Source: Chryseosolibacter histidinae
GTDB lineage: Bacteria; Bacteroidota; Bacteroidia; Cytophagales; Cyclobacteriaceae
Direction of reading: 5' to 3'
Length of the DNA: 64,000 nucleotides
Assembly: GCF_018598225.1 (NCBI RefSeq)
Contig: NZ_JAHESF010000013.1
Coordinates: 124,001 to 188,000, forward strand
A program made the position numbers and the translations under genes. Positions within the stretch are counted from its first letter, which is position 1, and each line of letters opens with the position of its first letter. The notes under the pieces are model-generated. The model had not been told where the DNA came from. It ran no database searches and saw nothing but the letters and a program-made list of their open reading frames with translations. Positions 1 to 64,000 of this stretch are shown in pieces.

Positions 1-153
1 ACCGAAATACGGTGAATTTTCAGGATCTATACTCCTGACATTGTCGGCAAAAAGTTCGTCCTGGATCTCGAACCATTTTTCCTGCTGAGCAAGTTCATTG
101 AATCGGGCTGCAACTTCCTGTGTTGTCATGTCTCTGCTTGTTACGTTTGTCAT
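1..153 (-). CDS. NTF2/SnoaL-like protein, C-terminus outside the window
   Basis: Only the first 51 codons are visible. They start at an ATG (complement of 151-153) and run open to the window edge. The segment reads as a helix-rich start (TTQEVAARFNELAQQEKWFEIQDELF) followed by ADNVRSIDPENSPYFG, the usual opening of SnoaL/NTF2-fold proteins, where two helices precede the cone-shaped sheet. It has no signal peptide, so it is probably cytoplasmic. The next gene on this strand also contains NTF2-like domains but is secreted, so the two are not simple duplicates. Function cannot be assigned from this fragment. Confidence 0.6.
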   Translation of the reverse strand, partial: MTNVTSRDMTTQEVAARFNELAQQEKWFEIQDELFADNVRSIDPENSPYFG

Positions 154-314
154 TGGTTTATTTTTTTAATGGACCATCGATTATTGAAAAGTACTACCGC
201 TCCGCAGCAAAGTTTTTATGCCGCGTGGTAATTACATTAGCAAAGTAAATGTCTGAAAAGGTGACTTATGCGGTGTAAAATGGACCTTATAAGGGGGAGA
301 TTTGGACTTGCCCC

Positions 315-1175
315 CTATTGCTTCACACGCACTACTTTATCTCCGGAAGTATGAGATGAGATGGCCTTCCATTGGCCGTTTCTTTTGATCAGGATGTTGG
401 ACGATTGATAGACCAGGTTGTATACTCCCTGCTTGTCTTTGTTCCGTATGGTACCGGTGCCGGAGACAACCGCCGTATTGTTGTCGAAGATGTCCAGCCT
501 TTCGATCTTGAATTCAAAAGAGATGTATGTGGGTTTGTGAGCTTTGATATATTCCAGTTGATCACGCTTGTTGGATGATTCGCCATCTGAGCCGATCATT
601 TGAAACTCATCGGCCAGGATGCGGTCGAGCAGTACGGTATCCTGTTCGCGGTACGCCTTCGGCCACTCCACCTGCTTCAGATGCCGCAGCGTGGCTTCAT
701 CCTTTTCGCGGGTCCGTTTCCTGTTGTGTGCTTCCACCACGCTATACCACTCCCTGTTATCATAGTAATCGTACTGCCTGATGATCTTACCATCTTTAAA
801 ATGGAAGATATTCACGAACCGCATGGTGTAAGGCGCGCCGGCATAAAGGGCTTGTAACAAACCTTCTGTCACCAACGTATCGCCACATGCAATTTGCTGA
901 TCGACGCGCCAGGTATAATGATTATTGACATTGTTCTGCGTAAAATTTCTGAAGATGCCTTCCTTCGATCGTCCTACCCAGTCATAGGTCGGGTCGTCAA
1001 TCACAACAGAATCGGCATAAAAGTGTAAGAGCCGTTCTGCCGTGGGCACATCGCTGTAAGCCTGGTAATAGTTGTTAACAAAATTCCGGGGAATGGTGCT
1101 CTTTTGTTTCTGTCCGTAGGCAATGAAACAAAAGCCGGTCATGATCAACAGGAAAACTGATTTCATAAGGGTCAA
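315..1175 (-). CDS. secreted protein with two tandem NTF2-like (SnoaL/DUF4440) domains
   Basis: 286 residues. The N-terminus (MTLMKSVFLLIMTGFCFIAYGQ) is a signal peptide; the second Met (residue 4) is an equally good start. Residues of about 30-145 form one NTF2-like unit (NNYYQAYSDVPTAERLLHFY, then DPTYDWVGRSKEGIF). Residues of about 160-283 form a second, DUF4440-like unit, ending in the typical strand pair around NGQWKAISSHTS. NTF2-fold proteins bind small ligands or act as isomerases or hydrolases; no catalytic residues could be assigned here. The protein is probably periplasmic. It stands alone, with 160 bp to the next gene on the same strand. Confidence 0.75.
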   Translation of the reverse strand: MTLMKSVFLLIMTGFCFIAYGQKQKSTIPRNFVNNYYQAYSDVPTAERLLHFYADSVVIDDPTYDWVGRSKEGIFRNFTQNNVNNHYTWRVDQQIACGDTLVTEGLLQALYAGAPYTMRFVNIFHFKDGKIIRQYDYYDNREWYSVVEAHNRKRTREKDEATLRHLKQVEWPKAYREQDTVLLDRILADEFQMIGSDGESSNKRDQLEYIKAHKPTYISFEFKIERLDIFDNNTAVVSGTGTIRNKDKQGVYNLVYQSSNILIKRNGQWKAISSHTSGDKVVRVKQ

Positions 1176-1557
1176 ATATTTCCTTTACGGAATCTACATA
1201 CAGGGTAATTTAATCCATCGGATGATCCATTTCAACACGCATGGACGAACAAACCCTTGTACACATCGAACAACTGTCGGCTGGTACGCATTCCTCTTCG
1301 CATACAGGAATCAAGTCAATCACTTGCGTACTATACAAAGCCAAATAGGAATAACCCATAACCAATTTGGGACAAGCATGATCAAATATTGTCGCCATTT
1401 AGCAATAAAAAGCGCTATTTTGCTAAAGCAAGCGCCGATTTTATACCCTGGTACAGCGTTTGTCATGGATGCGAGCCGGCGGGTGTTGTTGGGGTAATAA
1501 AACCAATTAGGTTATATTTTTTTTTGAAATCGCCTGACACATAACCTTTAAATCTAT
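1176..1557. other. gene-free stretch
   Basis: About 380 bp between the divergent starts at 1175 (minus) and 1558 (plus), so it must hold both promoters. Short ORFs on both strands show no protein-like composition. A weak 7-bp inverted repeat (TTTAGCA 1398-1404, TGCTAAA 1421-1427) is the only structure seen. The last 50 bases before 1558 are very AT-rich (a T run near 1520), as expected for a Bacteroidota promoter and leader, but no motif is certain. Confidence 0.5.
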
Positions 1558-3264
1558 ATGCGTGTACTTCTTTCTGCAATGATGGGGCTATGTCTCGTCA
1601 TTCCTGCGCTCTCTCAAGATCAGCCTGCTTTCGAAAAGAAACCTTTTAAAGATCCGGAAGGAAATCTCTTTTGGCCCCTGGCCTTACCGGTTTACGTTCA
1701 ATTGTCTACGTCTCCCAATTCAACGGATGGGATGATGCTCGCCGACGCGAAGCAGACCACCTATCCCATGACCTGGGATGGTCACGGCAAACATTTTATC
1801 AAACATGAAGACATCAAAAATCCAAAGGATGGTGTAACCGCCGTTGCCTTTCCTGTCAATGTAGATGGGATCGCTCCGGTATCTGCGCTGGAACTGACAG
1901 GTGCACCCCGTTATGCAGCTGCTAAAGTTTACTTTGGAAAAAGTCTTACACTTTTTGCGAAAGCGACAGATGAAATGTCAGGGCTGGAAGGTGTGTACCT
2001 TTCCATTAACCAGGCACCTTTCACCAGGCAGTCATCTCCCCTCGCGTTGACTGACGAGAAAGAATACCAGGTGCGGTACTTCGCTGTGGATAAAGTGGGA
2101 AATGCCGAGCAACCCAAATCAGCATCCTTCTCGGTAGACCTCACACCACCCACCTCAGCCCACGAGGTAAGTGGAATCCATCTTGACGGACAAATACTTT
2201 CTCCACGCGCATTCATTTCTATTGCCGGCCATGATGAGGCATCGGGTATCAAAAAGATGGAATACTATTTTGATGGACAGAAGCCTGCTCCGTACAGCGC
2301 CAGAATTTCACTGGCTAACCTGGCCGATGGAGAACATACACTTACTTATTATGCAACGGATCATGTAGGCAATATTGAATCGCCAAAACAATTTACCTTT
2401 TACCTGGATTCGAAAGGTCCGCAGGTAACATCTTCATTCGATGCCGACTTTGCAGTTTCCGAAGGGAGATCTTACGCCAGCACGGGCACCCTGATCTCGC
2501 TGGAGGCTACCGATAACAAATCGGGTGTGAAGCAACTTTTCTATAGCATCAACGGATCGGCAGAACAGGTCTATACCGCTCCTTTTGCGTTACCCGCCAA
2601 ACAAGGCAGTTATTCGATCCGCTACCGGGCCATAGATCAGCTCGGCAACGTGGGCGCTACTTTCACCAACACACAGATCGCCACCATTTATGTTGATGAT
2701 ACTCCGCCCGTTGTAACGCACACTGTAAGCGCGCCGAAGGTCTTTACCCGCGATACACTTTTTGTTACCGACAAGGCAATCTTCACCATTAAAAGTTTTG
2801 ATGCAGAATCCGGAGGCGCCATTGTTGACTACAAGCTCGACAACGGCAATGAGATAACTTATGAGAAACCATTTAGCGTATCGGGTGAAGGCAAACATTC
2901 GATCTCTTATAGTGGCACCGACCTTGTTAATAATTCGGCTGTGAAGACGACTTTCTTTGTGGTGGACAATTCAGCGCCGGAGATTTTTATACACACGAGC
3001 CTTGAAAAAATAGGAGCACAAAAACTGGTAGCCAAAGAACAGGAGATTCCGGTCTACGCATCGGGAACGAGCTTTTACATGGCTGCTACCGACAAGTCTG
3101 TGGGCACGAAAGCCATTTATTATTCGCTCAACAATCAGGCAGAAGTTCTCTATACACAGCCTGTAAAGCTTGTCAAAAAAGGCGTTCATACGCTTAAGAT
3201 CAGGGCCGTGGATTACCTGGGGAACGTGCGTACGCTGGAGCCGGTAGATTTTGTGGTTCAATAA
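1558..3264 (+). CDS. secreted protein with five OmpL47-like Ig-type repeats
   Basis: 568 residues with a signal peptide (MRVLLSAMMGLCLVIPALSQ). After a lead segment of about 110 residues come five repeats of roughly 90-100 residues. Each ends in an aromatic-x-A-x-D-x-x-G-N signature: YFAVDKVGN at 174, YYATDHVGN at 264, YRAIDQLGN at 356, YSGTDLVNN at 451 and IRAVDYLGN at 548. Each of the first four is followed by a linker such as DLTPPTS, DSKGPQV, DDTPPVV or DNSAPEI. This is the pattern of OmpL47-type domains, Ig-like beta-sandwiches found on bacterial surface proteins. No enzyme domain, sortase or por-type C-terminal signal is evident, so it may be a periplasmic or surface structural or binding protein. 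The start follows an AT-rich leader. Confidence 0.8.
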   Translation: MRVLLSAMMGLCLVIPALSQDQPAFEKKPFKDPEGNLFWPLALPVYVQLSTSPNSTDGMMLADAKQTTYPMTWDGHGKHFIKHEDIKNPKDGVTAVAFPVNVDGIAPVSALELTGAPRYAAAKVYFGKSLTLFAKATDEMSGLEGVYLSINQAPFTRQSSPLALTDEKEYQVRYFAVDKVGNAEQPKSASFSVDLTPPTSAHEVSGIHLDGQILSPRAFISIAGHDEASGIKKMEYYFDGQKPAPYSARISLANLADGEHTLTYYATDHVGNIESPKQFTFYLDSKGPQVTSSFDADFAVSEGRSYASTGTLISLEATDNKSGVKQLFYSINGSAEQVYTAPFALPAKQGSYSIRYRAIDQLGNVGATFTNTQIATIYVDDTPPVVTHTVSAPKVFTRDTLFVTDKAIFTIKSFDAESGGAIVDYKLDNGNEITYEKPFSVSGEGKHSISYSGTDLVNNSAVKTTFFVVDNSAPEIFIHTSLEKIGAQKLVAKEQEIPVYASGTSFYMAATDKSVGTKAIYYSLNNQAEVLYTQPVKLVKKGVHTLKIRAVDYLGNVRTLEPVDFVVQ

Positions 3265-3363
3265 AGCCCTCGCGACTTTATAAATCCACTTCATTTTTTC
3301 ACCACCGGGAATAAACTGCAGGCAGAATTTGTATCTTGGTCCTACTAACCTGCAGCATTCCCC

Positions 3364-3588
3364 ATGGGCATCTTCGGCTTTTTGATCCTGATCGGCATCG
3401 GCGCCTATCTCTACAGAACCTATTTCTACACTCCCGGCTACGAAACCAAAGATGAGCGTTACAACGCCGAACGCAACAAACGCCAGCAGGAACTCGATGC
3501 GCTGCTCGACAAAATATCCAGAAGGGGAATGGACAGCCTCAGCGAATATGAACGCCGCCGCCTGAATGAGCTGTCGGGAAAAAGCTAG
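3364..3588 (+). CDS. small membrane-anchored protein, DUF6576-like
   Basis: 74 residues. One N-terminal transmembrane helix (GIFGFLILIGIGAYLYRTYFY) is followed by a charged tail with KRQQELDALLDKISRRGMDS and then LSEYERRRLNELS. The LDxxLDKIxxxGxxSLxxxE pattern is what I know from the C-terminal tails of Bacteroidota rhomboid-family proteins (DUF6576), here free-standing on a short anchor. Its stop codon (TAG, 3586-3588) directly abuts the stop of the convergent M13 peptidase at 3589. Function is unknown; a helical protein-interaction tail is a reasonable guess. Confidence 0.7.
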   Translation: MGIFGFLILIGIGAYLYRTYFYTPGYETKDERYNAERNKRQQELDALLDKISRRGMDSLSEYERRRLNELSGKS

Positions 3589-5601
3589 TTACCAGACGGT
3601 GATCCTTTCATTTTCAGGTTTGTACATCTTATCTCCCGGCTGCACATTGAATGCGTTGTAAAACGGTGTGAAGTTCATCAGCGGTCCGTTGACACGCCAC
3701 TTGGCCGGCGAGTGCGAATTTGTGTTGACATACATGCGCAAAAACTCGTCCCTGGTTTTCACACGCCATATTCTTGCTATCGAAATAAAGAAACGCTGAT
3801 CGGGTGTAAAGCCATCCAGTTTCGTAGTATCTTTTCCCTGCGCCGTCAGTTTAAAGGCGTCATACGCAATGGCTACACCGGCAATGTCTGCGGTATTCTC
3901 CCCTACTGTCAGCGCGCCTTTTACAGGAACAGAATCGAGCACAGTAAATGAATTATACTGATCGATCACCTGCTGTGTTTTTGCCTTGAACTTTTCATAG
4001 TCGGCCTTGTTCCACCAGTTGGTCACATTGCCGTCTTTATCATACTGTGCTCCCTGATCGTCGAACGAGTGTGTGATCTCATGACCGATCACCATACCAA
4101 TACCTCCGTAGTTAAGCGCATCGTCTGCGCTCAAATCGAAATAAGGCGCCTGCAGGATGCCGGCGGGGAAAACGATCTCATTTCCAGAAGGGTTGTTATA
4201 GGCAGTGACCGTTGGTGGCGTGGTAAACCATTCCGTTTTGTCTACCGGCTGCCCTACCCTGGTGAGGCGGTAAACGAAGTCATTTTTATTAGCCGATAAC
4301 CGGTTCTCAAAGTAGGCGTCTCTTTTCACCTCCACGTTCGAGTAATCTCTCCATTTATCCGGATACCCGATCTTCTCCGTGAAGGCGTACAACTTCTCTT
4401 TTGCCTTTGTTTTGGTAGAGTCGCTCATCCAATCCAGCTTATTGATGCGTGCCTCAAAAGCTTTTTTCAGGTTATCAACCAATACGGCCATACGTTTCTT
4501 GGCATCTTCCGGAAAGTATTTCTTCACATATAACTGTGCAAGGGCATGTCCGAGCGAACGATCAACCGCCTGGGTCATTTCTTCGGCGCGTGTTTTTTTA
4601 ACAGCCTGCCCGGTCAGTATTTTTGTATACTCAAAAGACGCATCGGTAAAAGGGCGGCTCAGGAAATTTGCATACGTGGTAAGGGCGTTGGCTTTTATGT
4701 AAACTTTCCAATTGCTGAGAGGCACCGACTTCAACATGGCATTCAGCTTGTCATAGTAAGCAGGCTGGCCCATATCGACTGAATCGACCTTCACGCCCAG
4801 GTCGTTGAGCAACGTTGGCCAGTTGAGGTTGGCATGTTTTTTCGAAATGGAGGTAACGGCCAGTTTATTGTAATTGGCTTTCACATCCCTGAGCTCAATG
4901 TTCGTTCTGTGCGCGGCAGCCAATTCCTTTTCAACTTCATAGGCAACAGATGCACTCTTCTCAGCGGATGCAGCGTCGCTTCCGGTGGATTGAAACAGGG
5001 TAGCAAGATACTTTTTGTAAGCCTTCTGAATTTTGAGCGTTGACGAATCTGTCTTGAAATAATAATCTCTTTCAGGTAAGCCGATCCCGGTTTGCCCCAA
5101 ATGCACGATGTTGATGGTGCTTTGTTTGTCGTCGGGGCCAACGTAAAAACCAATAATGGAACCATCGCCCACTTTCTGTTCTTCGGCCACAAGCTTCAGC
5201 AATGAAGGTATGTCGGTCAGCGCATCGATCCGTTCCAGCAAAGGTTTGATGGGTTCATAGCCGCGTTTGTTGATGGCTGCAGTGTCCATCCCTGAAGCAT
5301 AAAAATCACCGACTTTCTGCTCGATGCTTCCCGCGGGGTTATTGCTTCTCGAAACGCTGTCAAGAATTCCCTGCAGGCGGATGCGCTGCGGAAAGTTCAG
5401 AAAAGAATAAGAACCTACACCGGTTTGACTGGCCGGTATCGTAGCCGAGTCATACCAGATACCGTTGACGTACGTAAAAAAATCATCGCCAGGCTTTTTA
5501 GAATGATCTATTCCCGTGATGACTACACGTTTTGTATCAGGAGTTTGTTTACAGGCTGCAGCAAGCAACAATGCGAGCGAAAGATATACGAGTTTTTTCA
5601 T
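3589..5601 (-). CDS. M13-family (neprilysin/PepO-like) zinc metallopeptidase lipoprotein
   Basis: 670 residues, full family length. The N-terminus MKKLVYLSLALLLAAAC is a lipoprotein signal with the lipobox Cys at 17, so it is probably membrane-anchored in the periplasm or on the surface. The N-terminal peptidase_M13_N region is mostly helical. The catalytic region has the gluzincin motif HEITH at about residue 509 and the downstream ENTAD zinc ligand and Asp at about 568. The protein ends in ERITVW, the conserved C-terminal end of M13 enzymes, so it is complete. The family cleaves oligopeptides. It is monocistronic and convergent with the small gene ending at 3588, with no bases between them. 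Confidence 0.93.
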   Translation of the reverse strand: MKKLVYLSLALLLAAACKQTPDTKRVVITGIDHSKKPGDDFFTYVNGIWYDSATIPASQTGVGSYSFLNFPQRIRLQGILDSVSRSNNPAGSIEQKVGDFYASGMDTAAINKRGYEPIKPLLERIDALTDIPSLLKLVAEEQKVGDGSIIGFYVGPDDKQSTINIVHLGQTGIGLPERDYYFKTDSSTLKIQKAYKKYLATLFQSTGSDAASAEKSASVAYEVEKELAAAHRTNIELRDVKANYNKLAVTSISKKHANLNWPTLLNDLGVKVDSVDMGQPAYYDKLNAMLKSVPLSNWKVYIKANALTTYANFLSRPFTDASFEYTKILTGQAVKKTRAEEMTQAVDRSLGHALAQLYVKKYFPEDAKKRMAVLVDNLKKAFEARINKLDWMSDSTKTKAKEKLYAFTEKIGYPDKWRDYSNVEVKRDAYFENRLSANKNDFVYRLTRVGQPVDKTEWFTTPPTVTAYNNPSGNEIVFPAGILQAPYFDLSADDALNYGGIGMVIGHEITHSFDDQGAQYDKDGNVTNWWNKADYEKFKAKTQQVIDQYNSFTVLDSVPVKGALTVGENTADIAGVAIAYDAFKLTAQGKDTTKLDGFTPDQRFFISIARIWRVKTRDEFLRMYVNTNSHSPAKWRVNGPLMNFTPFYNAFNVQPGDKMYKPENERITVW

Positions 5602-5794
5602 GGGTTCTGGTGAGGCTGTCTCAGGGTATAGGAAATAATTATATCCTTAAAATAAGGAAAAGCATCTATCCGAATAAATCTTAATTGGTTTGAGCGGTCA
5701 AAAATTATTTCTATCTGACCTCGATCCCCATTCACATGGCCAGTGGTTATGACTGGAGACAGGCGATTGACCACCGATCTCGAAGAACAGTTCA

Positions 5795-6163
5795 CTAAAA
5801 AAAGCACCAGTCAACCAGTGCCAGTATTGACAAAAGGGCGAAGAGTATATGCGTAAAAACAACAGCGATCGGCCTTACCGGTTTCTCACGGATATCCTTC
5901 CAAAACAGGAAAAAGCCGAGCAGGGCAGTGACCACAAAAAGTAAAACTATCCGCCCTGGAAAATCTTCGATATGCCTGACAAAATAGATAACAATCAATA
6001 TAAGGCCCGTGGCGGATAACACCCCGTGCATGAACACGCTGACGGAAGATGTTTTCTTTTTAGAAAGAATCGAGATCGCTAACGTGAGCCCTGTTCCGCC
6101 GGAAAAAGTCACCAACAGCAAAGCAAGTATTACCAAAGTTTTTTGTGCCATCACAGGTTCCAT
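5795..6163 (-). CDS. small integral membrane protein, unknown
   Basis: About 122 residues from the ATG at 6163 (MEPVMAQKTLVI); the ATG at 6151 (MAQKTLVI) is an alternative. The same frame stays open further upstream to 6289, but that extension is polar, overlaps the neighbouring gene and looks non-coding. Four hydrophobic segments are visible (around VILALLLVTFSGGTGLTLAI, VLSATGLILIVIYFV, RIVLLFVVTALLGFFLF and AVVFTHILFALLSILALV), with short charged loops such as WKDIREKPVRPI. A small four-helix inner-membrane protein is inferred; I do not recognise a family. Confidence 0.6.
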   Translation of the reverse strand: MEPVMAQKTLVILALLLVTFSGGTGLTLAISILSKKKTSSVSVFMHGVLSATGLILIVIYFVRHIEDFPGRIVLLFVVTALLGFFLFWKDIREKPVRPIAVVFTHILFALLSILALVDWCFF

Positions 6164-6260
6164 GTCTCTACCGGGATTATAATTTACTGTCGTACAATCC
6201 GCAATATAGTGTAATTTGGAGTTCCGTTCACGGGAGCCCTTCTTATTCAATTCCGGATGG

Positions 6261-7346
6261 CTATTCCAACGACCGGAGAACGGCTTCAAAAATATTATGC
6301 GATCGTTTATGGCCGCCTCCGTAGGCGCTGGAGAGGAGGCTTACAACCAGGTTTTTGCCCGGTACTACGAAAAGTAAATTACCGCCGTTACCGGATGCAA
6401 AGAGACATTCGTATAGTTTTCCATCAACATTTTTTGTCGACTTGAACCAGAAGGTGCCGTAGCCTTGTGCAAATGGACCTTCGTTGGATATATCAAAGTT
6501 CACAGCAGAGATCTCTTTGATCCACGACTCGCTCACAATTTTCTTTCCCTGCCATTTGCCATGGCCAGCTACTACCTGTCCGATCTTTGCAAAGTCAACG
6601 GCAGAAAGGTACAAGTTGCCCATGGGTCCCGTGCTGCCGTTTGGCGCTGTATACCAATAGAATTCTCTGATACCAAGTGGGTCGAACAGGTTCTCTTTTG
6701 CAAACGCTGAAAGTTTCTTCCCGGATGTTTGTTCAATGATTGCACCAATGAGCATCGGACAGATATCGGCATAAACATATTTCTCTCCAGGAGAAGAAGT
6801 CATCGGAACTGACGTTGCGAAATTCACCCAGTTGTCTTTCAATAACCAGTTGGCCGTGTTACCGGGGGCGTTGTCATCATCATCGTTCACATACAGACCC
6901 GATGACATATTCAGCAGGTGTTTGATTTTGATACTTTTGTGCGCTGCATCCGGAACCTCGAACTTTTTTCCTGGAAAAAAATCATAGATGCTCTGCTCTG
7001 TACTTTTTACCAATCCTTTGTCGATTGCTATACCCAGTAGCAGAGCTGTGATGCCCTTACCCGCCGAACGAATATCGTGTATTGTTTCACGCCAGTAAGT
7101 GTTGAAATATTCTTCAACAACCAGTTTGTTGTCTTTGATAACCACGAGTGCCCTGAAATCGCGCGGCGGCGTGGACCTGATCAGGTCTATTAGTCTGGCG
7201 ATCGTATCCTTCTTCATGCCAACAGAAGAAAGCTGGGCCTGCGGCAGATCAGGGATTGGTGGCTGAAGCGGATCAGGACGATTTTGCGCTACACAACAGG
7301 AAGTTGTGATCAAAAGAGAAAACAGGAGAGATCGGATACGGATCAT
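6261..7346 (-). CDS. serine hydrolase, beta-lactamase/class C fold (beta-lactamase-related)
   Basis: 361 residues with a signal peptide (MIRIRSLLFSLLITTSCCVAQ); the two Cys near its end leave lipoprotein or Sec cleavage open. The catalytic SxxK tetrad is SAGK at 94-97. The second motif, usually Y-x-N, appears here as Y-A-D at 192-194 (in KYVYADICPMLIGAIIEQ). A HKRSH segment lies near the C-terminus where the third motif would be. The family includes D-Ala-D-Ala carboxypeptidases, esterases and 6-aminohexanoate-dimer-hydrolase-like enzymes; the substrate cannot be told from sequence. It is monocistronic. The downstream membrane-protein gene starts about 100 bp beyond its stop. Confidence 0.85.
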   Translation of the reverse strand: MIRIRSLLFSLLITTSCCVAQNRPDPLQPPIPDLPQAQLSSVGMKKDTIARLIDLIRSTPPRDFRALVVIKDNKLVVEEYFNTYWRETIHDIRSAGKGITALLLGIAIDKGLVKSTEQSIYDFFPGKKFEVPDAAHKSIKIKHLLNMSSGLYVNDDDDNAPGNTANWLLKDNWVNFATSVPMTSSPGEKYVYADICPMLIGAIIEQTSGKKLSAFAKENLFDPLGIREFYWYTAPNGSTGPMGNLYLSAVDFAKIGQVVAGHGKWQGKKIVSESWIKEISAVNFDISNEGPFAQGYGTFWFKSTKNVDGKLYECLFASGNGGNLLFVVPGKNLVVSLLSSAYGGGHKRSHNIFEAVLRSLE

Positions 7347-7580
7347 GGTGCGGGGCTTTTTTAGTTTTAATACCTAAGGACACGATTTTTAATCGACAGT
7401 TGCAAAATGTGCAATAAAAAAATCAAAAAAAAAGGCCATCATTAGACAGCCGGGGAACGCAACTTATAGTCATTCCCCTTTGCTCAAACAAAGGTGTCCT
7501 TTGACTATTTTACCCATCGAATTTCGCAATCCACCCTTCATTTGTCGCATTCACACACCATTAGTCTCTGCACAAGTTTG

Positions 7581-7588
7581 TAGGTTTG
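7581..7588 (+). promoter_or_regulatory. candidate Bacteroidota -7 box
   Basis: TAGGTTTG matches the TAnnTTTG consensus known for primary-sigma promoters in Bacteroidota. It lies 29 bp before the ATG of the DHFR-like gene. No convincing -33 TTG box sits at the normal distance, so this is only a candidate. Confidence 0.3.
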
Positions 7589-7617
7589 TGTCAGGCAACC
7601 ATCTCTAAAAAAAACCT

Positions 7618-8166
7618 ATGAAAGTAATTGCAGCAATGAACATGACACTCGATGGATTTTGCGATCACACGTATGGCAACGCTACTCCCGAGCTCCATCA
7701 GCACTATGCAGACATGCTGCGTGGCGCAGGTGCCGCTTTATATGGCCGAACAACTTACCAGCTCATGGAATTCTGGCCAACCGTTTTAAAAAACCCCACT
7801 GGTAACAAAGAGATGGACGACTTCGCAGTAGCAATGGACAACGTTCCTAAAGTTGTGTTTTCCCGTACACTGAAAAATCTGGATTGGCACTCCGCACGAT
7901 TGGCAACAAAGAGTCTTGAAGAGGAAGTTTCAAATCTAAAACGACAAGCAACGAAAGATATCTATGCCTGCAGCCCAAGCTTAATTGTGCAACTCACGGA
8001 GCTAAAGATGATTGACGAATACCAGTTGTGTGTTCACCCGGTTATCGCTGGAAGCGGTTTACCATTATTTAAAAATATCACCGACCAGGTTGCGCTTAAA
8101 TACTTGAAAACGAAACCGTTTGAGTCCGGTGCGTTGGTGCAGTATTATGAGAGGATTACAAATTAA
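7618..8166 (+). CDS. dihydrofolate reductase-like protein (RibD C-terminal domain family)
   Basis: 182 residues and complete. The start MKVIAAMNMTLDGFCD matches the opening strand and MSLDG-type turn of the family. AALYGRTTYQLMEFWPTV is the conserved nucleotide-binding segment, and DEYQLCVHPVIAGSGLPLF is the signature strand and loop near the C-terminus. Proteins of this kind (YwjB/YyaP-like) bind NADPH and resemble the reductase domain of riboflavin biosynthesis, but most have unknown substrates. No folate or riboflavin genes lie nearby. It stands alone between divergent and convergent neighbours. Confidence 0.88.
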   Translation: MKVIAAMNMTLDGFCDHTYGNATPELHQHYADMLRGAGAALYGRTTYQLMEFWPTVLKNPTGNKEMDDFAVAMDNVPKVVFSRTLKNLDWHSARLATKSLEEEVSNLKRQATKDIYACSPSLIVQLTELKMIDEYQLCVHPVIAGSGLPLFKNITDQVALKYLKTKPFESGALVQYYERITN

Positions 8167-8228
8167 GATGCGAGGGGGTCTTCACCTATGTCAGCGGAGA
8201 ACAGGTGTGGGTAAACTATCGACTAATT

Positions 8229-8579
8229 CTATTCGAGGTAAATAGTTTTATCCCTCAACTTATACCGAACAGTATTCGTGGGCTTTTCTCGGATAACAGT
8301 TTCACCGCCCCGGAAGACTAGCTCTTTTGTTCCGTACGCCATCCAGGTTTGATTTTCTTTGCTGAAAACAGCGCTATCTGCACGCAGCGTCAGGTCCTCT
8401 GTTTCAATTTTTACATTCTTTCTAAGGATCAACACCCTGCCGTCAGGTGCCACTTCCAGCTCGCGGCAGGAATATTGCTGCTTTGGTTCGTTTTTGCCTT
8501 TCAGGTTTACGCTCTTCTGGTTTTGCGCATAGACCAGCACAGGGGCTGTGAGTACAATGGTGAATAGTAGTCTTTTCAT
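8229..8579 (-). CDS. small secreted protein, possibly LptA/OstA-like
   Basis: 116 residues with a signal peptide (MKRLLFTIVLTAPVLVYAQ). The mature part is beta-rich, with repeating strands: VLILRKNVKIETEDLTLRAD, SAVFSKENQTWMAYGTKELV, then TVRYKLRDKTIYLE. The pattern of a modified layer followed by a residue-by-residue list of strands (xxLxADxAxFxxE) resembles the OstA/LptA beta-jellyroll of lipopolysaccharide transport, but the protein is too short for a full LptA. The family call is tentative; export to the periplasm is well supported. It is monocistronic and convergent with the DHFR-like gene. Confidence 0.6.
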   Translation of the reverse strand: MKRLLFTIVLTAPVLVYAQNQKSVNLKGKNEPKQQYSCRELEVAPDGRVLILRKNVKIETEDLTLRADSAVFSKENQTWMAYGTKELVFRGGETVIREKPTNTVRYKLRDKTIYLE

Positions 8580-8851
8580 AAATCGTTGTTTGGATAGCTA
8601 GTAACTTATAGCAAGGGTAATTACAACAATCAGGCCATTATAGGCTCCTCCCCCATCGCGATCTCCCGGCGAGGGCTGCATTACATCTATCTATTTTGAG
8701 ATTTTTGCGCAACTATTGTCTATCACCAGGAGGAGTCAGAATTCAACTTCTAGCTTTCCTTACTAACCCTTTTAATATTCTTGAAAAGGAACCGGAATTT
8801 GTTTTTGCTTTGGCGGTGGGTATTGGTGTAATATCGCAAAAATGAGGTATT

Positions 8852-9970
8852 TTAGTTTACGCCCGCCAGCGTTTTTCCAGTCAGGTAATTCCCCAACATT
8901 TCTCTTTGCTTGCTTGAATGCATCGGGTGAAATTCACCGGCGAGCAAATCCCTGTACAGACGCTCGATGCCAACGTTGTAAAAGTATGATGAACCACCTA
9001 GCGCCTCCATGGCAGCTTGCGCCGACATCCTGCCGTGTTGTGTAATGATCGCTTTAGCTTGCAAAGCTACGGCAGCCGAATCACTGCTTGGCTTGAGCAT
9101 TAGATTATTAGCATTATCTACCAATTTTTGATGCGCCAGCTTCACGATCTGATATTGGTTATGCATGTCGCCCAGGTTCGACAGGGCGTGAGATTCATTG
9201 CTTCCTTTCTTCGAGAACAGCGCGATCGTCTTGTTCGCGATGGCTTCGACAATGCCCGCGTAGGGTGAAATGAAAACAGGAAATGCGAACGTGGTGATCA
9301 CATCCCACACCGGATGCCATTTGCCTCGTTCGCGCGTGAGCGTGATTTTTTCGTCAGGAACAAAAACATCTTTGAAGTTGATGGAGTGCGATCCAGTGCC
9401 ACGCATTCCCATCGCATTCCAGTCGGAAAGTATTTCAATACCATCCGAATTCAACGGGGCTGAAAAATGGATCACCTGTTCTTTCGTGCCGTCATCGAAG
9501 GCGCAACTCATGACAGCGATATTCGCTATCGGTGCTCCGCTGCAGAACGATTTCCTGCAGTTGACAATATAACCACCGTCTACTTTTTTTGCTGATCCGT
9601 TTGACGATACCCAGTCGCCCCCTCCTGTACTCAACAAGATCAGATCTTTCTCAACCACTGCCTTTAATGTTTTCGTTGCTCCGGCATCTCCGTTCGTGTG
9701 TCTGAAAACCAAAACAGCGGCCAGGTGCATGTGCATGGACAATGCAAGTGAAGTTGACGGACAATAGTGCGCTAAATCTTTTAGAAAATAGCAAACGTCC
9801 GAATAGGAAACGCCTGCGCCTCCAAGGTCAGCCGGAATCAACGCTTTGTATACACCTTTTTCCTTTAGCGCCTTGAAGTTCTTTTCGGCAAACTTATTTT
9901 CTGCATCGCAGGCTATACCGTGCTTTTCGATTTCGGGCCCAAGTTCATTCAGGATCTTTTGTAAATTCAT
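8852..9970 (-). CDS. acyl-CoA dehydrogenase-like flavoprotein
   Basis: 372 residues. The N-terminal helical domain contains FKALKEKGVYKALIPADLGG, the typical acyl-CoA dehydrogenase entry. Next come the small-ligand face (CPSTSLALSMHMHL), the beta domain with DWNAMGMRGTGSHSINFKDV (the G-M-R-G-T-x-S motif region), and a C-terminal helical bundle ending in EALGGSSYFYNVGIERLYRD. Several features (GMRGTGSHS, no obvious catalytic Glu) suggest the DszC/HpaB-like branch, in which flavin-dependent monooxygenases or dehydrogenases act on non-classical substrates. It is a single gene with an AraC-type regulator divergent in function but on the same strand 166 bp upstream. Confidence 0.85.
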   Translation of the reverse strand: MNLQKILNELGPEIEKHGIACDAENKFAEKNFKALKEKGVYKALIPADLGGAGVSYSDVCYFLKDLAHYCPSTSLALSMHMHLAAVLVFRHTNGDAGATKTLKAVVEKDLILLSTGGGDWVSSNGSAKKVDGGYIVNCRKSFCSGAPIANIAVMSCAFDDGTKEQVIHFSAPLNSDGIEILSDWNAMGMRGTGSHSINFKDVFVPDEKITLTRERGKWHPVWDVITTFAFPVFISPYAGIVEAIANKTIALFSKKGSNESHALSNLGDMHNQYQIVKLAHQKLVDNANNLMLKPSSDSAAVALQAKAIITQHGRMSAQAAMEALGGSSYFYNVGIERLYRDLLAGEFHPMHSSKQREMLGNYLTGKTLAGVN

Positions 9971-10136
9971 TTTGATGGAATTAATAGATAAGAAATAAAC
10001 CTAACTGTCACGCGGCATCATCGTGTGGCAGCAAATCCAACCTTTGTTAGACAGAGACAAACCTACTGCAAACAACGCCAACGGATATGCACTTTTGGGT
10101 CAAAATGTTGCATAAATGAGCCGGCATCAGGGGATG

Positions 10137-11243
10137 CTAGCGAAACACCTCAGTATAGTCTATGGCAAATTTTTTTGGCGATATGCCGAAGCGCTTTTTA
10201 AACGCCCGCGAGAAATACGTTGGACTTGCAAAACCCGACTCGTATGCGATTTCGGAGACCGTTTTGGTATTCGACTTGATCGAGGCGAGCGAATTTTGAA
10301 GCCTGACCTCCTGAATAAACTGATTCGGAGACTTGTCGGTCAGCGATCTTAATTTCCGATTGGTCTGTGATTTACTCAGGCCCAATCCGGCACTCAGCTT
10401 TTCTACATTCAACTCCGGATTATTCCATTCTTTTTCAAAATAATCCATTAACGCTTTTAGAAACTTCTCTGTGTTCGGATCGATCACACCAATTGATTTG
10501 TCAATTGTGGTATTGAAATTTTCACTCTCAAAGAGTTCTTTCACTTCCGATGTTACCGTGATATGGCCATGGCTAATCTCACTCAGGTATTTCGACATCT
10601 TGACCGTGTCTTCAAACAAGCTCGATTTTGTATTTACCGGATCACCTGCACTTAAGCCGATTTTGATTTTAAGATTGAACGCATTTGAGCCGCTATCCAA
10701 CACGGATTGACTTTCCCGGGTGCACACGATTGCGTTGGTAACAGAATCGAACGATGCCAGTATGCTATCGTCTTTCTGCTTTACCGGTCTGCCTTTGTGC
10801 TTCGTAATGATATCGCCTAACGATTGATAAATTCGTTTGATCTCTTTACTCAATTCTTCCCGATCGGTATTTTTTGACACGCCTTTTTCGATTTTGATCG
10901 CCATGAGCGTTCTGAAGGCAGATTCGTCAATAATGTTGATCGGCGTATTCTTTGTGTTCTTCGGATCCTCGATCCTTCCCAAAAACGATTCAACGATGGC
11001 CGGGTCTACTTCTATAATCTCGTGAGGCAGGTCTCCGTGAGCATGTGCATGCATGTCTTCAAGGGCTTTTTTATTCGGTGCGTGGATCAGACAGAAAGCG
11101 GTGTTCCTTTTTTCGTCACACCAATAGGTTATTCCTTTACAACCATACAAGTGTTCGATTTTCACATCTTCCTGGTGCATTCTTGCCACGTGTTCTGCGC
11201 TGACTTCTTCAGGTATGTTGTGGCGATCCATGTAGATTGGCAT
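10137..11243 (-). CDS. DUF4242 / nucleotide-cyclase-like / AraC-HTH fusion regulator
   Basis: 368 residues in three parts. Residues 1-80 match DUF4242, a ferredoxin-like fold that includes nickel-binding SCO4226-type proteins: MPIYMDRHNIPEEVSAEHVA, ITYWCDEKRNTAFCLIHAP, then HAHGDLPHEIIEVD. Residues of about 110-245 resemble a class III adenylate/guanylate cyclase domain (KHKGRPVKQKDDSILASFDS, then LKIKIGLSAGDPVNTKSSLF). The usual first metal-binding motif (D-I-x-x-F-T) is replaced by LMAIKIEKG, so catalysis is doubtful. Residues of about 265-368 are an AraC HTH (SQTNRKLRSLTDKSPNQF, then ISPKKFAIDY). Inference: a ligand- or metal-sensing transcription factor that uses a dead cyclase fold as a sensor. 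The acyl-CoA-dehydrogenase-like gene downstream is a possible target. Confidence 0.85.
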   Translation of the reverse strand: MPIYMDRHNIPEEVSAEHVARMHQEDVKIEHLYGCKGITYWCDEKRNTAFCLIHAPNKKALEDMHAHAHGDLPHEIIEVDPAIVESFLGRIEDPKNTKNTPINIIDESAFRTLMAIKIEKGVSKNTDREELSKEIKRIYQSLGDIITKHKGRPVKQKDDSILASFDSVTNAIVCTRESQSVLDSGSNAFNLKIKIGLSAGDPVNTKSSLFEDTVKMSKYLSEISHGHITVTSEVKELFESENFNTTIDKSIGVIDPNTEKFLKALMDYFEKEWNNPELNVEKLSAGLGLSKSQTNRKLRSLTDKSPNQFIQEVRLQNSLASIKSNTKTVSEIAYESGFASPTYFSRAFKKRFGISPKKFAIDYTEVFR

Positions 11244-11347
11244 AGAGCGGGTGGGTTTCTTAGTACCTACAATCTAATGGTTTTACCCATTTTATTCAAG
11301 GGGAAGAATCGCGGGTGTTTTTCACGGACCTGAAAGACGTAGAAGTG

Positions 11348-11704
11348 TCATTTAGTATTGAGGAATAAAAATTGCCGGGGGTCGGGCTGACAAGCTGATA
11401 GGAAGGGCGTCATTTCGTTATTCATCAATCTGGTGCATGCATCGAAAATACTGACCTTCCAGGAAATCGAGGAGGAGGTTAATAGCTGCGGTTCAATGTA
11501 GGTGCTATAGGCGTCGATAAAGGTTTTGATCTGCTTGTGCATTGAACCGTGATAGCTCTCGAAGCATTGTTTCACTGTTTTGCGATGAAAGAGGAGATCC
11601 CACAATAAAGGCGTGCGTGAGCTTATTTTGACAGGAAGAATCTTTACGAAAAGATTTGTAGTATCATGGGGATTGAGATTGTTGCAATCTTCACTGAAGA
11701 TCAT
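11348..11704 (-). CDS. hypothetical protein, island left end
   Basis: 118 residues from an ATG. I recognise no family. The composition is protein-like (FVKILPVKISSRTPLLWDLL, HKQIKTFIDAYSTYIEPQLL), with no signal peptide. It overlaps the ORF upstream (11691-12074) by 14 bp in another frame, so the two may be translationally coupled genes or a single frameshifted gene of about 240 residues. It lies at the left edge of the accessory region. Coding status is uncertain. Confidence 0.35.
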   Translation of the reverse strand: MIFSEDCNNLNPHDTTNLFVKILPVKISSRTPLLWDLLFHRKTVKQCFESYHGSMHKQIKTFIDAYSTYIEPQLLTSSSISWKVSIFDACTRLMNNEMTPFLSACQPDPRQFLFLNTK

Positions 11705-12074
11705 TCAACAAAGAACTTTGACAGACCTCAGTATAAAAAGCTTTTGGATTTTTGCCTAAAGTGCAGCTACTTACGAAAAAATACCCTCTATAAATGAGGT
11801 GATCTACTGCCATTTTCTCAGGCCCCCTGACTCCATAATAAGTCAGGGTTTCCCGGTCCTTAAGCGACCTTTTCAACGCTTCCATTCCTCCCATACCAGT
11901 CACCATATTATTTGATAAGTTATGAGCCACCTGGGTGGCAACAGGGCAAACGTAAGAGATCGAGGAGCCGCCAAACAAAATTTGGACTAATTTATCTGGA
12001 TTTCGGCGGTGCCATATATCAACAGAAACCAGCTTCAACGGCCCAGCTAACATCTTAAACATCCCACCTGGCAA
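11691..12074 (-). CDS. hypothetical protein, island left end
   Basis: 127 residues. Not recognised. The sequence is compatible with a globular protein (MLAGPLKLVSVDIWHRRNP, MEALKRSLKDRETLTYYGV, DHLIYRGYFFVSSC). It lies 120 bp downstream of the large peptidase-like gene on the same strand and overlaps the next ORF by 14 bp. It may be the tail of the island operon or the remains of a larger gene. No function can be proposed. Confidence 0.35.
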   Translation of the reverse strand: MPGGMFKMLAGPLKLVSVDIWHRRNPDKLVQILFGGSSISYVCPVATQVAHNLSNNMVTGMGGMEALKRSLKDRETLTYYGVRGPEKMAVDHLIYRGYFFVSSCTLGKNPKAFYTEVCQSSLLNDLQ

Positions 12075-12196
12075 GATTACGGACTAGCAAACCAGATCAT
12101 CAGCTGCAAGCTACCCTCTCTTCTTTTTGGCCCAAAGCCGCCAAACTAAGTGTCAGATTGGTTCCAAGATTACATTACTACACTTGATAGAATAAA

Positions 12197-15100
12197 TCAC
12201 TCAGTTGCAGGAACACGGCGTTCAAGGAGTTCCTGGATGACTGCTCTTCGAAACTCTTCTTCCTCTTCAAACTCTGAAGATATATCGCACTCTCGCTCCT
12301 CCGGCGCGAAGTCAGTTTCACCATCGGGGCCTTCGGGGGACGACGCAACCGTGAAATTGAGCACTTGTTGTAGCCGTTGACGAAAGCGGTCCGGTCCCTG
12401 AAGGGACTTGGCAACCTCCGTGAGACATTCGTCTTCCCAGATTTCAAGCGGGTCAACTGTCACAGCGAGTCCGCGTTTTCTTGTCTCTTCCAAATACTCT
12501 TTCGTTGCGCGAAAATCAATAGCTGCCTTCAGTGCGTTCATTATTTCGATCGACGCGTTACTGAGATCGTTAACCTCGGTGCCACGCGCCTGCGGAGGCT
12601 TGGCTGCGATCAACAAAGAATCATTCGCTCGCATAAGAAGCGAGTTTAATCTTCCACGCGCAACGGCAAACCTGGCGTAACCCTTCGCATTATCGCCATC
12701 AAAGGGGTTCGGCGCACGATTTGGCAAAAAGCGCTTATCGAAGTCTGAGATATAGATTGACACAAGCGTCATGATGGCATCCCGTTCCTCCGACATGGCT
12801 TTAGGCATTCCAGCCGTTGACGCCTTCTGCGATTCCAAGTACTTCATAAACGGTTTGAGATCGATGCCAAGGTCGAGCCACACCGCAAGCATTGGTTCGA
12901 GGTCATCCAATTCTGCACGTAGACCCCAGTCTGCCGACCTGCGGTCATACATTTCGCCATAGCCTTGGGCGCCGAACTGAACATGATGATGATCACTGTG
13001 GTTGTGTGGCATAAAGGCAAACTCAGTAATCATGAAGCGCTCCTTCGTGAGACGGCCGGCGCATGTCAGTAAGGCGTTCGCAACAGCGACATCGTCTTTC
13101 GCGGCTTCTGTCAATACTCGAAGTGCGCGTGTATATAACGCCGGTGCACCGAAAATTAACATTCTCATACCGGATAGAAGTAGCGATATTGTGGCAATGA
13201 GACCTCTTTGCACCCCCGCTTCAGTGTGCGCAAGCGGAAGATCCTGAATACGGCGCTCGATGCTTTCCCATTCGCCCGTTGCATTAAGCTCGGGCTCGTA
13301 CCCTTTCATTAGTGCGTCGCGGCTACCAGTTCCTGCGAAGCCTTTATTATCAATGTTCTTCACAAGTACGTGCCGAACTATTGCTTCAACGCGAGCGATT
13401 GTCGGCTGTACGAGTACGTCCGTGATAAGGCCACGAAAGATGAGCTGCCTATTTTCCCCCTTAAAGGCACCTGTTTCCATTGATGAATGCCGAAGAATAA
13501 GAGGATTTGCTACAACCCGACGCGCCATCTTTTCTCCAAGTGTTGTAATCACCACCAGGTTGTAAAGCACGCGGGCTTTTGCTGAGTCACCGTCTCGATG
13601 TAGCTGTACTGCAAGCCGGGTGACTGCGGTGCGCCCGGCGACCGAAAGAGGTAGCGGAAATGGCTTGTCCTTCAACTCTTTCATGACGCGTTGATATTTG
13701 ACTACGGCGTCGCGATACCCCGACTGCACCTCCTGCAATGTCATTCTCATAGCCTTCCTGCCCTCGCCAGGTGCATGAGTTATTGTGGACGCGGAAAGTG
13801 AATCGGCCCTATTTGAGCGTGCAAGAATGCGGAGGAGGCCAGGCCAGTTTATACTTATGGCTCCCTCAAGATGCCTCGTTACATTTTCATCGATCGGTGG
13901 CCACCTCTGGCTGTCGGCGCCCATTTGGAGATCAAAAGTGAGTCCATCGCGATGAGTGATGTGGGGAAGTTTTCGCCCTCCCCACGGAAAACACCCTGCG
14001 ACCAAACGAAGCGGTGAGACAAGACCCGAGTTTGTGCGGGCGTTGATTGCGTCCGAGTAACGGGATCGATCTAAGTTTAATCCCATCACTTCGGCCTCCG
14101 TCAACGTTTCTTTCTTAGCTATCTCCAATGTAGAGGTCTGTAGCAGTGGCACCCGTTCAGTAAGGGTTGCTCGCGACCGAGCCGGATCATCTGACTGGTC
14201 CCAGTGGATTTTGATTTCCTTTGCTTGAGTTTTGTTATAAGTGTCGTCGACCAGTTTGAGCAGAGGAGCAGGCAGTCCCAGGTCTGTAACAGCCAGTTTT
14301 GAGATTGATGCGGCAACAAAAAGTTTGAGCTGGGCGGTATATCGCGAATGTTTAGAAATCGAAAACTTGTCACCATTCTCGTCCCAAGCATCGTTGGTAA
14401 TCGATGGCAATTTATGGGTTTCGGGATACCTTGGCCAATGTAGCACGAGCTCGCCGGCAGTGATCGCAACGTCGGCGCGCCGCACTGACGTCCCTGTTTC
14501 CCCCTTCCTCGCTGGCGATTCAAGTGAAGACAGACTGTTTCGTAAAATAAATGGCGTCTTTACGCCCTCCATTGCAAGCGTCCAAAGTTGCGCCCAAGCT
14601 TCATCCACCGTAAGGGCTCCCCATATTGGCATCAATTCGATCCGCAACGACCCACTTTCATCCTGTTTCTGTTTCGCGTGCCGTGGAGCATTCAGATAGG
14701 ACGAATGGTTGGGAGCAGGAATTGTCATCCCCGTGATAGCCTCAAAGATCGCAACGGCAACCACACTACTAAGCGAATAGTGAACTTCGTCGAGAGGCAG
14801 TGAGCATCTTACAACGAGATGCTCGATATACAGCCACCACACCTCAACATAGGCACAGTATTGAAATACGGGCCAAAGACCGACGTTGTCGAAAACTTCC
14901 CGGACCGGGTCGTTGAGTCCCAGCACCAGTAGGTCGAGTGCAAGCAACTTGCGGCGCTCATGTGCCTTTTGCGCAGCGCTGCCCACATCAGTCACATATA
15001 AAGATCGTAGCTGATTGATTTCACGATACGCTTTTAGGAATGAATCGACCGGCCCATTCCCAGTCAGTTCTTTCGAGTTTGGAGCCAACAATCCGCGTGC

Positions 15101-15685
15101 GCGTTTCTGTGTAGGTGTATTCTGGGGAGCTGACAAGGCGCGAACGATTGGATCAATTCGAAGAGCTCGGTTCCATTTGTCCAACCATGTCCACGTTTCT
15201 GGTTCCCGTCCTAGCTCGAATTTGTAGGATGCTTCGAGGCTTGGATACCCGGTAAGTAGAAAGTCTTTCGTCGGAACGGGCGCGTTCCATTTCTCAGGGG
15301 CAAGAAACTCACGTAGTAGTGTAACGTATTTCTCGCTAGGCGATCCTGAAAGGAATTTCGGGCTGCTTGAAGATCCGTTTACTAGTTTCAGCAGCACGCT
15401 AGCCCCAACGTCGACGAACGGAGTTTTGGGATCCTCGCTTGAGATAATCGCTTTGAAGAGGGCTAGATTCCGTTTGTATGCGGCGACTGACATTTGACGA
15501 TGAAGATCCGAAGGACCAGGATCATCTTTAAGCCACGTGTATCCGTGGACAAAGGTTAGAGCCATATCGAGCGGCGGGCCGGATGGCGGTACTGGACGTA
15601 GCATTGTAGGAGCTTGGAGCCATCCGGGCGGGGCTTCCACCAGTAGCGCAGACCTGCGATCGGAACTTCGTGTGCGTGGCAGCAT
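12197..15685 (-). CDS. very large protein with a LAS-type (M15/M74-like) zinc peptidase signature
   Basis: 1,162 residues. No signal peptide. Most of the protein is helical and unrecognised. Residues of about 565-590 read LVAGCFPWGGRKLPHITHRD then GLTFDL; H578 and D585 form the HX6D zinc motif of LAS enzymes (M15 D-Ala-D-Ala peptidases, M74 murein endopeptidases). The second half of that fold appears at about 855-905: ISLLLSGMRMLIFG, then HNHSDHHHVQF (894-904), with the D-H-x-H motif. The roughly 310-residue gap between the motifs is far longer than usual, so a large insertion lies inside the peptidase fold. The C-terminus is strongly acidic (EFEEEEEF). It is the last gene of a three-ORF operon, 18 bp after the previous stop. 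A peptidoglycan-cleaving role is inferred from motifs only. Confidence 0.7.
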   Translation of the reverse strand: MLPRTRSSDRRSALLVEAPPGWLQAPTMLRPVPPSGPPLDMALTFVHGYTWLKDDPGPSDLHRQMSVAAYKRNLALFKAIISSEDPKTPFVDVGASVLLKLVNGSSSSPKFLSGSPSEKYVTLLREFLAPEKWNAPVPTKDFLLTGYPSLEASYKFELGREPETWTWLDKWNRALRIDPIVRALSAPQNTPTQKRARGLLAPNSKELTGNGPVDSFLKAYREINQLRSLYVTDVGSAAQKAHERRKLLALDLLVLGLNDPVREVFDNVGLWPVFQYCAYVEVWWLYIEHLVVRCSLPLDEVHYSLSSVVAVAIFEAITGMTIPAPNHSSYLNAPRHAKQKQDESGSLRIELMPIWGALTVDEAWAQLWTLAMEGVKTPFILRNSLSSLESPARKGETGTSVRRADVAITAGELVLHWPRYPETHKLPSITNDAWDENGDKFSISKHSRYTAQLKLFVAASISKLAVTDLGLPAPLLKLVDDTYNKTQAKEIKIHWDQSDDPARSRATLTERVPLLQTSTLEIAKKETLTEAEVMGLNLDRSRYSDAINARTNSGLVSPLRLVAGCFPWGGRKLPHITHRDGLTFDLQMGADSQRWPPIDENVTRHLEGAISINWPGLLRILARSNRADSLSASTITHAPGEGRKAMRMTLQEVQSGYRDAVVKYQRVMKELKDKPFPLPLSVAGRTAVTRLAVQLHRDGDSAKARVLYNLVVITTLGEKMARRVVANPLILRHSSMETGAFKGENRQLIFRGLITDVLVQPTIARVEAIVRHVLVKNIDNKGFAGTGSRDALMKGYEPELNATGEWESIERRIQDLPLAHTEAGVQRGLIATISLLLSGMRMLIFGAPALYTRALRVLTEAAKDDVAVANALLTCAGRLTKERFMITEFAFMPHNHSDHHHVQFGAQGYGEMYDRRSADWGLRAELDDLEPMLAVWLDLGIDLKPFMKYLESQKASTAGMPKAMSEERDAIMTLVSIYISDFDKRFLPNRAPNPFDGDNAKGYARFAVARGRLNSLLMRANDSLLIAAKPPQARGTEVNDLSNASIEIMNALKAAIDFRATKEYLEETRKRGLAVTVDPLEIWEDECLTEVAKSLQGPDRFRQRLQQVLNFTVASSPEGPDGETDFAPEERECDISSEFEEEEEFRRAVIQELLERRVPATE

Positions 15686-15703
15686 GATTAGTGGATTTCC
15701 GGT

Positions 15704-16864
15704 CTACTTATCCTTCTTTCGTTTGCTATTCTCTTCAAGCAGCTGCCGCTGTTTAGCCAAAAGGTCATCAACGACCTTCAGTCGGCTCGCTGATCGATCG
15801 AGTACCTTCAGTTGACTGTCATGGTTGTCTTTTAAATTTTGTTCTATCCTTGCTTGATGCTCGCCCTCGAGTCGTTTTATCTCGCTAAGTGTGGCCACGT
15901 GAGCCACCACATTTTCGGCAACGGCAGGGCCAGCGGTCAACGTCCGCGCAATTTGCGCCACCGACGCCTCCAGGCCGGCGTCAGGTGCCACAGTAGACGA
16001 TGAGCACTCTGAAGCAGATAGCCCACCCAGTTTGTATTCTTGCCCGCCAAGGATCACAAGCGGCGTGGGTACATACTCGATCCAGGAATCGCCGATTGGT
16101 ACGGCTCCCAGATAGTAGTCAACTTCCACACCAACCCGACCGGTGCCCGTCGTAAACGTTCCCTGGGTGGGGCTGCTTATGCTCTTGACGATGTACTGCG
16201 TCCCCTCAATCATGACCTCACGACCAACGTCAAGCTTTTCGTCCAGTACCCAGGTGAGTCGTTCAAACGCAATCTCTGGTATGATGGTAAAGTCAGCGTC
16301 GTTGAGCCGAAGACTTCCGGCACCAAGCCGGTACTGGTCATTGCGTTCGCACAATATTTCTCGAAGGAGATTAGCAGAAATATCTGGGAGTTCCCCCGCA
16401 AAATTTGCCTCATCAGCATCTGCCTCCAGTTTTGCAAAGAATGTCTCCTGGTTCGCGAGTGGCGTATCAAGCAACTGAAGGACCTTCGCCTCGCTTCCCG
16501 GAGTCACGGGAAGCATAACTCGCGCTACTCCTGCAGAAAGGAATTGGCGGTGTTTCTCATCTATTGTTCGAAGCTCCATGCGCGGAGACCAGGTTTCTTG
16601 TTCAGCGAACTCATATCCTGCATAGAATGTAAGCATGTCGTGCCACTCGAAAGCCCCATCGAAGAACGCGATCTTCGTCTGGCTCCTCCGGCTGCAGCGA
16701 CCCGGTTGGTAGAACGTGTAAACGTCGTCATCAATACCGACTTCTTCCACAAGGGAAAAGTTTGGCGCACGGCCGGTAAGCATTTTTATGATTGCACGTT
16801 GCAACTCTACACGTTCCTTGTCGCGAAGGCGTGAAGGTGGTTCTTCAGGGGAAATGCCAGACAT
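15704..16864 (-). CDS. C-terminal part of a large island protein (likely frameshifted from the gene upstream)
   Basis: 386 residues from the ATG at 16864, but the frame is open back to 16921. The upstream codons read RLSNQLSEAEARLEEK, a good coiled coil that continues into this ORF. The segment KIAFFDGAFEWHDMLTFYAG and the following SAGVARVMLPVTPGSEAKVL match a signature I recall from very large uncharacterised bacterial proteins (FF-x-x-AFEW, then AGxARVxxPVxPG), where this part follows directly on sequence like the preceding ORF. The C-terminus is a coiled coil (KDNHDSQLKVLDRSASRLKV). It overlaps the upstream ORF by 58 bp. It is most probably not an independent gene; the recollected family could not be checked here. 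Confidence 0.65.
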   Translation of the reverse strand: MSGISPEEPPSRLRDKERVELQRAIIKMLTGRAPNFSLVEEVGIDDDVYTFYQPGRCSRRSQTKIAFFDGAFEWHDMLTFYAGYEFAEQETWSPRMELRTIDEKHRQFLSAGVARVMLPVTPGSEAKVLQLLDTPLANQETFFAKLEADADEANFAGELPDISANLLREILCERNDQYRLGAGSLRLNDADFTIIPEIAFERLTWVLDEKLDVGREVMIEGTQYIVKSISSPTQGTFTTGTGRVGVEVDYYLGAVPIGDSWIEYVPTPLVILGGQEYKLGGLSASECSSSTVAPDAGLEASVAQIARTLTAGPAVAENVVAHVATLSEIKRLEGEHQARIEQNLKDNHDSQLKVLDRSASRLKVVDDLLAKQRQLLEENSKRKKDK

Positions 16865-19119
16865 CTTCTCCTCGAGACGAGCCTCGGCTTCCGATAGCTG
16901 GTTAGATAGCCTTCGCGAAGTTTAAGCCAGGTCTCCATCCTCCATTTGCGAATTGCATCATTCGTGGGGCGCGCGAGTATTGACAGGTTAACCGCCCCCT
17001 TGAATTTTCCAGTGGAGTTATTGGCAGTCTTCATCGTCGCGTTAACCACAATACCTGTTTCTGAAACCTGCGCCCCAGGCTCCCAAAGATTGTTCCATGT
17101 ACCAGAAGTACTGCTATACAAGGTTCGTCCATTGGCTGAAACATACACTTGCCCACCTGATGGAAACCAGACCGATGACATGTAGTCGTAGGCGCGGTAG
17201 CCCTCTGGTACTTTCACGATCTGCTGGGCGGATCCGTAGAAATCTGATATATCGAGTGCAAGTCCAACATCGAAGCTGGTAGGGCGCGGAGGTGGCACGA
17301 TTCCACGTGCATCGTATTGCGACTGGAGCATCATATAGTGAGTACCTGCGACTGAGCTCGCTTCGGAAGAGGCGAGATCACGTTCGAAGGTGATCTGATC
17401 TGGTGTCAATGTAAACGCGCTCAAACCATGCGTAGCCGCCTTGCGGGACAGCAATGTTCGGCCTGGCTCTGGCACAATAAACTCAAGGAATAGCCGCGCT
17501 CCATACTGCCTGACTTGCACCCTAAATTTCTTTTCGACAAAGCGATAGACGGAGCTGTTGTCAGCAACCGACTCGAATCGATGTTCATTTCGGTCGAACG
17601 TTCTTTCCCGAAATGTTTTCGTAAGTTTATCGCGAACACTGTTGCGTATCTCTGACGCCGCCTTCGACACAGTCTCGCGCGCACTGGTCACGGTCGATGC
17701 TGCCGACTCAGACCGTGACATTCCAAACGTTGCACCGAGTGAAGCTTGTATTGATGTTACACCATAGTTGGCTGACATGGACACATTCGCGTTGATACCG
17801 ATTTCCATCGAGTTCTGCGATGCAACGGTACTCTGGAGCTCAAAACGCTCTGACGTCTGGTGGTTCTCGGAACGCGACTCTTCAGTGAGCCGTTCGGATT
17901 CTTCCACAACGATCTCCTCGGTCTCACGCTCATGAATTCGAACACGGCTTTCTCCGCCCCGGGCGTTCTCGATATACGATATCTCACGCGCCACATTACA
18001 AAGCCACTCTTCGTCTACAACATAAAGGTCACCGATGCCTATTGACGCCACGCACGGCCATTCAAGCTTCGGTGGCCAAGGTTTGCCTTTGTCTTTGCTC
18101 TTATCCTTTTCCTTTGAACTGGAAAGGCATTTGACTTCAGCAGCTATAGTACTCAGCAATTGGCCAACGGTCCTGCCACTCGCAGCAAGAATGACCTGCA
18201 GTAGTTCCTCACTGCCCGGAGGTGCTTCTTCCCTCCAGCGTCTCGCCACTTCATCGATCAACACGGCAAACTCACGTTCCACTGGTTCCATTCTTCTCAC
18301 GGCAAATTTCCCGGAACTTTCGCTGCGGTTGAATATTGAGTTTTTCGGTCCGACATCGTCCGACGTACTCTCCGTCATTCTGTAGCGATTGCTTTCTTCC
18401 TTCAGAATTTCTGTCAGCTCCTGAAGTGCCCTTATCAGCATGGCTATTGCCCGCTCTGGGCCCACACTGTCGGCAAACAATTTCTTGAGTAAGCCGGCTG
18501 TTATACACGGGCCATCGGATTTCTCCTCTTTAAACCAGAACTCTTCGGGAAACCGAATACCGTCAAACTCGAGCTTTGCATCCCCTTTCTCCACAGGACG
18601 CCGGATCAGTAAGGCATCACCAATGAGGCTACGGAGTTCATTCGAGACGCCTTTCTTGCTCGCCGGTCTCTGCGCCAGCCAAAGTATTGCAGCCTTCCTG
18701 ATTTTCGCAATGTACTCTGAGCCGTTAATCCCCTGTACTCGCCGTGAGTTCATGTAACTGAGAAGGTCCGTAACGACGTCGCCTTGTCTGTCTGAGGCGA
18801 CGATAGTTGCACCTTGAAGTTTACGCGCTTCCCCCTGAATAGGGCCTCTTACAGAAACGTCTGACAGACGTAGGAGTGCAATCGCGATAGCGTCGATCTT
18901 GCTGGCAACGAAGCTTTTGTTCCCGCCGAATCGTTGAGCGATGTACCCCAGCAGGTGGTCGTGGCTCGGGCGCTTCCAATCTGGCTTGCCGAATTTACTC
19001 AACTCTTCCCGGACCGAGGCTATTTCAGCATCCGGCAGTGGTGTGTCTGTGGTCGGAGCAGATACAAAAGCTTGTCTTGCCGACCTGAATGAAAGGGTTT
19101 TAAAAATCGTAGTTGGCAT
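16807..19119 (-). CDS. N-terminal part of a large island protein of unknown function
   Basis: 770 residues as read, of which the last 30 or so look out of frame (LTSYRKPRLVSRRRCLAFPL). The N-terminal 350 residues are helical. Residues of about 370-540 hold a long charged coil (RIHERETEEIVVEESERLTE), then a Gly/Ser/Asn-rich amphipathic stretch (INANVSMSANYGVTSIQASL), then another coil, a layout that would suit a membrane-inserting hairpin. Residues of about 540-740 look like a beta-sandwich (KVPEGYRAYDYMSSVWFPSG). No signal peptide. It is the first gene of the operon 19119-12197. Gene order and sequence argue that it continues into the next frame near 16900-16905 to make one protein of about 1,140 residues. 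Confidence 0.65.
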   Translation of the reverse strand: MPTTIFKTLSFRSARQAFVSAPTTDTPLPDAEIASVREELSKFGKPDWKRPSHDHLLGYIAQRFGGNKSFVASKIDAIAIALLRLSDVSVRGPIQGEARKLQGATIVASDRQGDVVTDLLSYMNSRRVQGINGSEYIAKIRKAAILWLAQRPASKKGVSNELRSLIGDALLIRRPVEKGDAKLEFDGIRFPEEFWFKEEKSDGPCITAGLLKKLFADSVGPERAIAMLIRALQELTEILKEESNRYRMTESTSDDVGPKNSIFNRSESSGKFAVRRMEPVEREFAVLIDEVARRWREEAPPGSEELLQVILAASGRTVGQLLSTIAAEVKCLSSSKEKDKSKDKGKPWPPKLEWPCVASIGIGDLYVVDEEWLCNVAREISYIENARGGESRVRIHERETEEIVVEESERLTEESRSENHQTSERFELQSTVASQNSMEIGINANVSMSANYGVTSIQASLGATFGMSRSESAASTVTSARETVSKAASEIRNSVRDKLTKTFRERTFDRNEHRFESVADNSSVYRFVEKKFRVQVRQYGARLFLEFIVPEPGRTLLSRKAATHGLSAFTLTPDQITFERDLASSEASSVAGTHYMMLQSQYDARGIVPPPRPTSFDVGLALDISDFYGSAQQIVKVPEGYRAYDYMSSVWFPSGGQVYVSANGRTLYSSTSGTWNNLWEPGAQVSETGIVVNATMKTANNSTGKFKGAVNLSILARPTNDAIRKWRMETWLKLREGYLTSYRKPRLVSRRRCLAFPLKNHLHAFATRNV

Positions 19120-19426
19120 AACTAGTCCATTAAATGGGGTTGACTCAGTAGAGAAAGAAGGTGGTAGAAAATACCAGCGAGCTCATAATCTCTGGGCTTA
19201 AGATTATTGAAAAGCTCCCGTTAGCAGTGTAATTTATAAACTTTACCAGAGTGCGCAAGTCACGTTTACCAAATTATTTTTTAGTTAACGATTTTGGGGA
19301 CTGCCTTTTTGAAATCTTTGATGCAAAAGAAAATTGTCTTCCCACACCGGTTTTAAAAAATCTCAGGATATTTTTTTTCTTACTTGGTAATTGGAGAAGT
19401 ATTGAATCTATCCCGGTTATAGCACT
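19120..19426. other. upstream region of the island operon
   Basis: About 300 AT-rich bases between the operon start at 19119 and a small plus-strand ORF. It should carry the operon promoter. A 77-residue minus-strand ORF here (19274-19507) is low-complexity and not believable. No clear TAnnTTTG box or operator was found. Confidence 0.4.
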
Positions 19427-19741
19427 ATGGAACGTTTCAAGAAAATTGAAAAGAAATTGATTCTGGCGAACGGCGTGGAGGCGACGTTCAGTTTGTTGCA
19501 AAGTCACAGGACTTCGTTTGACAGTTATTCCTTACTGGACTGTCCAAGATCAAGCCTGTACACGATTTACGGCGATCCAAACGAAGGAACAGAAGATTTC
19601 AAAGGAGTGACCGGAGATGGCGCTTCCCGTATCTTCGCCAAGATGGCGGACTGTAGAGCTTGCTTTTATATTGACGATGGAACAGACGACGCTTTTTATG
19701 AGGCTCGCGATAACTCTATTAACGACTTGGACCGCCTTTAA
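19427..19741 (+). CDS. small hypothetical protein
   Basis: 104 residues from an ATG. The composition is protein-like and acidic (FKKIEKKLILANGVEATFSL, then ACFYIDDGTDDAFYEARDNS). I recognise no family, signal peptide or transmembrane helix. The gene is isolated between the large-protein operon and the recombinase remnant, and its last bases overlap a minus-strand ORF. It could be an orphan cargo gene of the island. Coding status is moderately likely. Confidence 0.4.
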   Translation: MERFKKIEKKLILANGVEATFSLLQSHRTSFDSYSLLDCPRSSLYTIYGDPNEGTEDFKGVTGDGASRIFAKMADCRACFYIDDGTDDAFYEARDNSINDLDRL

Positions 19742-19977
19742 TTGGCCGGTTGGGGGGGAGGCCCCGATTGCCTTGGTCTCACCCGTGGCGTGTGCTCTCG
19801 CGGTGCTTTCTCGCGTTGAAAAATTAGGCTATCATCGTCGTCATCCTCGGTCCCGCCCATATTCATTTCGGACCTCCTATTTTCGACCTCCGCATCCCTT
19901 GAGATAACAATAGCGGGAGATGTGTTTATCAATTTTTTAAAATCGACCTCCTTCATATCAAAATCACTACCTTTCAC
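19738..19977 (-). CDS. small acidic/proline-rich hypothetical protein
   Basis: 79 residues from a GTG at 19977, or 72 from an ATG at 19956 (MKEVDFKKLINTSPAIVISR). It has a run of five Asp (GTEDDDDDSLIF) and a basic, proline-rich tail (RPRQSGPPPQPAN), so most of it should be disordered. A short ordered leader followed by a disordered tail is common in small accessory proteins and peptide precursors, but there are no Cys residues for modification and no maturase nearby. Tail-to-tail overlap of 4 bp with the ORF ending at 19741. Confidence 0.3.
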   Translation of the reverse strand: MKGSDFDMKEVDFKKLINTSPAIVISRDAEVENRRSEMNMGGTEDDDDDSLIFQREKAPREHTPRVRPRQSGPPPQPAN

Positions 19978-20012
19978 ACCAACGTCAGCCGCCTTTTCTT
20001 CAGGTCGCGCCT

Positions 20013-21013
20013 TTGACTAAGTCAACAAACTCTATCCTCTCCCGCCATTTGTCCGAAAGCCGTTTGTTGGCGTCATCACCACCGGGCATCTCGGCCAGCG
20101 ACGAAGCTGAATTTATACGGGAAGCGTTCGAGTTGGTTGCAACCGGAAATTATATGCAAGACGAGATAAGGTTTAAGTTAAGAATGAAAGGTTTCGAATG
20201 TAGCAAGAGTTCTTTCAGCAGGATCTTTTCCAATAGGACTTACATCGGCAAGGTTTGGGTTTCTGGTGAAGGACAACCGGATTATTATGTCGATGGCCGC
20301 CACGAGGCAATTGTTAGCGAGGCGGTCTTCTTCCAGGTTCAAGATGTTCTTTTCTGGAAGGAGGCCAGCAAGCACAACTAAACAATTGTGTCGGGAAGAA
20401 TTCCCTTTGAGGGGTTTTCTTCAGTGTCCCAAGTGTGGAAAAACTCTTACAGGAAGTTCGGCTTTAAGCAGACAAAGCGACCTTATTACTACTATCACTG
20501 TACAAAGGGCTTTAAGGAAATTCACTCCATAACGAAAGTTCATGCTTCATTCGACAGGTTGCTGCAAGAGATCGTCGCTAAAAAAGAAGCCCTTGACCTA
20601 TATGAAGAGATATTTAAGCGATTGTACGCACGATCAGGCAAGGACCGCGAGGTGGAGTCAAAAAAGCTGTTATCGGCTATCGAATCGAATAAAGCGCGTC
20701 TATCCACTTCGTTGAAAATGAGATTGGACGGTGGATTGAGCAATCAGAGTACTATCAAATAAAATCTCAACTTGACGAAGAGAACTCAACTTTAGTTGGA
20801 GAGCGTGCATCATTACAGATAATGGGTGAGAACTACAATGAAAAGGGTCAGCGACACGTTGAACCTCCTGAGGGACACGGAAGATTACAAAGATGCAAGC
20901 GTTGAGCTAAAACATTAACTCATTGGTTTGAACTTTCCTGAAAAGTTGGTTTTTCGGATGAAACAATTCAAACCACCTGAATGAACGAATTGCTGTCTCT
21001 TTATGCTGGATAA
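20013..21013 (+). pseudogene. decayed serine recombinase (C-terminal half)
   Basis: The region can be read as a large serine recombinase only by changing frame several times. First comes a recombinase domain (DEAEFIREAFELVATGNYMQ, then NRTYIGKVWV, then GRHEAIVSEAVFFQVQDVL) ending at a stop at 20381. Next is the zinc ribbon in another frame (FPLRGFLQCPKCGKTLTGS), then back to the first frame for RPYYYYHCTKGF and the coiled coil up to about 20740. Another frame gives EQSEYYQIKSQLDEENSTL, followed by LRDTEDYKDASVELKH, LIGLNFPEKLVF and MNELLSLYAG, the usual C-terminal end. The N-terminal catalytic resolvase domain is missing. At least three shifts make it inactive. It marks past mobility of the island. 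Confidence 0.85.
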
Positions 21014-21035
21014 CAGGAAGTTACCAAAAGAAAAA

Positions 21036-21068
21036 GGGACAGACCCAACTACTTGTTGAATCTGTCCC
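21036..21068 (-). terminator. hairpin with U-tract, probably a terminator
   Basis: GGGACAGA (21036-21043) pairs with TCTGTCCC (21061-21068) across a 17-nt loop. Read on the minus strand, the stem is followed by TTTTTCTTTT. It could stop leftward transcription from the tRNA side before the recombinase remnant, or be part of a dispersed repeat. Confidence 0.5.
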
Positions 21069-21073
21069 AAGGA

Positions 21074-21086
21074 GTGCACTCGCAGG
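21074..21086. repeat. 13-bp copy of the tRNA-Arg 3' end (possible attachment-site remnant)
   Basis: GTGCACTCGCAGG is identical to 21246-21258, which covers the 3' end of tRNA-Arg plus one base. The match almost continues (ATT against GATT). Duplicated tRNA 3' ends are typical attachment sites of integrating elements. Here the two copies are only 172 bp apart, so this may be one end of an older insertion. Confidence 0.5.
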
Positions 21087-21121
21087 ATTGCCGGTGGCGA
21101 TCCCCGCTAAGCAGAGGTCCA

Positions 21122-21240
21122 AAAGAATGCAAAGCCACGCTGCGCTTGTTTTTGCTTTCTGTCGTGTCACTCAAGCGAAGCCGCTTGGCGACCCGCCAAA
21201 AAGCAAAAACCCCGGCTATCGCCGGGGCTTTGCATTCTTT
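21122..21240. repeat. nested inverted repeat next to tRNA-Arg
   Basis: AAAGAATGCAAAGCC (21122-21136) and its exact complement GGCTTTGCATTCTTT (21226-21240) bracket 89 bp. Inside are a second pair (GTTTTTGCTTT and AAAGCAAAAAC) and a small hairpin (CAAGCG AAGC CGCTTG). The whole stretch could fold into one long structured RNA or cruciform. It contains the tRNA terminator on the minus strand. Confidence 0.6.
21205..21227 (-). terminator. rho-independent terminator of tRNA-Arg
   Basis: On the minus strand CCCCGGC-GATA-GCCGGGG is followed by TTTTT. It lies 20 bp after the 3' end of the tRNA gene, as expected for its terminator. Confidence 0.75.
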
Positions 21241-21246
21241 CACTCG

Positions 21247-21320
21247 TGCACTCGCAGGGATTCAAACCCCGAACCTTCTGATCCGTAGTCAGATGCTCTA
21301 TTCAGTTGAGCTACGAGTGC
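21247..21320 (-). tRNA. tRNA-Arg(ACG)
   Basis: A 74-nt cloverleaf on the minus strand. The acceptor arms are GCACTCG and CGAGTGC (7 bp), the D stem GCTC/GAGC, the anticodon stem TCTGA/TCAGA with loop CTACGGA (anticodon ACG, read as ICG after deamination), a variable loop of 5, and the T arm CGGGG-TTTGAAT-CCCTG. The discriminator base is A; CCA is not encoded. Its 3' end is duplicated at 21074-21086, which suggests use as an integration site. Confidence 0.95.
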
Positions 21321-21493
21321 TTATCAGGGCCGGGCTATCTGAAGTTGGGCGTTGCCTACTGTAGATTTGCCTGTTGCCTACTGAATTTTGGACTGCAAAT
21401 GTAAAGAATAAATTCACTCAACCAAACAAAACGGTTTGGCTCTGCCGACAAAAAAGCTATTTTTGAGCCTTTATTTTTAAGAAAAACAATCGT

Positions 21494-22291
21494 ATGATGA
21501 GAAAAGCCGCCTCTATCGCCATAGTCCTTACCCTCATACTCACCTTTAATGCGATAGCCCAATCCACTCAGGCTCCCAAGAAAAGCCGCCCGGACATTCC
21601 AGGCACCTTTGCGCTTGAGTTGGGCGTCAACCGGCTGACCGAAAAACCGAACCAGCTGAAGTACGGCTTCTGGGGTTCCAGGACCCTGAACCTCTACTAT
21701 TTATATGACATGCGCATCGCCCAGTCGAAGTTCAGCTTTCACCCCGGCATAGGTTTCGGCATGGAGCGTTTCAAACTCATGCGCTCCGAGCATTATACGG
21801 CCACTGACACCATCACCTACCAGAACCCTACTTTAATGTTCGACAATGTTGGCAACACCGTATTTGTCAACTCCTTGAACTACATTTATGATGCCGACAG
21901 CCTCGGGCAGGTTAACTGGGTGGAAACATACGCCACCCGCAAGTCCATGCTGGTACTGAACTACGTGGATATTCCGGTAGAGTTCCGGTTCAGCACCAAT
22001 CCTGACGATCCGGCGCGCAGCTTTAAACTGGCCGTGGGTGGTCGGGTAGGCTACTTGCTGAACGCCCATACCAAGATCAAATACAAAGAAAACGGCGAGC
22101 TGAAAAAACTGAAGAACGTGCAGGATTTCAACCTCAACCACCTGCGCTACAGCGTGTACATGAAAGTGTACCTCGGCAACTTTGCCCTCTTCGGTTACTA
22201 CAACCTGAACCCGCTGTTCGAAAGCGGTAAAGGACCGATGCAGACTAAAGCAGCATCGTATACGATAGGTATTTCACTGGCCAGCTTCTAA
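21494..22291 (+). CDS. outer-membrane beta-barrel protein (PorT-like family)
   Basis: 265 residues. Signal peptide MMRKAASIAIVLTLILTFNAIAQ. The mature protein alternates amphipathic strands and turns (GTFALELGVNRL, KFSFHPGIGFGMERFKL, LNYVDIPVEFRFSTN, FKLAVGGRVGYLLNAHTKIK, YSVYMKVYLGNFALFGYYNL) and ends in SYTIGISLASF, a terminal strand with a C-terminal Phe. YVDIPVEFRF followed by VGGRVGYLL is the hallmark of the PF13568-type Bacteroidota barrel. It sits in the outer membrane; transport or assembly role unknown. It is monocistronic, with a long AT-rich leader after the tRNA. Confidence 0.88.
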   Translation: MMRKAASIAIVLTLILTFNAIAQSTQAPKKSRPDIPGTFALELGVNRLTEKPNQLKYGFWGSRTLNLYYLYDMRIAQSKFSFHPGIGFGMERFKLMRSEHYTATDTITYQNPTLMFDNVGNTVFVNSLNYIYDADSLGQVNWVETYATRKSMLVLNYVDIPVEFRFSTNPDDPARSFKLAVGGRVGYLLNAHTKIKYKENGELKKLKNVQDFNLNHLRYSVYMKVYLGNFALFGYYNLNPLFESGKGPMQTKAASYTIGISLASF

Positions 22292-22460
22292 TCATGCCTG
22301 TTAGTATAAGTTAAATTGCGTTGCTTTGACAGGCAACACCTCGCTGTTTTCTCTTAAGCAACAACGATTAAAGAAGTTGGCTGATGTTGTTGCGCCATGA
22401 CATGAAGGTCGTTACGCGGCATAGTCTCAATACTCACATCTCAATACTCATATCTGATAT

Positions 22461-22868
22461 CTAACCCCTGTCTTTCACCCGTACCACAAACTTCAATCCT
22501 GACCACACGTCGTCTACGGCGCAGACCTTCACGTCCACGAGTCCTTCTTTCAATCCGAAGTCGCGGATCACGTTCTCATCCAGGTCGGTGGGTACTTTCG
22601 AAGACTTTTTGGGCCACGATACCCAGAGCATGCCATCTTTCTTCAGGCACTTGCGGGCCTTTACAAACGCCTGTTGAAATGTTTTCTGGTCTTTTGTAAA
22701 AAGGTGTATGAAGTCGATCTCTCCCTGCAGCTTTGTTTTCACCACAACATCTTCAGGTAAGGGAGTCAGCCATTCGAAATAGGCATTGGGAGGTTGATGC
22801 ACAAATACGGTGTAGCCTTCTTTCAGGCCAAGCTTTTTAACGAGGGGTGTACCTGAATAACCTGCCAT
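22461..22868 (-). CDS. DUF3052-family protein
   Basis: 135 residues. It starts MAGYSGTPLVKKLGLKEGYT, the characteristic opening of DUF3052 (GYSGTPLxKKLGIKxG). The middle contains IDFIHLFTKDQKTFQQAFVK and the conserved end of the domain, DGMLWVSWPKKSSKVPTDLD, then DVKVCAVDDVWSGLKFVVR. The fold looks like a small Rossmann-type domain without a nucleotide motif. Function is unknown. It is followed on the same strand, upstream, by an AraC/GyrI-type regulator 66 bp away, and the two might be cotranscribed. Confidence 0.85.
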   Translation of the reverse strand: MAGYSGTPLVKKLGLKEGYTVFVHQPPNAYFEWLTPLPEDVVVKTKLQGEIDFIHLFTKDQKTFQQAFVKARKCLKKDGMLWVSWPKKSSKVPTDLDENVIRDFGLKEGLVDVKVCAVDDVWSGLKFVVRVKDRG

Positions 22869-22934
22869 ACATCAGCATCATTTAACGAATGCTCACTCAA
22901 TATAACGCATCCGCTTCAATAGCCCGCGTCAACA

Positions 22935-23846
22935 TCACATTCCGCAGTAAATAAAATATTCACCTGTCTTTGCCTCGTGATCGTCTGAAAAAACAAAGAA
23001 GTCGTAAAAGTCGTGCAGGGTGAATATTTTCTTATGCCACACCAGGTTTTCCCTGAACAACGTAATGTATTGCTTGACCTCATCCTGCTTGCCCTTCGGC
23101 ACATCGAACACCAGGTAGTCGCCCTTTTTCACAGGCATGATCATACATTCCGGGTTTAACCGCTGAAATGTCGCTGGATCGCTTTCTTCCACGAAGACAC
23201 CATAGAAGGCTTTAAAGTCCCGGAGCGCTGTGAAGTTTACCGAGTCATAAGCCTGAAGGCAAAAGCGGTGCGCTGGTTTTCCGAAAGAAAAACGCAGTGA
23301 CCGGAGCGATTGCTCATAACTTTGAGGTGTTATGTTCCAGTTGTTGCCGAGCCGCCAGATCTGACCTGCCAGGAAGCCGGCTTCGATCCTCGTGCGGCGG
23401 CAGGTAAAAGCAAACTCCATGGCCAGCAATGACTCATATTGCGCTTCACTGGTAATACCGTCGAGCAATATATTCGGAGATTCTTTCCGGTATAACGTTT
23501 TATTCCTGCGTCGGCCTGGTGGCATACCAAAGGTTTGGGAGAAGGCTTTCGATAAAGAGTGTTTTGTAGCAAAGCCTGTTTTATCGGCAATCTCGCTCAG
23601 GTTCAATTCAGTGTAGCTGCTCAGGATCGCGGCACGTTCCAGTCTTCTTCGCGTTATGTAATTGCCCAGCGATTCGCCCCGAAGCGTTTGAAAGATCTCG
23701 GCAAGGTGGTGATACGATGCGTGTGCGTACGCCGCCACTTCACCAATGCCGAATGGCGTTGAAAGATCTCCTGCCAGGTATTCATCCACCCTGCTCAATA
23801 CCCGCGTATGGTGCTGTAAAGTATCTTTTCGCTGCATGCAGGTCAA
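22935..23846 (-). CDS. AraC-family regulator with GyrI-like ligand-binding domain
   Basis: 303 residues from 23846 (MTCMQRKDT); Met4 is an alternative start. Residues of about 15-115 are the double AraC HTH (FGIGEVAAYAHASYHHLAEI, NYITRRRLERAAI, LSEIADKTGFATKHSLSKAF). After a linker, residues of about 140-303 form a GyrI/effector-binding-like domain ending in TLHDFYDFFVFSDDHEAKTG and a short strand. The architecture resembles Rob/SoxS-like regulators with a small-molecule sensor. It is divergent from the membrane protein gene at 23926, with 79 bp between starts, so that gene is a likely target. Confidence 0.85.
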   Translation of the reverse strand: MTCMQRKDTLQHHTRVLSRVDEYLAGDLSTPFGIGEVAAYAHASYHHLAEIFQTLRGESLGNYITRRRLERAAILSSYTELNLSEIADKTGFATKHSLSKAFSQTFGMPPGRRRNKTLYRKESPNILLDGITSEAQYESLLAMEFAFTCRRTRIEAGFLAGQIWRLGNNWNITPQSYEQSLRSLRFSFGKPAHRFCLQAYDSVNFTALRDFKAFYGVFVEESDPATFQRLNPECMIMPVKKGDYLVFDVPKGKQDEVKQYITLFRENLVWHKKIFTLHDFYDFFVFSDDHEAKTGEYFIYCGM

Positions 23847-23925
23847 CCGTTATCCATTTTGGGGAATTGATACGCGGCGTTTGTGAGGCACTTGGAACCC
23901 CGGTATTTTAGCGATCAAAAAATCT

Positions 23926-24621
23926 ATGATCACATCAGGAATGAGAAAGGGGGCCGGTATCCTTTGCATCACATACATGGCCGTACAAAGTTTCCAGTGG
24001 TGGGTGTTCTCCAAAGCACCGTTGCCAGAAAGCTCAGGCATCAAAGACTTTCTGTTTAGCGCCGAGCCCATAAGCGTTGTGCGTTCGTGGCTGATGTTGC
24101 TGAGCATGTTTGCCTTGTTCTTTATCTTCTTTGTGTTGTGCTTCGATCAGCCCGGTAAAAATAAAGCATGGAATTTTATCGCCTTTTGCGGATTTTCCGT
24201 GTTCTGCCTGCTGGAGGTCATACTCCGGTCGATCGAATTGTTTTACACGCAGATCCAGTTACCGGGTGAATATCTCGCCGCCTCCACAGCACAACAGGAG
24301 ATAATCCTTTCATACGTGATCCAGTTTCAGAAGATTCAGGGGGCGTTGTATTTTCCGCTCGGATTTTCTCAAATGCTGGGAAGCTTTATACTGGCCCTCG
24401 TTTTCCCTGCAACACCCCAACGGAACTACGTGATCAAGGCTGTGCTTTATTTCAACGGCATCCGGTTGCTGTTGAGAACCATCACCGGATACCTGGGCGT
24501 AGAACTGTTCCCTGACCCGATCTACGGCACATTATACCTGCCGATGGTTTATCTCATGTTTGGTCTCAAAGCCTGGTGGCTCCTGGCGCAGCGTAAGTCA
24601 GCGCAGGCAGTGATTTCCTGA
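23926..24621 (+). CDS. polytopic membrane protein, unknown
   Basis: 231 residues with about six hydrophobic segments (GAGILCITYMAVQSFQWWVF, VRSWLMLLSMFALFFIFFVL, WNFIAFCGFSVFCLLEVILR, LGFSQMLGSFILALVFP, VLYFNGIRLLLRTITGY, LYLPMVYLMFGLKAWWLL). No known catalytic or transport motif was seen; a DUF4386-like or small sensor protein is possible. It is divergently transcribed from the AraC/GyrI regulator, which may control it in response to a compound. A strong hairpin terminator follows directly after the stop. Confidence 0.7.
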   Translation: MITSGMRKGAGILCITYMAVQSFQWWVFSKAPLPESSGIKDFLFSAEPISVVRSWLMLLSMFALFFIFFVLCFDQPGKNKAWNFIAFCGFSVFCLLEVILRSIELFYTQIQLPGEYLAASTAQQEIILSYVIQFQKIQGALYFPLGFSQMLGSFILALVFPATPQRNYVIKAVLYFNGIRLLLRTITGYLGVELFPDPIYGTLYLPMVYLMFGLKAWWLLAQRKSAQAVIS

Positions 24622-24623
24622 TC

Positions 24624-24666
24624 AAAAAAAAGAATGCTGCCATTTACGGCAGCATTCTTTTTTTTT
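24624..24666. terminator. bidirectional rho-independent terminator
   Basis: GAATGCTGCC (24632-24641) pairs with GGCAGCATTC (24648-24657) around a 6-nt loop, with an A run before and a T run after. It serves the convergent genes ending at 24621 (plus) and 24684 (minus). Confidence 0.9.
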
Positions 24667-24683
24667 GCAAAGCTTACGATGAC

Positions 24684-25256
24684 TTAGTTGCCGTTCTTCA
24701 GCTTGTCCATTTCTTTCTCGAAGGTCTCTTTGAACTTCTCGTAGTCATAGTCGATCTTCAGGCGCTCGTCTTTTGATAAACGCTCATTGTATTTGGCAAC
24801 GAGTTCATCGGCAGAAAGCTCGATGGCGACGTAGGTCTTGTAAGTGCCTGCTTCGGTCTTCATCAGCTTCTCGCACAGGGTACGAACACCGGAGATGGTT
24901 TGGTCTACCACTTCACGGTTCAGGCTTTCGAAGCGCTCTTCAACTTCTTCCTTGTTGTTCATCTCGCGTGAGTTCACATAGTTATCCGTTACTGTTTTTA
25001 CAGTGGTCTGGATAGCTTGTGCCAGCTCGTTGCGGGCGTTGGTCAAAGCTTTTTTCTTCGACGTCACCTGGTCCTGGCTTTCGCCGATGGAGTTCGCACG
25101 GAAGAATTTGTTGGTGGTGAAATAGTCGGGGCCTGAGCAGGGTACTACCACTTCGACCTCGCCTTTAACCTTCGCTGTCTCTTTCTTGCCTTTACAGCCG
25201 ATGGCGAATACAGCTACGGCAAGCAATACAAATGTAGAATACGTCAACTTTTTCAT
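24684..25256 (-). CDS. LPP20-like lipoprotein
   Basis: 190 residues from the ATG at 25256 (MKKLTYSTFVLLAVAVFAIG then the lipobox Cys). A longer frame to 25310 exists, but its extra residues are not leader-like. The mature part starts with a charged linker, then PCSGPDYFTTNKFFRANSIG and the helix KKKALTNARNELAQAIQTTV, resembling the LPP20 fold, in which a short sheet packs on long helices. It ends with YEKFKETFEKEMDKLKNG. It lies directly downstream of a larger LPP20-like lipoprotein on the same strand, probably in one operon. Membrane-anchored; role unknown. Confidence 0.75.
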   Translation of the reverse strand: MKKLTYSTFVLLAVAVFAIGCKGKKETAKVKGEVEVVVPCSGPDYFTTNKFFRANSIGESQDQVTSKKKALTNARNELAQAIQTTVKTVTDNYVNSREMNNKEEVEERFESLNREVVDQTISGVRTLCEKLMKTEAGTYKTYVAIELSADELVAKYNERLSKDERLKIDYDYEKFKETFEKEMDKLKNGN

Positions 25257-25364
25257 ATCTAGTTTCAGAGTTTGGTTATATATAGTACAATTTAAAGACC
25301 AATTTTTCACGTCAAGAGAGGGTTTTCACGTCACAAAGGGGGAATGCTGTTCAGCGATCACATG

Positions 25365-26729
25365 TCACTGCAATACTGTGATCAGCAATTCTTTCATTCT
25401 TTCGTTCTCCAGTGTTTCGAGGGCTTTATTGTAGGCATCCACGCTCGACTTATCATAGTCCAACCCATAACCTTTCACACGGTCGAGGGTGGTGGCGTAG
25501 ATCTCTTTTTGTTCTTTCATGGCCGTGACCTTGATCACGCTGGTGAGGTAGGTGATGTAGATGCTGCCAGAAACAGATCCTTTTTCAGAGTCTGCTTTCA
25601 CATCGAACCACAGGTCAGCCGTGCCTTTATCATTGGTAAATTCGAAGCCGTTGTTGGCCAGCAAATTCTTCAGCTTGTTGCTGATCTGGTAGTTGGCTTT
25701 CGTCGATCCCAGGCTCTTCTCCTCTGAGGTAAGGTATACCACGGGGCGCTGCACTTTCATGTTCACCTGCGCGCGCGGAACATTCAGCGTTTTAGCGATC
25801 AGGTTGTAGACAGGAGAGCCACTGGTGCCACTCAACGCGTCGATGTTCACTTTGATAGCCAGGGTCTGCTCAAGGTCTCTCGATCCGATGCGGTTCAGCA
25901 GGATCTTTGCCTGGCCCGCCTCATCAGTCTTGTAGTCCGGGAAAACATCACCCGCGCCTTTTTCGAAGGCAGCATTCAGGGGAAGGTTCACCGCTGTTTT
26001 GCCCAGGTCTTTATAGGATGCTTTCGCGATCACGGTCTGCTGGCTCTGGTTGACGCGCCTGTTCAGCATGATCTCTGCAGGATTCACCTGCACGTTGATC
26101 TTATCGAGGATGGACTGGATCGATGCATAGATTTCGTTCACCAGCAACAGGTCCTGGTTATCGATGGTGACACGAATGGCTTCGCCCAGGTACTTTTCAA
26201 TGGCCCTGAACGACTGGAAATAAAAGCTTATGGCCTGCAACCGCTCGCCGTCTTTGTCAGCCTGCCTGGCTTTCTTCAGAAAATCGGTGGCCAGCAGCGT
26301 GGCATTGCGCTTCTGCTCTTCTTTGATCTGCCTGTAGCGGGCAATAGACAACCGGTAATATACCCAGTAATTGGTGGCATCTTCCCAGGCATCTACCAGC
26401 TCGAATTCTTCAATCTCGTCGGCTGCCGTGGTCTGAATGATCTGTTCGTATTGCTCTTTGAGCTTTTGGTCTGTTTCCATGAAGCTGAGCACCGAAGTGC
26501 TGGAGACGTTCACCTTGATCTGGGATACCAGGTCATCGAGCGCGCTCTTTTTGGCGGACTGCACGTAATTGTTCGAGCCATCTTTGGTACTATGCCCAAT
26601 ACCGGTATAATAACCCTCCTGGTAAGGTTCGTTCTTCAGCCACGACGGTTTCAAAGCTTCCGGATCGGGGGGCTGTACCTTGGGGCTACAAGCTGCGATC
26701 AGCAAAAAGAGCGTTAAAATGCGCTTCAC
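25365..26729 (-). CDS. LPP20-family lipoprotein, large
   Basis: 454 residues from a GTG at 26729 (VKRILTLFLLIAAC, lipobox IAAC). The ATG 48 bp upstream adds a non-leader stretch, so the GTG start is preferred. Residues of about 25-160 form an LPP20 domain (GYYTGIGHSTKDGSNNYVQS, then AKKSALDDLVSQIKVNVSST). A helical region follows (KKARQADKDGERLQAISFYF), then beta-rich Ig-like and stator-like segments (ASYKDLGKTAVNLPLNAAFE; VNMKVQRPVVYLTSEEKSLG), ending at MKELLITVLQ. It is the first gene of a two-gene operon with the smaller LPP20-like lipoprotein. Envelope function is inferred; no enzyme motif. Confidence 0.8.
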   Translation of the reverse strand: MKRILTLFLLIAACSPKVQPPDPEALKPSWLKNEPYQEGYYTGIGHSTKDGSNNYVQSAKKSALDDLVSQIKVNVSSTSVLSFMETDQKLKEQYEQIIQTTAADEIEEFELVDAWEDATNYWVYYRLSIARYRQIKEEQKRNATLLATDFLKKARQADKDGERLQAISFYFQSFRAIEKYLGEAIRVTIDNQDLLLVNEIYASIQSILDKINVQVNPAEIMLNRRVNQSQQTVIAKASYKDLGKTAVNLPLNAAFEKGAGDVFPDYKTDEAGQAKILLNRIGSRDLEQTLAIKVNIDALSGTSGSPVYNLIAKTLNVPRAQVNMKVQRPVVYLTSEEKSLGSTKANYQISNKLKNLLANNGFEFTNDKGTADLWFDVKADSEKGSVSGSIYITYLTSVIKVTAMKEQKEIYATTLDRVKGYGLDYDKSSVDAYNKALETLENERMKELLITVLQ

Positions 26730-26875
26730 AGAATAATTTTTGAGGTTCGTCGTTCTAACATCCACATCCCGTGCCAAACTAATATACCAAACGGTAAAAC
26801 AAATCTACAGCCTGGGATGCCCAGAATAACAAGGGTGTATTAAATTTTTTAACTTTAAACAAAAAAGCTGCGGAT

Positions 26876-27385
26876 ATGAAAAGATTGGGTTTGCTGCTCT
26901 CTTTGGTGGTTTTTCTCAACGCCTGCCAGGAAAATGAGCCTGTTCAGAGTGACCTCACCGGTAATGAGACCACGTATGCGCTTCATTCAGGTTCTGACTA
27001 TCCCGTGAACGGAACCGTTACTTTTAAAGAAGTGAAGGACGGCAGCACCAGGATCACCGTAGCGCTATCAGGCACCGAAGGCAATATCAAACACCCCGTG
27101 CACCTGCACCTTGGCAACATTACCACCCCCGACGCTGACGTGGCAGCGTTGTTAAATCCTGTGCTCGGCCAGACAGGCATCAGCGAAACAAGCCTGAAGC
27201 AGCTCGCCGATGAATCCTCCATCACCTATCAACAACTGGTTCAGCTCAACGCCTGCATCAAAATACACCTCGCAGAATCAGGACCCGACAAGAACATCAT
27301 CCTCGCCGGCGGAAACATCGGCGCGGCTGTCACAGACGACTCTTCCACCGGAAGGCTGGGCATGCGAACCTGTAAAAGCGAATAA
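26876..27385 (+). CDS. CHRD-like lipoprotein
   Basis: 169 residues. Signal MKRLGLLLSLVVFLNAC with lipobox LNAC. The mature part has a beta-sandwich pattern (YALHSGSDYPVNGTVTFKEV, RITVALSGTEGNIKHPVHLH) with the conserved HPVHLHLG, then CIKIHLAESGPDKNIILAGG near the end, where N-x-G-A is typical of CHRD/SOD-like folds. The paired His suggest metal binding is possible, but superoxide dismutase activity is not claimed. Likely anchored in the outer or inner membrane facing the periplasm. It is monocistronic and convergent with the methyltransferase gene. Confidence 0.7.
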   Translation: MKRLGLLLSLVVFLNACQENEPVQSDLTGNETTYALHSGSDYPVNGTVTFKEVKDGSTRITVALSGTEGNIKHPVHLHLGNITTPDADVAALLNPVLGQTGISETSLKQLADESSITYQQLVQLNACIKIHLAESGPDKNIILAGGNIGAAVTDDSSTGRLGMRTCKSE

Positions 27386-27409
27386 CAGAATTTAGAATTT
27401 AGGAGTTAG

Positions 27410-27427
27410 TCCCGATAGCTATCGGGA
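27410..27427. repeat. 18-bp perfect palindrome, dispersed copy 1
   Basis: TCCCGATAGCTATCGGGA lies between convergent genes ending at 27385 and 27464. The same 18 bases recur at 46511-46528. It could act as a small terminator-like hairpin or be a dispersed repeat or protein-binding site. Confidence 0.75.
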
Positions 27428-27463
27428 TTAGAATGGTTGCGATCAGCACTCACAGCCTGAGCT

Positions 27464-28678
27464 TCACACGTCTCCCTCCTTACTCCTTACTACTGGCTCC
27501 TTACTCCTTTTACTCCCCTCATACAGCTCATACTCAAGCAGCCGGCAGTCCAGCTTGGCGGTGTAAAACTCTATTCTCCGCGACGCCCTCAGCCCGATCT
27601 TCTTGGCCAGGTCAAGATTGCCAGTGAAAATATAACCGGTGTAACCTTTGCATTTTTTCTTCAGGAAGTCGCCAACGCGTGCATACGTTGCTTCCAGTGC
27701 CGTGACCTCCCCCAGCCTTTCGCCATACTCGGGGTTGAAGTATACCACACCTCCTCCTTCGGGCACATCCGTCAGCTCAAAATCACAGACCCTGAAGCTG
27801 ATCATCTTCTCAACGCCCGCGATACCGGCATTCACCCGTGATACGTGAATGGCATCTTCGCTGATATCCGTTGCGATCACCTGCAGGCCGGGCACTTCCT
27901 TCACCTGGTCTTCCATTCTCCTGTATTCATTCGCATAAAATGCTTCGTCGAAGCCCTTCACGTGCATGAAAGAATAGTTGCTGCGATAAAGTCCCGGTCT
28001 CCGGTTGGTGGCCAGCAGCAGGGCCTCGATGGCCAGTGTGGATGAGCCGCACATGGGGTTGACAAAGGCAGAACGCCTGTCCCAACGTGTAGCCATGATC
28101 GTTGCCGCGGCCAGGGCTTCGAGCATCGGCGCCTTGCCGGGTATCTTCCGGTAGCCGTGTTTGGCCAGCGTCTCTCCCGAGGTGTCGAGAAAAAGCTCGG
28201 CCTTGTTGTCGCGCCAGTACAGGTGGATCACAACCCTATCGGCCAGCGGTCCTGAATCGGGCCGTTCTCCTGTTTGCTTGCGCATGCGGTCCACCACGGC
28301 ATCCTTCACCTTTACATTGATAAAAAGCGAATTGTTCACCGTGGGGTGATCAACGTTGCTGGTAACAGAGAAATATCCTTTTTCATCCAGCAGCTTCTCC
28401 CACGGAAATGAGTGGATGTTACGATAAACATGCTCGGGGTTGTCGGCCGTGAACTCCTTCAGGGAATAGTGTACCTGGCTGGCACAGCGCAGTTGCAGGT
28501 TCAGGCGTATGCAGTCATTCACGGTGCCGCGCAGCTCAACGCCGGTGGCGAACACACGGGTAGGCTTGAATCCAAGCTCCCTGATCTCGCTTTCAAGATA
28601 CGGTGCAAGGCGTTTGTTACAGGTCACTACGATGCGGCTGGGAGTTGTAAAAACGTTCATGGTGAATTTCGTCATCAA
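27464..28678 (-). CDS. THUMP-domain class I rRNA methyltransferase (RlmL N-terminal-like)
   Basis: 404 residues. Start MMTKFTMNVFTTPSRIVVTC; Met7 is an alternative. Residues of about 10-165 contain the ferredoxin-like plus THUMP region (RNIHSFPWEKLLDEKGYFSV). The methyltransferase core follows: GETLAKHGYRKIPGKAPMLE (a conserved family segment), VNPMCGSSTLAIEALLLATN (SAM-binding motif I), and FNPEYGERLGE (the NPxY catalytic motif; the Glu for Pro variant is what I expect in Bacteroidota). It should methylate a guanine N2 of 23S rRNA, as RlmL does at G2445. The C-terminal tail (SKRSKEPVVRSKE) is encoded by a low-complexity CTCC-rich repeat and may be a recent extension. Confidence 0.9.
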   Translation of the reverse strand: MMTKFTMNVFTTPSRIVVTCNKRLAPYLESEIRELGFKPTRVFATGVELRGTVNDCIRLNLQLRCASQVHYSLKEFTADNPEHVYRNIHSFPWEKLLDEKGYFSVTSNVDHPTVNNSLFINVKVKDAVVDRMRKQTGERPDSGPLADRVVIHLYWRDNKAELFLDTSGETLAKHGYRKIPGKAPMLEALAAATIMATRWDRRSAFVNPMCGSSTLAIEALLLATNRRPGLYRSNYSFMHVKGFDEAFYANEYRRMEDQVKEVPGLQVIATDISEDAIHVSRVNAGIAGVEKMISFRVCDFELTDVPEGGGVVYFNPEYGERLGEVTALEATYARVGDFLKKKCKGYTGYIFTGNLDLAKKIGLRASRRIEFYTAKLDCRLLEYELYEGSKRSKEPVVRSKEGDV

Positions 28679-28700
28679 AAATAAAACTGGCTGCCAGGAC

Positions 28701-29459
28701 TTACCGCAGCAACGAGACCTCCTTGATCCCGAAATATTTCAGGCCGTCAGCGGTTTCCACGGCCAGTCTTCCGCTCTCATCCACACCACGGATAGACCCT
28801 TCAAAGGTCTCCTGGGGCGATGAAAATCTGCGCTGTTCATGGCGGGCATAGAGGCGCGAGAGGTATGCTTCCTTCAGAGAGTCGTGATCCTGCCGCCGCA
28901 GTTGCAGGTACCTGGCCTCCAGGCATTCAAGAAGGCCGTGAAGCACCGCCTCAAGGTTATCTTCCTTTTGGGTAACCTGGATCAGCGACATTGCCGTGGG
29001 TGTATCGAAGTGCTGCTGGTTCACATTCAGTCCAATGCCCGCAACGGCAGTCGTTAAACGGGAACCTTGAACCTGATTTTCGATCAGGATGCCACAAATC
29101 TTTTTTTCGTGAACTAAAATATCGTTGGGCCACTTTATAGCAATAGGTTTCCCCGTTTTGGTGCCCAGGTAATCGTGAAGGGCGAGGGAAACTGCGATGG
29201 TAAGGTAAAACTGGTCTTCCACCGGCAGAAACGCAGGTCGCAGGATCGTTGAAAAAGTAAGGTTCATTCCAGGCGCTGCCTCCCAGGTATTTCCACGCTG
29301 CCCTCTCCCGGCAGTCTGGTGGTTGGTGATCACCACTGTTCCTTCGGTTGTGGAAGGTTTATGGCTTAATTGTAAGGCCAGGGTGTTGGTAGAATGACAT
29401 TCTGGCACAAAAACGACTTGTTTTCCCAGGAAAAGCGTATTGGCAGGAATTTTATACAA
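28701..29459 (-). CDS. birA: biotin--[acetyl-CoA-carboxylase] ligase
   Basis: 252 residues. It lacks the N-terminal DNA-binding domain, so it is a stand-alone ligase that attaches biotin to carboxyl-carrier proteins via biotinyl-AMP. Visible motifs: STNTLA near residue 23, the biotin/ATP loop GRGQRGNTW at 51-59, and KWPNDILVHEKKICGILIEN (catalytic Lys and nucleotide site). A small C-terminal SH3-like part follows (FSSPQETFEGSIRGVDESGR). It is divergently transcribed from rsfS, with about 60 bp between start codons, so the two share a promoter region. Confidence 0.95.
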   Translation of the reverse strand: MYKIPANTLFLGKQVVFVPECHSTNTLALQLSHKPSTTEGTVVITNHQTAGRGQRGNTWEAAPGMNLTFSTILRPAFLPVEDQFYLTIAVSLALHDYLGTKTGKPIAIKWPNDILVHEKKICGILIENQVQGSRLTTAVAGIGLNVNQQHFDTPTAMSLIQVTQKEDNLEAVLHGLLECLEARYLQLRRQDHDSLKEAYLSRLYARHEQRRFSSPQETFEGSIRGVDESGRLAVETADGLKYFGIKEVSLLR

Positions 29460-29469
29460 AGGAATTAGT

Positions 29470-29477
29470 TAATTTTG
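29470..29477 (+). promoter_or_regulatory. candidate -7 box for rsfS/ftsH
   Basis: TAATTTTG fits TAnnTTTG and lies 42 bp before the rsfS ATG, in the 60-bp gap with birA. A matching -33 box is not clear. Confidence 0.35.
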
Positions 29478-29519
29478 CAAGTTATTAATATAACAAACAC
29501 AACAAACCAAATAAGCTTA

Positions 29520-29897
29520 ATGAGCAAAAAAAGGAAGGGGGTCAGTTCCGAGAAACTCTCTGAAGTCATTGTTAAGGGAATGCAGGAGAAAAAGGCAACT
29601 GACATAGTGGTGATGGACCTTCGAAAAGTTAAAAATGCCGTAGCCGATTTTTTTGTAATTTGTTCCGGTAATTCCGACAAGCAGCTGGATGCGATTGCTG
29701 ATTCCGTTGATGAGGAAGTCTATAAAACATTAAAAGAAAACCCCTGGCATACCGAAGGAAAAAACAATAAAGAGTGGATGCTACTCGACTACATAGACGT
29801 AGTGGCCCATGTGTTCAGAAAAGACCGGAGGGAGTTCTACTCTCTGGAACGCCTCTGGGGCGATGCCGATATTGTGGAGATCGAGAACAACCACTAG
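29520..29897 (+). CDS. rsfS: ribosome silencing factor RsfS
   Basis: 125 residues from the ATG at 29520 (MSKKRKGVSSEKLSEVIVKG). The frame is open 45 bp upstream, but that part is promoter-like. The family signature is complete: KATDIVVMDLRKVKNAVADF (strand and helix), FFVICSGNSDKQLDAIADSV, WMLLDYIDVVAHVFRKDRRE and FYSLERLWGDADIVEI. RsfS binds ribosomal protein uL14 on the 50S subunit and blocks subunit joining in starvation. It is followed at 59 bp by ftsH, a pairing common in Bacteroidota. Confidence 0.95.
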   Translation: MSKKRKGVSSEKLSEVIVKGMQEKKATDIVVMDLRKVKNAVADFFVICSGNSDKQLDAIADSVDEEVYKTLKENPWHTEGKNNKEWMLLDYIDVVAHVFRKDRREFYSLERLWGDADIVEIENNH

Positions 29898-29956
29898 AAC
29901 ATTATACAGAAACAACACGTTATTCATTGATATTTAATCTGATTTACTAAACTGAA

Positions 29957-32008
29957 ATGGCTGACAAGAAAGAGAATAATAAACCCCTTTTGCCCGGTAA
30001 ACCTCCCCGTGGCAATTATCAGATCTGGGTTATCCTGGCAACGATAGCCGTGATCCTCGGGGTGATGTATATAAATAATTCCAGCGACCTGAAAGAAGTC
30101 ACCCAATATGACTTTGAACAGATGGTCAGGAATGGAGACGTACGCAAAGTTGCCCTGATCAAGAACCAGGAACTGGTGGAGATCACACTCAAATCCGAAG
30201 CACTTCAAAATGCCAAATACCGTCAGGATATAACGGAAGGACCACTCGGCCAGAATACCAGCGGGCCGCACTACAAACTCAGGATCACTTCCATCGATCG
30301 TTTCGATGAAAAATTCGAAGAGCTCGTAAAAAAACTGCCGGACTCAAACCGGCCCGAATACATCTCTGAAAAGAGAGAAGATTATTTCAGCGTATTCATA
30401 CAGTGGGGATTCCTCTTCCTGTTGCTGTTCGGTTTCTGGATGCTGATGCGCCGCATGACCGGCGGCGGTGGCCCCGGCGGACAGATCTTCAACATCGGAA
30501 AATCGAAGGCCGCGCTGTTCGATGCCGAGAATAAAGTAAAGATCACCTTCGAAGATGTAGCCGGTCTCGATGAGGCCAAGGAAGAAGTGAAAGAGATCGT
30601 GGACTTCCTCAAGAACCCGGGCAAGTTCACCAAGCTGGGTGGCAAGATCCCGAAAGGTGCATTGCTCGTAGGCCCTCCCGGCACAGGTAAAACGTTGCTG
30701 GCGAAGGCTGTTGCCGGAGAAGCGGCCGTACCGTTCTTCTCGCTCTCAGGTTCTGACTTCGTAGAAATGTTCGTGGGTGTGGGTGCCGCCCGTGTACGCG
30801 ACCTGTTCAAACAGGCAAAAGAAAAAGCCCCTTGTATCGTATTCATTGACGAGATCGACGCCATTGGCCGTTCACGCGGACGCGGACAACTTCCCGGTGC
30901 GAACGATGAACGTGAAAATACACTGAACTCACTGCTGGTAGAAATGGACGGCTTTGCCACTGACTCCGGCGTGATCATCCTGGCCGCCACCAACCGGCCC
31001 GACGTACTGGATTCAGCGCTGCTGCGACCCGGCCGCTTCGATCGCCAGATCAGCATTGACAAACCCGACATCGTTGGCCGTGAACATATCTTCAAAGTGC
31101 ACCTCAAGCCCATCAAGCTTGATCCCACAGTGGATGTGAAAAAACTGTCGGCTCAAACACCAGGCTTCGCAGGCGCAGAGATCGCCAACGTCTGCAACGA
31201 AGCAGCGCTCATCGCCGCACGTCGCGACAAGAAAGCTGTTGACATGCAAGACTTCCAGGATGCCATCGACCGCGTGATCGGTGGATTGGAGAAGAAAAAC
31301 AAGATCATCTCTCCCGAAGAGAAAAAGATCGTGGCCTTCCACGAAGCGGGCCATGCAGTAGCAGGCTGGTTCCTGGAGCACGCCGATCCGTTGGTAAAAG
31401 TGAGCATTGTACCCCGTGGTGTGGCTGCGTTGGGATATGCACAATATCTCCCGAAAGAGCAGTTCCTCTATCAGACCGAGCAGATGCTCGACGAGATGTG
31501 TATGGCCTTCGGTGGCCGTGCTGCAGAAGAGATCGTCTTCGGCAAGATCTCTACCGGCGCCCTCAGCGACCTGGAGCGCATCACCAAAATGGCTTATGGC
31601 ATGGTGACGATATACGGTATGAACAAGGAGATCGGTAATATGTCGTACTACGACTCAAAACAATCGGACTACTCGTTCCAGAAGCCGTACTCTGACGCTA
31701 CTGCAGAAAAGATCGACAAGGAAGTTCGTGGTATCATCGATGAATCATATCAGCGTACAGTGAAGCTGCTCACCCAGCACCGTCAGCACCTGGATGTGAT
31801 CGCGAAGGAATTGCTGGAGAAGGAGATCCTCTTCCAGTCTGACCTCGAGCGCCTCATCGGCAAACGCCCGTTCGATAAGCCCACAACTTATCAGCAGTTC
31901 ACCAATGGCCAGGGCAAATATGAAAAGAAACAACATGAGGCTGAACAACCCGGTGTAGACACCCCTCCAACCCTGGAAGGTGAAAAACCCGACAAAGTCG
32001 GCCGATAG
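29957..32008 (+). CDS. ftsH: ATP-dependent zinc metalloprotease FtsH
   Basis: 683 residues. Two transmembrane helices (about residues 23-42 [15 protein letters not shown] and about 145-165 [20 protein letters not shown]) enclose a periplasmic domain. The AAA+ module has Walker A GPPGTGKT at about 239, Walker [18 protein letters not shown], the pore motif [10 protein letters not shown], and the SRH arginine finger in [20 protein letters not shown]. The M41 zinc site HEAGH is at about 462, with the third ligand Asp in [13 protein letters not shown]. It is a hexameric inner-membrane quality-control protease. Complete and typical in length, with its own terminator. Confidence 0.97.
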
Positions 32009-32037
32009 TTATACTTCTGATTTATAATCTTATTTTT

Positions 32038-32072
32038 GAAGCTCAGTTTAAAACGCTGAGCTTCTTTTTTTT
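32038..32072 (+). terminator. rho-independent terminator of ftsH
   Basis: GAAGCTCAG (32038-32046) pairs with CTGAGCTTC (32056-32064), 9-nt loop, followed by eight T. It closes the rsfS-ftsH unit. Confidence 0.9.
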
Positions 32073-32091
32073 ATAACCGCATAATCCCTTG

Positions 32092-32152
32092 TTCCCGCAG
32101 ATCACGCAGATGACCGCAGATCAATCAGCGCAATCCGCGAAATCAGCGGGAA
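32092..32152. repeat. GCAGAT-type dispersed repeat with terminal inverted ends
   Basis: The element has three GCAGAT units spaced 10-11 bp (CCCGCAGAT, ACGCAGAT, CCGCAGAT), then AATCAGCGCAATCCGCG. It is bounded by TTCCCGC at 32092-32098 and GCGGGAA at 32146-32152. A related copy of the GCAGAT units is at 46226-46255. It looks like a dispersed intergenic repeat. Confidence 0.65.
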
Positions 32153-32164
32153 ACCCAGGCCTCT

Positions 32165-32944
32165 ATGACAACAGAAATATCTTCCCTGAACAACAAAAAG
32201 ATATACTTCGCTTCCGATTTTCATTTGGGTGTTCCTGATCATGCCACGAGCGCCGAACGGGAGAAGCTGATCGTTGCCTGGCTGGAGTCAGTTCGCGGAG
32301 ACGCGCATTCTATTTACCTGCTGGGCGACATCTTCGATTTCTGGTTCGAATACAAATACACCGTTCCCAAAGGTTATATCCGACTGCTGGGCAAGCTTGC
32401 CGAGCTGAGAGACGCGGGCATTCCCATCATCTTCTTCACCGGCAACCACGACATGTGGATGTTCGATTATTTTACAACGGAGCTTGACATTCCGATCTAT
32501 CGCGATCCGCAGCTCCTGCAGGTTGGCGGGCAGAAGCTCCTGATCGGCCATGGCGATGGTCTGGGCCCGGGAGATCACACGTACAAGATCCTCAAAAAAT
32601 TCTTCAACAGCCGCATCTGCCAGTGGCTCTTCGCACGCCTGCATCCGAACCTCGGCATCTTCATCGCCAACACGTGGTCGCGCAAAAGCAGGATCACCAA
32701 CATCAAACGCGAAGAGAATTTTCAGGGTGAAGAAGGAGAGTTTCTCTGGTGCTACTGTCGCGACCTGGAAAAAATACAACACCATGATTTTTACATCTTC
32801 GGGCACCGCCCCCTGCCCCTCGATCTCAAGGTGAATGACAAGAGCCGGTACATCAACCTGGGCGAATGGGTGCACTTCAAGACCTACGCCGTTTACGACG
32901 GCACGAATGTTGAACTTAAAACATTCAACCCTGCAAAAGCATGA
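32165..32944 (+). CDS. UDP-2,3-diacylglucosamine diphosphatase, LpxH-like
   Basis: 259 residues. Calcineurin-like metallophosphoesterase with all metal motifs: SDFHLG (16-21), LGDIFDFWFEY, FTGNHDMWMFDY, LIGHGDGLGPGD and FGHRPLPLDL. The FDFW and GDGLGPGD features are those of LpxH, which removes UMP from UDP-diacylglucosamine to give lipid X in lipid A synthesis at the cytoplasmic face. The start ATG is chosen because it precedes the first strand by about 12 residues. It overlaps the next gene by 4 bp (ATGA), so the two are co-translated. Confidence 0.92.
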   Translation: MTTEISSLNNKKIYFASDFHLGVPDHATSAEREKLIVAWLESVRGDAHSIYLLGDIFDFWFEYKYTVPKGYIRLLGKLAELRDAGIPIIFFTGNHDMWMFDYFTTELDIPIYRDPQLLQVGGQKLLIGHGDGLGPGDHTYKILKKFFNSRICQWLFARLHPNLGIFIANTWSRKSRITNIKREENFQGEEGEFLWCYCRDLEKIQHHDFYIFGHRPLPLDLKVNDKSRYINLGEWVHFKTYAVYDGTNVELKTFNPAKA

Positions 32945-33726
32945 AAGGATCAGTCCTCTGGCTTATATTATTGATTGCCCTGCCATCGCTGGCACAGCAA
33001 AAGATCAACACCATTGAAACGGTAGACAACATTGTTTACGCTACGGTAGACAGGCCCGGAGATGTGTACCTGGTGCTGAAGAATGGCCAGATCCAGAAGT
33101 TCGATAAAAACGGAAAGCTGCTCGTTGCCACCAAACGTGAAGAGATACCCACGCTCTTCGATCCGCGTGACGGCGCAAGGCTTTTTGCCTACTACCGCAA
33201 GCCCCAGCAATACGACTATTACAACCCGTCTTTTGAAACCACGGCCTCTTTCCGCATCGACCCGGCTTTCGCCATCGATCCCTGGCTCATCTGCCCGTCA
33301 GGCGATCATAAGCTCTGGTTGCTGGATGCCGCCGACCACAGCCTGAAAAAGCTCAACGCCCGTCACACTGAAGTGGAAGTGGAGATCTCCATCGATTCAA
33401 CACTGATCGGCGATGCCACGGCTTTTACCACCATGCGCGATTACCAGGGATTCGTGTTCCTCCTGCATCCCGAAAAGGGCATCTATATCTTTAACAGCCT
33501 CGGCAAGCACATCAGAACCATCCCTGAAAAAGGCATCCAACACTTCAATTTTCTTGGAGAAGAGCTTTATTTTCTGCGTGGCGATGAACTCCTCTTCTTC
33601 AACCTGTTTTCAGCTGAAAATCGCAGGGTACCCCTCGAAGGTAACGCAAACATGGTGGTGCTGACGGATGAGCGGATGTTCGTAGCAGGGCCCCGGAAGC
33701 TGGATATTTTCGAATTCAGGCCATAA
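32941..33726 (+). CDS. secreted beta-propeller-like protein, unknown
   Basis: 261 residues. Signal peptide MKGSVLWLILLIALPSLAQ. The mature protein is a chain of short strands with a blade-like rhythm (DNIVYATVDRPGDVYLVLKN, PWLICPSGDHKLWLLDAADH, YQGFVFLLHPEKGIYIFNSL, LGEELYFLRGDELLFFNLFS, NMVVLTDERMFVAGPRKLDI), suggesting about six blades of a beta-propeller. No catalytic residues were recognised. The ATGA overlap with the LpxH-like gene implies a link to envelope or lipid A biology, but the function is unknown. Confidence 0.75.
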   Translation: MKGSVLWLILLIALPSLAQQKINTIETVDNIVYATVDRPGDVYLVLKNGQIQKFDKNGKLLVATKREEIPTLFDPRDGARLFAYYRKPQQYDYYNPSFETTASFRIDPAFAIDPWLICPSGDHKLWLLDAADHSLKKLNARHTEVEVEISIDSTLIGDATAFTTMRDYQGFVFLLHPEKGIYIFNSLGKHIRTIPEKGIQHFNFLGEELYFLRGDELLFFNLFSAENRRVPLEGNANMVVLTDERMFVAGPRKLDIFEFRP

Positions 33727-33826
33727 TCGTTCTAAAACCCTGAAAATCTGTTCAATTTTGAACATATTTGTGCACTCAAGGACAATGGTGTTCGCTCAAT
33801 CGCCTTCCAGAGGCTGAAAACGCATT

Positions 33827-33842
33827 TGGCACAGTATTTTCC
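33827..33842 (+). promoter_or_regulatory. possible sigma-54 -24/-12 element
   Basis: TGGCACAGTATTTTCC has a perfect -24 half (TGGCAC) at the right spacing from an imperfect -12 half (TTTCC in place of TTGCA). It lies 36 bp before the GTG start of a sigma-54-dependent response regulator, so autoregulation is conceivable. Weak. Confidence 0.3.
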
Positions 33843-33877
33843 CTGAGAAAGCGTTCACCTTAAATCTAAACAGCTAC

Positions 33878-35248
33878 GTGACCCAGGAAGGCGGAAAAAT
33901 CTTAATGATCGATGATGATGAAGATGTGCTGCTCGCAGCAAAAATGCTTCTCAAAAAACAAAGTCATCATGTGATCATCGAAAAGAATCCCAACAAGATC
34001 CCTTTTTTACTGAACAATGATACCTACGATGTGATCCTGCTGGACATGAACTTCAGCAAGGATATCACAAGTGGTAAAGAAGGTTTTCATTGGCTCGGGC
34101 AGATCCTGGAAAAAGATCCGAACGCTGTTGTGATCCTCATCACTGCTTTTGGCGATGTGGAGATGGCCGTGAAAGCCCTGAAGCAGGGAGCAACCGATTT
34201 CATTCTGAAGCCATGGCAAAACGAAAAGCTGGTGGCCACAATCTCTACTGCGATCCGCCTGAAGCAATCTTATAACCAGGTAGACAAGCTGAAGAAAGCG
34301 AAGGAGATGCTGGAGGAACAGATCAGTAAACCCTTCGGTGAGATCATCGGCCAAAGTACCGCCATCAAGGAAGTTTTTTCACTGATCGATAAAGTAGCCA
34401 AGACAGAAGCGAACGTGCTCATCCTGGGTGAGAACGGTACGGGAAAAGAGCTCATCGCCAGGGCTATTCACCAGCGCTCACTGCGAAAAGATAACAGCTT
34501 CGTGTCTGTAGACATGGGCGCCATCACCGAAACACTTTTTGAAAGCGAGCTCTTTGGTCATAAAAAGGGCGCTTTTACAGATGCCCGCGAAGACAGGCCG
34601 GGACGTTTCGAGCTCGCCTCGGGAGGAACCCTCTTCCTGGACGAGATCGGCAACCTGAGCATGAGCCTGCAGAGCAAGCTGCTGAGTGCATTGCAGTCGA
34701 GACAGGTAACGAGGGTGGGCGCCAACCAGCCCCTGCCCGTTGACATCAGGCTCATCTGCGCCACCAACATGCCCCTTCATAAAATGGTGCAGGAAGGAAC
34801 CTTCAGGCAGGATCTGCTTTACCGGATCAATACGGTTGAGATCCATGTGCCGCCATTGAGCGAGCGCGTTGAAGACATCCCCATGCTGGCGCAACACTAT
34901 CTTCAATACTACGCAAAAAAATATCACAAGCTGGTGAACACCATCGCTCCTGAAGCCATGGACAAGCTTAAGCGTTATGCATGGCCCGGAAACATCCGTG
35001 AGCTGCAGCATTCTATCGAGCGGGCTGTGATCATGACCGATTCATCGTCACTGCAGGAAACCGATTTCCTGCTGAGCCGGTCCCTTTCTTCCAGCGCATC
35101 GGCCAACACGCTGAACCTGGATGAAGTTGAAAAGGCAGCCATTGCAAAAGCGCTTCAGATGCACAACGGCAACATTTCAAAAGCTGCCGATGAGCTTGGC
35201 CTCACCCGGGCATCGCTTTACCGCCGGATGGAGAAATACGGCCTCTGA
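33878..35248 (+). CDS. sigma-54-dependent response regulator (NtrC family)
   Basis: 456 residues from a GTG. Residues of about 7-125 are a receiver domain with acidic pocket (MIDDDEDV), the phosphoacceptor Asp56 (ILLDMNFS), Thr89 (LITAFGD) and Lys111 (ILKPW). The AAA+ domain follows (about 150-390) with Walker A GENGTGKE at 184-191, the sigma-54-contacting GAFTDA at 231-236 and Walker B TLFLDEIGNL. The end is a Fis-type HTH (NGNISKAADELGLTRASLYR). It activates sigma-54 promoters on phosphorylation. No kinase is adjacent; the NtrY-like kinase at 47818 is a plausible partner separated by the PKS block. Confidence 0.95.
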   Translation: MTQEGGKILMIDDDEDVLLAAKMLLKKQSHHVIIEKNPNKIPFLLNNDTYDVILLDMNFSKDITSGKEGFHWLGQILEKDPNAVVILITAFGDVEMAVKALKQGATDFILKPWQNEKLVATISTAIRLKQSYNQVDKLKKAKEMLEEQISKPFGEIIGQSTAIKEVFSLIDKVAKTEANVLILGENGTGKELIARAIHQRSLRKDNSFVSVDMGAITETLFESELFGHKKGAFTDAREDRPGRFELASGGTLFLDEIGNLSMSLQSKLLSALQSRQVTRVGANQPLPVDIRLICATNMPLHKMVQEGTFRQDLLYRINTVEIHVPPLSERVEDIPMLAQHYLQYYAKKYHKLVNTIAPEAMDKLKRYAWPGNIRELQHSIERAVIMTDSSSLQETDFLLSRSLSSSASANTLNLDEVEKAAIAKALQMHNGNISKAADELGLTRASLYRRMEKYGL

Positions 35249-35274
35249 GATTGCCCGACATACCCGGCTTGAAC

Positions 35275-35383
35275 TGTACATGCTTTTTTAAGGCGTGCAC
35301 TTTTCATGTACAACTTCGCGCGCCGAAAAAATTCACTTGAGATTTGTACATGGTTTTTTCAAAGTAGAATCTGTACATGTACA
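35275..35383. repeat. cluster of TGTACA palindromes
   Basis: TGTACA occurs at 35275, 35307, 35345, 35372 and 35378. The last two are fused into a 12-bp palindrome-like TGTACATGTACA. Several are followed by a T run. Spacing is 32, 38, 27 and 6 bp, suggesting a multi-site operator or a structured RNA. Confidence 0.55.
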
Positions 35384-35477
35384 AAACCAGGTTGGAAAAC
35401 GGGCGGCCCGCAAGGCCATAATACCTGATAGGCTTAAAACGACCAAAAACGCCGTTCCCGGGACAAAATACTCCCGA

Positions 35478-35508
35478 TTTCATAAATCATTATCCCGAAA
35501 ACGTAAGT
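35478..35508. repeat. flanking element, left copy
   Basis: 31 bases that align with 46598-46630 at 27 positions with a 2-bp gap; the shared core is ATAAnTCnTTATCC and AACGTAAGT. One copy lies downstream of the response regulator, the other before the histidine kinase. Confidence 0.55.
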
Positions 35509-35955
35509 CAGGTCCTGCACATTTACAGGAACTTCACCTGAGGAATCCCTGTAACCTTGCCATTTTTTCCAACACAGACGAGCAAGCAGCGTTTCAGCGA
35601 TTCTTTTAACCTCCAGCTATATACATGGCAATCCGGGCCATCATTAACCCGGGACTGTTGGTTTGTGCAAAGAAAGAATTATGCCCGTTCGTTGTTACAT
35701 ATTCTCGATACCTCCTTAAGCGCTTTGTGGCTACAAGGTCTTCAATGCTGATCTCGCATAAACAGTTGAGGTATGGCAGGTCCGCAACCCGGCAATTCTC
35801 CCTGTTAAATAAAAGTCTCTCTATCACGCTGCACCAGCAAAATCACAGCCCGCGGTGTTCCATCAGGTGAACATCTCCTGACAATGGTGTCCCGAAGACC
35901 TTGTCCTCTCCTAATTCATAGGGCTCTTCTTTTCGTCCACCGCTAACCTTATTTT

Positions 35956-38900
35956 ATGAAAAGCAAAAAAAGAATTTCTGACCTTGAGTCATGTCCTGGC
36001 CGCGATGCCATTGCCATTGTTGGCCTCTCGTGCCGTTTCCCCCAGGGCCACACCCTTGCCGAATTCTGGGAGCTGCTGCGCAACGGTAGGGATACCATCA
36101 CCGAAATAAAAGATCAGCGGTGGGATCATGACGCTTATTATCATCCGGATGCCACGGTTGCCGATAAGACACAACAACGCCATGCATCGCTGCTCGACAA
36201 CATCCACGACTTTGATCCGCTCTTCTTCGGCATCTCTCCTGCCGAAGCGTATGAAATGAGTCCTTCACAAAAACTGATGCTCGAGCTCGTATGGGAAGCG
36301 CTTGAAAATGCCTCCATCGGCATCGACCAGGCGAAAGGAGGAAGAACAGGTGTTTACATTGGCAACATCTGGACGGACTTCGAGCGCTACCGGAAAATGA
36401 AAAACGCTGCGGCCACATCGCACTCGGCACTGGGGCAATCGGCGAACATCATCGCCAACAGGGTTTCCTTCAAATATGGTTTTACCGGGCCCAGCCTCGT
36501 GGTGGACACGGGTTGTTCCGCTTCGCTTGTAGCGCTTCACCTGGCGTGTCAGGCGCTGCGCGACGGAAGCATCGATATGGCCGTGGTGGGCGGCGTCAAC
36601 CACATTCTCGATCCCGATCAGTACATTCTGCTTTCGAAATTTGGTGGGTTGTCTTCCACTGGCAAGTGTCACACCTTCAGTCGCCATGCCGATGGTTTTG
36701 TGCGCGGCGAAGGCGGGGGCGTGGTGTTGCTGAAGAGGCTCCCGGATGCTGAAAAAAAAGGTGAGAAGATCTGGGCATTGGTGAGGGGTACCGCCATGAA
36801 CAACAACGGCTACAACGTCAATCTTCCGGCAACCAGCGTGGAGGGTCAGAAAAGCGTGCTGGCGGATGCTTACCGTTTCAGCAGCATCGCACCGAAAGAT
36901 GTTCACTATGTGGAAGCGCACGGCACGGGCACAAGGCTGGGTGACCCCACAGAGGCAACTGCGTTGGGAGAATTCTTCTGCAAAGGAAAACGCAAGCAGG
37001 CGCTTCACATCGGATCTGTAAAAACCAATATAGGTCACCTCGAAGCCGCCGCTGGCATTGCCGGGCTCATCAAAGTAGTGCTTGCCATGCAGCACAGAAC
37101 GTTGCCACCAAGCCTCAACTGTGACGAATATAATCCGGGCATCGACTTCGAAGCACTCAGGCTACAGGTGCAACATACACCCGGCCCCTGGCCAGCAAAG
37201 AAAGGCGAGACGCTCAAGGCGGGCATCAACTCCTTTGGATGGGGCGGCACCAATGCCCACACCGTGGTGGAAGAATACAGGCAACCATCGTATACACCTG
37301 CTGCCAAGCATCAAACGGGAATGTACTGCCTGCCTGTTTCCGCCCAAACGGAAGGTGCGCTGAAGGCATATGTGAAACGATATGCAGACATGCTCCGCGC
37401 CATCCCGGAACAAGCCGTAAACGACTTTTGCGTAGCCGCAGCATTAAGAAAACCCTCGCTGAGTCACCGGGCATTTTTTTCAGCAAAAACAAAAGAAGAA
37501 CTGCTGAATGCACTGGAGGGTTTTGTACCCGATGCTGACAGTTCGACAGTGAACAGCATACCGTTACAGCATCACAGGGTGGTGATGGTATTTCCCGGAC
37601 AGGGTGCCCAATGGATCGGTATGGGAAGGGACCTGCTCGCCAAAGAGCCTGTTTTCAGGCAAGCGATCGAAGCTTGTGACAACGCCTTCAAACCGCATAC
37701 AGGCTGGTCGTTAGTGAGGCTGCTCACAACGACGTCAGAGGAAAGCCGCCTGAGCGAGATCGATGTAATACAACCAGCATTGTGTGCCATCCAGGTGGCG
37801 CTGGCCAGGCTGTGGATGTCGTGGGGCATACAACCACAGGCGCTCGTGGGGCACAGCATGGGTGAGGTGGCCGCCGCCTGCATTTCAGGAGCCATTGATC
37901 TTCACCAGGCAGCCCTCATCATCTGCACGCGCAGCAGGCTGATGAAAACCGTCAGCGGAAAAGGTGGCACCATGGCGGTTACGGAGCTTTCGTATGAAAG
38001 GGCGGAAGCATTGCTCATCCATTTTCCAGGATTGTCTATCGCGGCCAGCAACAGCCCGAAATCAACCGTGCTGGCAGGTGATCAACAGTCCATCAGTGAA
38101 ATATTGCAAACGCTGGAACGCCAGAGCCTTTTCTGCCGCCAGGTGAATGTTGATGTTGCCTCCCACAGCAGACAAATGGATCCGTTGAAAAAAGATCTCC
38201 GCAAAGCCCTGACGGGTATCAAACCCAACGCTACGGCTATTCCTTTTTATTCAACGGTGAGAAACCGCAAAGTGGAAGGCAAAGCGCTGAATGCCGGCTA
38301 CTGGGTAGACAACCTCAGGAACCCGGTGCATTTCTCAAGCGTGGTCAAACAACTGATGCAGGATGAGCATACGATCTTTATCGAAGTGAGCCCGCACCCG
38401 CTGTTGGTGGTCTCGCTGAACGAATGCGCCGCCCATGAGGGACGAAATATTTTTTCCGTTGCCACACTGTTTCGCGACAAGCCGGAGCAGGATTCGATGT
38501 ACAAAAACCTGGGTGAGCTCTTCAGGCACGGCTTCAATATTCCCTGGTCAACGTTCTACAACACAGACAACGCGCCCCACCTGCAACTACCCGCCTACCC
38601 TTTTCAGCGCGAACGTTTCGAGCTCAAGGGCCGCGCCGGGAAGCAGGTAACCGATGCTAAGACCGGTCGCAGATACCCGCTGCTCGGGAAGTCGATCTGG
38701 GTGGCAACACAAGCGAATACCTATTTCAAGGAAACGGTGCTGAGCCTGGAGACCTATCCTTACCTTGCCGACCACCTGGTAAACAACGACATTGTAGTGC
38801 CCGGCGCTGTTTACGCAGAAATGATGCTGGAAGCTGCAGGCGAGATACAGGAAGGCGGGATCTCCGTTCTGTCGAACCTGAGGTTTGTGAAACCATTGAT

Positions 38901-41900
38901 ACTTGCATCCGAAGAAGCAGCCACTGTTCAGCTGAAAATGGTTCGCAACAACGGATCGTTCTCCTGCCAATGTTTTCAGAAAACAGCAGACGACGCAGCA
39001 CGCATAACCTGGCAGCTACTGGCCGAAGGTGAGCTGAAGATCGTATCGGGTTTGGGCCATGATGATATGGCTGATACCGGTGCGGAAACCCACGACCTTG
39101 CCATGAGCGGACAAACCTACTATGACCTGCTGAGGTCGCTGGGCCTCGCGTACGGCCCTTATTTCCAGGGGCTGAAAGAATTGCGCACAGGATCACATCC
39201 ATCAACCGTGAGCTTCAGCCTTGCGGCGCATGCCCACGTGCAACGATCAGCGGAGCGTTATAAGATCCACCCTACGCTGCTCGATACCTGTCTTCAACCT
39301 TTGTTCTTTAAAGTGCTCGAAGGCATTTCAGCAGATCAAAGCCGCTCCACGTTCCTTACCGGCATCCGGGAGCTGCGACTACTGAAAGCGTTCGACCCCT
39401 CTGAAAAAGTTACCGGAACGGTGAGGCTCCACAACCTGAAACGGGATCACGGTCATGGCACCACGCAGGTTGAAGCTGACATTACGGTTTACACTTCTGC
39501 CGGCGATCCATTGCTGATATTAAGCGGTGTCCAGGGAAAAGTGCTCGAAAGCGGCGCACTGAAAACGAACAAGAAAAAATTAAAGGACTGGCTTTATCAG
39601 GTAAACTGGAAAAAATTGTCACACACACCGGGCACAACATCTCCGGTTGAGACACGGGGCACCTGGCTCGTGCTGGGAGACGCGCTCGGAACAAGCAACA
39701 TACTGGTGAATAAAATGAACAAGCGCGGTTTCCATTGCATCCATGCAACACCGGGTACCGCTTTCACAAAACACTCCCCTGTTAGCTATACCGCAGACTT
39801 CGGCAACGAAGCAGATCACAGGGCACTGCTTGTTGATGTCTTCCGACGCGAACCCGTTATTGAAGGCATTATTCACTGCACCAGTATCAATAATGAATGG
39901 CAGCGAGACGACATCACTGCTGACGTTCTGGAGTCATCGCAGGTTGACGGCAGCATGAGCCTTCTCTGTATGTACCGGCAGCTCGCCGCGCTGACCATTG
40001 CCCGGGCGCCGAAGCTGATCGTGATCACCAATGGCGTGGAGGCTGTACGCGATCAGGATGTGCCTCATCCCCTGCACAGTCCGTTGCGGGGTATGGCAAA
40101 AGTGCTGGGCAACGAAGCCACCCAGTATGGCGTGCGTTGTTTCGATCTCAGCACCTGTCCGGGCGAAGCGGAGCTTGATCTCGTGGTGGACGTCATACAA
40201 GCGCCACCGGAAGGCGAGGATGAGCTTGCCTTCCGCGGCAGCGAGCTATACACATCTCGTCTGCACAAAGGTGTTGACGCAGAGCTCACACCTTCTTCAA
40301 AACAGTTCTCTTCCTGGGGCACCTACCTCGTTACCGGTTTCGGAGGAATAGGACTGGACTTTATAACCTGGATGGCAGCACGCGGTGCACGTCATTTTGC
40401 ACTGGTAAATCGCAGCGGAAAGGCCGGCGATGCAGCCGACATAAAACTTGCCAGGTTAAGACACATCGGATGCAACATTGAAGTGTTCGCAGCAGATGTT
40501 GCCAGCTATGATGCGCTGAAAAATGTGCTCCACCACATTGAAGACCTCATGCCTCCGTTGGCGGGTGTGGTTCATGCAGCGGGTGTGATCCATGCCAATA
40601 CGTTAGCTAACCTGACACCAGCGGAACTGTCGGGTATTCTTAGTCCGAAGATGAAGGGCGCCTGGAACCTCCACCTGCTCACCCGCCATCTGACGCTGGA
40701 TTGTTTCATCCTGTTCTCTTCGGCTTCCACACTGATCGGTCTCAGCGGTCAGGGAAGCTACGTAGCCGCCAATCGTTTTCTCGATACGCTGGCACATTAC
40801 AGAAGGTCAATGGATTTGCCTGCCATGGCTGTGAACTGGGGTGTGATCAGCGATGCAGGTATGGTGGCCCATGACAGTGCGCTGGAACGTTACGCCAGGG
40901 CTGAAGGATTTGAGCCCGTGCCTATGGCCAGGGCCCTGGAGGCGTTCGATGCCATTTACCGGGGTGGCTATGCTCAGGTCGGCGTGGCGAAGCTGAATGC
41001 CAACATCATGGCTGGGTATTACGCTATGCTGAAGGAACGGAATTACTTCAGGGGCTTGCTGGAGCGTGAGCGGGAAAATACACTGGCAGATACAACTTTC
41101 ATGGATCAGCTTGTATCGCTCAATCCGCAGGAACAGATCACGATGCTGGAGGTGCTGGTGATCCATGAGCTGGCCGCGGTCATTAAAACACCTGCCGCAC
41201 GCATCAATGCTGCCATGACGTTCAAATCGTTGGGCGTTGACTCGATCATGGCGGTACAGCTCCGGAACGTGTTTGAAAAGATCCTCAACCTGAAACTGCC
41301 GGTGGGTATGTTCTGGACGCATCCTTCGATCAGGGCCTATGCGGCGTTTCTGCAACAAGGCCTTGCCGATCAGGCTTCAGCCATGCCGTTAGATCGCCGT
41401 CAGGTCAGCACATCAGATTGGTTTGTGATCGCCCATCCGAACCCGAATGCTTCTTTCCGGATCTTCCTGTTCCATGATGCGGGTGGCGACACCTGCCTGT
41501 ACAACGGGTGGGATAAACTGCTCGGCGCCGAAGCGGAGGTAATTGCCGTAGAATTACCAGGCCGCGGCAAACGCATCAACAAGAATGCTTATGAGAACCT
41601 CGATCACCTGATCGCAGACCTGAAGCCCGCCCTGGCTCCTTTGCTTGACAAACCTTATGCATTCTTCGGTCACAGCATGGGTGCGCTGATCGCCTTTGAA
41701 ATGGCCCGTTCCATCCGCAGAAGCGGCATGGATCAGCCTTCACGGATCTTTATCTCATCGGCACCGGCATTGAGTACTTACTCGCGCCATGATATCGATT
41801 ATGACTCGCTTGAAAAAGATCTGTTCAGAAGCAAAGCAGCGGATTCACACCTGAAGCAATCACTTCAGAAGTTATTGAAAGACGACCTGCGCCTGCTGAA

Positions 41901-42165
41901 ACATTACCGCTATGTACCGGAAGCGCCGTTGACGGTACCGCTGGTGGTGGTGCACGGCAGCGACGATCCACGTGTATCACAAACCCAAGCCGAGCGGTGG
42001 GAAATGGAGACCAATGCAGACATCGAGGTGATCGCAAGACCGGGAGGCCACCGGTACATCGAGCACGATAGCAAATTCCTGACGGACCTCATCCGGAAAG
42101 AAATGGATGCTGTGAAAAATGACACCTTTTCGTTGCATTTTGAGACGGAGGCTACCTCTGTATAA
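35956..42165 (+). CDS. single-module type I polyketide synthase, KS-AT-DH-KR-ACP-TE
   Basis: 2,069 residues. KS (about 17-445): active-site Cys187 in DTGCSASL, His322 (HGTGT), His361 (NIGHLEAAAG). AT (about 542-870): Ser634 in GHSMGE, specificity segment VASH near 735, not decisive between malonyl and methylmalonyl. DH (about 905-1195): His940 and Asp1110 (HPTLLDTCLQ). KR with its structural half (about 1210-1680): cofactor motif TGFGGIG, catalytic Tyr1602 and Asn1606. ACP: Ser1763 (GVDSIMAVQLRN). TE (about 1840-2040): Ser1907 in GHSMGAL and His2032, resembling type II thioesterases. There is no ER domain. No phosphopantetheinyl transferase or loader lies near; the single module suggests iterative use. 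The product is unknown. Confidence 0.95.
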   Translation: MKSKKRISDLESCPGRDAIAIVGLSCRFPQGHTLAEFWELLRNGRDTITEIKDQRWDHDAYYHPDATVADKTQQRHASLLDNIHDFDPLFFGISPAEAYEMSPSQKLMLELVWEALENASIGIDQAKGGRTGVYIGNIWTDFERYRKMKNAAATSHSALGQSANIIANRVSFKYGFTGPSLVVDTGCSASLVALHLACQALRDGSIDMAVVGGVNHILDPDQYILLSKFGGLSSTGKCHTFSRHADGFVRGEGGGVVLLKRLPDAEKKGEKIWALVRGTAMNNNGYNVNLPATSVEGQKSVLADAYRFSSIAPKDVHYVEAHGTGTRLGDPTEATALGEFFCKGKRKQALHIGSVKTNIGHLEAAAGIAGLIKVVLAMQHRTLPPSLNCDEYNPGIDFEALRLQVQHTPGPWPAKKGETLKAGINSFGWGGTNAHTVVEEYRQPSYTPAAKHQTGMYCLPVSAQTEGALKAYVKRYADMLRAIPEQAVNDFCVAAALRKPSLSHRAFFSAKTKEELLNALEGFVPDADSSTVNSIPLQHHRVVMVFPGQGAQWIGMGRDLLAKEPVFRQAIEACDNAFKPHTGWSLVRLLTTTSEESRLSEIDVIQPALCAIQVALARLWMSWGIQPQALVGHSMGEVAAACISGAIDLHQAALIICTRSRLMKTVSGKGGTMAVTELSYERAEALLIHFPGLSIAASNSPKSTVLAGDQQSISEILQTLERQSLFCRQVNVDVASHSRQMDPLKKDLRKALTGIKPNATAIPFYSTVRNRKVEGKALNAGYWVDNLRNPVHFSSVVKQLMQDEHTIFIEVSPHPLLVVSLNECAAHEGRNIFSVATLFRDKPEQDSMYKNLGELFRHGFNIPWSTFYNTDNAPHLQLPAYPFQRERFELKGRAGKQVTDAKTGRRYPLLGKSIWVATQANTYFKETVLSLETYPYLADHLVNNDIVVPGAVYAEMMLEAAGEIQEGGISVLSNLRFVKPLILASEEAATVQLKMVRNNGSFSCQCFQKTADDAARITWQLLAEGELKIVSGLGHDDMADTGAETHDLAMSGQTYYDLLRSLGLAYGPYFQGLKELRTGSHPSTVSFSLAAHAHVQRSAERYKIHPTLLDTCLQPLFFKVLEGISADQSRSTFLTGIRELRLLKAFDPSEKVTGTVRLHNLKRDHGHGTTQVEADITVYTSAGDPLLILSGVQGKVLESGALKTNKKKLKDWLYQVNWKKLSHTPGTTSPVETRGTWLVLGDALGTSNILVNKMNKRGFHCIHATPGTAFTKHSPVSYTADFGNEADHRALLVDVFRREPVIEGIIHCTSINNEWQRDDITADVLESSQVDGSMSLLCMYRQLAALTIARAPKLIVITNGVEAVRDQDVPHPLHSPLRGMAKVLGNEATQYGVRCFDLSTCPGEAELDLVVDVIQAPPEGEDELAFRGSELYTSRLHKGVDAELTPSSKQFSSWGTYLVTGFGGIGLDFITWMAARGARHFALVNRSGKAGDAADIKLARLRHIGCNIEVFAADVASYDALKNVLHHIEDLMPPLAGVVHAAGVIHANTLANLTPAELSGILSPKMKGAWNLHLLTRHLTLDCFILFSSASTLIGLSGQGSYVAANRFLDTLAHYRRSMDLPAMAVNWGVISDAGMVAHDSALERYARAEGFEPVPMARALEAFDAIYRGGYAQVGVAKLNANIMAGYYAMLKERNYFRGLLERERENTLADTTFMDQLVSLNPQEQITMLEVLVIHELAAVIKTPAARINAAMTFKSLGVDSIMAVQLRNVFEKILNLKLPVGMFWTHPSIRAYAAFLQQGLADQASAMPLDRRQVSTSDWFVIAHPNPNASFRIFLFHDAGGDTCLYNGWDKLLGAEAEVIAVELPGRGKRINKNAYENLDHLIADLKPALAPLLDKPYAFFGHSMGALIAFEMARSIRRSGMDQPSRIFISSAPALSTYSRHDIDYDSLEKDLFRSKAADSHLKQSLQKLLKDDLRLLKHYRYVPEAPLTVPLVVVHGSDDPRVSQTQAERWEMETNADIEVIARPGGHRYIEHDSKFLTDLIRKEMDAVKNDTFSLHFETEATSV

Positions 42166-42184
42166 ACTTTAAACTTGCAGATCA

Positions 42185-42634
42185 ATGACAACTTTTATTG
42201 GAAAAAACATCATCGGAACATGGAGGCTCGTATCCTGGATTTACAAAGGACAGCAGGGTGAAGACATTCACTACTTCGGTAAAAATGCATCCGGAATCCT
42301 TATGTATGATGAAAACGGGTATATGAACGCACAGCTCATGAGGTCCGGCAGGGCATCTTTCGCGTCGCCATCTTTCGACGGTAGCACACCTCAGGAAGCA
42401 TTTTCAGCGTTTAACAGTTATATTGCATATTATGGTCGATATCGAGAGGAGCGCCCGGGAGAGATCACACATTTTGTAGAAGGTAGTCTCTTCCCAAATT
42501 GGATGGGCAACAAGCAGGTACGTTATGGCAGGATCGAAAATGATCTTTTATTGTTGCAAACGCCACCGATGCATGTTGCGGGTAACGATATCGTGTTTTA
42601 TATCACCTGGGAACGTGTTTTCGTCGCAGAATAA
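42185..42634 (+). CDS. lipocalin-like protein (Lipocalin_5 type)
   Basis: 149 residues. GTWRLVSWIYKGQQGEDIHY followed by SGILMYDENGYMNAQLM is the opening of the lipocalin-like family PF13924, a small beta-barrel. FVEGSLFPNWMGNKQVRYGR and the final strand VFYITWERVF complete the barrel. It starts 19 bp after the PKS stop and is surely cotranscribed. Relatives occur with polyketide and other secondary-metabolite genes; here it could bind or cyclise the PKS product (inference). No signal peptide, so it is cytoplasmic. Confidence 0.82.
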   Translation: MTTFIGKNIIGTWRLVSWIYKGQQGEDIHYFGKNASGILMYDENGYMNAQLMRSGRASFASPSFDGSTPQEAFSAFNSYIAYYGRYREERPGEITHFVEGSLFPNWMGNKQVRYGRIENDLLLLQTPPMHVAGNDIVFYITWERVFVAE

Positions 42635-42752
42635 AAACAAAGCGCGAAAAAGCTATGGAAGATCGCAAGGTCTCCTAACTTTATAGGAGAAAAGAAAGTA
42701 CCCCTCTGGTTGTATCCTTTGATCCATGTAAAGCCGATAACCCCCGATAGCC

Positions 42753-43139
42753 ATGGAATCGTTACATATTGCCAAGAATCTCGAGATAAGCTACGACCCC
42801 GAGCACGATTTCGTGTACCTTAACTGGATCGGTTTCCAGAACAAGGAGATCATCATGAAGTCTGGCGCTGTGATCCTCGCATTATTCCGAGAGGGAAAGT
42901 ACAGCAAGGTGTTGAACGACAATACAAAGGTTACAGGTCCCTGGCAGGAGGCCGCGAGCTGGACATCGTCTGTGTGGTTTCCGGATATGATCGCTGCAGG
43001 CCTGAAACATTTTGCATGGATCTTTTCTCCCGATATTTATGCTGAGCTCTCGGCACAGAAAGCCATGCCTGCATCGAATGTGGTGAAATCGTTCAGTTCT
43101 TATGACGAAGCTTTTCAGTGGTTGGTCGGGCAGCAATAA
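42753..43139 (+). CDS. STAS/SpoIIAA-like protein
   Basis: 128 residues. The strand-helix pattern (LEISYDPEHDFVYLNWIGFQ, MKSGAVILALFREGKYSKVL, SSVWFPDMIAAGLKHFAWIF, SYDEAFQWLVGQQ) fits the Bacteroidota STAS/SEC14-like fold of SpoIIAA-type proteins. Known members act as anti-anti-sigma-like or regulatory modules, but the phosphorylatable Ser of SpoIIAA is not obvious (the usual position reads NDNTKV). Starts 118 bp after the lipocalin-like gene on the same strand; may be separate. Confidence 0.65.
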   Translation: MESLHIAKNLEISYDPEHDFVYLNWIGFQNKEIIMKSGAVILALFREGKYSKVLNDNTKVTGPWQEAASWTSSVWFPDMIAAGLKHFAWIFSPDIYAELSAQKAMPASNVVKSFSSYDEAFQWLVGQQ

Positions 43140-43178
43140 CGCAGAGCCTGAGCGTCAGCGCGTAATGAATGCTCAGTG

Positions 43179-44567
43179 TCAACGCGTAATGAATAGATAC
43201 CGGAGCCGCATATCCTCAAATTCGCTGGTGTATCGGATGCTTTCGAGATCGCGCTCGGTGAGGATCTTTTCGTAATCTTTGTATCCTTTTTTAAATGCCT
43301 CTTCCAGGTGATAGAACGCCTCATTGGGGCGATGCGAAGAGGCGTAGAAACACGCCAGGTTAAAGTGCAGCACAGGGTCGTTCGGGGCCGACTCGATAGC
43401 GCGTTTGATCACACTGCTGGCTTCTTCATAACCATTCTGCGATTCCTGCTCTATGTTCTTGAGGTACACGCTCATGGTGTCCTTATACAACTGCTGCGTT
43501 CTCCGGATAGATTCCTTGATCTTATAGCAGGCATTGCGCGATGACGGATCGAACAGGGCGAAGATATCGATGTACAATAAAGCGAGGTCGAACTTCGAGG
43601 TCTCGAGATAACAGAAGCTGAGCTGCAAAAAAATGTCGGAGAAAAGCGTACGGAATGAAGGCGCCTGGTTCAGGATCAGCAGGCTGCGCTCAAACCACTT
43701 GATGGCCTTGGCATATTCCGTGTCACCCTCCAACCATTGCCCGATGTTGTAATACATGGTAACAAGCGCGCGGAAAGGTTGCTCCAGCTCATCGCAATAC
43801 GAGAGGCTCAACAACCGGTATTCATACTGGATGAGGAACTCCTCTACTTTCTTATGCCGCATGTGATCCGGGAACGACAGGATATTCTCTACCTGCTTAT
43901 CGAGGTCAGAGGGTATGAAGACAAAATCATCTTCCATGCTGAGGTGATCCTGAACGGCAGGGAACGACTGCGATGTAAATTCATAGTCGAGGTATTTGGC
44001 CAGGTGTTTGTCGATATCAGGCCAGTTCATTCCCGGGAACACATATAACGCATAGTGCTTGCGGTGCCAGAGGCCATACAGATCGAGATCGGGAAGCCAG
44101 ACCAGGAAATACGAAGGTTGCTCTTCACCGCGTACATCGGAACCCAACGCATAGGCCGTATGACAATAGAAACCGTTCTCTTTTCCGTTTTCCTCCCGCT
44201 TGTAACCATTGCGGCTATGCTTGACAGGATGAACGATAACACTGGTGAGTATGATATCCTGAAGTGGATAGAGCACAAATTTGTGGTCGCGCACAGTATT
44301 GGTACGCTTTCGCGCGCGGGCATCCCTCAGCTCTTCGGGCAGCTCTGACCTCTTGATGAAATCCTCCACTGTTTCGATGTAGCCATTGCGCTTCTTATCA
44401 ACCATCAGCACCTCCGCCTCTTTGAGACAGCTGCGCTCAGTGTCGAAATTGCTGACGGCGGTTTTGCCCAGCGTTTCCCTTCTCCAGTAAGTTGTTACCA
44501 GAGAATTTCCGGTTACTTCAATCTGCCAGAACCGGTCCGATCTGTAATTTGTGAAACGCTTCTTCAT
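43179..44567 (-). CDS. WGR-domain protein with TPR-like C-terminus
   Basis: 462 residues from the Met at 44567 (MKKRFTNYRSDRFWQIEVTG); 11 further upstream residues are unlikely. Residues of about 1-65 match the WGR domain (RFWQIEVTGNSLVTTYWRRE, then LGKTAVSNFDTERSCLKEAE and the KKRNGYIE ending), although the namesake W-G-R is W-R-R here. Such domains bind nucleic acid in poly(ADP-ribose) polymerases and in AAA-associated proteins. The C-terminal half carries TPR-like helices (AKAIKWFERSLLILNQAPSF, SSVIKRAIESAPNDPVLHFN, HLEEAFKKGYKDYEKILTER). It sits between the PKS unit and the AraC gene, on the opposite strand. Function unknown. Confidence 0.75.
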   Translation of the reverse strand: MKKRFTNYRSDRFWQIEVTGNSLVTTYWRRETLGKTAVSNFDTERSCLKEAEVLMVDKKRNGYIETVEDFIKRSELPEELRDARARKRTNTVRDHKFVLYPLQDIILTSVIVHPVKHSRNGYKREENGKENGFYCHTAYALGSDVRGEEQPSYFLVWLPDLDLYGLWHRKHYALYVFPGMNWPDIDKHLAKYLDYEFTSQSFPAVQDHLSMEDDFVFIPSDLDKQVENILSFPDHMRHKKVEEFLIQYEYRLLSLSYCDELEQPFRALVTMYYNIGQWLEGDTEYAKAIKWFERSLLILNQAPSFRTLFSDIFLQLSFCYLETSKFDLALLYIDIFALFDPSSRNACYKIKESIRRTQQLYKDTMSVYLKNIEQESQNGYEEASSVIKRAIESAPNDPVLHFNLACFYASSHRPNEAFYHLEEAFKKGYKDYEKILTERDLESIRYTSEFEDMRLRYLFITR

Positions 44568-45181
44568 AACTTTCCTGCCGCAAACTGTATGACAACACAA
44601 AAGTACCTAGTGTGAATATAAAAAAATGTCCGTCCCTTGTCCATTTTTACATCAAAATAGCCATAAACAAAAAATTAAAATACGCGATTTACGGCAAAAG
44701 CTTGCATAAGCGCTTTCTATGCGGAAGCAGCCATACGTAACCAATCTCCCACAGCGGTTGCGGTGTTCGAAAATAAAAACGCTTCACAACCTCATCACAT
44801 TTGCAGGAAAGCGTCCACGGGCTGGCTACCTTTCCCAAAAAAAGAATGCTACCACATTTGGTCTTAACGATGACAAAGGGGGAGCTGATAATCCCAGGAC
44901 GGTGAACGCAATGCGCACAACGGTGGTGCTGGTGCCCGCCGGCTTTTGCATGAAAAATCGGCGGTCAACTTGTTTTTCCCAACAGCTGTTCAGCGATTTT
45001 ATCTGTTAACAAATAGGCTCATGGTTGGTAACTTCACTGCGATTCTATACCTTAGTCGTGCTGTTGATCCTGACAAAGAGTAAACCCCACTTTTTGTAGT
45101 CCGTTTTCTGAGGATTTTGAGTTACTGATGCGATCTGCAATTCTTAAAAGGTAACGTGACGACCCAATTCGTCCGCTGGTT
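44568..45181. other. 614-bp divergent intergenic region
   Basis: Between the WGR gene (minus) and the AraC gene (plus). It is AT-rich near 44600-44700. A 96-residue plus-strand ORF at 44719 has no protein-like composition. No convincing repeats or sites were found; promoters of both genes must lie here. Confidence 0.5.
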
Positions 45182-46189
45182 ATGAAAGTAATTAACCACA
45201 TGCTGGATCAGATGACGCTGGCTTCGAAGGAGCATGGTGATATTGTCTGTACGCCACTCGAAAAACGAGGAATCCATACGCCTTCTTTATTCACCGATGA
45301 CACAGACACGATCTCGCTTCAGGCATCGGGTCATTTCGGATCGTTACAACTTCATGAGCTCAAGAACGAGAATTACTGCATCACCCACGACCAGTACAGC
45401 TTGCTTCAGGATACAACCCTGCAGGCACGGGCCGATACCCAAACACTGGGATTACACTACAACCTGAGGTCCAGCTTCCAGTGGAATATCAGCGGCTGCC
45501 GCGAAAAGATGTTGAGAAGAAAGCAGTACAACATGTTCTACCTTCCTTCTTACGAGTGTGAATATCTTTTCAGGAAAGAGCAGCAGTACATGAACTTCGG
45601 CGTTGTGTTCACTACTGACTACCTGCAGCGATGTAATGAGGCATTTGCATTCCTGCCGCAGTTCCTCAAACGTGTAAACCTCAAGATCCCTACCACCGTC
45701 AACGAAAATCACGTGCTGGCAACGCCGCGCATGATGGAAGTGATCCAGAACATTCTTCACTGCGACTACATCGGCATGCTGAAGAAAATGTATCTCGATT
45801 CAAAAGTATCTGAACTCCTCCTGCTCTCGCTTCGCAATATTCCCAACATCGACGAAGTGCAGGTAACGCTGCATCCATCTGATATCGAGCTCGTGCACCA
45901 GGCCAAGGAACACCTGCTGGCCAATCTTGAAAATCCATGCTCCATCAGCGACCTGGCACACCTCGTAGGCCTTAACGAATACAAGATCAAACTGGGCTTC
46001 AAACAACTCTACAAGAACACTGTATTCGGACTGCTGCAGGATGAGCGTTTACAAAAAGCGCGGATGCTGCTCCAGGAAACACAAATGACTGTTCAGGACA
46101 TTTCGTTGCTTACCGGTTATAAGAATCTGTCTAACTTCACCGCCGCTTTCAAGCGCAAATTCGGGTTCCCGCCAAGTTCTCTGAAGTAG
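45182..46189 (+). CDS. AraC-family transcriptional regulator
   Basis: 335 residues. The N-terminal 210 residues are an unassigned sensor region of PchR-like type (RRKQYNMFYLPSYECEYLFR is the family segment). The C-terminal AraC HTH spans about 235-335: SISDLAHLVGLNEYKIKLGF, KARMLLQETQMTVQDISLLT, GYKNLSNFTAAFKRKFGFPP. Such regulators often respond to siderophores or other metabolites. It lies between the WGR gene and a repeat-rich region; it could control the PKS locus, but no evidence shows this. Confidence 0.9.
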   Translation: MKVINHMLDQMTLASKEHGDIVCTPLEKRGIHTPSLFTDDTDTISLQASGHFGSLQLHELKNENYCITHDQYSLLQDTTLQARADTQTLGLHYNLRSSFQWNISGCREKMLRRKQYNMFYLPSYECEYLFRKEQQYMNFGVVFTTDYLQRCNEAFAFLPQFLKRVNLKIPTTVNENHVLATPRMMEVIQNILHCDYIGMLKKMYLDSKVSELLLLSLRNIPNIDEVQVTLHPSDIELVHQAKEHLLANLENPCSISDLAHLVGLNEYKIKLGFKQLYKNTVFGLLQDERLQKARMLLQETQMTVQDISLLTGYKNLSNFTAAFKRKFGFPPSSLK

Positions 46190-46225
46190 AGATAGTCCGC
46201 CGTCCACAGTCGAGCACGAGAAGTG

Positions 46226-46255
46226 TCCCGCAGATTGCGCAGATGAGCGCAGATT
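46226..46255. repeat. GCAGAT-type dispersed repeat, copy 2
   Basis: TCCCGCAGATTGCGCAGAT followed by GAGCGCAGATT corresponds closely to 32093-32121 (three GCAGAT units at the same spacing). Confidence 0.65.
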
Positions 46256-46308
46256 CCTCCGGCTTTGCTGATGTTCTTTGCTGGCAAGCACCCTTAATTG
46301 AATCCGCC

Positions 46309-46333
46309 CTTGCCGGTGTTCTTCACCGGCAAG
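46309..46333. repeat. perfect hairpin
   Basis: CTTGCCGGTG (46309-46318) pairs exactly with CACCGGCAAG (46324-46333) around TTCTT. A partial copy of its right arm (CTGGCAAGCACCC) lies at about 46281. Confidence 0.7.
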
Positions 46334-46405
46334 CACCCCACGCAATGGATGGTAAATCAAGTGAACATTAGCATGGTGGTGAAGAATACTAACACGGGCA
46401 GTGGG

Positions 46406-46479
46406 GATGTTGGTTAAGAACACCAACATCGGCCCAAGAGGAACACCAACATCGGCCCGTTCGAACACCAACACGGCGC
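46406..46479. repeat. tandem repeat GAACACCAACATCGGCCC
   Basis: Identical 18-bp units start at 46418 and 46441; a third, diverged copy starts at 46463, giving a period of 22-23 bp. The first unit also pairs with GATGTTGGT (46406-46414) as a 9-bp stem. Confidence 0.75.
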
Positions 46480-46510
46480 AAGAAGAGAATAATTCAATAA
46501 TATCAGCGTC

Positions 46511-46528
46511 TCCCGATAGCTATCGGGA
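46511..46528. repeat. 18-bp perfect palindrome, dispersed copy 2
   Basis: Same 18 bases as at 27410-27427 (TCCCGATAGCTATCGGGA). Confidence 0.75.
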
Positions 46529-46597
46529 CAGCGTGACCTGCGGGACACAGGCACGACCTGATTTGAAAAATCTCTATTGCACAATGAAAATAATCCG

Positions 46598-46630
46598 TTT
46601 CGCATAAGTCTTTATCCGGATAACGTAAGT
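46598..46630. repeat. flanking element, right copy
   Basis: Aligns with 35478-35508. It contains the palindrome TTATCCGGATAA (46612-46623) and the same AACGTAAGT end. Confidence 0.55.
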
Positions 46631-46921
46631 GAAAGGCGGGGGCTTGTGCGATATTTATATCGCGGACGGGAACATTAACCTATGCGTTAATTTAAGGGCG
46701 CTCGCCGGTCGGGAAGGGCGGGCGACCCTTACCCTTACTTTCCGCTTCAGACGTGAACAATTCGGTTTTATTAGTTTAATTTGCCGGCTGAGAGGCCATG
46801 AGGTTAAATCCCTGTCGCTGAACTTACGATCAGCGTAACCTGGCCACTCTGCTGGCGAATTTTTTATCGGCAGCCCCATATCCAGGCATCGAATCTACTA
46901 AATTCCAGTCGCCACTATCCA

Positions 46922-47392
46922 TTACTCTACTCCGAACCCGCTTTCACCGGCGAAGGTTTTCCAGTCCAGGTCTGATTTATACTGATACTCGCGCCACTTC
47001 ACGATCTTTCCATCTTCAAATTTCATGATCACAATGCCATGATACTGGTTGTTCATGGAAAAAGTATATTCACCAAAGCCGAGCTGTTGCTCACGGTTGA
47101 AAGCCAGGTTATGCCATTTCATGTGCATTGGTTTGTCAAGACCTTTTTCACCGCCAAAAAACTCATAGATACTTTTCTGTCCTTTATAAAATTGTTTTTT
47201 CGGAGGCTCCTCGTACACCGCATGCTCTGCAAAATATTCCGCCGCCAGCGCCGCATTTCCTTCGTTCCACCCTTTCGCAATGCCGTCAGCCACATGCATA
47301 AAACCTTCCTCATCGATTCCCGAAGACATTTCACGACCACAACAAACCATCAATAAAAGAACCGCACCGTAAGCAGCGTTTTTCACTTTCAT
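46922..47392 (-). CDS. NTF2-like lipoprotein
   Basis: 156 residues. Signal MKVKNAAYGAVLLLMVC with a CC lipobox, so it is anchored in the envelope. The fold is a SnoaL/NTF2 type: ADGIAKGWNEGNAALAAEYF, then HAVYEEPPKKQFYKGQKSIY, MKWHNLAFNREQQLGFGEYT, and the terminal strands GIVIMKFEDGKIVKWREYQY. Members act as ester cyclases, dehydratases or binding proteins; no residues identify the reaction. It is the third NTF2-like gene in the window. Monocistronic, divergent from the histidine kinase across a 425-bp gap. Confidence 0.8.
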   Translation of the reverse strand: MKVKNAAYGAVLLLMVCCGREMSSGIDEEGFMHVADGIAKGWNEGNAALAAEYFAEHAVYEEPPKKQFYKGQKSIYEFFGGEKGLDKPMHMKWHNLAFNREQQLGFGEYTFSMNNQYHGIVIMKFEDGKIVKWREYQYKSDLDWKTFAGESGFGVE

Positions 47393-47817
47393 ACTTAATT
47401 CTTAACCCCATAAAGATAACGGTCACCTCCCGCATCCCAACCTCCCCCCATCCACTCCCGGCAGCCCCTCCTTACTCCTTACTCCTTAATTCTTAATTCT
47501 TACTCCTTCTTATTCCTTACTCCTACCAATTCTGACTCCTGACTCCTGGCTCCTTACTCCTGATTCCCCGTACACCTCCGGGCGAAGAGTGTTCAATTCC
47601 GTACGTTCGAACCCGCATTTATTATTTGCGTTAGTAAAATGGGAAGTTATTTCATTTTTCACTTTCGTGGATAAGTACTTAACTTGACGCTGATCTGCCA
47701 TGGCATGCCTACCAGGCTCATGATTTGCCGGATCGGTGCAATTTCAGGTATAAAAAATGATCGAACGTCCGGAAAAACATGATGCAAAGCTTCACCTGAA
47801 AGGGCGCTTCTATTTAT
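47393..47817. other. 425-bp intergenic region with CTCC-rich low-complexity DNA
   Basis: 47467-47575 is a chain of ACTCCTT/ATTCTT/CTGACTCC units resembling the end of the methyltransferase gene at 27470-27520. A minus ORF (47510-47701) is mostly encoded by this repeat and is not accepted. The rest should carry the histidine-kinase promoter and that of the NTF2-like lipoprotein. Confidence 0.5.
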
Positions 47818-49197
47818 ATGGCTCAGCTTTTTACTTCTTCACGGGATATGCAATTTAACTGGCGATCGCCCGTCATGCCGCGTGTGGCCATCTTATCGGC
47901 TACCATATTTTTATTCTGCTTTTTCGCTTTCTCCCGGGGCGACTGGTTCTATTCGCTGCTGTTCCTGGGTGTAAGCCTTTACCAGATCAAGCTGCTGATC
48001 GAGTACCTTGACCGCTCACACGAGAACATTGCCTCGTTCCTCGATTCAATCCGCTTCGATGACCTGTCATACTCCTTCAAAACCGAAAGCGACGACCCCG
48101 TGGTGCAGCGGCTCCACAAAGAGCTGAACGAGGCCATGATGAAGCTCAGGAACTCGCGCCGGGAAAAGGATTCGGAATTCCTGTTCTTCAAGAATATTGT
48201 GATGCACGTTGGTATCGGGCTGATCATTTTTAAAGAAGATGGCAAGATCGAGATCTTCAACAGTGCTGCCAGAAGACTGCTTAAGATTAACCGGGTGGAG
48301 AATATCCACGACCTGAAGGAAGTGAGCGAAACACTCGTGAACGTGTTTATGAAGCTGAAGACCGGCGGCCGTGAGCTGGTGCGCCTGAAGATCGGCGACG
48401 ACCTTGTGCAGCTTTCCATCTATGCCATCGAGCTTACCCTGCGCGGGGAAAATGTGAAACTGATCTCCATCCAGAACATCCAGAGCGAGCTCGAAGAGAA
48501 AGAAATGGAAGCCTGGCAAAACCTGGTGCGTGTGCTCACCCACGAGATCATGAATTCAGTGACGCCTATCTCTTCGCTCGCAGGTATTGTTGAAGAAGAG
48601 CTCAAGCAGCACATGGAAGCGCAGCAGTCGGAGCCGCTCTCCAAAGACCAGCTGAACGATATCCACCTTTCGCTGCAGACCATCAGCAAAAGAAGCGAGG
48701 GACTGATCCACTTTGTAAAAGAGTTCAGAAGCCTCACCAACATACCCAAACCACGACCAGTACAGATCGACGTGAAGAACCTGCTGGAAGAGCTGAGCAT
48801 GCTTCACCGGAAAGAGCTATCGGAAAAGAGTATTCAACTGAAGATCTCCGTATATCCGGAAGACCTTACTATCTCGGCTGATAAGAACATGATCGAGCAG
48901 GTGGTCATCAACCTCATCAAGAATGCAATCCAGGCATTCGAAGAGCAGGAACATAAGTCGATCGAGCTCAAGGCGGCCCTCAATGAAAAATCGAGACCGG
49001 TCATCTCCATCAAAGACAACGGAACGGGTATTGATCCGGAGGCCATGGAAAAGATCTTCATTCCCTTCTTCACCACCAAAAAAACCGGCTCCGGCATTGG
49101 CCTCAGCCTGTCACGCCAGATCATGCGCCAGCATCAGGGTACGCTTACCGTGAAGTCTACTGTGGGAAAGGGAACGGAGTTCTTTATGAGGTTCTGA
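47818..49197 (+). CDS. NtrY-like sensor histidine kinase
   Basis: 459 residues. Two transmembrane helices near the N-terminus (AILSATIFLFCFFAFSRG, FYSLLFLGVSLYQIKLLIEY), no large periplasmic domain. A PAS-like region follows (VMHVGIGLIIFKEDGKIEIF, NSAARRLLKI). H242 lies in the H-box LTHEIMNSVTPISSL. The catalytic domain has the N-box NLIKNAIQAFE, the G1 box DNGTGID, the F-box FFTTKKTGSGIGLSLSRQ, and ends at TEFFMRF. It should phosphorylate a response regulator; the sigma-54 regulator at 33878 is a likely partner on family grounds. Complete; followed by a palindrome that may end transcription. Confidence 0.94.
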   Translation: MAQLFTSSRDMQFNWRSPVMPRVAILSATIFLFCFFAFSRGDWFYSLLFLGVSLYQIKLLIEYLDRSHENIASFLDSIRFDDLSYSFKTESDDPVVQRLHKELNEAMMKLRNSRREKDSEFLFFKNIVMHVGIGLIIFKEDGKIEIFNSAARRLLKINRVENIHDLKEVSETLVNVFMKLKTGGRELVRLKIGDDLVQLSIYAIELTLRGENVKLISIQNIQSELEEKEMEAWQNLVRVLTHEIMNSVTPISSLAGIVEEELKQHMEAQQSEPLSKDQLNDIHLSLQTISKRSEGLIHFVKEFRSLTNIPKPRPVQIDVKNLLEELSMLHRKELSEKSIQLKISVYPEDLTISADKNMIEQVVINLIKNAIQAFEEQEHKSIELKAALNEKSRPVISIKDNGTGIDPEAMEKIFIPFFTTKKTGSGIGLSLSRQIMRQHQGTLTVKSTVGKGTEFFMRF

Positions 49198-49250
49198 AAT
49201 TTCCGAACCTCCGATCGTTCAAAGCGACATCTTCCAATCTTCGAAATAAC

Positions 49251-49277
49251 CCTCAAAGGGTTTGAAACCCTTTGAGG
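49251..49277. terminator. 27-bp near-perfect palindrome between converging genes
   Basis: CCTCAAAGGGTTT, one G, then its complement AAACCCTTTGAGG. No T run follows. It lies between the histidine kinase (plus) and the lipoprotein gene (minus), so it may be a bidirectional transcript end or a dispersed repeat. Confidence 0.55.
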
Positions 49278-49293
49278 ATGTTGCTTGGTTATA

Positions 49294-49698
49294 CTAGTAC
49301 TCCAGCCACAATTTCGTCTCACAAAAATCTGTTCGCGAGCCGTTATAACGATCTCTGACGCTGTAGTGCAGGTCGATCTCGTTGCCGGAGACGGTGCCTA
49401 CACCTTCAATTTCATAACCATCTTTCACCTGGAACGGGATGGTGATCCTGTCCTGGTCGAGCACGGCGTAAACACTGATGTCGGCAGCGTAAAAGTTATC
49501 GAGGCGGATCTCGTGGCTATAGCCCGACTTGGTGATATGTATCGAGTAGTATGTGAAGTCGCGGTATGTCTCGCTGTATTCCTCCGCTTCATAACGCCCC
49601 ACAACCCTGTCGCGCGGGTCGAAGCGGGGCTCAACAGTTTCGATGGTACAGGCAGATAACGAGAGGGCAATCAAGCAAAGTGTAACGAACGTCTTCAT
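49294..49698 (-). CDS. small lipoprotein, unknown
   Basis: 134 residues. MKTFVTLCLIALSLSAC is a lipoprotein signal with lipobox LSAC. The mature part is beta-rich (VVGRYEAEEYSETYRDFTYY, YSHEIRLDNFYAADISVYAV, RITIPFQVKDGYEIEGVGTV, NEIDLHYSVRD), like a small lipocalin-like barrel of Bacteroidota. I recognise no family. Monocistronic; the dcw cluster ends 300 bp upstream on the same strand. Confidence 0.75.
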   Translation of the reverse strand: MKTFVTLCLIALSLSACTIETVEPRFDPRDRVVGRYEAEEYSETYRDFTYYSIHITKSGYSHEIRLDNFYAADISVYAVLDQDRITIPFQVKDGYEIEGVGTVSGNEIDLHYSVRDRYNGSRTDFCETKLWLEY

Positions 49699-49786
49699 AC
49701 GTGTATTGATGAGGTTAATACCATAAATACAAGTTTGAGGCCAGTTTCAGGGGTGGCGTTCGTGCGCATCTTGTGCGTACACGGTG

Positions 49787-49820
49787 AAGGGATGACACCC
49801 TTTAAAGGATGTCATCCCTT
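49787..49820. repeat. nested inverted repeat
   Basis: AAGGGATGACA (49787-49797) pairs with TGTCATCCCTT (49810-49820). The 12-nt loop itself contains the palindrome CCTTTAAAGG. Might serve as a second terminator or a dispersed element. Confidence 0.6.
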
Positions 49821-49831
49821 ATAAAAACCAA

Positions 49832-49853
49832 AAACCTCGCGGGTGCGAGGTTT
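49832..49853 (-). terminator. terminator of the dcw cluster (after ftsZ)
   Basis: On the minus strand AAACCTCGC-ACCC-GCGAGGTTT is followed by TTGGTTTTT. It lies about 150 bp after the ftsZ stop. Confidence 0.75.
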
Positions 49854-50000
49854 AGATTAAAAAATTGCAGGCCGTTTATCCCGCCCGTCTGACAGGCGTA
49901 CCTGGTTTTTTAAAAAGCATTCCGGCACCGGCAAAAAATATTTACAACCAACAACCACTACGAATGGAGTAAAGACCAGTCGTGCCGGAAATGCAAGCTT

Positions 50001-51557
50001 TTAATCGACGTTGTCGTGCAGGAACTTATTGTTACCCAGCAACGAGTTATCGTCATTCAGGTTATACTTCGAAATGTAGGGCTCTGAAGAATGCGGCACA
50101 TCCTGCATCTTCACGCCTCTGCGAAGATACGCAGGTAATGACCATTTTTCATTAAATTCTTCCTTCGTCATTTCCTGTTTTCTTTGCTTCAAATGTTCTT
50201 TGCGCTCCCGGGCCTGCTGCTGAAGCCTGTCTCTCGTTGTGCGAAGGTCCATCATGCCGTCTTCGTTGATCACCTGGTCGCCATACTTTTCTGAAATAGG
50301 ATCATAGTCATCGTCTTTCAGAAGGCTGTCGTCATCTTCCTCGTGATGGTTCACCGGTTCGATCTTGTTGAACGGCCCTGTAAAGATCATCTCGCGCTCC
50401 TGGGGCCTGTCATTGGCCTGATCTTTCCGCGGCTGCTGAGGTTGCTGAGGTTTGGTTCTTACCTCGAGGTCTTTTTTACCTTCGTTTACGGAGTTATCAG
50501 GATTGAACAGCCATCCCTGTGAGCGGTCAAGCTCGATCACTTTTTTTTCTTCTTTCCTGTTCACGGGAAGCTTGTGGTCTACAGCGAAACCAGTAGCGAT
50601 CACCGTTACGCGGATGCGGTCACCCAGATCAGGGTCAACACCGTGGCCGAAGATCATCTCGCCATCGTCGCCTGCCTGTTCCTGAATATATTCTGTGATC
50701 TCGGTGAGCTCGTCCATCTGAAGCTCGGCTTCCACGCCTGAAATGATGGAAAGCAGGATCTTCTTGGCACCCATGATATCGCGGTTGTCGAGCAACGGAG
50801 AGGCCAGTGCACCTTCGGCAGCTTTCTTGGCCCGATCATCTCCTCTTGTTTCGGCAGATCCCATCACGGCTGCACCTGCATTGAGCATCACGGTGCGCAC
50901 ATCCTGGAAGTCTACGTTCACATAACCTGCCAGCGTGATGATCTCTGCAATGCTCTTCGCTGCGGTGGTCAAAATATTATCCGCCTGAGCAAAAGCCTGC
51001 CCGATGGAAAGATTGCCGTAGATCTCGCGAAGCTTGTCGTTGAGAATGACCAGCACCGTGTCGCAGGTCTGGCGCAAGCCTTCAATGCCGAGCTCTGCCT
51101 GCGAGCCTTTTTTCTTTCCTTCAAAAGAGAACGGCGCCGTAACGATACCTACCGTGAGGATATCCATATCTTTGGCGATCTTGGCGATCACCGGGGCAGC
51201 ACCTGTGCCGGTTCCGCCACCCATCCCGGCCGTGATAAACACCATCTTGGTGCCGGTGAGCATCTCGCGGATCTGGTCTTTGCTTTCCAGCGCCGCGTTC
51301 TTCCCTACTTCAGGGTTGGCTCCGCAGCCGAGACCTTCCGTAAGGTTGGCTCCTATCTGAAGCTTATTCGGCACCGGGCTCGCGTTGAGCGCCTGGTTAT
51401 CCGTATTACAAACAACAAACTCAACATCTTTGATGCCTTGTTTGTACATGTGGTTCACCGCATTGCTTCCTCCTCCGCCAACACCGATCACCTTGATGAT
51501 GGAGCGGTGCATGCTATGTTTGGGTATCTCGAATTTATATGATCCTGTTTCAGACAT
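50001..51557 (-). CDS. ftsZ: cell division GTPase FtsZ
   Basis: 518 residues, longer than the roughly 380 of enterobacterial FtsZ because of a long charged C-terminal linker. Tubulin-type GTP motifs: VIGVGGGGSNAVNHMYKQG near the N-terminus and the signature ITAGMGGGTGTGAAPVIAKI; the T7 loop is NVDFQDVRTVM. The linker (from about 330) contains a Pro/Gln-rich piece (QQPQQPRKDQANDRP) and an acidic piece (HHEEDDDSLLKDDDYD). A helical segment (LQQQARERKEHLKQRKQEMT) follows, then the tail YLRRGVKMQDV. FtsZ polymerises at mid-cell and recruits the divisome through FtsA. Last gene of the dcw block; the upstream gap to ftsA is 23 bp. Confidence 0.97.
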   Translation of the reverse strand: MSETGSYKFEIPKHSMHRSIIKVIGVGGGGSNAVNHMYKQGIKDVEFVVCNTDNQALNASPVPNKLQIGANLTEGLGCGANPEVGKNAALESKDQIREMLTGTKMVFITAGMGGGTGTGAAPVIAKIAKDMDILTVGIVTAPFSFEGKKKGSQAELGIEGLRQTCDTVLVILNDKLREIYGNLSIGQAFAQADNILTTAAKSIAEIITLAGYVNVDFQDVRTVMLNAGAAVMGSAETRGDDRAKKAAEGALASPLLDNRDIMGAKKILLSIISGVEAELQMDELTEITEYIQEQAGDDGEMIFGHGVDPDLGDRIRVTVIATGFAVDHKLPVNRKEEKKVIELDRSQGWLFNPDNSVNEGKKDLEVRTKPQQPQQPRKDQANDRPQEREMIFTGPFNKIEPVNHHEEDDDSLLKDDDYDPISEKYGDQVINEDGMMDLRTTRDRLQQQARERKEHLKQRKQEMTKEEFNEKWSLPAYLRRGVKMQDVPHSSEPYISKYNLNDDNSLLGNNKFLHDNVD

Positions 51558-51580
51558 ATATGATTAAATTAGTGGTTGTG

Positions 51581-52888
51581 TCAATATTCGTTCTTTCCAT
51601 CCAGGTCATCGATCAGCAAACTTTTGGTCTTGTTCAGGATGTCGTTGAAAAAGTTCTTTGACGATACCATCGGTTTTTTCACGCGCGCGGCCTTCACCAC
51701 TTCACGTGCCTCCTTGTAGCGATCCACACGCTCGTCCAGTGAACGGAAGCCTGAGAGCACCAATCCCACGGCCGTGGCATACATCGGGCTTTTTACGGCT
51801 TCGATCTTGCTTTTGCCCAGGTGTTCGTTCGGATAGCCTATGCGTGTATCCATGCCGGTCATGTATTCAACCAGTTGTTTAAGGCTGCTCAGCTGCGCGC
51901 CGCCACCGGTGATCACAATTCCGCCAGCCAATCTATTCTCATATCCCGAGCTGATGATCTCGGCGTGAGCCATTTCGATGATCTCTTCCATACGCGCCTG
52001 GATGATGTTCGAAAGGTTCTTCACAGAGATCTCTTTCGCCGCCCGGTTGCGGATGCCGGGGATTGAAACGATCTCGTTCGGGCTTGCTTCTTCTGCGATG
52101 GCTTTGCCGAAACGTGTCTTCAGCTGCTCAGCCTGCTGCGGCAGCACCATCAGCCCTTGTTTGATATCGTTGGTGACAATGTTGCCCCCGAACGGGATCA
52201 CGGCTGTGTGGCGGATGATGTTGTCGTAGAAGATAGCGATGTCGGTGGTGCCGCCGCCAATGTCGATGAGGCAGACACCCGCTTCCTTCTCTTCGTCGCT
52301 GAGCACGGCAAGGCTAGAGGCGAGTGGCTCGAGGATCAGGTCATCGATCTCCAGTCCTTTTCTGCGCACGCACTTGTTGATGTTATTGATAGCGTTGGTT
52401 TGGGCGGTGATGATGTGAAAGTCCGCTTCGAGGCGAACGCCCGACATCCCTACCGGTTCCTTGATGCCTTCCTCGTAGTCAACCATGTAATCCTGCGGCA
52501 TCACGTGAATGATCTGGCTGCCCGGAGGAACCACCATCCGGTACATATCCTGCGTAAGGCGCTCAACATCGTCGATGGTGATCTCGTCTTCACGCGAAGT
52601 ACGGGTGATGCCTCCATGCTGGATAAAGCTGCGGATGTGCTGGCCCGCAATACCTACGTTGACAACACCTATATCAATGCCAGACTGATCTCCGGCTTCC
52701 TTGATCGCTTTTTCGATGGCATGTACAGTTTTATCGATGTTGAACACAATACCCTTTACTACACCTTCGGACTCAGCCTTCCCCATCCCGAGCACCTCCA
52801 GCTTGCCGAACTCATTCTTACGGCCTACGATCGCACAAATTTTCGTTGTGCCTATATCGAGACCGACTACGATTTTTTCCTGTTCCAT
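51581..52888 (-). CDS. ftsA: cell division protein FtsA
   Basis: 435 residues. Actin-fold ATPase: phosphate-1 motif VGLDIGTTKICAIVG, the SHS2 (1C) region after residue 80 (IDIGVVNVGIAGQHIRSFIQ), phosphate-2 CLIDIGGGTTDIAIF, and adenosine motif GIVITGGGAQLSSL. The C-terminus ends in a helix (NDILNKTKSLLIDDLDG), where the amphipathic membrane-targeting segment is expected. FtsA tethers FtsZ filaments to the membrane. It lies 23 bp upstream of ftsZ and 147 bp after ftsQ. Confidence 0.96.
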   Translation of the reverse strand: MEQEKIVVGLDIGTTKICAIVGRKNEFGKLEVLGMGKAESEGVVKGIVFNIDKTVHAIEKAIKEAGDQSGIDIGVVNVGIAGQHIRSFIQHGGITRTSREDEITIDDVERLTQDMYRMVVPPGSQIIHVMPQDYMVDYEEGIKEPVGMSGVRLEADFHIITAQTNAINNINKCVRRKGLEIDDLILEPLASSLAVLSDEEKEAGVCLIDIGGGTTDIAIFYDNIIRHTAVIPFGGNIVTNDIKQGLMVLPQQAEQLKTRFGKAIAEEASPNEIVSIPGIRNRAAKEISVKNLSNIIQARMEEIIEMAHAEIISSGYENRLAGGIVITGGGAQLSSLKQLVEYMTGMDTRIGYPNEHLGKSKIEAVKSPMYATAVGLVLSGFRSLDERVDRYKEAREVVKAARVKKPMVSSKNFFNDILNKTKSLLIDDLDGKNEY

Positions 52889-52995
52889 GGTTGTAAATCT
52901 TTTTATATGTGGTTGTTGTTGTCGCTCTTTGGTTTAATTCAATTCTTTCTTCTCTTATCTACTTTCTACTTTACCTTCTCCGAGTCCACCGACCA

Positions 52996-53031
52996 CAGTC
53001 CACAGCTGCCGTGGACGTCGACTGTGGACTG
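52996..53031. repeat. inverted repeat between ftsQ and ftsA
   Basis: CAGTCCACAG (52996-53005) pairs with CTGTGGACTG (53022-53031). Read on the minus strand it lies just after the ftsQ stop and before ftsA. It may attenuate or process the transcript, or be a dispersed repeat of a GTCCACAG type. Confidence 0.6.
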
Positions 53032-53035
53032 TCGA

Positions 53036-53800
53036 CTATTCTGCTACGATCTGCCCTTCGTATTCAAGGTTTACCCTGCTGTATTTATTCCATCCCACCC
53101 GCGGAAGCACTTCCTTATAAAAGATCCGAAGCTTCCTGAACTTCACTTCCAGGTTATCGGGTCTTCCGAATTCTATCTTCTCATCTCCTACCTGGGGAAA
53201 GAGCACGATCCTTGCCTTGTTATCAATGTCAAGCTCGGTGATCTGGGCTTTCCAGAAATCATCGTCATTGATCGTAGCCAGCATCTCCATGATCTGCTTG
53301 CCTTCTTCCGTCTCATGCATGTTCTGTTGCCGCAACAACTGTCTCACAAACGGTCCGCTGAGCAGGATCACCCGTGAAGTGAACTTCTCTGACACGGGCA
53401 TAATGGTTCCGTCTTCCGCCACATAGCCATCAGGGCCATCGTTGCGCACGATCCTGGCGATGGGCCGGCGCAGTTTTACATTCACGGTAAGATTCCCCTT
53501 CAGGTCGCTGTACAATTCGGCATCCTGGATGTACGGATCTACCTTGATCTTCTTTTCAATGGCCTTGAAGTTGAGCTTCTCGATGCTTGCACCGCGTATG
53601 TTTTCCTGGTTCACCTGCATCAGGTTTATAACATCCTGCTCCTCCACATAGTGGTTCTCATGGATGTTATCGATCCTGATCTGAATATCGCGCACAGCAA
53701 CCTCACCCTTCATCCTTTCTGTGAAAGCTATCAATCCAAACACCGCTACCAACACCGCACCAATCTTCAGCTCGCGCTTGATGTTGAGCTTATACTTCAT
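53036..53800 (-). CDS. ftsQ: cell division protein FtsQ-like
   Basis: 254 residues. One N-terminal transmembrane helix (IGAVLVAVFGLIAFTERM), then a POTRA-like domain (VRDIQIRIDNIHENHYVEEQ; INLMQVNQENIRGASIEKL) and the beta domain (AELYSDLKGNLTVNVKLRRP; RIVRNDGPDGYVAEDGTIMP; VILLSGPFVRQLL), ending EYEGQIVAE. Periplasmic scaffold of the divisome linking FtsL/FtsB to FtsW/FtsI. Overlaps the upstream murC by 11 bp, implying coupled translation. Confidence 0.88.
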   Translation of the reverse strand: MKYKLNIKRELKIGAVLVAVFGLIAFTERMKGEVAVRDIQIRIDNIHENHYVEEQDVINLMQVNQENIRGASIEKLNFKAIEKKIKVDPYIQDAELYSDLKGNLTVNVKLRRPIARIVRNDGPDGYVAEDGTIMPVSEKFTSRVILLSGPFVRQLLRQQNMHETEEGKQIMEMLATINDDDFWKAQITELDIDNKARIVLFPQVGDEKIEFGRPDNLEVKFRKLRIFYKEVLPRVGWNKYSRVNLEYEGQIVAE

Positions 53801-55184
53801 ATTTTTTGTTCAGCATATTGCGAATCGGTTCAATAAAGGTATCTATATCGCCTGCCCCTACCGTGGCGAGCACATCGATGTCCATATTCTCAAGTTTTTG
53901 CATGAGGTCGCCTTTGTTGCAGCGGATCTTCACGGCACTGGTCACGTCTTTGAAGATCATGTTCGCATCCACGCCGGGGATCGGCAGCTCACGTGCAGGA
54001 TAGATGTCCATCAGCAGGAGCTCGTCCGCCAGGCTAAGGCTTTGTGAGAACCCTTCTGCAAAGTCGCGCGTACGCGTAAACAGGTGCGGCTGAAAGATCA
54101 CCGTCAGCTTTCTGTTAGGGTACATAGACTTCATCGACCTGAGAAAAGCTTCGATCTCTGCCGGGTGATGGGCGTAATCGTCAACGTAGATCACCTTTTT
54201 GCCTTTCACCACAAACTCGAACCTGCGCTTCACACCGGTGAACGACTCCAGCGCCTTTTTAATGGTCTGAAGGTCGACGCCACAATGGCTGGCAGCAACA
54301 GAGGCTGCGATAGCATTTTCAATGTTATGAAAACCGGGGACACCGAGCCTGATTCGTTCGACCTTTCCCAATCCATGGATGTCGAATTCAAAAAATCCGC
54401 TACTCGCGGTAATGTTGCCGGCAAAAAACTGTCCCCGGCTCATGCTGTAGATATTTTTAGTAACGTGGTTAACGTCTGCCGCGAGCTTTTCAGCTACTGA
54501 CTCGTGGATAACGAGATAACCGCCTTTATTGATCTGTTTGATATAGTCTTTGAACGACGTGATAACACTCTCGTGATCTCCATAGATATCGAGGTGATCG
54601 GCATCGGCTGAGGTAACGATCGCGATCTGCGGGAACAAACGCAGGAAAGAACGATCGAACTCATCGGCTTCCGCCACAGCGATGGTATCTTTTGTAACCT
54701 CACCCTGCATCACCAGGTTGGAGTTGTAGTTGGTGGTGATACCCCCCAGGAATGCCACCATATTTTTGCCCGCTGTTTTCAAAATGTGTGCCACCATAGA
54801 CGAGGTTGTGGTTTTGCCGTGGGTGCCGGCAACACCGATGGTGACATAATCCTTCGAGATGAGGCCCAGCACTTCCGAGCGCTTCATGATGGTATAACCA
54901 TTCTCTTTCAGGTAAGCATGTTCCTTGTGATCTTTCGGGATAGCCGGTGTGAAGATCACCAGCGTTCTGTCTTTACCGTCGATCACTTCTTTGGGCATGG
55001 ACTGCACGTTGTCGTCAAAGTGTATGACCATACCTTCCTGCTGCAGCGAAGACGTGAGCGCAGTAGCGGTTTTATCGTAACCCGAAACCCTCAGTCCCTT
55101 CTTCATGAACCAGCGTGCCAGCGCACTCATACCGATACCGCCGATGCCGAGGAAATAAATGTTATCGTACTGTTCTAACTTCAC
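53790..55184 (-). CDS. murC: UDP-N-acetylmuramate--L-alanine ligase
   Basis: 464 residues. Adds L-Ala to UDP-MurNAc. N-terminal Rossmann motif FLGIGGIGMSALARWFMKKG, ATP loop GVAGTHGKTTTSSMVAHIL, central VAEADEFDRSFLRLFPQIAI and SADADHLDIYGD, and the C-terminal domain with YVDDYAHHPAEIEAFLRSMK and IFQPHLFTRTRDFAEGFSQS. GTHGKTT and YAHHP distinguish MurC from MurD/E/F. The gap to murG is 3 bp; the end overlaps ftsQ. Confidence 0.97.
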   Translation of the reverse strand: MKLEQYDNIYFLGIGGIGMSALARWFMKKGLRVSGYDKTATALTSSLQQEGMVIHFDDNVQSMPKEVIDGKDRTLVIFTPAIPKDHKEHAYLKENGYTIMKRSEVLGLISKDYVTIGVAGTHGKTTTSSMVAHILKTAGKNMVAFLGGITTNYNSNLVMQGEVTKDTIAVAEADEFDRSFLRLFPQIAIVTSADADHLDIYGDHESVITSFKDYIKQINKGGYLVIHESVAEKLAADVNHVTKNIYSMSRGQFFAGNITASSGFFEFDIHGLGKVERIRLGVPGFHNIENAIAASVAASHCGVDLQTIKKALESFTGVKRRFEFVVKGKKVIYVDDYAHHPAEIEAFLRSMKSMYPNRKLTVIFQPHLFTRTRDFAEGFSQSLSLADELLLMDIYPARELPIPGVDANMIFKDVTSAVKIRCNKGDLMQKLENMDIDVLATVGAGDIDTFIEPIRNMLNKKYEV

Positions 55185-55187
55185 TGC

Positions 55188-56309
55188 TTATACCTTCGCA
55201 GGTTTTATAATTTTTTCAATTTCATTAACAATGTCTTCCGTAGCATTGGGGCGCGCCAGCTTTTTGATGTTCACACCCAGCTTCAGGGCCAGCTGCTCAT
55301 CGAACAACAGCTTCAGCGCTTCATCTACCAGGTTCTCTCTCGCATCCTTATCAGCCACCAGCAGGGCGGCATCTTTTTCCACCAACGCCATGGCATTTTT
55401 AGTCTGATGGTCTTCTGCCACATTCGGCGACGGCACCAGGATGGTGGGCTTGCCGGCGATACAAAGCTCTGACACTGCGAGGGCACCGGAACGCGAGATC
55501 ACAACATCGGCAGCGGCGTAGGCAAGGTCCATCTCTTTTACAAAGTCATGCACCCTGAGCCTTCTCATATCGTACTTCGTCAGCTGTGCCCTGTAGGCTT
55601 CGTAGTATCCTTTGCCGGTCTGCCAGATCACCTGCACCTGAGCGTCAATAAGTTTCTCGATACCGGCCAGCAGGCTCTCGTTGATGGTTCGGGCACCGAG
55701 GCTTCCGCCGATCACCAGCAGGGTCTTGCGGTTGCTCTCGAAACCGAAATGTGTTCTTCCCTTCTCTCTTTTCTGCGCTACCGCGATAATGTCTTTTCTC
55801 ACCGGGTTGCCTGTGAGTACGAGCTTATCTTTCGGGAAATATTTTTCCATGCCTTCATAGGCAACGCACACCTTACTGGCCTTCTCCGCCACCTGCTTGT
55901 TGGCAAGGCCTGCGAAAGAGTTCTGCTCCTGGATCAGGGCAGGTATACCGAAACGCGTCGCAGCCATCATGATGGGGCCACTCGCATATCCGCCAGTGCC
56001 CACCACCACGTGAGGCTGGTATCGTTTAATGATCATTGCTGCGCGCACGTAGCTCACCACCAGCTTCACTGGGAACAACAGGTTAGAAAAGGTCAGCTTT
56101 CGCTGAAGCCCGCTGATCCACAATCCCATGATCTTGTAACCGGCCTCCGGAACCCGTGTCATCTCCATTCTTCCCTTGGCTCCCACAAAAAGGATCTGGG
56201 CATCCGGATACCGTTCGCGGAATGCGTTGGCAATGGCGATGGCCGGAAAAATGTGGCCTCCGGTTCCGCCTCCGCTGATGATCAGGCGATATGGTTGTTC
56301 TTTACTCAC
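55188..56309 (-). CDS. murG: UDP-N-acetylglucosamine--N-acetylmuramyl-(pentapeptide) pyrophosphoryl-undecaprenol GlcNAc transferase
   Basis: 373 residues, GT-B fold. N-terminal glycine loop IISGGGTGGHIFPAIAIANA, then VVGTGGYASGPIMMAATRFG and PALIQEQNSFAGLANKQVAE. The donor-binding C-terminal half has LLVIGGSLGARTINESLL, VISRSGALAVSELCIAGKPT and ILVPSPNVAEDHQTKNAMAL. It makes lipid II from lipid I at the inner face of the membrane. The first codons overlap the ftsW stop by 4 bp (ATGA). Confidence 0.97.
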   Translation of the reverse strand: MSKEQPYRLIISGGGTGGHIFPAIAIANAFRERYPDAQILFVGAKGRMEMTRVPEAGYKIMGLWISGLQRKLTFSNLLFPVKLVVSYVRAAMIIKRYQPHVVVGTGGYASGPIMMAATRFGIPALIQEQNSFAGLANKQVAEKASKVCVAYEGMEKYFPKDKLVLTGNPVRKDIIAVAQKREKGRTHFGFESNRKTLLVIGGSLGARTINESLLAGIEKLIDAQVQVIWQTGKGYYEAYRAQLTKYDMRRLRVHDFVKEMDLAYAAADVVISRSGALAVSELCIAGKPTILVPSPNVAEDHQTKNAMALVEKDAALLVADKDARENLVDEALKLLFDEQLALKLGVNIKKLARPNATEDIVNEIEKIIKPAKV

Positions 56310-57520
56310 GCTGCCTGCGCTGTTGATACGTTCTTATTTTCTTTTGTATTCTCCTTCGTGTTCTCTTTCGCTTCGCCATTCACCGGTTGCTTCTGCCAGG
56401 GCTGATCCTGCTCGCCCCTGCTTACACTCAGCACAATGCCCAACGCAAGCCCCGTGAACACCATCGACGTTCCTCCCATGGAGATCAGGGGCAGTGGCTG
56501 ACCGGTGATCGGTCCCAGGCCTACAACAACACCCATGTTCACCATCGCCTGGCAGACCAGATCGAAACACAAACCTGCCGAAAGCAGTCCTCCGAAAGCG
56601 CGCTCACTGTTATAGGCCGCCTTCATGCCGCGATGCAACAGCAGGAGATACAATGCCACTACTACGATGCCTCCTATCATTCCATATTCCTCAATGAGGA
56701 TGGCGAAGATAAAATCCGCAAAAGGGTTCGGCAGGATGTTCCGTTGATCGCTGTTGCCAGGGCCTTTTCCTGTCACCCCACCCGTGGCGATGGCGATGTA
56801 GCCGTGCTTGGCCTGGAACTGAGGTTCCTTTTCTCCCTGCACGAATGCAGCAAAATCCTTGATACGCGAAACCATCGTTCCGCCGCGTACACCGAATTTG
56901 AATGCCAACGCTCCGAACAACACGCCAACAAAAAGCAGCATGGCTAGATACTTGGTCGGCACCCGTCCGATGAACATGATCAGCATACAGGTGATCAGCA
57001 ACAGGATGGCCGTCGACATATTCGTAAGGGCGATCAATCCGCAGATCACGCCACACCAGAACAGAATGGGGATCAGCGATTCTTTGATGTCATCGATATT
57101 CTGCTGGCGTTTGGATAACATGCTTGCCAGGTTCACGATCAATGCCAAGCTGGCAAAATCGGAAGGCTGGAATGATCCTACCAATGGCACTTCGATCCAG
57201 CGCGCCGCATTATTAACGGTGGTACCATTCACGAAGGTGTAGATCAGCAACGGGATGCTTACCCACAACGCGAGCCTTGAAAGCCTGGAGTAGTAACGAT
57301 AATCCACTTTATGCGCGAACCACATCGCCGTAAGGCCAATGACCACGTGCAGCGTATGTTTGAAAAGGAAGAACTCGGGACTCACTGTCTTCTTGAAAGC
57401 CAGTGTACCGATGGAGCTGTACACCACGAGTATGCTGATCATCGACAGCGCAAACACCACCGCCCAGATGACCCTGTCACCCTGGAGATTGTTGTCGGCC
57501 CATTCCTTCACTTTTTTCAT
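56306..57520 (-). CDS. ftsW: SEDS peptidoglycan polymerase FtsW
   Basis: 404 residues with about ten transmembrane helices. Family motifs: TAMWFAHKVDYRYYSRLSRL, NNAARWIEVPLVGSFQPSDF (the catalytic-region loop follows later), AKHGYIAIATGGVTGKGPGN, and the signature GLGPITGQPLPLISMGGTSM. The C-terminal tail is unusual: a Lys/Glu/Asn-rich low-complexity stretch (GEAKENTKENTKENKN). It polymerises septal glycan together with FtsI. Overlaps murG by 4 bp and is 61 bp after the murD stop. Confidence 0.95.
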   Translation of the reverse strand: MKKVKEWADNNLQGDRVIWAVVFALSMISILVVYSSIGTLAFKKTVSPEFFLFKHTLHVVIGLTAMWFAHKVDYRYYSRLSRLALWVSIPLLIYTFVNGTTVNNAARWIEVPLVGSFQPSDFASLALIVNLASMLSKRQQNIDDIKESLIPILFWCGVICGLIALTNMSTAILLLITCMLIMFIGRVPTKYLAMLLFVGVLFGALAFKFGVRGGTMVSRIKDFAAFVQGEKEPQFQAKHGYIAIATGGVTGKGPGNSDQRNILPNPFADFIFAILIEEYGMIGGIVVVALYLLLLHRGMKAAYNSERAFGGLLSAGLCFDLVCQAMVNMGVVVGLGPITGQPLPLISMGGTSMVFTGLALGIVLSVSRGEQDQPWQKQPVNGEAKENTKENTKENKNVSTAQAA

Positions 57521-57581
57521 AGCTGTGAATATTACACTACTTCTAACCCCTAAATTCTATATTCTAAATTCTTTCCTTCAC

Positions 57582-58943
57582 TCATTTTCCTTCGATCTCC
57601 TTCTTCAGCTCCGCTACTGCTTTTCTGAACTGATCGCCCCTGTCTTCATAATTCCTGAACAGGTCGAAACTTGCGCAGGCCGGAGATAGCAGCACCACAT
57701 CTCCTTCCCTGCCAGCCTTCAGCGCCATACGCACCAGCTCCGGAACACTCTGCGTTTCCTGGATCTCGGGCACTACACCACCGAATGCTTTTTTCAGTTT
57801 TTCATTATCCTTGCCGAGGCAGATCAGCACTTTCACTTTCTTCTTTACATCCTCTTTGATGAGGTTGTAATCATTGCCTTTGTCAATACCTCCCGCAATC
57901 CACACCAGTGGCTTGTCATAGCTACCCAGCGCGTAGACAACGGAGTCCACATTGGTAGCTTTGGAGTCATTGACGAACTCAATGCCTTTGATCGTTCCCA
58001 CCGGCTCGAGGCGGTGAGGAGCGTTCTTGAACGTTTTCAGTCCTTCCTTGATCGCCTCCACTTCCACACCTGCCAGTACCGCTGCCGATACCGAAGCCAT
58101 GGTATTGATCAGGTTGTGTGGCCCTTTCAGCGTGGTTTCACTTTGGGCGATGCTGAAACGTTTGCCAGCAATATCAAAGGTCATCTTCTCTCCATCGAAC
58201 CGTACAGGAACACCGGATGCCGGGTTTAGTGAAACAGCAACCTCTTGCGGAACCACGGCCCGTGTTTTCAGGTCGGTGGCGATCACTGCATCATCTGCAT
58301 AATAGATGAAGTGTTGCTGTGGCTCCATGTTCTCGATGAGCTGGAATTTGGAGTTCACATAGTTCTGCATGTTATACTCGTAGCGATCCAAATGATCAGG
58401 CGTAATGTTGAGCAATATCCCGATGTCTGGTTTGAACGTCTCTGTTCCGTCAAGCTGAAAGCTGCTCATCTCCAGCACATACCAGTCGAACTTCTGCTGC
58501 GCTACCTGGCGCGCCATGCTGAAGCCCACATTGCCCGCCAACGCCACGCTCATGCCTGCACTTTTCATCAGGTGATACGTGAGCAATGTGGTAGTGGTCT
58601 TTCCGTTGGTGCCAGTGATCGCCGCAATTTTGCTGTCGCCGATATACCGGTACGCAAACTCGATCTCATCGATGATCGAGATATGCGCGTACTTCACTTT
58701 TTTAATGATCTCCGCTTTCTCAGGAATTCCCGGGCTTTTAATGATCAGCGACGCATTGAGGATCTGATCTTCTGTATGAAGCCCTTCTTCGAACGCAATG
58801 CCATGCTGCTTCAGCTCAGCCTTGTATTTTTCCTTGATCTGCCCCTGATCTGAAACAAAAACGTCATAACCTTTCGCTTTCGCGAGCAAGGCTGCGCCCG
58901 TTCCGCTTTCTCCCGCACCTAAAATTACTATCCGCTCTTTCAT
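57582..58943 (-). CDS. murD: UDP-N-acetylmuramoyl-L-alanine--D-glutamate ligase
   Basis: 453 residues from the ATG at 58943 ([20 protein letters not shown]). The frame stays open 54 bp upstream, but that lies inside mraY; the ATG at 58943 forms an ATGA overlap with the mraY stop. ATP loop [40 protein letters not shown], the linker [20 protein letters not shown] (catalytic region) and ending [20 protein letters not shown], a MurD hallmark. Adds D-Glu to UDP-MurNAc-Ala in the cytoplasm. Confidence 0.97.
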
Positions 58944-60169
58944 CTCAGTTTCAGGGTTGCAAGTGTTAAAATCGCCAGCAATATTCCGATGATCCAAAAC
59001 CGCGTTACGATCTTGGCTTCGGGTATGTTCAGCTTCTGATAATGGTGATGCAGCGGCGACATCAGGAATACCCTGCGGCCTTCACCGTATTTTTTCTTCG
59101 TGTATTTGAAGTACGCCACCTGGATCACTACCGACAGGTTCTCCACGATAAAGATCCCGCACAATACCGGGATCAAAAGCTCTTTCCTTACCGCCAGGGC
59201 AAGCACGGCGATCACACCACCCAACGTGAGGCTACCGGTATCGCCCATGAACACCTGCGCGGGAAAAGCGTTGTACCAGAGAAATCCCAGACACGCACCG
59301 ACAAACGCCGTACAGAAGATCACAAGCTCGGCCAGGTTCGGGATGTACATAATGTTCAGATAATTACTGAAGTCGATACGACCCGACAGATAGGCCAGGA
59401 TAGCGATCGTGATCCCGATGATGCCCGAAGTGCCCGCTGCCAGTCCATCGATACCGTCTGTGATATTCGCACCATTAGAGATGGCCGTGATCACCAGGAT
59501 CACCACCAGCGTATAGATCACCCAGGTGTACTCGTCCGGAACAAAGGGTACCAGGTCATTGTAATCAAGCTCATTGTTCTTCAGGAAAGGAACTGTGGTC
59601 TTGGTAGACTTGACGTCCTTAAATCCTACGTTACCTTCTTCGTTCCGCTGAAGCTCATTCATCTGCACCGTAGAGATCTCGGAAGGACTTACTTCACGCA
59701 CTACCACATCCTGACTGAAATACAGTGTCAGGCCAACGATCAGGCCCAACCCCACCTGCCCTACGATCTTAAAACGACCGGCGAGTCCTTTTTTATCTTT
59801 TTTGAAAACCTTAATGTAGTCATCCAGGAATCCGATCAAACCCAGCCATACCGTTGTGATCAGCAGCAGGATGATGTAAATGTTGTCGACCTTGGCAAAC
59901 AACAGGGTGGGCACCAGGATCGCGGCAATAATGATCAACCCGCCCATGGTCGGGGTTCCCTTCTTCGACAGCTGGCCTTCGAGGCCGAGGTCGCGGATAT
60001 CTTCACCGATCTGTTTCTTTCTCAAAAAATTGATCAGGGTCTTTCCATAGGTAATGGTGATCAGCAAAGAGAAAAATGCCGCCATTCCCGCACGGAAGGA
60101 GATGTATTGAAATACACCCGCTCCCGGTATGTCTAATTGATCAAGATATTCGAATAAATAATACAGCAT
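58940..60169 (-). CDS. mraY: phospho-N-acetylmuramoyl-pentapeptide-transferase
   Basis: 409 residues, about 50 longer than enterobacterial MraY. About ten transmembrane helices. Motifs: [39 protein letters not shown] (aspartate pair), [19 protein letters not shown], and [20 protein letters not shown], then [17 protein letters not shown] (HHH motif). The extra length is a polar periplasmic insertion ([20 protein letters not shown]) typical of Bacteroidota. It forms lipid I by transfer to undecaprenyl phosphate. Starts 33 bp after the murE stop. Confidence 0.97.
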
Positions 60170-60202
60170 CTATTTCTTAATTGTCAATTATCAATCCCAT
60201 CA

Positions 60203-61666
60203 TTAATTACTAAACAGTTTTAACATCCGGTCAACAACCTCTCTGTCATCGAAGGGATGCTTCACGCCCTTGATCTCCTGGTAGGTCTCATGGCCTTTGC
60301 CGGCGATCAGCACAATATCTTTTCCCTTGGCCATCATACAGGCGGTCTTGATAGCTTCTTCACGGTCTGCGATCACCAGCGTTTTGCGCGCTTCAGTGGG
60401 CAGAATACCGGTCTGCATATCGCGGATGATGTCCATCGGGTCCTCATCCCTCGGGTTATCAGAGGTGAGCACAACCTTATCGCTCAGCCTGCACGCGATG
60501 GAAGCCATCAGCGGACGTTTTGTTTTATCACGGTTGCCGCCACATCCCACTACGGTGATCACCTGCTCCTGCCCCGTGCGGAACTGCGCGATGGTCTCGA
60601 GCACGTTCTTCAGCGCATCAGGCGTATGGGCGTAGTCAACAATGGCTGTGAACTTCGACCCCGGAGCAACCAGCTCGAACCTGCCCGGCGCGCCACGCAA
60701 AGACGACAGCTGCGTAAGCACTTCATCTGAATCTTCACCCAGCAACACCGCGGCGCCATACACGCCCAGCAGGTTGTAGGCATTGAAGTCGCCGATCATC
60801 TTGAACCAAACGCTCTTGCCGGCAACTTCCAGCTCCAATCCCTCGATGGAGTTGGTGATGATCTTTCCTTTATAGTCAACCATCTTCTTCAGCCCAAAAG
60901 AATATTTCTTCGCCTTCGTATTCTGGATCATGACCATACCACGTTTATCGTCGGCATTCACCAGGGCGAAAGCATCGCTGTTCAATTCATCGAAATATTT
61001 TTTCTTGGCCTTGATGTAGTTCTCAAAGGTCTTGTGATAATCGAGGTGATCGTGTGTGATGTTCGTAAACAACGCGCCCGCAAACTTCAGCCCCGCAATA
61101 CGCTCCTGGTCCACCGCATGTGAGCTCACCTCCATAAACGCGTAGGCGCATGCAACGTCAACCATCTTCCGCAGCAGCTCATTCAGCTGGATAGGATCCG
61201 GTGTTGTATGTGTTGAAGGAATCACCTGGTCGCCGATCCTGTTCTCAACCGTTGAGATCATGCCAGCCTTGTAACCCAACCGGCTGAAGAGCTGGTACAG
61301 CAGGGTTACCGTGGTGGTTTTACCATTGGTGCCTGTAACGCCCACCAGTTTCAGTTTTTCAGAAGGGTTGCCGAACCAGTTCGCCGCAATGATGCCCAAC
61401 GCCTGTGCGCTGTCTTTGACGGTAACATAGGTGATGCTCTCGTTCACCGTGTCCGGCAGCCTCTCGCACACAATCACCTGCGCGCCGAGGTCCGCAGCTT
61501 TGTCCATGAACTGATGTCCGTCAGATAATGTGCCTTTCACCGCTACGAATAAAAAGCCGGACTGCACTTTGCGTGAATCGAAGCAAATACCTTTCACCTC
61601 AACGTTCATGTTTCCGAACGATGAAGTAAGGGACACCTTGTACAATATATCTTTCAATTCACGCAT
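60203..61666 (-). CDS. murE: UDP-MurNAc-tripeptide synthetase, meso-DAP type
   Basis: 487 residues. ATP loop [40 protein letters not shown], the carbamylated-Lys region (SHAVDQERIAGLKFAGALFT), and TSDNPRDEDPMDIIRDMQTG. The DNPR motif is diagnostic for enzymes adding meso-diaminopimelate rather than lysine. N-terminal uridine-binding part: GICFDSRKVQSGFLFVAVKG. It starts 10 bp after ftsI. Complete. Confidence 0.97.
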   Translation of the reverse strand: MRELKDILYKVSLTSSFGNMNVEVKGICFDSRKVQSGFLFVAVKGTLSDGHQFMDKAADLGAQVIVCERLPDTVNESITYVTVKDSAQALGIIAANWFGNPSEKLKLVGVTGTNGKTTTVTLLYQLFSRLGYKAGMISTVENRIGDQVIPSTHTTPDPIQLNELLRKMVDVACAYAFMEVSSHAVDQERIAGLKFAGALFTNITHDHLDYHKTFENYIKAKKKYFDELNSDAFALVNADDKRGMVMIQNTKAKKYSFGLKKMVDYKGKIITNSIEGLELEVAGKSVWFKMIGDFNAYNLLGVYGAAVLLGEDSDEVLTQLSSLRGAPGRFELVAPGSKFTAIVDYAHTPDALKNVLETIAQFRTGQEQVITVVGCGGNRDKTKRPLMASIACRLSDKVVLTSDNPRDEDPMDIIRDMQTGILPTEARKTLVIADREEAIKTACMMAKGKDIVLIAGKGHETYQEIKGVKHPFDDREVVDRMLKLFSN

Positions 61667-61676
61667 GTGCTCTCAT

Positions 61677-63767
61677 TTAACCCAGTTGTATAAAGATCCT
61701 GTCACCTTTCGAAACCCTGCTGCCTGCATCCAGTGATTGCTTCACAACCCTGCCTCTGCCATCATAAAAAACTTTCAGTCCTGATTTTTCAAGCAAATAA
61801 ATGGCGTCGCGGAAAGTCATTCCTTTCACATCGGGCACGATATTCTTTCCGATAATATTCTTCTTCCAGTTAACACCGTTTCCTGTTCTGCTGGAGCGCA
61901 CCCATTCCTCCTCGGTATTGGTGTGTGTGGATATGCCCAGCTCATTGCATAACATTGTCAGCTCCTGCTGGTTACCAGCCTTGATCACGGGAAGCACATC
62001 TGAAGTGGCGAACTTCTTCAGCGCCATGGGCTCATGCAGGTTGATGTCCCTCGCATAAATGTTATCCGCTATTTCCTTGAACACAGGAGCTGCCACACTG
62101 CTGCCGTACTGCTGCCATCCGCGCGGATTTTTGATCATCACAATGGCGCTGTACCGTGGCGCATGTGCCGGGAAATATCCTGCGAAAGATGTGATATACC
62201 GCTTGGTGTAATGTCCGTTCTGAAGGATCTGGGCCGTGCCTGTTTTACCAGCGATCCTGTAATGCGTACCTCTGATATTCTTGGCTGTACCTTTTTCCAC
62301 AACACCTTCCAGCAGCAGCTTGAGCTTGTTCAGGGTCTCACGTGAACAGATCTTGCTGTTGAGCACGTCGGTTTCATAACTTTCTTCTTCGCTGTCAGCC
62401 TTTTTCACTGACTTTACAAATACGGGCCTGATCATCACACCGTCGTTGGCCACCGCGTTGTAAAGCGCCAGTGTATGCAGCGGCGTGAACTCGAAGCCAT
62501 AACCATACGCCATCCACGGAAGGCTGATCCCGCTCCATCCTTTTTCTCCGGGGCGTGTGATCTTCGGCATGGGCTCTCCCACCAGCTGAACGCCCAGCGG
62601 TTTCGAAAGCTTCAGCCTGTCTAAGTACTCCACAAATTTCTGAGGCTTCACGCCAAAATGTTTGTCGACCAGCTTCGCCATGGCCACGTTGGATGAATGC
62701 TCAAAGGCTTCTGCAATGGTTACCCTGCCAAGGCCTCCTTCTTCATGGTCGCGCACCGTCTTATTATAAAACATGTGCTCACCGTTGCCGGTGTCGATGC
62801 TGTCGGTAAGCTCGATGTTGGTGTCTTCCAGCAATGCCATCATGGTCACGAGCTTGAACGTTGAACCAGGTTCAAAATTCATGGCTGCTGCAAACTGGAA
62901 TTTCTCATAGAAGTTTCCTTTTCCGTCGCTGCTGAGATTGGAAACGGCTTTGATCTCACCGGTCTTCACTTCCATCACGGCTACGAGGCCGTCATCTGCA
63001 TCGTGCTGCAGCATGGCTTTGTGAAGCGCTGTTTCGGCCACGTCCTGAAGGTTGACATCGAGCGTTGTCTGAAGATCGAGTCCGTCAACGGCTTTAACGT
63101 TGTTGGCATCGAAGATCGGCTTCCAGATGCCACCCGCTATCTTCTGATAATAAGCGTAGCCATCCTGCCCACCTAAATGCTGATTGAAGCTGTATTCCAA
63201 ACCCACCCCTTTATCATTCTCGTTCACGTAACCGATGGTTCTGCGGCTCAGGTTCGAAAACGGCCTGTAACGCACGTCCACTTTTTCAAAAATAGCTCCG
63301 CCTCTCAACCGACCCTGGCGGAAGATCGGCCAGGTCATCATCGTCTTTTTATCCTGGTAGTCGATCTGCTTGCGGTTAAGAACAATGTACTGCTTGCCGG
63401 TTTCACGGGCATCGATCAGCATCTCTTTGTATTCTTTCTTCGATTTGTCCTTAAAAAACGTTGCCAGATGCCACGCGAGCGAATCAACACCTTTTTTGAA
63501 AACGTCATCTTTCGGAAGCGTTGCATCGAACGCAATTTTATAAAAGGGCAGAGAGGTTGCCAGCAGACTTCCGTTGTCTGAATATATATTTCCGCGGGTT
63601 GCCTTTACCCGCTTGTAGTCGAAAGAGATGCGCTCGCCCATGGCTGCCCACTTCTCTCCTTCTGCAAACTGGATATGGCCGATCTTGGCAATCACGGCAA
63701 TGGCAAAAAGCATCACCGCAAGAAATGCCACCCTGACACGTAATAATATGGACTTCTTAATATTCAC
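61677..63767 (-). CDS. ftsI: FtsI/PBP3-type penicillin-binding protein with C-terminal PASTA domain
   Basis: 696 residues. One N-terminal transmembrane helix (RVRVAFLAVMLFAIAVIAKI), then the PBP dimerisation domain (RISFDYKRVKATRGNIYSDN; TIGYVNENDKGVGLEYSFNQ). Transpeptidase motifs: STFK (in FEPGSTFKLVTMMALLED), SSN (EHSSNVAMAKL) and KTG (IAGKTGTAQIL). The last 65 residues (IVPDVKGMTFRDAIYLLEKS; GDRIFIQLG) form one PASTA domain, which in Gram-negatives is found mainly in Bacteroidota division PBPs. Septal transpeptidase partner of FtsW. Overlaps the upstream ftsL by 11 bp. Confidence 0.96.
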   Translation of the reverse strand: MNIKKSILLRVRVAFLAVMLFAIAVIAKIGHIQFAEGEKWAAMGERISFDYKRVKATRGNIYSDNGSLLATSLPFYKIAFDATLPKDDVFKKGVDSLAWHLATFFKDKSKKEYKEMLIDARETGKQYIVLNRKQIDYQDKKTMMTWPIFRQGRLRGGAIFEKVDVRYRPFSNLSRRTIGYVNENDKGVGLEYSFNQHLGGQDGYAYYQKIAGGIWKPIFDANNVKAVDGLDLQTTLDVNLQDVAETALHKAMLQHDADDGLVAVMEVKTGEIKAVSNLSSDGKGNFYEKFQFAAAMNFEPGSTFKLVTMMALLEDTNIELTDSIDTGNGEHMFYNKTVRDHEEGGLGRVTIAEAFEHSSNVAMAKLVDKHFGVKPQKFVEYLDRLKLSKPLGVQLVGEPMPKITRPGEKGWSGISLPWMAYGYGFEFTPLHTLALYNAVANDGVMIRPVFVKSVKKADSEEESYETDVLNSKICSRETLNKLKLLLEGVVEKGTAKNIRGTHYRIAGKTGTAQILQNGHYTKRYITSFAGYFPAHAPRYSAIVMIKNPRGWQQYGSSVAAPVFKEIADNIYARDINLHEPMALKKFATSDVLPVIKAGNQQELTMLCNELGISTHTNTEEEWVRSSRTGNGVNWKKNIIGKNIVPDVKGMTFRDAIYLLEKSGLKVFYDGRGRVVKQSLDAGSRVSKGDRIFIQLG

Positions 63768-64000
63768 TCTCTTTCACTACAATTTTATGCGGAGGTCTTA
63801 AACTTTCTTTTAATCCGTAAGCATTTACTTTTCTCGCTACTTCTGACTGCTTGCTGGAAAACATCAAGTCAGCCTTCAGCGTGGTGTAATCGGCCCGCAG
63901 GTCTTCTACTTCAGCCTGAATGTTGTTGATCTGGCGTACCGTCTTTTCAGCATGGTGTGTATTGCCGATGTATAACAACCCGAGCGCCATTACAAAAAGG
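63757..64000 (-). CDS. FtsL-like division protein, N-terminus beyond the window
   Basis: 81 visible codons on the minus strand, open to the window edge; the internal Met at 63990 is not taken as the start because the frame continues upstream with hydrophobic residues (LFVMALGLLYIG). This would be the end of a transmembrane helix, followed by a coiled coil (AEKTVRQINNIQAEVEDLRA; LKADLMFSSKQSEVARKV) and a short tail ending RPPHKIVVKESEY. Position, just before ftsI, and layout fit FtsL (a FtsB/DivIC-type partner is possible). Overlaps ftsI by 11 bp. Confidence 0.8.
   Translation of the reverse strand, partial: LFVMALGLLYIGNTHHAEKTVRQINNIQAEVEDLRADYTTLKADLMFSSKQSEVARKVNAYGLKESLRPPHKIVVKESEY

Follow-up and report, generated by a model that had tools for sequence, protein, structure and literature searches.

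The M74 peptidases, with E. coli MepA (PF03411) among them, are LAS metallopeptidases described as a compact domain of about 230 residues (PMC6403190), in which the two zinc motifs lie near 90 residues apart. The same two motif patterns are found in the product of gene B, the second protein of an operon of Chryseosolibacter histidinae located in the window, meaning the whole 64,000-nucleotide stretch of DNA analysed. Compared with MepA, B is far larger (1,162 residues against 274), has GGR and H one residue closer together, lacks a Pfam match and a visible signal peptide, and carries its motifs 314 residues apart (301 in its only detectable relative, 89 in MepA). Family A, to which the partner of B belongs, resembles polymorphic toxin systems as presented in PMC3482391: its loci likewise pair a conserved partner with exchangeable toxin-like genes, and share a cluster of proteins with differing C-termini and an occasional immunity gene. 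This likeness holds for the family as a whole and not for the window alone, and it has limits, as what is exchanged behind A is separate genes, the A protein carries no trafficking domain that is known, and no immunity gene was recognised beside the window operon. The sequence of protein A also recalls pore-forming toxins with an amphipathic hairpin (alpha-hemolysin type; NheA, PMC3769298), in that hydrophobic residues alternate with polar ones in a putative hairpin flanked by charged segments, whereas none of the solved structures is related to A in sequence. Finally, the association of a membrane partner with a peptidoglycan peptidase in holin-endolysin cassettes is a logic that A and B possibly share, but no relative of the N-terminal part of A or of B's relative was found in 50,697 phage records. 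A phage origin was rejected on this basis, together with the lack of relatives of B in viral contigs.

The ORFs of the window confirm the two-gene operon as real, all of it on the minus strand. B occupies 12197..15685, starting at 15685, 18 bp past the end of the preceding ORF at 15704, as the initial annotation had reported. The "roughly 1,140-residue protein" assigned to the first gene is however not one ORF: it corresponds to A' (16807..19119, 770 aa), the N-terminal part and core of an A-family protein, and A'' (15704..16864, 386 aa), its C-terminal block, which lie in different frames and overlap by 58 nt (16807..16864) where relatives have a single ORF. Indeed, the family-core profile matches A' at residues 357-561 (17437..18051; E 2e-51), the C-terminal-block profile matches A'' (E 6e-25), and phmmer aligns A'' with the C-terminal part of A homologues. 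As core and C-terminal block share one ORF in 95 of 97 core-bearing ORFs of relatives, the window copy of A looks frameshifted, and because of this frame change A may be inactive in the C. histidinae genome; the loci L081 and L110 likewise have parts of A in separate ORFs. The absence of a signal peptide, claimed earlier, agrees with Kyte-Doolittle analysis, in which the N-termini of A' and B both lack a hydrophobic stretch (the highest mean over 19 residues, for segments starting in the first 34 residues, is 0.31 in A' and 0.54 in B).

Family A is represented in prokaryote genomes by at least 387 relatives, distributed over many phyla of Bacteria and Archaea, and its loci occur on rhizobial, actinobacterial, cyanobacterial and haloarchaeal plasmids as pairs of 'hypothetical proteins'; three relatives are also present in IMG/VR. 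The family lies outside all Pfam, NCBIfam and PADLOC models, as judged from 51 A-family sequences, none of which is matched by PADLOC, a result shared by A', A'' and B at E up to 1. One Pfam family matching 2 of these 51 sequences and one NCBIfam family matching a single one (best E 1e-4 each) were taken as chance, as were two Pfam matches that stay under their curated cut-offs, KH_11 and TraM, and PHROGs matches above E 0.05. Solved structures gave no match to A' or to the A-family profile, and no trafficking or secretory domain was found in A or B using Pfam and, for the A family, NCBIfam. Short A-family peptide strings do not occur in the literature searched, and we recognised no description of the family in the consulted parts of the polymorphic-toxin and secretion literature. 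Judged by its sequences, A is a large, widespread and unnamed partner protein encoded beside many different toxin-like enzymes.

Two features of A stand out. Close to the N-terminus lies a motif, LFRFVSLRSP, which in the window takes the form IFKTLSFRSA (A' residues 5-14; 19078..19107, minus strand) and whose pattern, set by eye, is present in 65 of the 85 A ORFs that are at least 700 aa long and in 12 of 1,072 other ORFs. The core contains a candidate amphipathic hairpin (A' residues 437-470; 17710..17811, minus strand) flanked on both sides by charged, helical-looking segments. In the window protein the first arm is strong and the second unremarkable; over the 68 rows compared with shuffled sequences, the first exceeds them in 51 and the second in only 17. 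Taken together, the predicted hairpin is compatible with pore formation.

The gene-neighbourhood analysis proposed in the initial annotation was carried out around family A, and shows that this partner often adjoins toxin- or effector-like genes. The loci L018-L122 comprise 105 entries, from which six without an A match among the script-picked ORFs and three duplicates were removed, leaving 99 and then 96. We scanned 88 of 92 directly downstream genes and 120 of 126 upstream or second-downstream ones, the Legionella loci being omitted, and the matches listed represent 25 of 32 and 25 of 82 domain families, respectively. Among the matches listed for the 88 genes directly after A, patatin appears 8 times, Trypco1 6, M23 4, and PAD and Tox-MPTase4 2 each, with single cases of ART, Het-C, amidase, GH16, PhoD phosphatase, amine oxidase, a laminin-G-like and a SIR2-like domain; ordinary genes are also numerous next to A, and the toxin-like counts are raw counts. 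The four M23 cases probably correspond to four near-identical Micromonospora loci. M15 peptidases adjoin A in six flavobacterial loci, one annotated as such and five similar to it. Between loci whose A proteins are at least 40% identical, the next genes have no similarity in 204 of 259 locus pairs, while in 23 loci the neighbour of A belongs to one cluster whose members have differing C-terminal ends; among the matches listed for the 120 scanned neighbours there is one PoNi gene. The genes downstream of A are variable and often toxin-like.

In protein B, the residues H578, D585, H899 and H901, previously placed in zinc motifs, are found at the positions given, and D898 is read from the translation. 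Motif 1, GGRKLPHITHRDGLTFD (residues 569-585, including H578 and D585; 13931..13981, minus strand), and motif 2, H896..H899.H901-V.F (residues 896-904; 12974..13000, minus strand), follow the MepA patterns GGR...H.[ST]H..G...D and H..H.HV.[FL], which B has in common with its relative and which occupy residues 103-120 and 206-214 of MepA. The stretch [ST]H..G...D, also present in the relative, reads THRDGLTFD in B (577-585) and SHQTGLDVD in MepA, and the triad H..H.H is formed by H896, H899 and H901 in B, by H872, H875 and H877 in the relative, and within residues 206-211 in MepA. Of 6 M74 domains fetched, 5 carry the pattern H..H.H[VI] and 1 the full motif 1 pattern with GGR, which E. coli MepA also has; GGR is not general in M74. 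Among the 1,708 other ORFs of the fetched loci, the full motif 1 pattern occurs once, in B's only relative, and the motif 2 pattern four times, the relative included. In a piecewise profile comparison both motifs of B fall in the MepA register, at low hhalign probabilities (6.9% and 0.9%).

Support is found for a putative M74-like LAS-type zinc-site signature in B, on the M74 side of the M15/M74 context suggested earlier. M15 is the more distant match, since in motif 2 the histidines are arranged as in M74 (H..H.H). B has H(x6)D as in M15, with no Pfam M15 match; M15 as its best home was rejected, as the M15-like proteins examined beside flavobacterial A (the six loci above) have H(x6)D and lack the H..H.H present in B. 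The profile search against M15 and M74 yielded neither a Pfam M15 nor a PF03411 match for B: no match was obtained in Pfam (E up to 1), PHROGs, NCBIfam or PADLOC, none to PF03411 above its curated cut-off, and B's relative is without a Pfam match at 0.001. Solved structures did not match the B profile; the B sequence alone gave one match, to a flavin-binding regulator at E 0.18, which was judged chance.

B's one detectable relative is encoded in a Cloacimonadota MAG, directly downstream of an A homologue, and is identical to B at 231 of 877 aligned residues. This alignment is best conserved in motif 1 (11 of 15 identical), and the loss of zinc residues in homologues, named earlier as evidence against the assignment, is not seen in this relative, which conserves both motifs. 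The A proteins of the window and of the Cloacimonadota MAG are placed apart in the tree, and the A-B pairing occurs in two distant genomes. Further relatives of B were absent from 97 other related genomes and, using the two-row alignment, from 394 other genomes of the phylum; plasmids have none of B or of its relative, and among 18 genomes of A-bearing loci the only one with a B relative is the relative's own.

The reading that we favour, tentatively and at somewhat less than even confidence, is that the operon is a modular carrier-plus-effector unit, with A as a carrier or pore protein and B as its wall-cutting cargo. According to this model A (here A' and A'') would be the conserved partner that assembles at the membrane, its hairpin would form or guide a pore, the changing protein encoded beside it would be the cargo that A carries or admits, and B, as an M74-like zinc peptidase, would cut peptidoglycan cross-links of the target cell. 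That B binds zinc and acts on peptidoglycan, that A forms a pore and carries B, and that the action takes place outside the producer are all properties that we infer. The two-gene unit may be a so far undescribed toxin-delivery kit. A more specific version, in which A is an undescribed delivery protein of Bacteria and Archaea whose own pore passes the adjacent-encoded enzyme into a target cell without a phage-tail-like machine, is rather unlikely as it stands; possible cargoes would be a phospholipase, a deiminase, an ADP-ribosyltransferase or a wall peptidase, the window holding a giant M74-like version. To our knowledge, an M74-like cargo would be the first M74-type site in so large a protein. 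Should A be a carrier, one delivery principle would unite hundreds of loci that lack annotation, spread over many phyla including archaea, new toxins could be found by reading the gene after A, and 'hypothetical protein' pairs on plasmids would become testable effector systems.

The same neighbours allow other readings. That no signal peptide is seen in A' or B would suit a system acting inside its own cell, modelled on abortive infection or holin-endolysin lysis, in which A senses an intruder or is cleaved and opens the inner membrane while B cuts the wall of that same cell. Among the matches listed, Trypco1, which follows A in 6 of 88 scanned loci and which PMC7159879 describes from NTP-dependent conflict systems, and the single SIR2-like domain point the same way; PADLOC however recognises none of A', A'', B and 51 A-family sequences, the single GH16, PhoD and amine oxidase cargoes are ill-suited to suicide, and Tox-MPTase4 and Het-C occur in exported polymorphic toxins according to PMC3482391, so that we regard this defence or self-lysis as unlikely. 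Those three enzymes, with the laminin-G-like domain (once each downstream, among the matches listed), would rather fit an extracellular feeding or surface module in which A would belong to the cell surface or a matrix, its neighbour acting on polymers or prey remains. This is the most doubtful of the alternatives, as no secretion signal is visible in A' or B, and a toxin-like character is seen in ART, Het-C, PAD, Tox-MPTase4 and the cluster whose C-termini differ. It is also distinctly improbable, though less so, that B is not a LAS/M74 peptidase and that its two histidine motifs have nothing to do with each other or have another ligand: this would explain the silence of Pfam, PHROGs, NCBIfam, PADLOC and solved structures, the 314-residue spacing, the weak hhalign support and a family of only two known members, yet both motifs follow MepA, and motif 1 and the three histidines of motif 2 are kept at the overall identity noted above. 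Overall, the earlier observation is confirmed in part and its interpretation is partly supported; the cell-wall degradation, export and defence that it proposed for the operon are functions that we likewise only infer.

Compatible with any of these readings, and a serious possibility even if short of an even chance, is that the unit was laterally acquired, has decayed and now does nothing. The split of A, seen against the single ORF of nearly all relatives, would agree with this, as would the state of the adjacent serine recombinase, broken into three overlapping ORFs (20013..20762, plus strand). Against it, A' and A'' are open over their whole conserved parts and B is open for 1,162 codons, and two other loci also carry A parts in separate ORFs; the open frames of A', A'' and B suggest that the decay is recent, that the assembly is in error or that A is expressed as two chains.

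As to the surroundings, the window neighbours at 11348-12074 and 19427-19741 have no Pfam match, and the search for the insertion's left end gave no result. The recombinase remnant and tRNA described earlier beside the operon are indeed there, the first recombinase ORF matching PF07508 (E 6e-10, at 20013) and the other two having no Pfam match. The 3' end of the tRNA recurs in near-identical form at 21075-21089 and more weakly at 48573, which is not significant as an attachment repeat, as many matches being reached in 26 of 100 shuffles. The tRNA itself, tRNA-Arg(acg), lies at 21246..21320 on the minus strand, and it is at its 3' end that the gene order shared with two congeners ends.

The operon consists of three consecutive ORFs on the minus strand, namely A' (19119-16807, 770 aa), A'' (16864-15704, 386 aa) and B (15685-12197, 1,162 aa), the latter starting 18 bp past A''. 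The initial annotation had fused the first two into one coiled-coil protein of ~1,140 residues; they are in fact two ORFs in different frames, with a 58-nt overlap. The G+C content of the operon is ~52%, versus ~44-48% on both flanks, and none of the three proteins could be named by Pfam, PHROGs, NCBIfam or PADLOC, which returned weak matches only. Two short ORFs without a Pfam match flank the operon, at 11348-12074 (minus) and 19427-19741 (plus), and are possibly immunity genes or debris.

A' and A'' together make up a member of the large partner-protein family A, as A' is matched by the profile of the family core (E 2e-51) and A'' by that of the C-terminal block (E 6e-25). Among the ORFs of relatives, the core is found in 97, the block in 98 and both in 95; since relatives carry the two parts in one ORF, A in the window is either frameshifted, misassembled or truly composed of two chains. 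The only other loci examined with core and block in separate ORFs come from an archaeal MAG (L110) and a Legionella genome (L081). Eight loci have a shorter A and, upstream of it, a gene from a single cluster (~350-410 aa), which we suspect supplies the N-terminal part.

The results obtained for family A evidence a wide distribution. From residue ~356 onward, A' had matches of 23-30% identity in 14 plasmid records, relatives were present in 10 of 295 other genomes of the same phylum examined, and the search of phage records gave zero matches. Using an alignment of 21 A sequences as query, the scan of 84,980 species genomes, restricted to sites matching a single ten-residue pattern, yielded at least 387 relatives among at least 588 candidates, of which the best 80 were retained. 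The relatives listed belong to Pseudomonadota, Actinomycetota, Bacillota, Chloroflexota, Bacteroidota, Verrucomicrobia and one archaeal MAG (Nitrosocosmicus), and others lie on one haloarchaeal and one cyanobacterial plasmid. The consensus comprises an N-terminal LFRFVSLRSP-like motif, then the core, holding GE.AHIEN, YRWVDK and YG.R...EF..PEP, and then the C-terminal block; the N-terminal motif pattern, set by eye, occurs in 65 of 85 A ORFs of at least 700 aa versus 12 of 1,072 other ORFs. When 51 sequences were scanned (A proteins plus seven genes preceding a short A), Pfam gave one stray family (2 members) and NCBIfam one (1 member), at E 1e-4 each, and PADLOC zero matches.

Family A is conserved, and the gene that follows it is exchangeable and often toxin-like. 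An A ORF was picked in 99 of 105 loci, which reduce to 96 upon removal of 3 duplicates, and in 92 of these the first following ORF of 100 aa or more lies on the same strand. Domains in 88 of the 92 directly downstream genes (four Legionella loci being excluded) include patatin (8), Trypco1 (6), M23 (4), PAD (2) and Tox-MPTase4 (2), with single matches to amidase_3, an ADP-ribosylating toxin, ART, Het-C, PhoD, GH16, amine oxidase and others, as well as ordinary genes such as PPK2 and Mur ligase; these are raw counts, taken from 25 of 32 families, and one protein can match several. The four M23 cases are probably four near-identical Micromonospora loci. The genes upstream of A or second downstream, 120 of 126 of which were scanned, include patatin (5), Het-C (3), Tox-MPTase4 (2), PoNi immunity (1) and muramidase (1) amid many ordinary genes (25 of 82 families listed). 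A single similarity cluster of 30 proteins, whose named members are from flavobacteria and relatives, supplies a neighbour in 23 loci, and the C-termini of the 20 members compared are quite different. For the 259 locus pairs with A at least 40% identical, the next gene was dissimilar in 204, a figure inflated by small ORFs between A and effector, and partly similar in 9.

Some loci have recurrent arrangements. Six (L044, L058, L071, L073, L088, L091) combine a short A with a small protein from a single cluster encoded behind it, which probably corresponds to the Trypco1 domain found in 6 of the 88 downstream genes; in L073 the subsequent gene carries a Het-C domain. An M15-like peptidase lies near A in L022, L032, L050, L116, L121 and L122, and a patatin-like protein forms a second six-locus cluster, five loci being common to both.

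In the window, the next gene is B, which carries a MepA-like zinc signature. No relative was found in the first searches (viral contigs, plasmids and 97 other related genomes), and one was present among the ORFs of the fetched loci (L102:2837-6046, 1,069 aa); it is encoded on a 6,325-base contig from a Cloacimonadota MAG, immediately downstream of an A homologue. The two proteins share 231 of 877 aligned residues, the best-conserved stretch being WGGRK.PH.THR.G (11/15) followed by D585, and H896, H899 and H901 are likewise conserved. E. coli MepA (family M74) has GGRFNGGHASHQTGLDVD at 103-120 and HRAHMHVRL at 206-214, where H113, D120 and H211 hold the zinc. The zinc motifs initially proposed for B are borne out at the level of sequence, as both match MepA, the gap after GGR differing by one residue. 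Across 1,708 ORFs from the fetched loci, one contains the full first pattern and four the second, the relative counting in both sets. Of six full M74 domains, five contain the second pattern and one has the complete first pattern, so that GGR is not a general mark of M74. Piecewise comparison of B with the M74 profile was in register but weak (E 0.005 and 0.06 in a one-pair search, probabilities 6.9% and 0.9%). Whereas the motifs are 89 residues apart in MepA, the spacing is 314 in B and 301 in its relative, and a long insertion must therefore loop out if both form one site; a hydrophobic stretch (residues 829-847, 19-residue mean 1.85) lies between them in B. PMC6403190 describes MepA as a zinc-dependent D,D-endopeptidase and M74 domains as having ~230 residues.

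Within A, the family-averaged hydrophobic/polar alternation peaks in arm 1 of an amphipathic hairpin together with the residues immediately preceding it. With Kyte-Doolittle values, the alternation exceeds that of shuffled sequences (p<0.05) in 51 of 68 rows for arm 1 (residues 437-453 of the window protein) and in only 17 for arm 2 (454-470), the rows being related to one another and not independent; arm 2 is unremarkable in the window protein. In alpha-hemolysin-like toxins the barrel is made of such hairpins, and the helical toxin NheA has one as well (PMC3769298); by analogy with these, A may possibly form a pore.

These features are compatible with a mechanism in which the hairpin of A would insert, A would bring the enzyme to or through the membrane, and B would cut cross-links in the wall of a target. 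Neither A nor B showed a signal peptide, and no secretion machine appears among the neighbour families listed (25 of 32 downstream, 25 of 82 upstream or second-downstream). The operon might instead be a self-lysis or defence unit, or a feeding module; a dead remnant is a further possible reading.

With respect to origin, the gene order that the window has in common with its two congener genomes runs from the right and ends at the 3' end of a tRNA-Arg, a broken serine recombinase sitting between this tRNA and the operon. A tree built from 68 sequences and 292 columns of the A core places the window A with an actinobacterial one (Microbispora, support 0.949) and not with the Bacteroidota; by distance, the A next to the only other B ranks eleventh. 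As the branches are long, this gives no more than a hint of lateral transfer and cargo exchange. At 8.04 Mb the genome is larger than those of both congeners (about 5.8 Mb each), a difference suggesting that a large amount of DNA was acquired. Elsewhere in the window we noted a protein joining an N-terminal SCO4226-like nickel-responsive domain to a C-terminal AraC-type DNA-binding domain (10137-11243, minus), tetratricopeptide repeats fused to a WGR domain (43179-44600, minus), and a single 2,069-aa polyketide synthase (35956-42165, plus) with ketosynthase, acyltransferase, dehydratase, ketoreductase, carrier and thioesterase domains.
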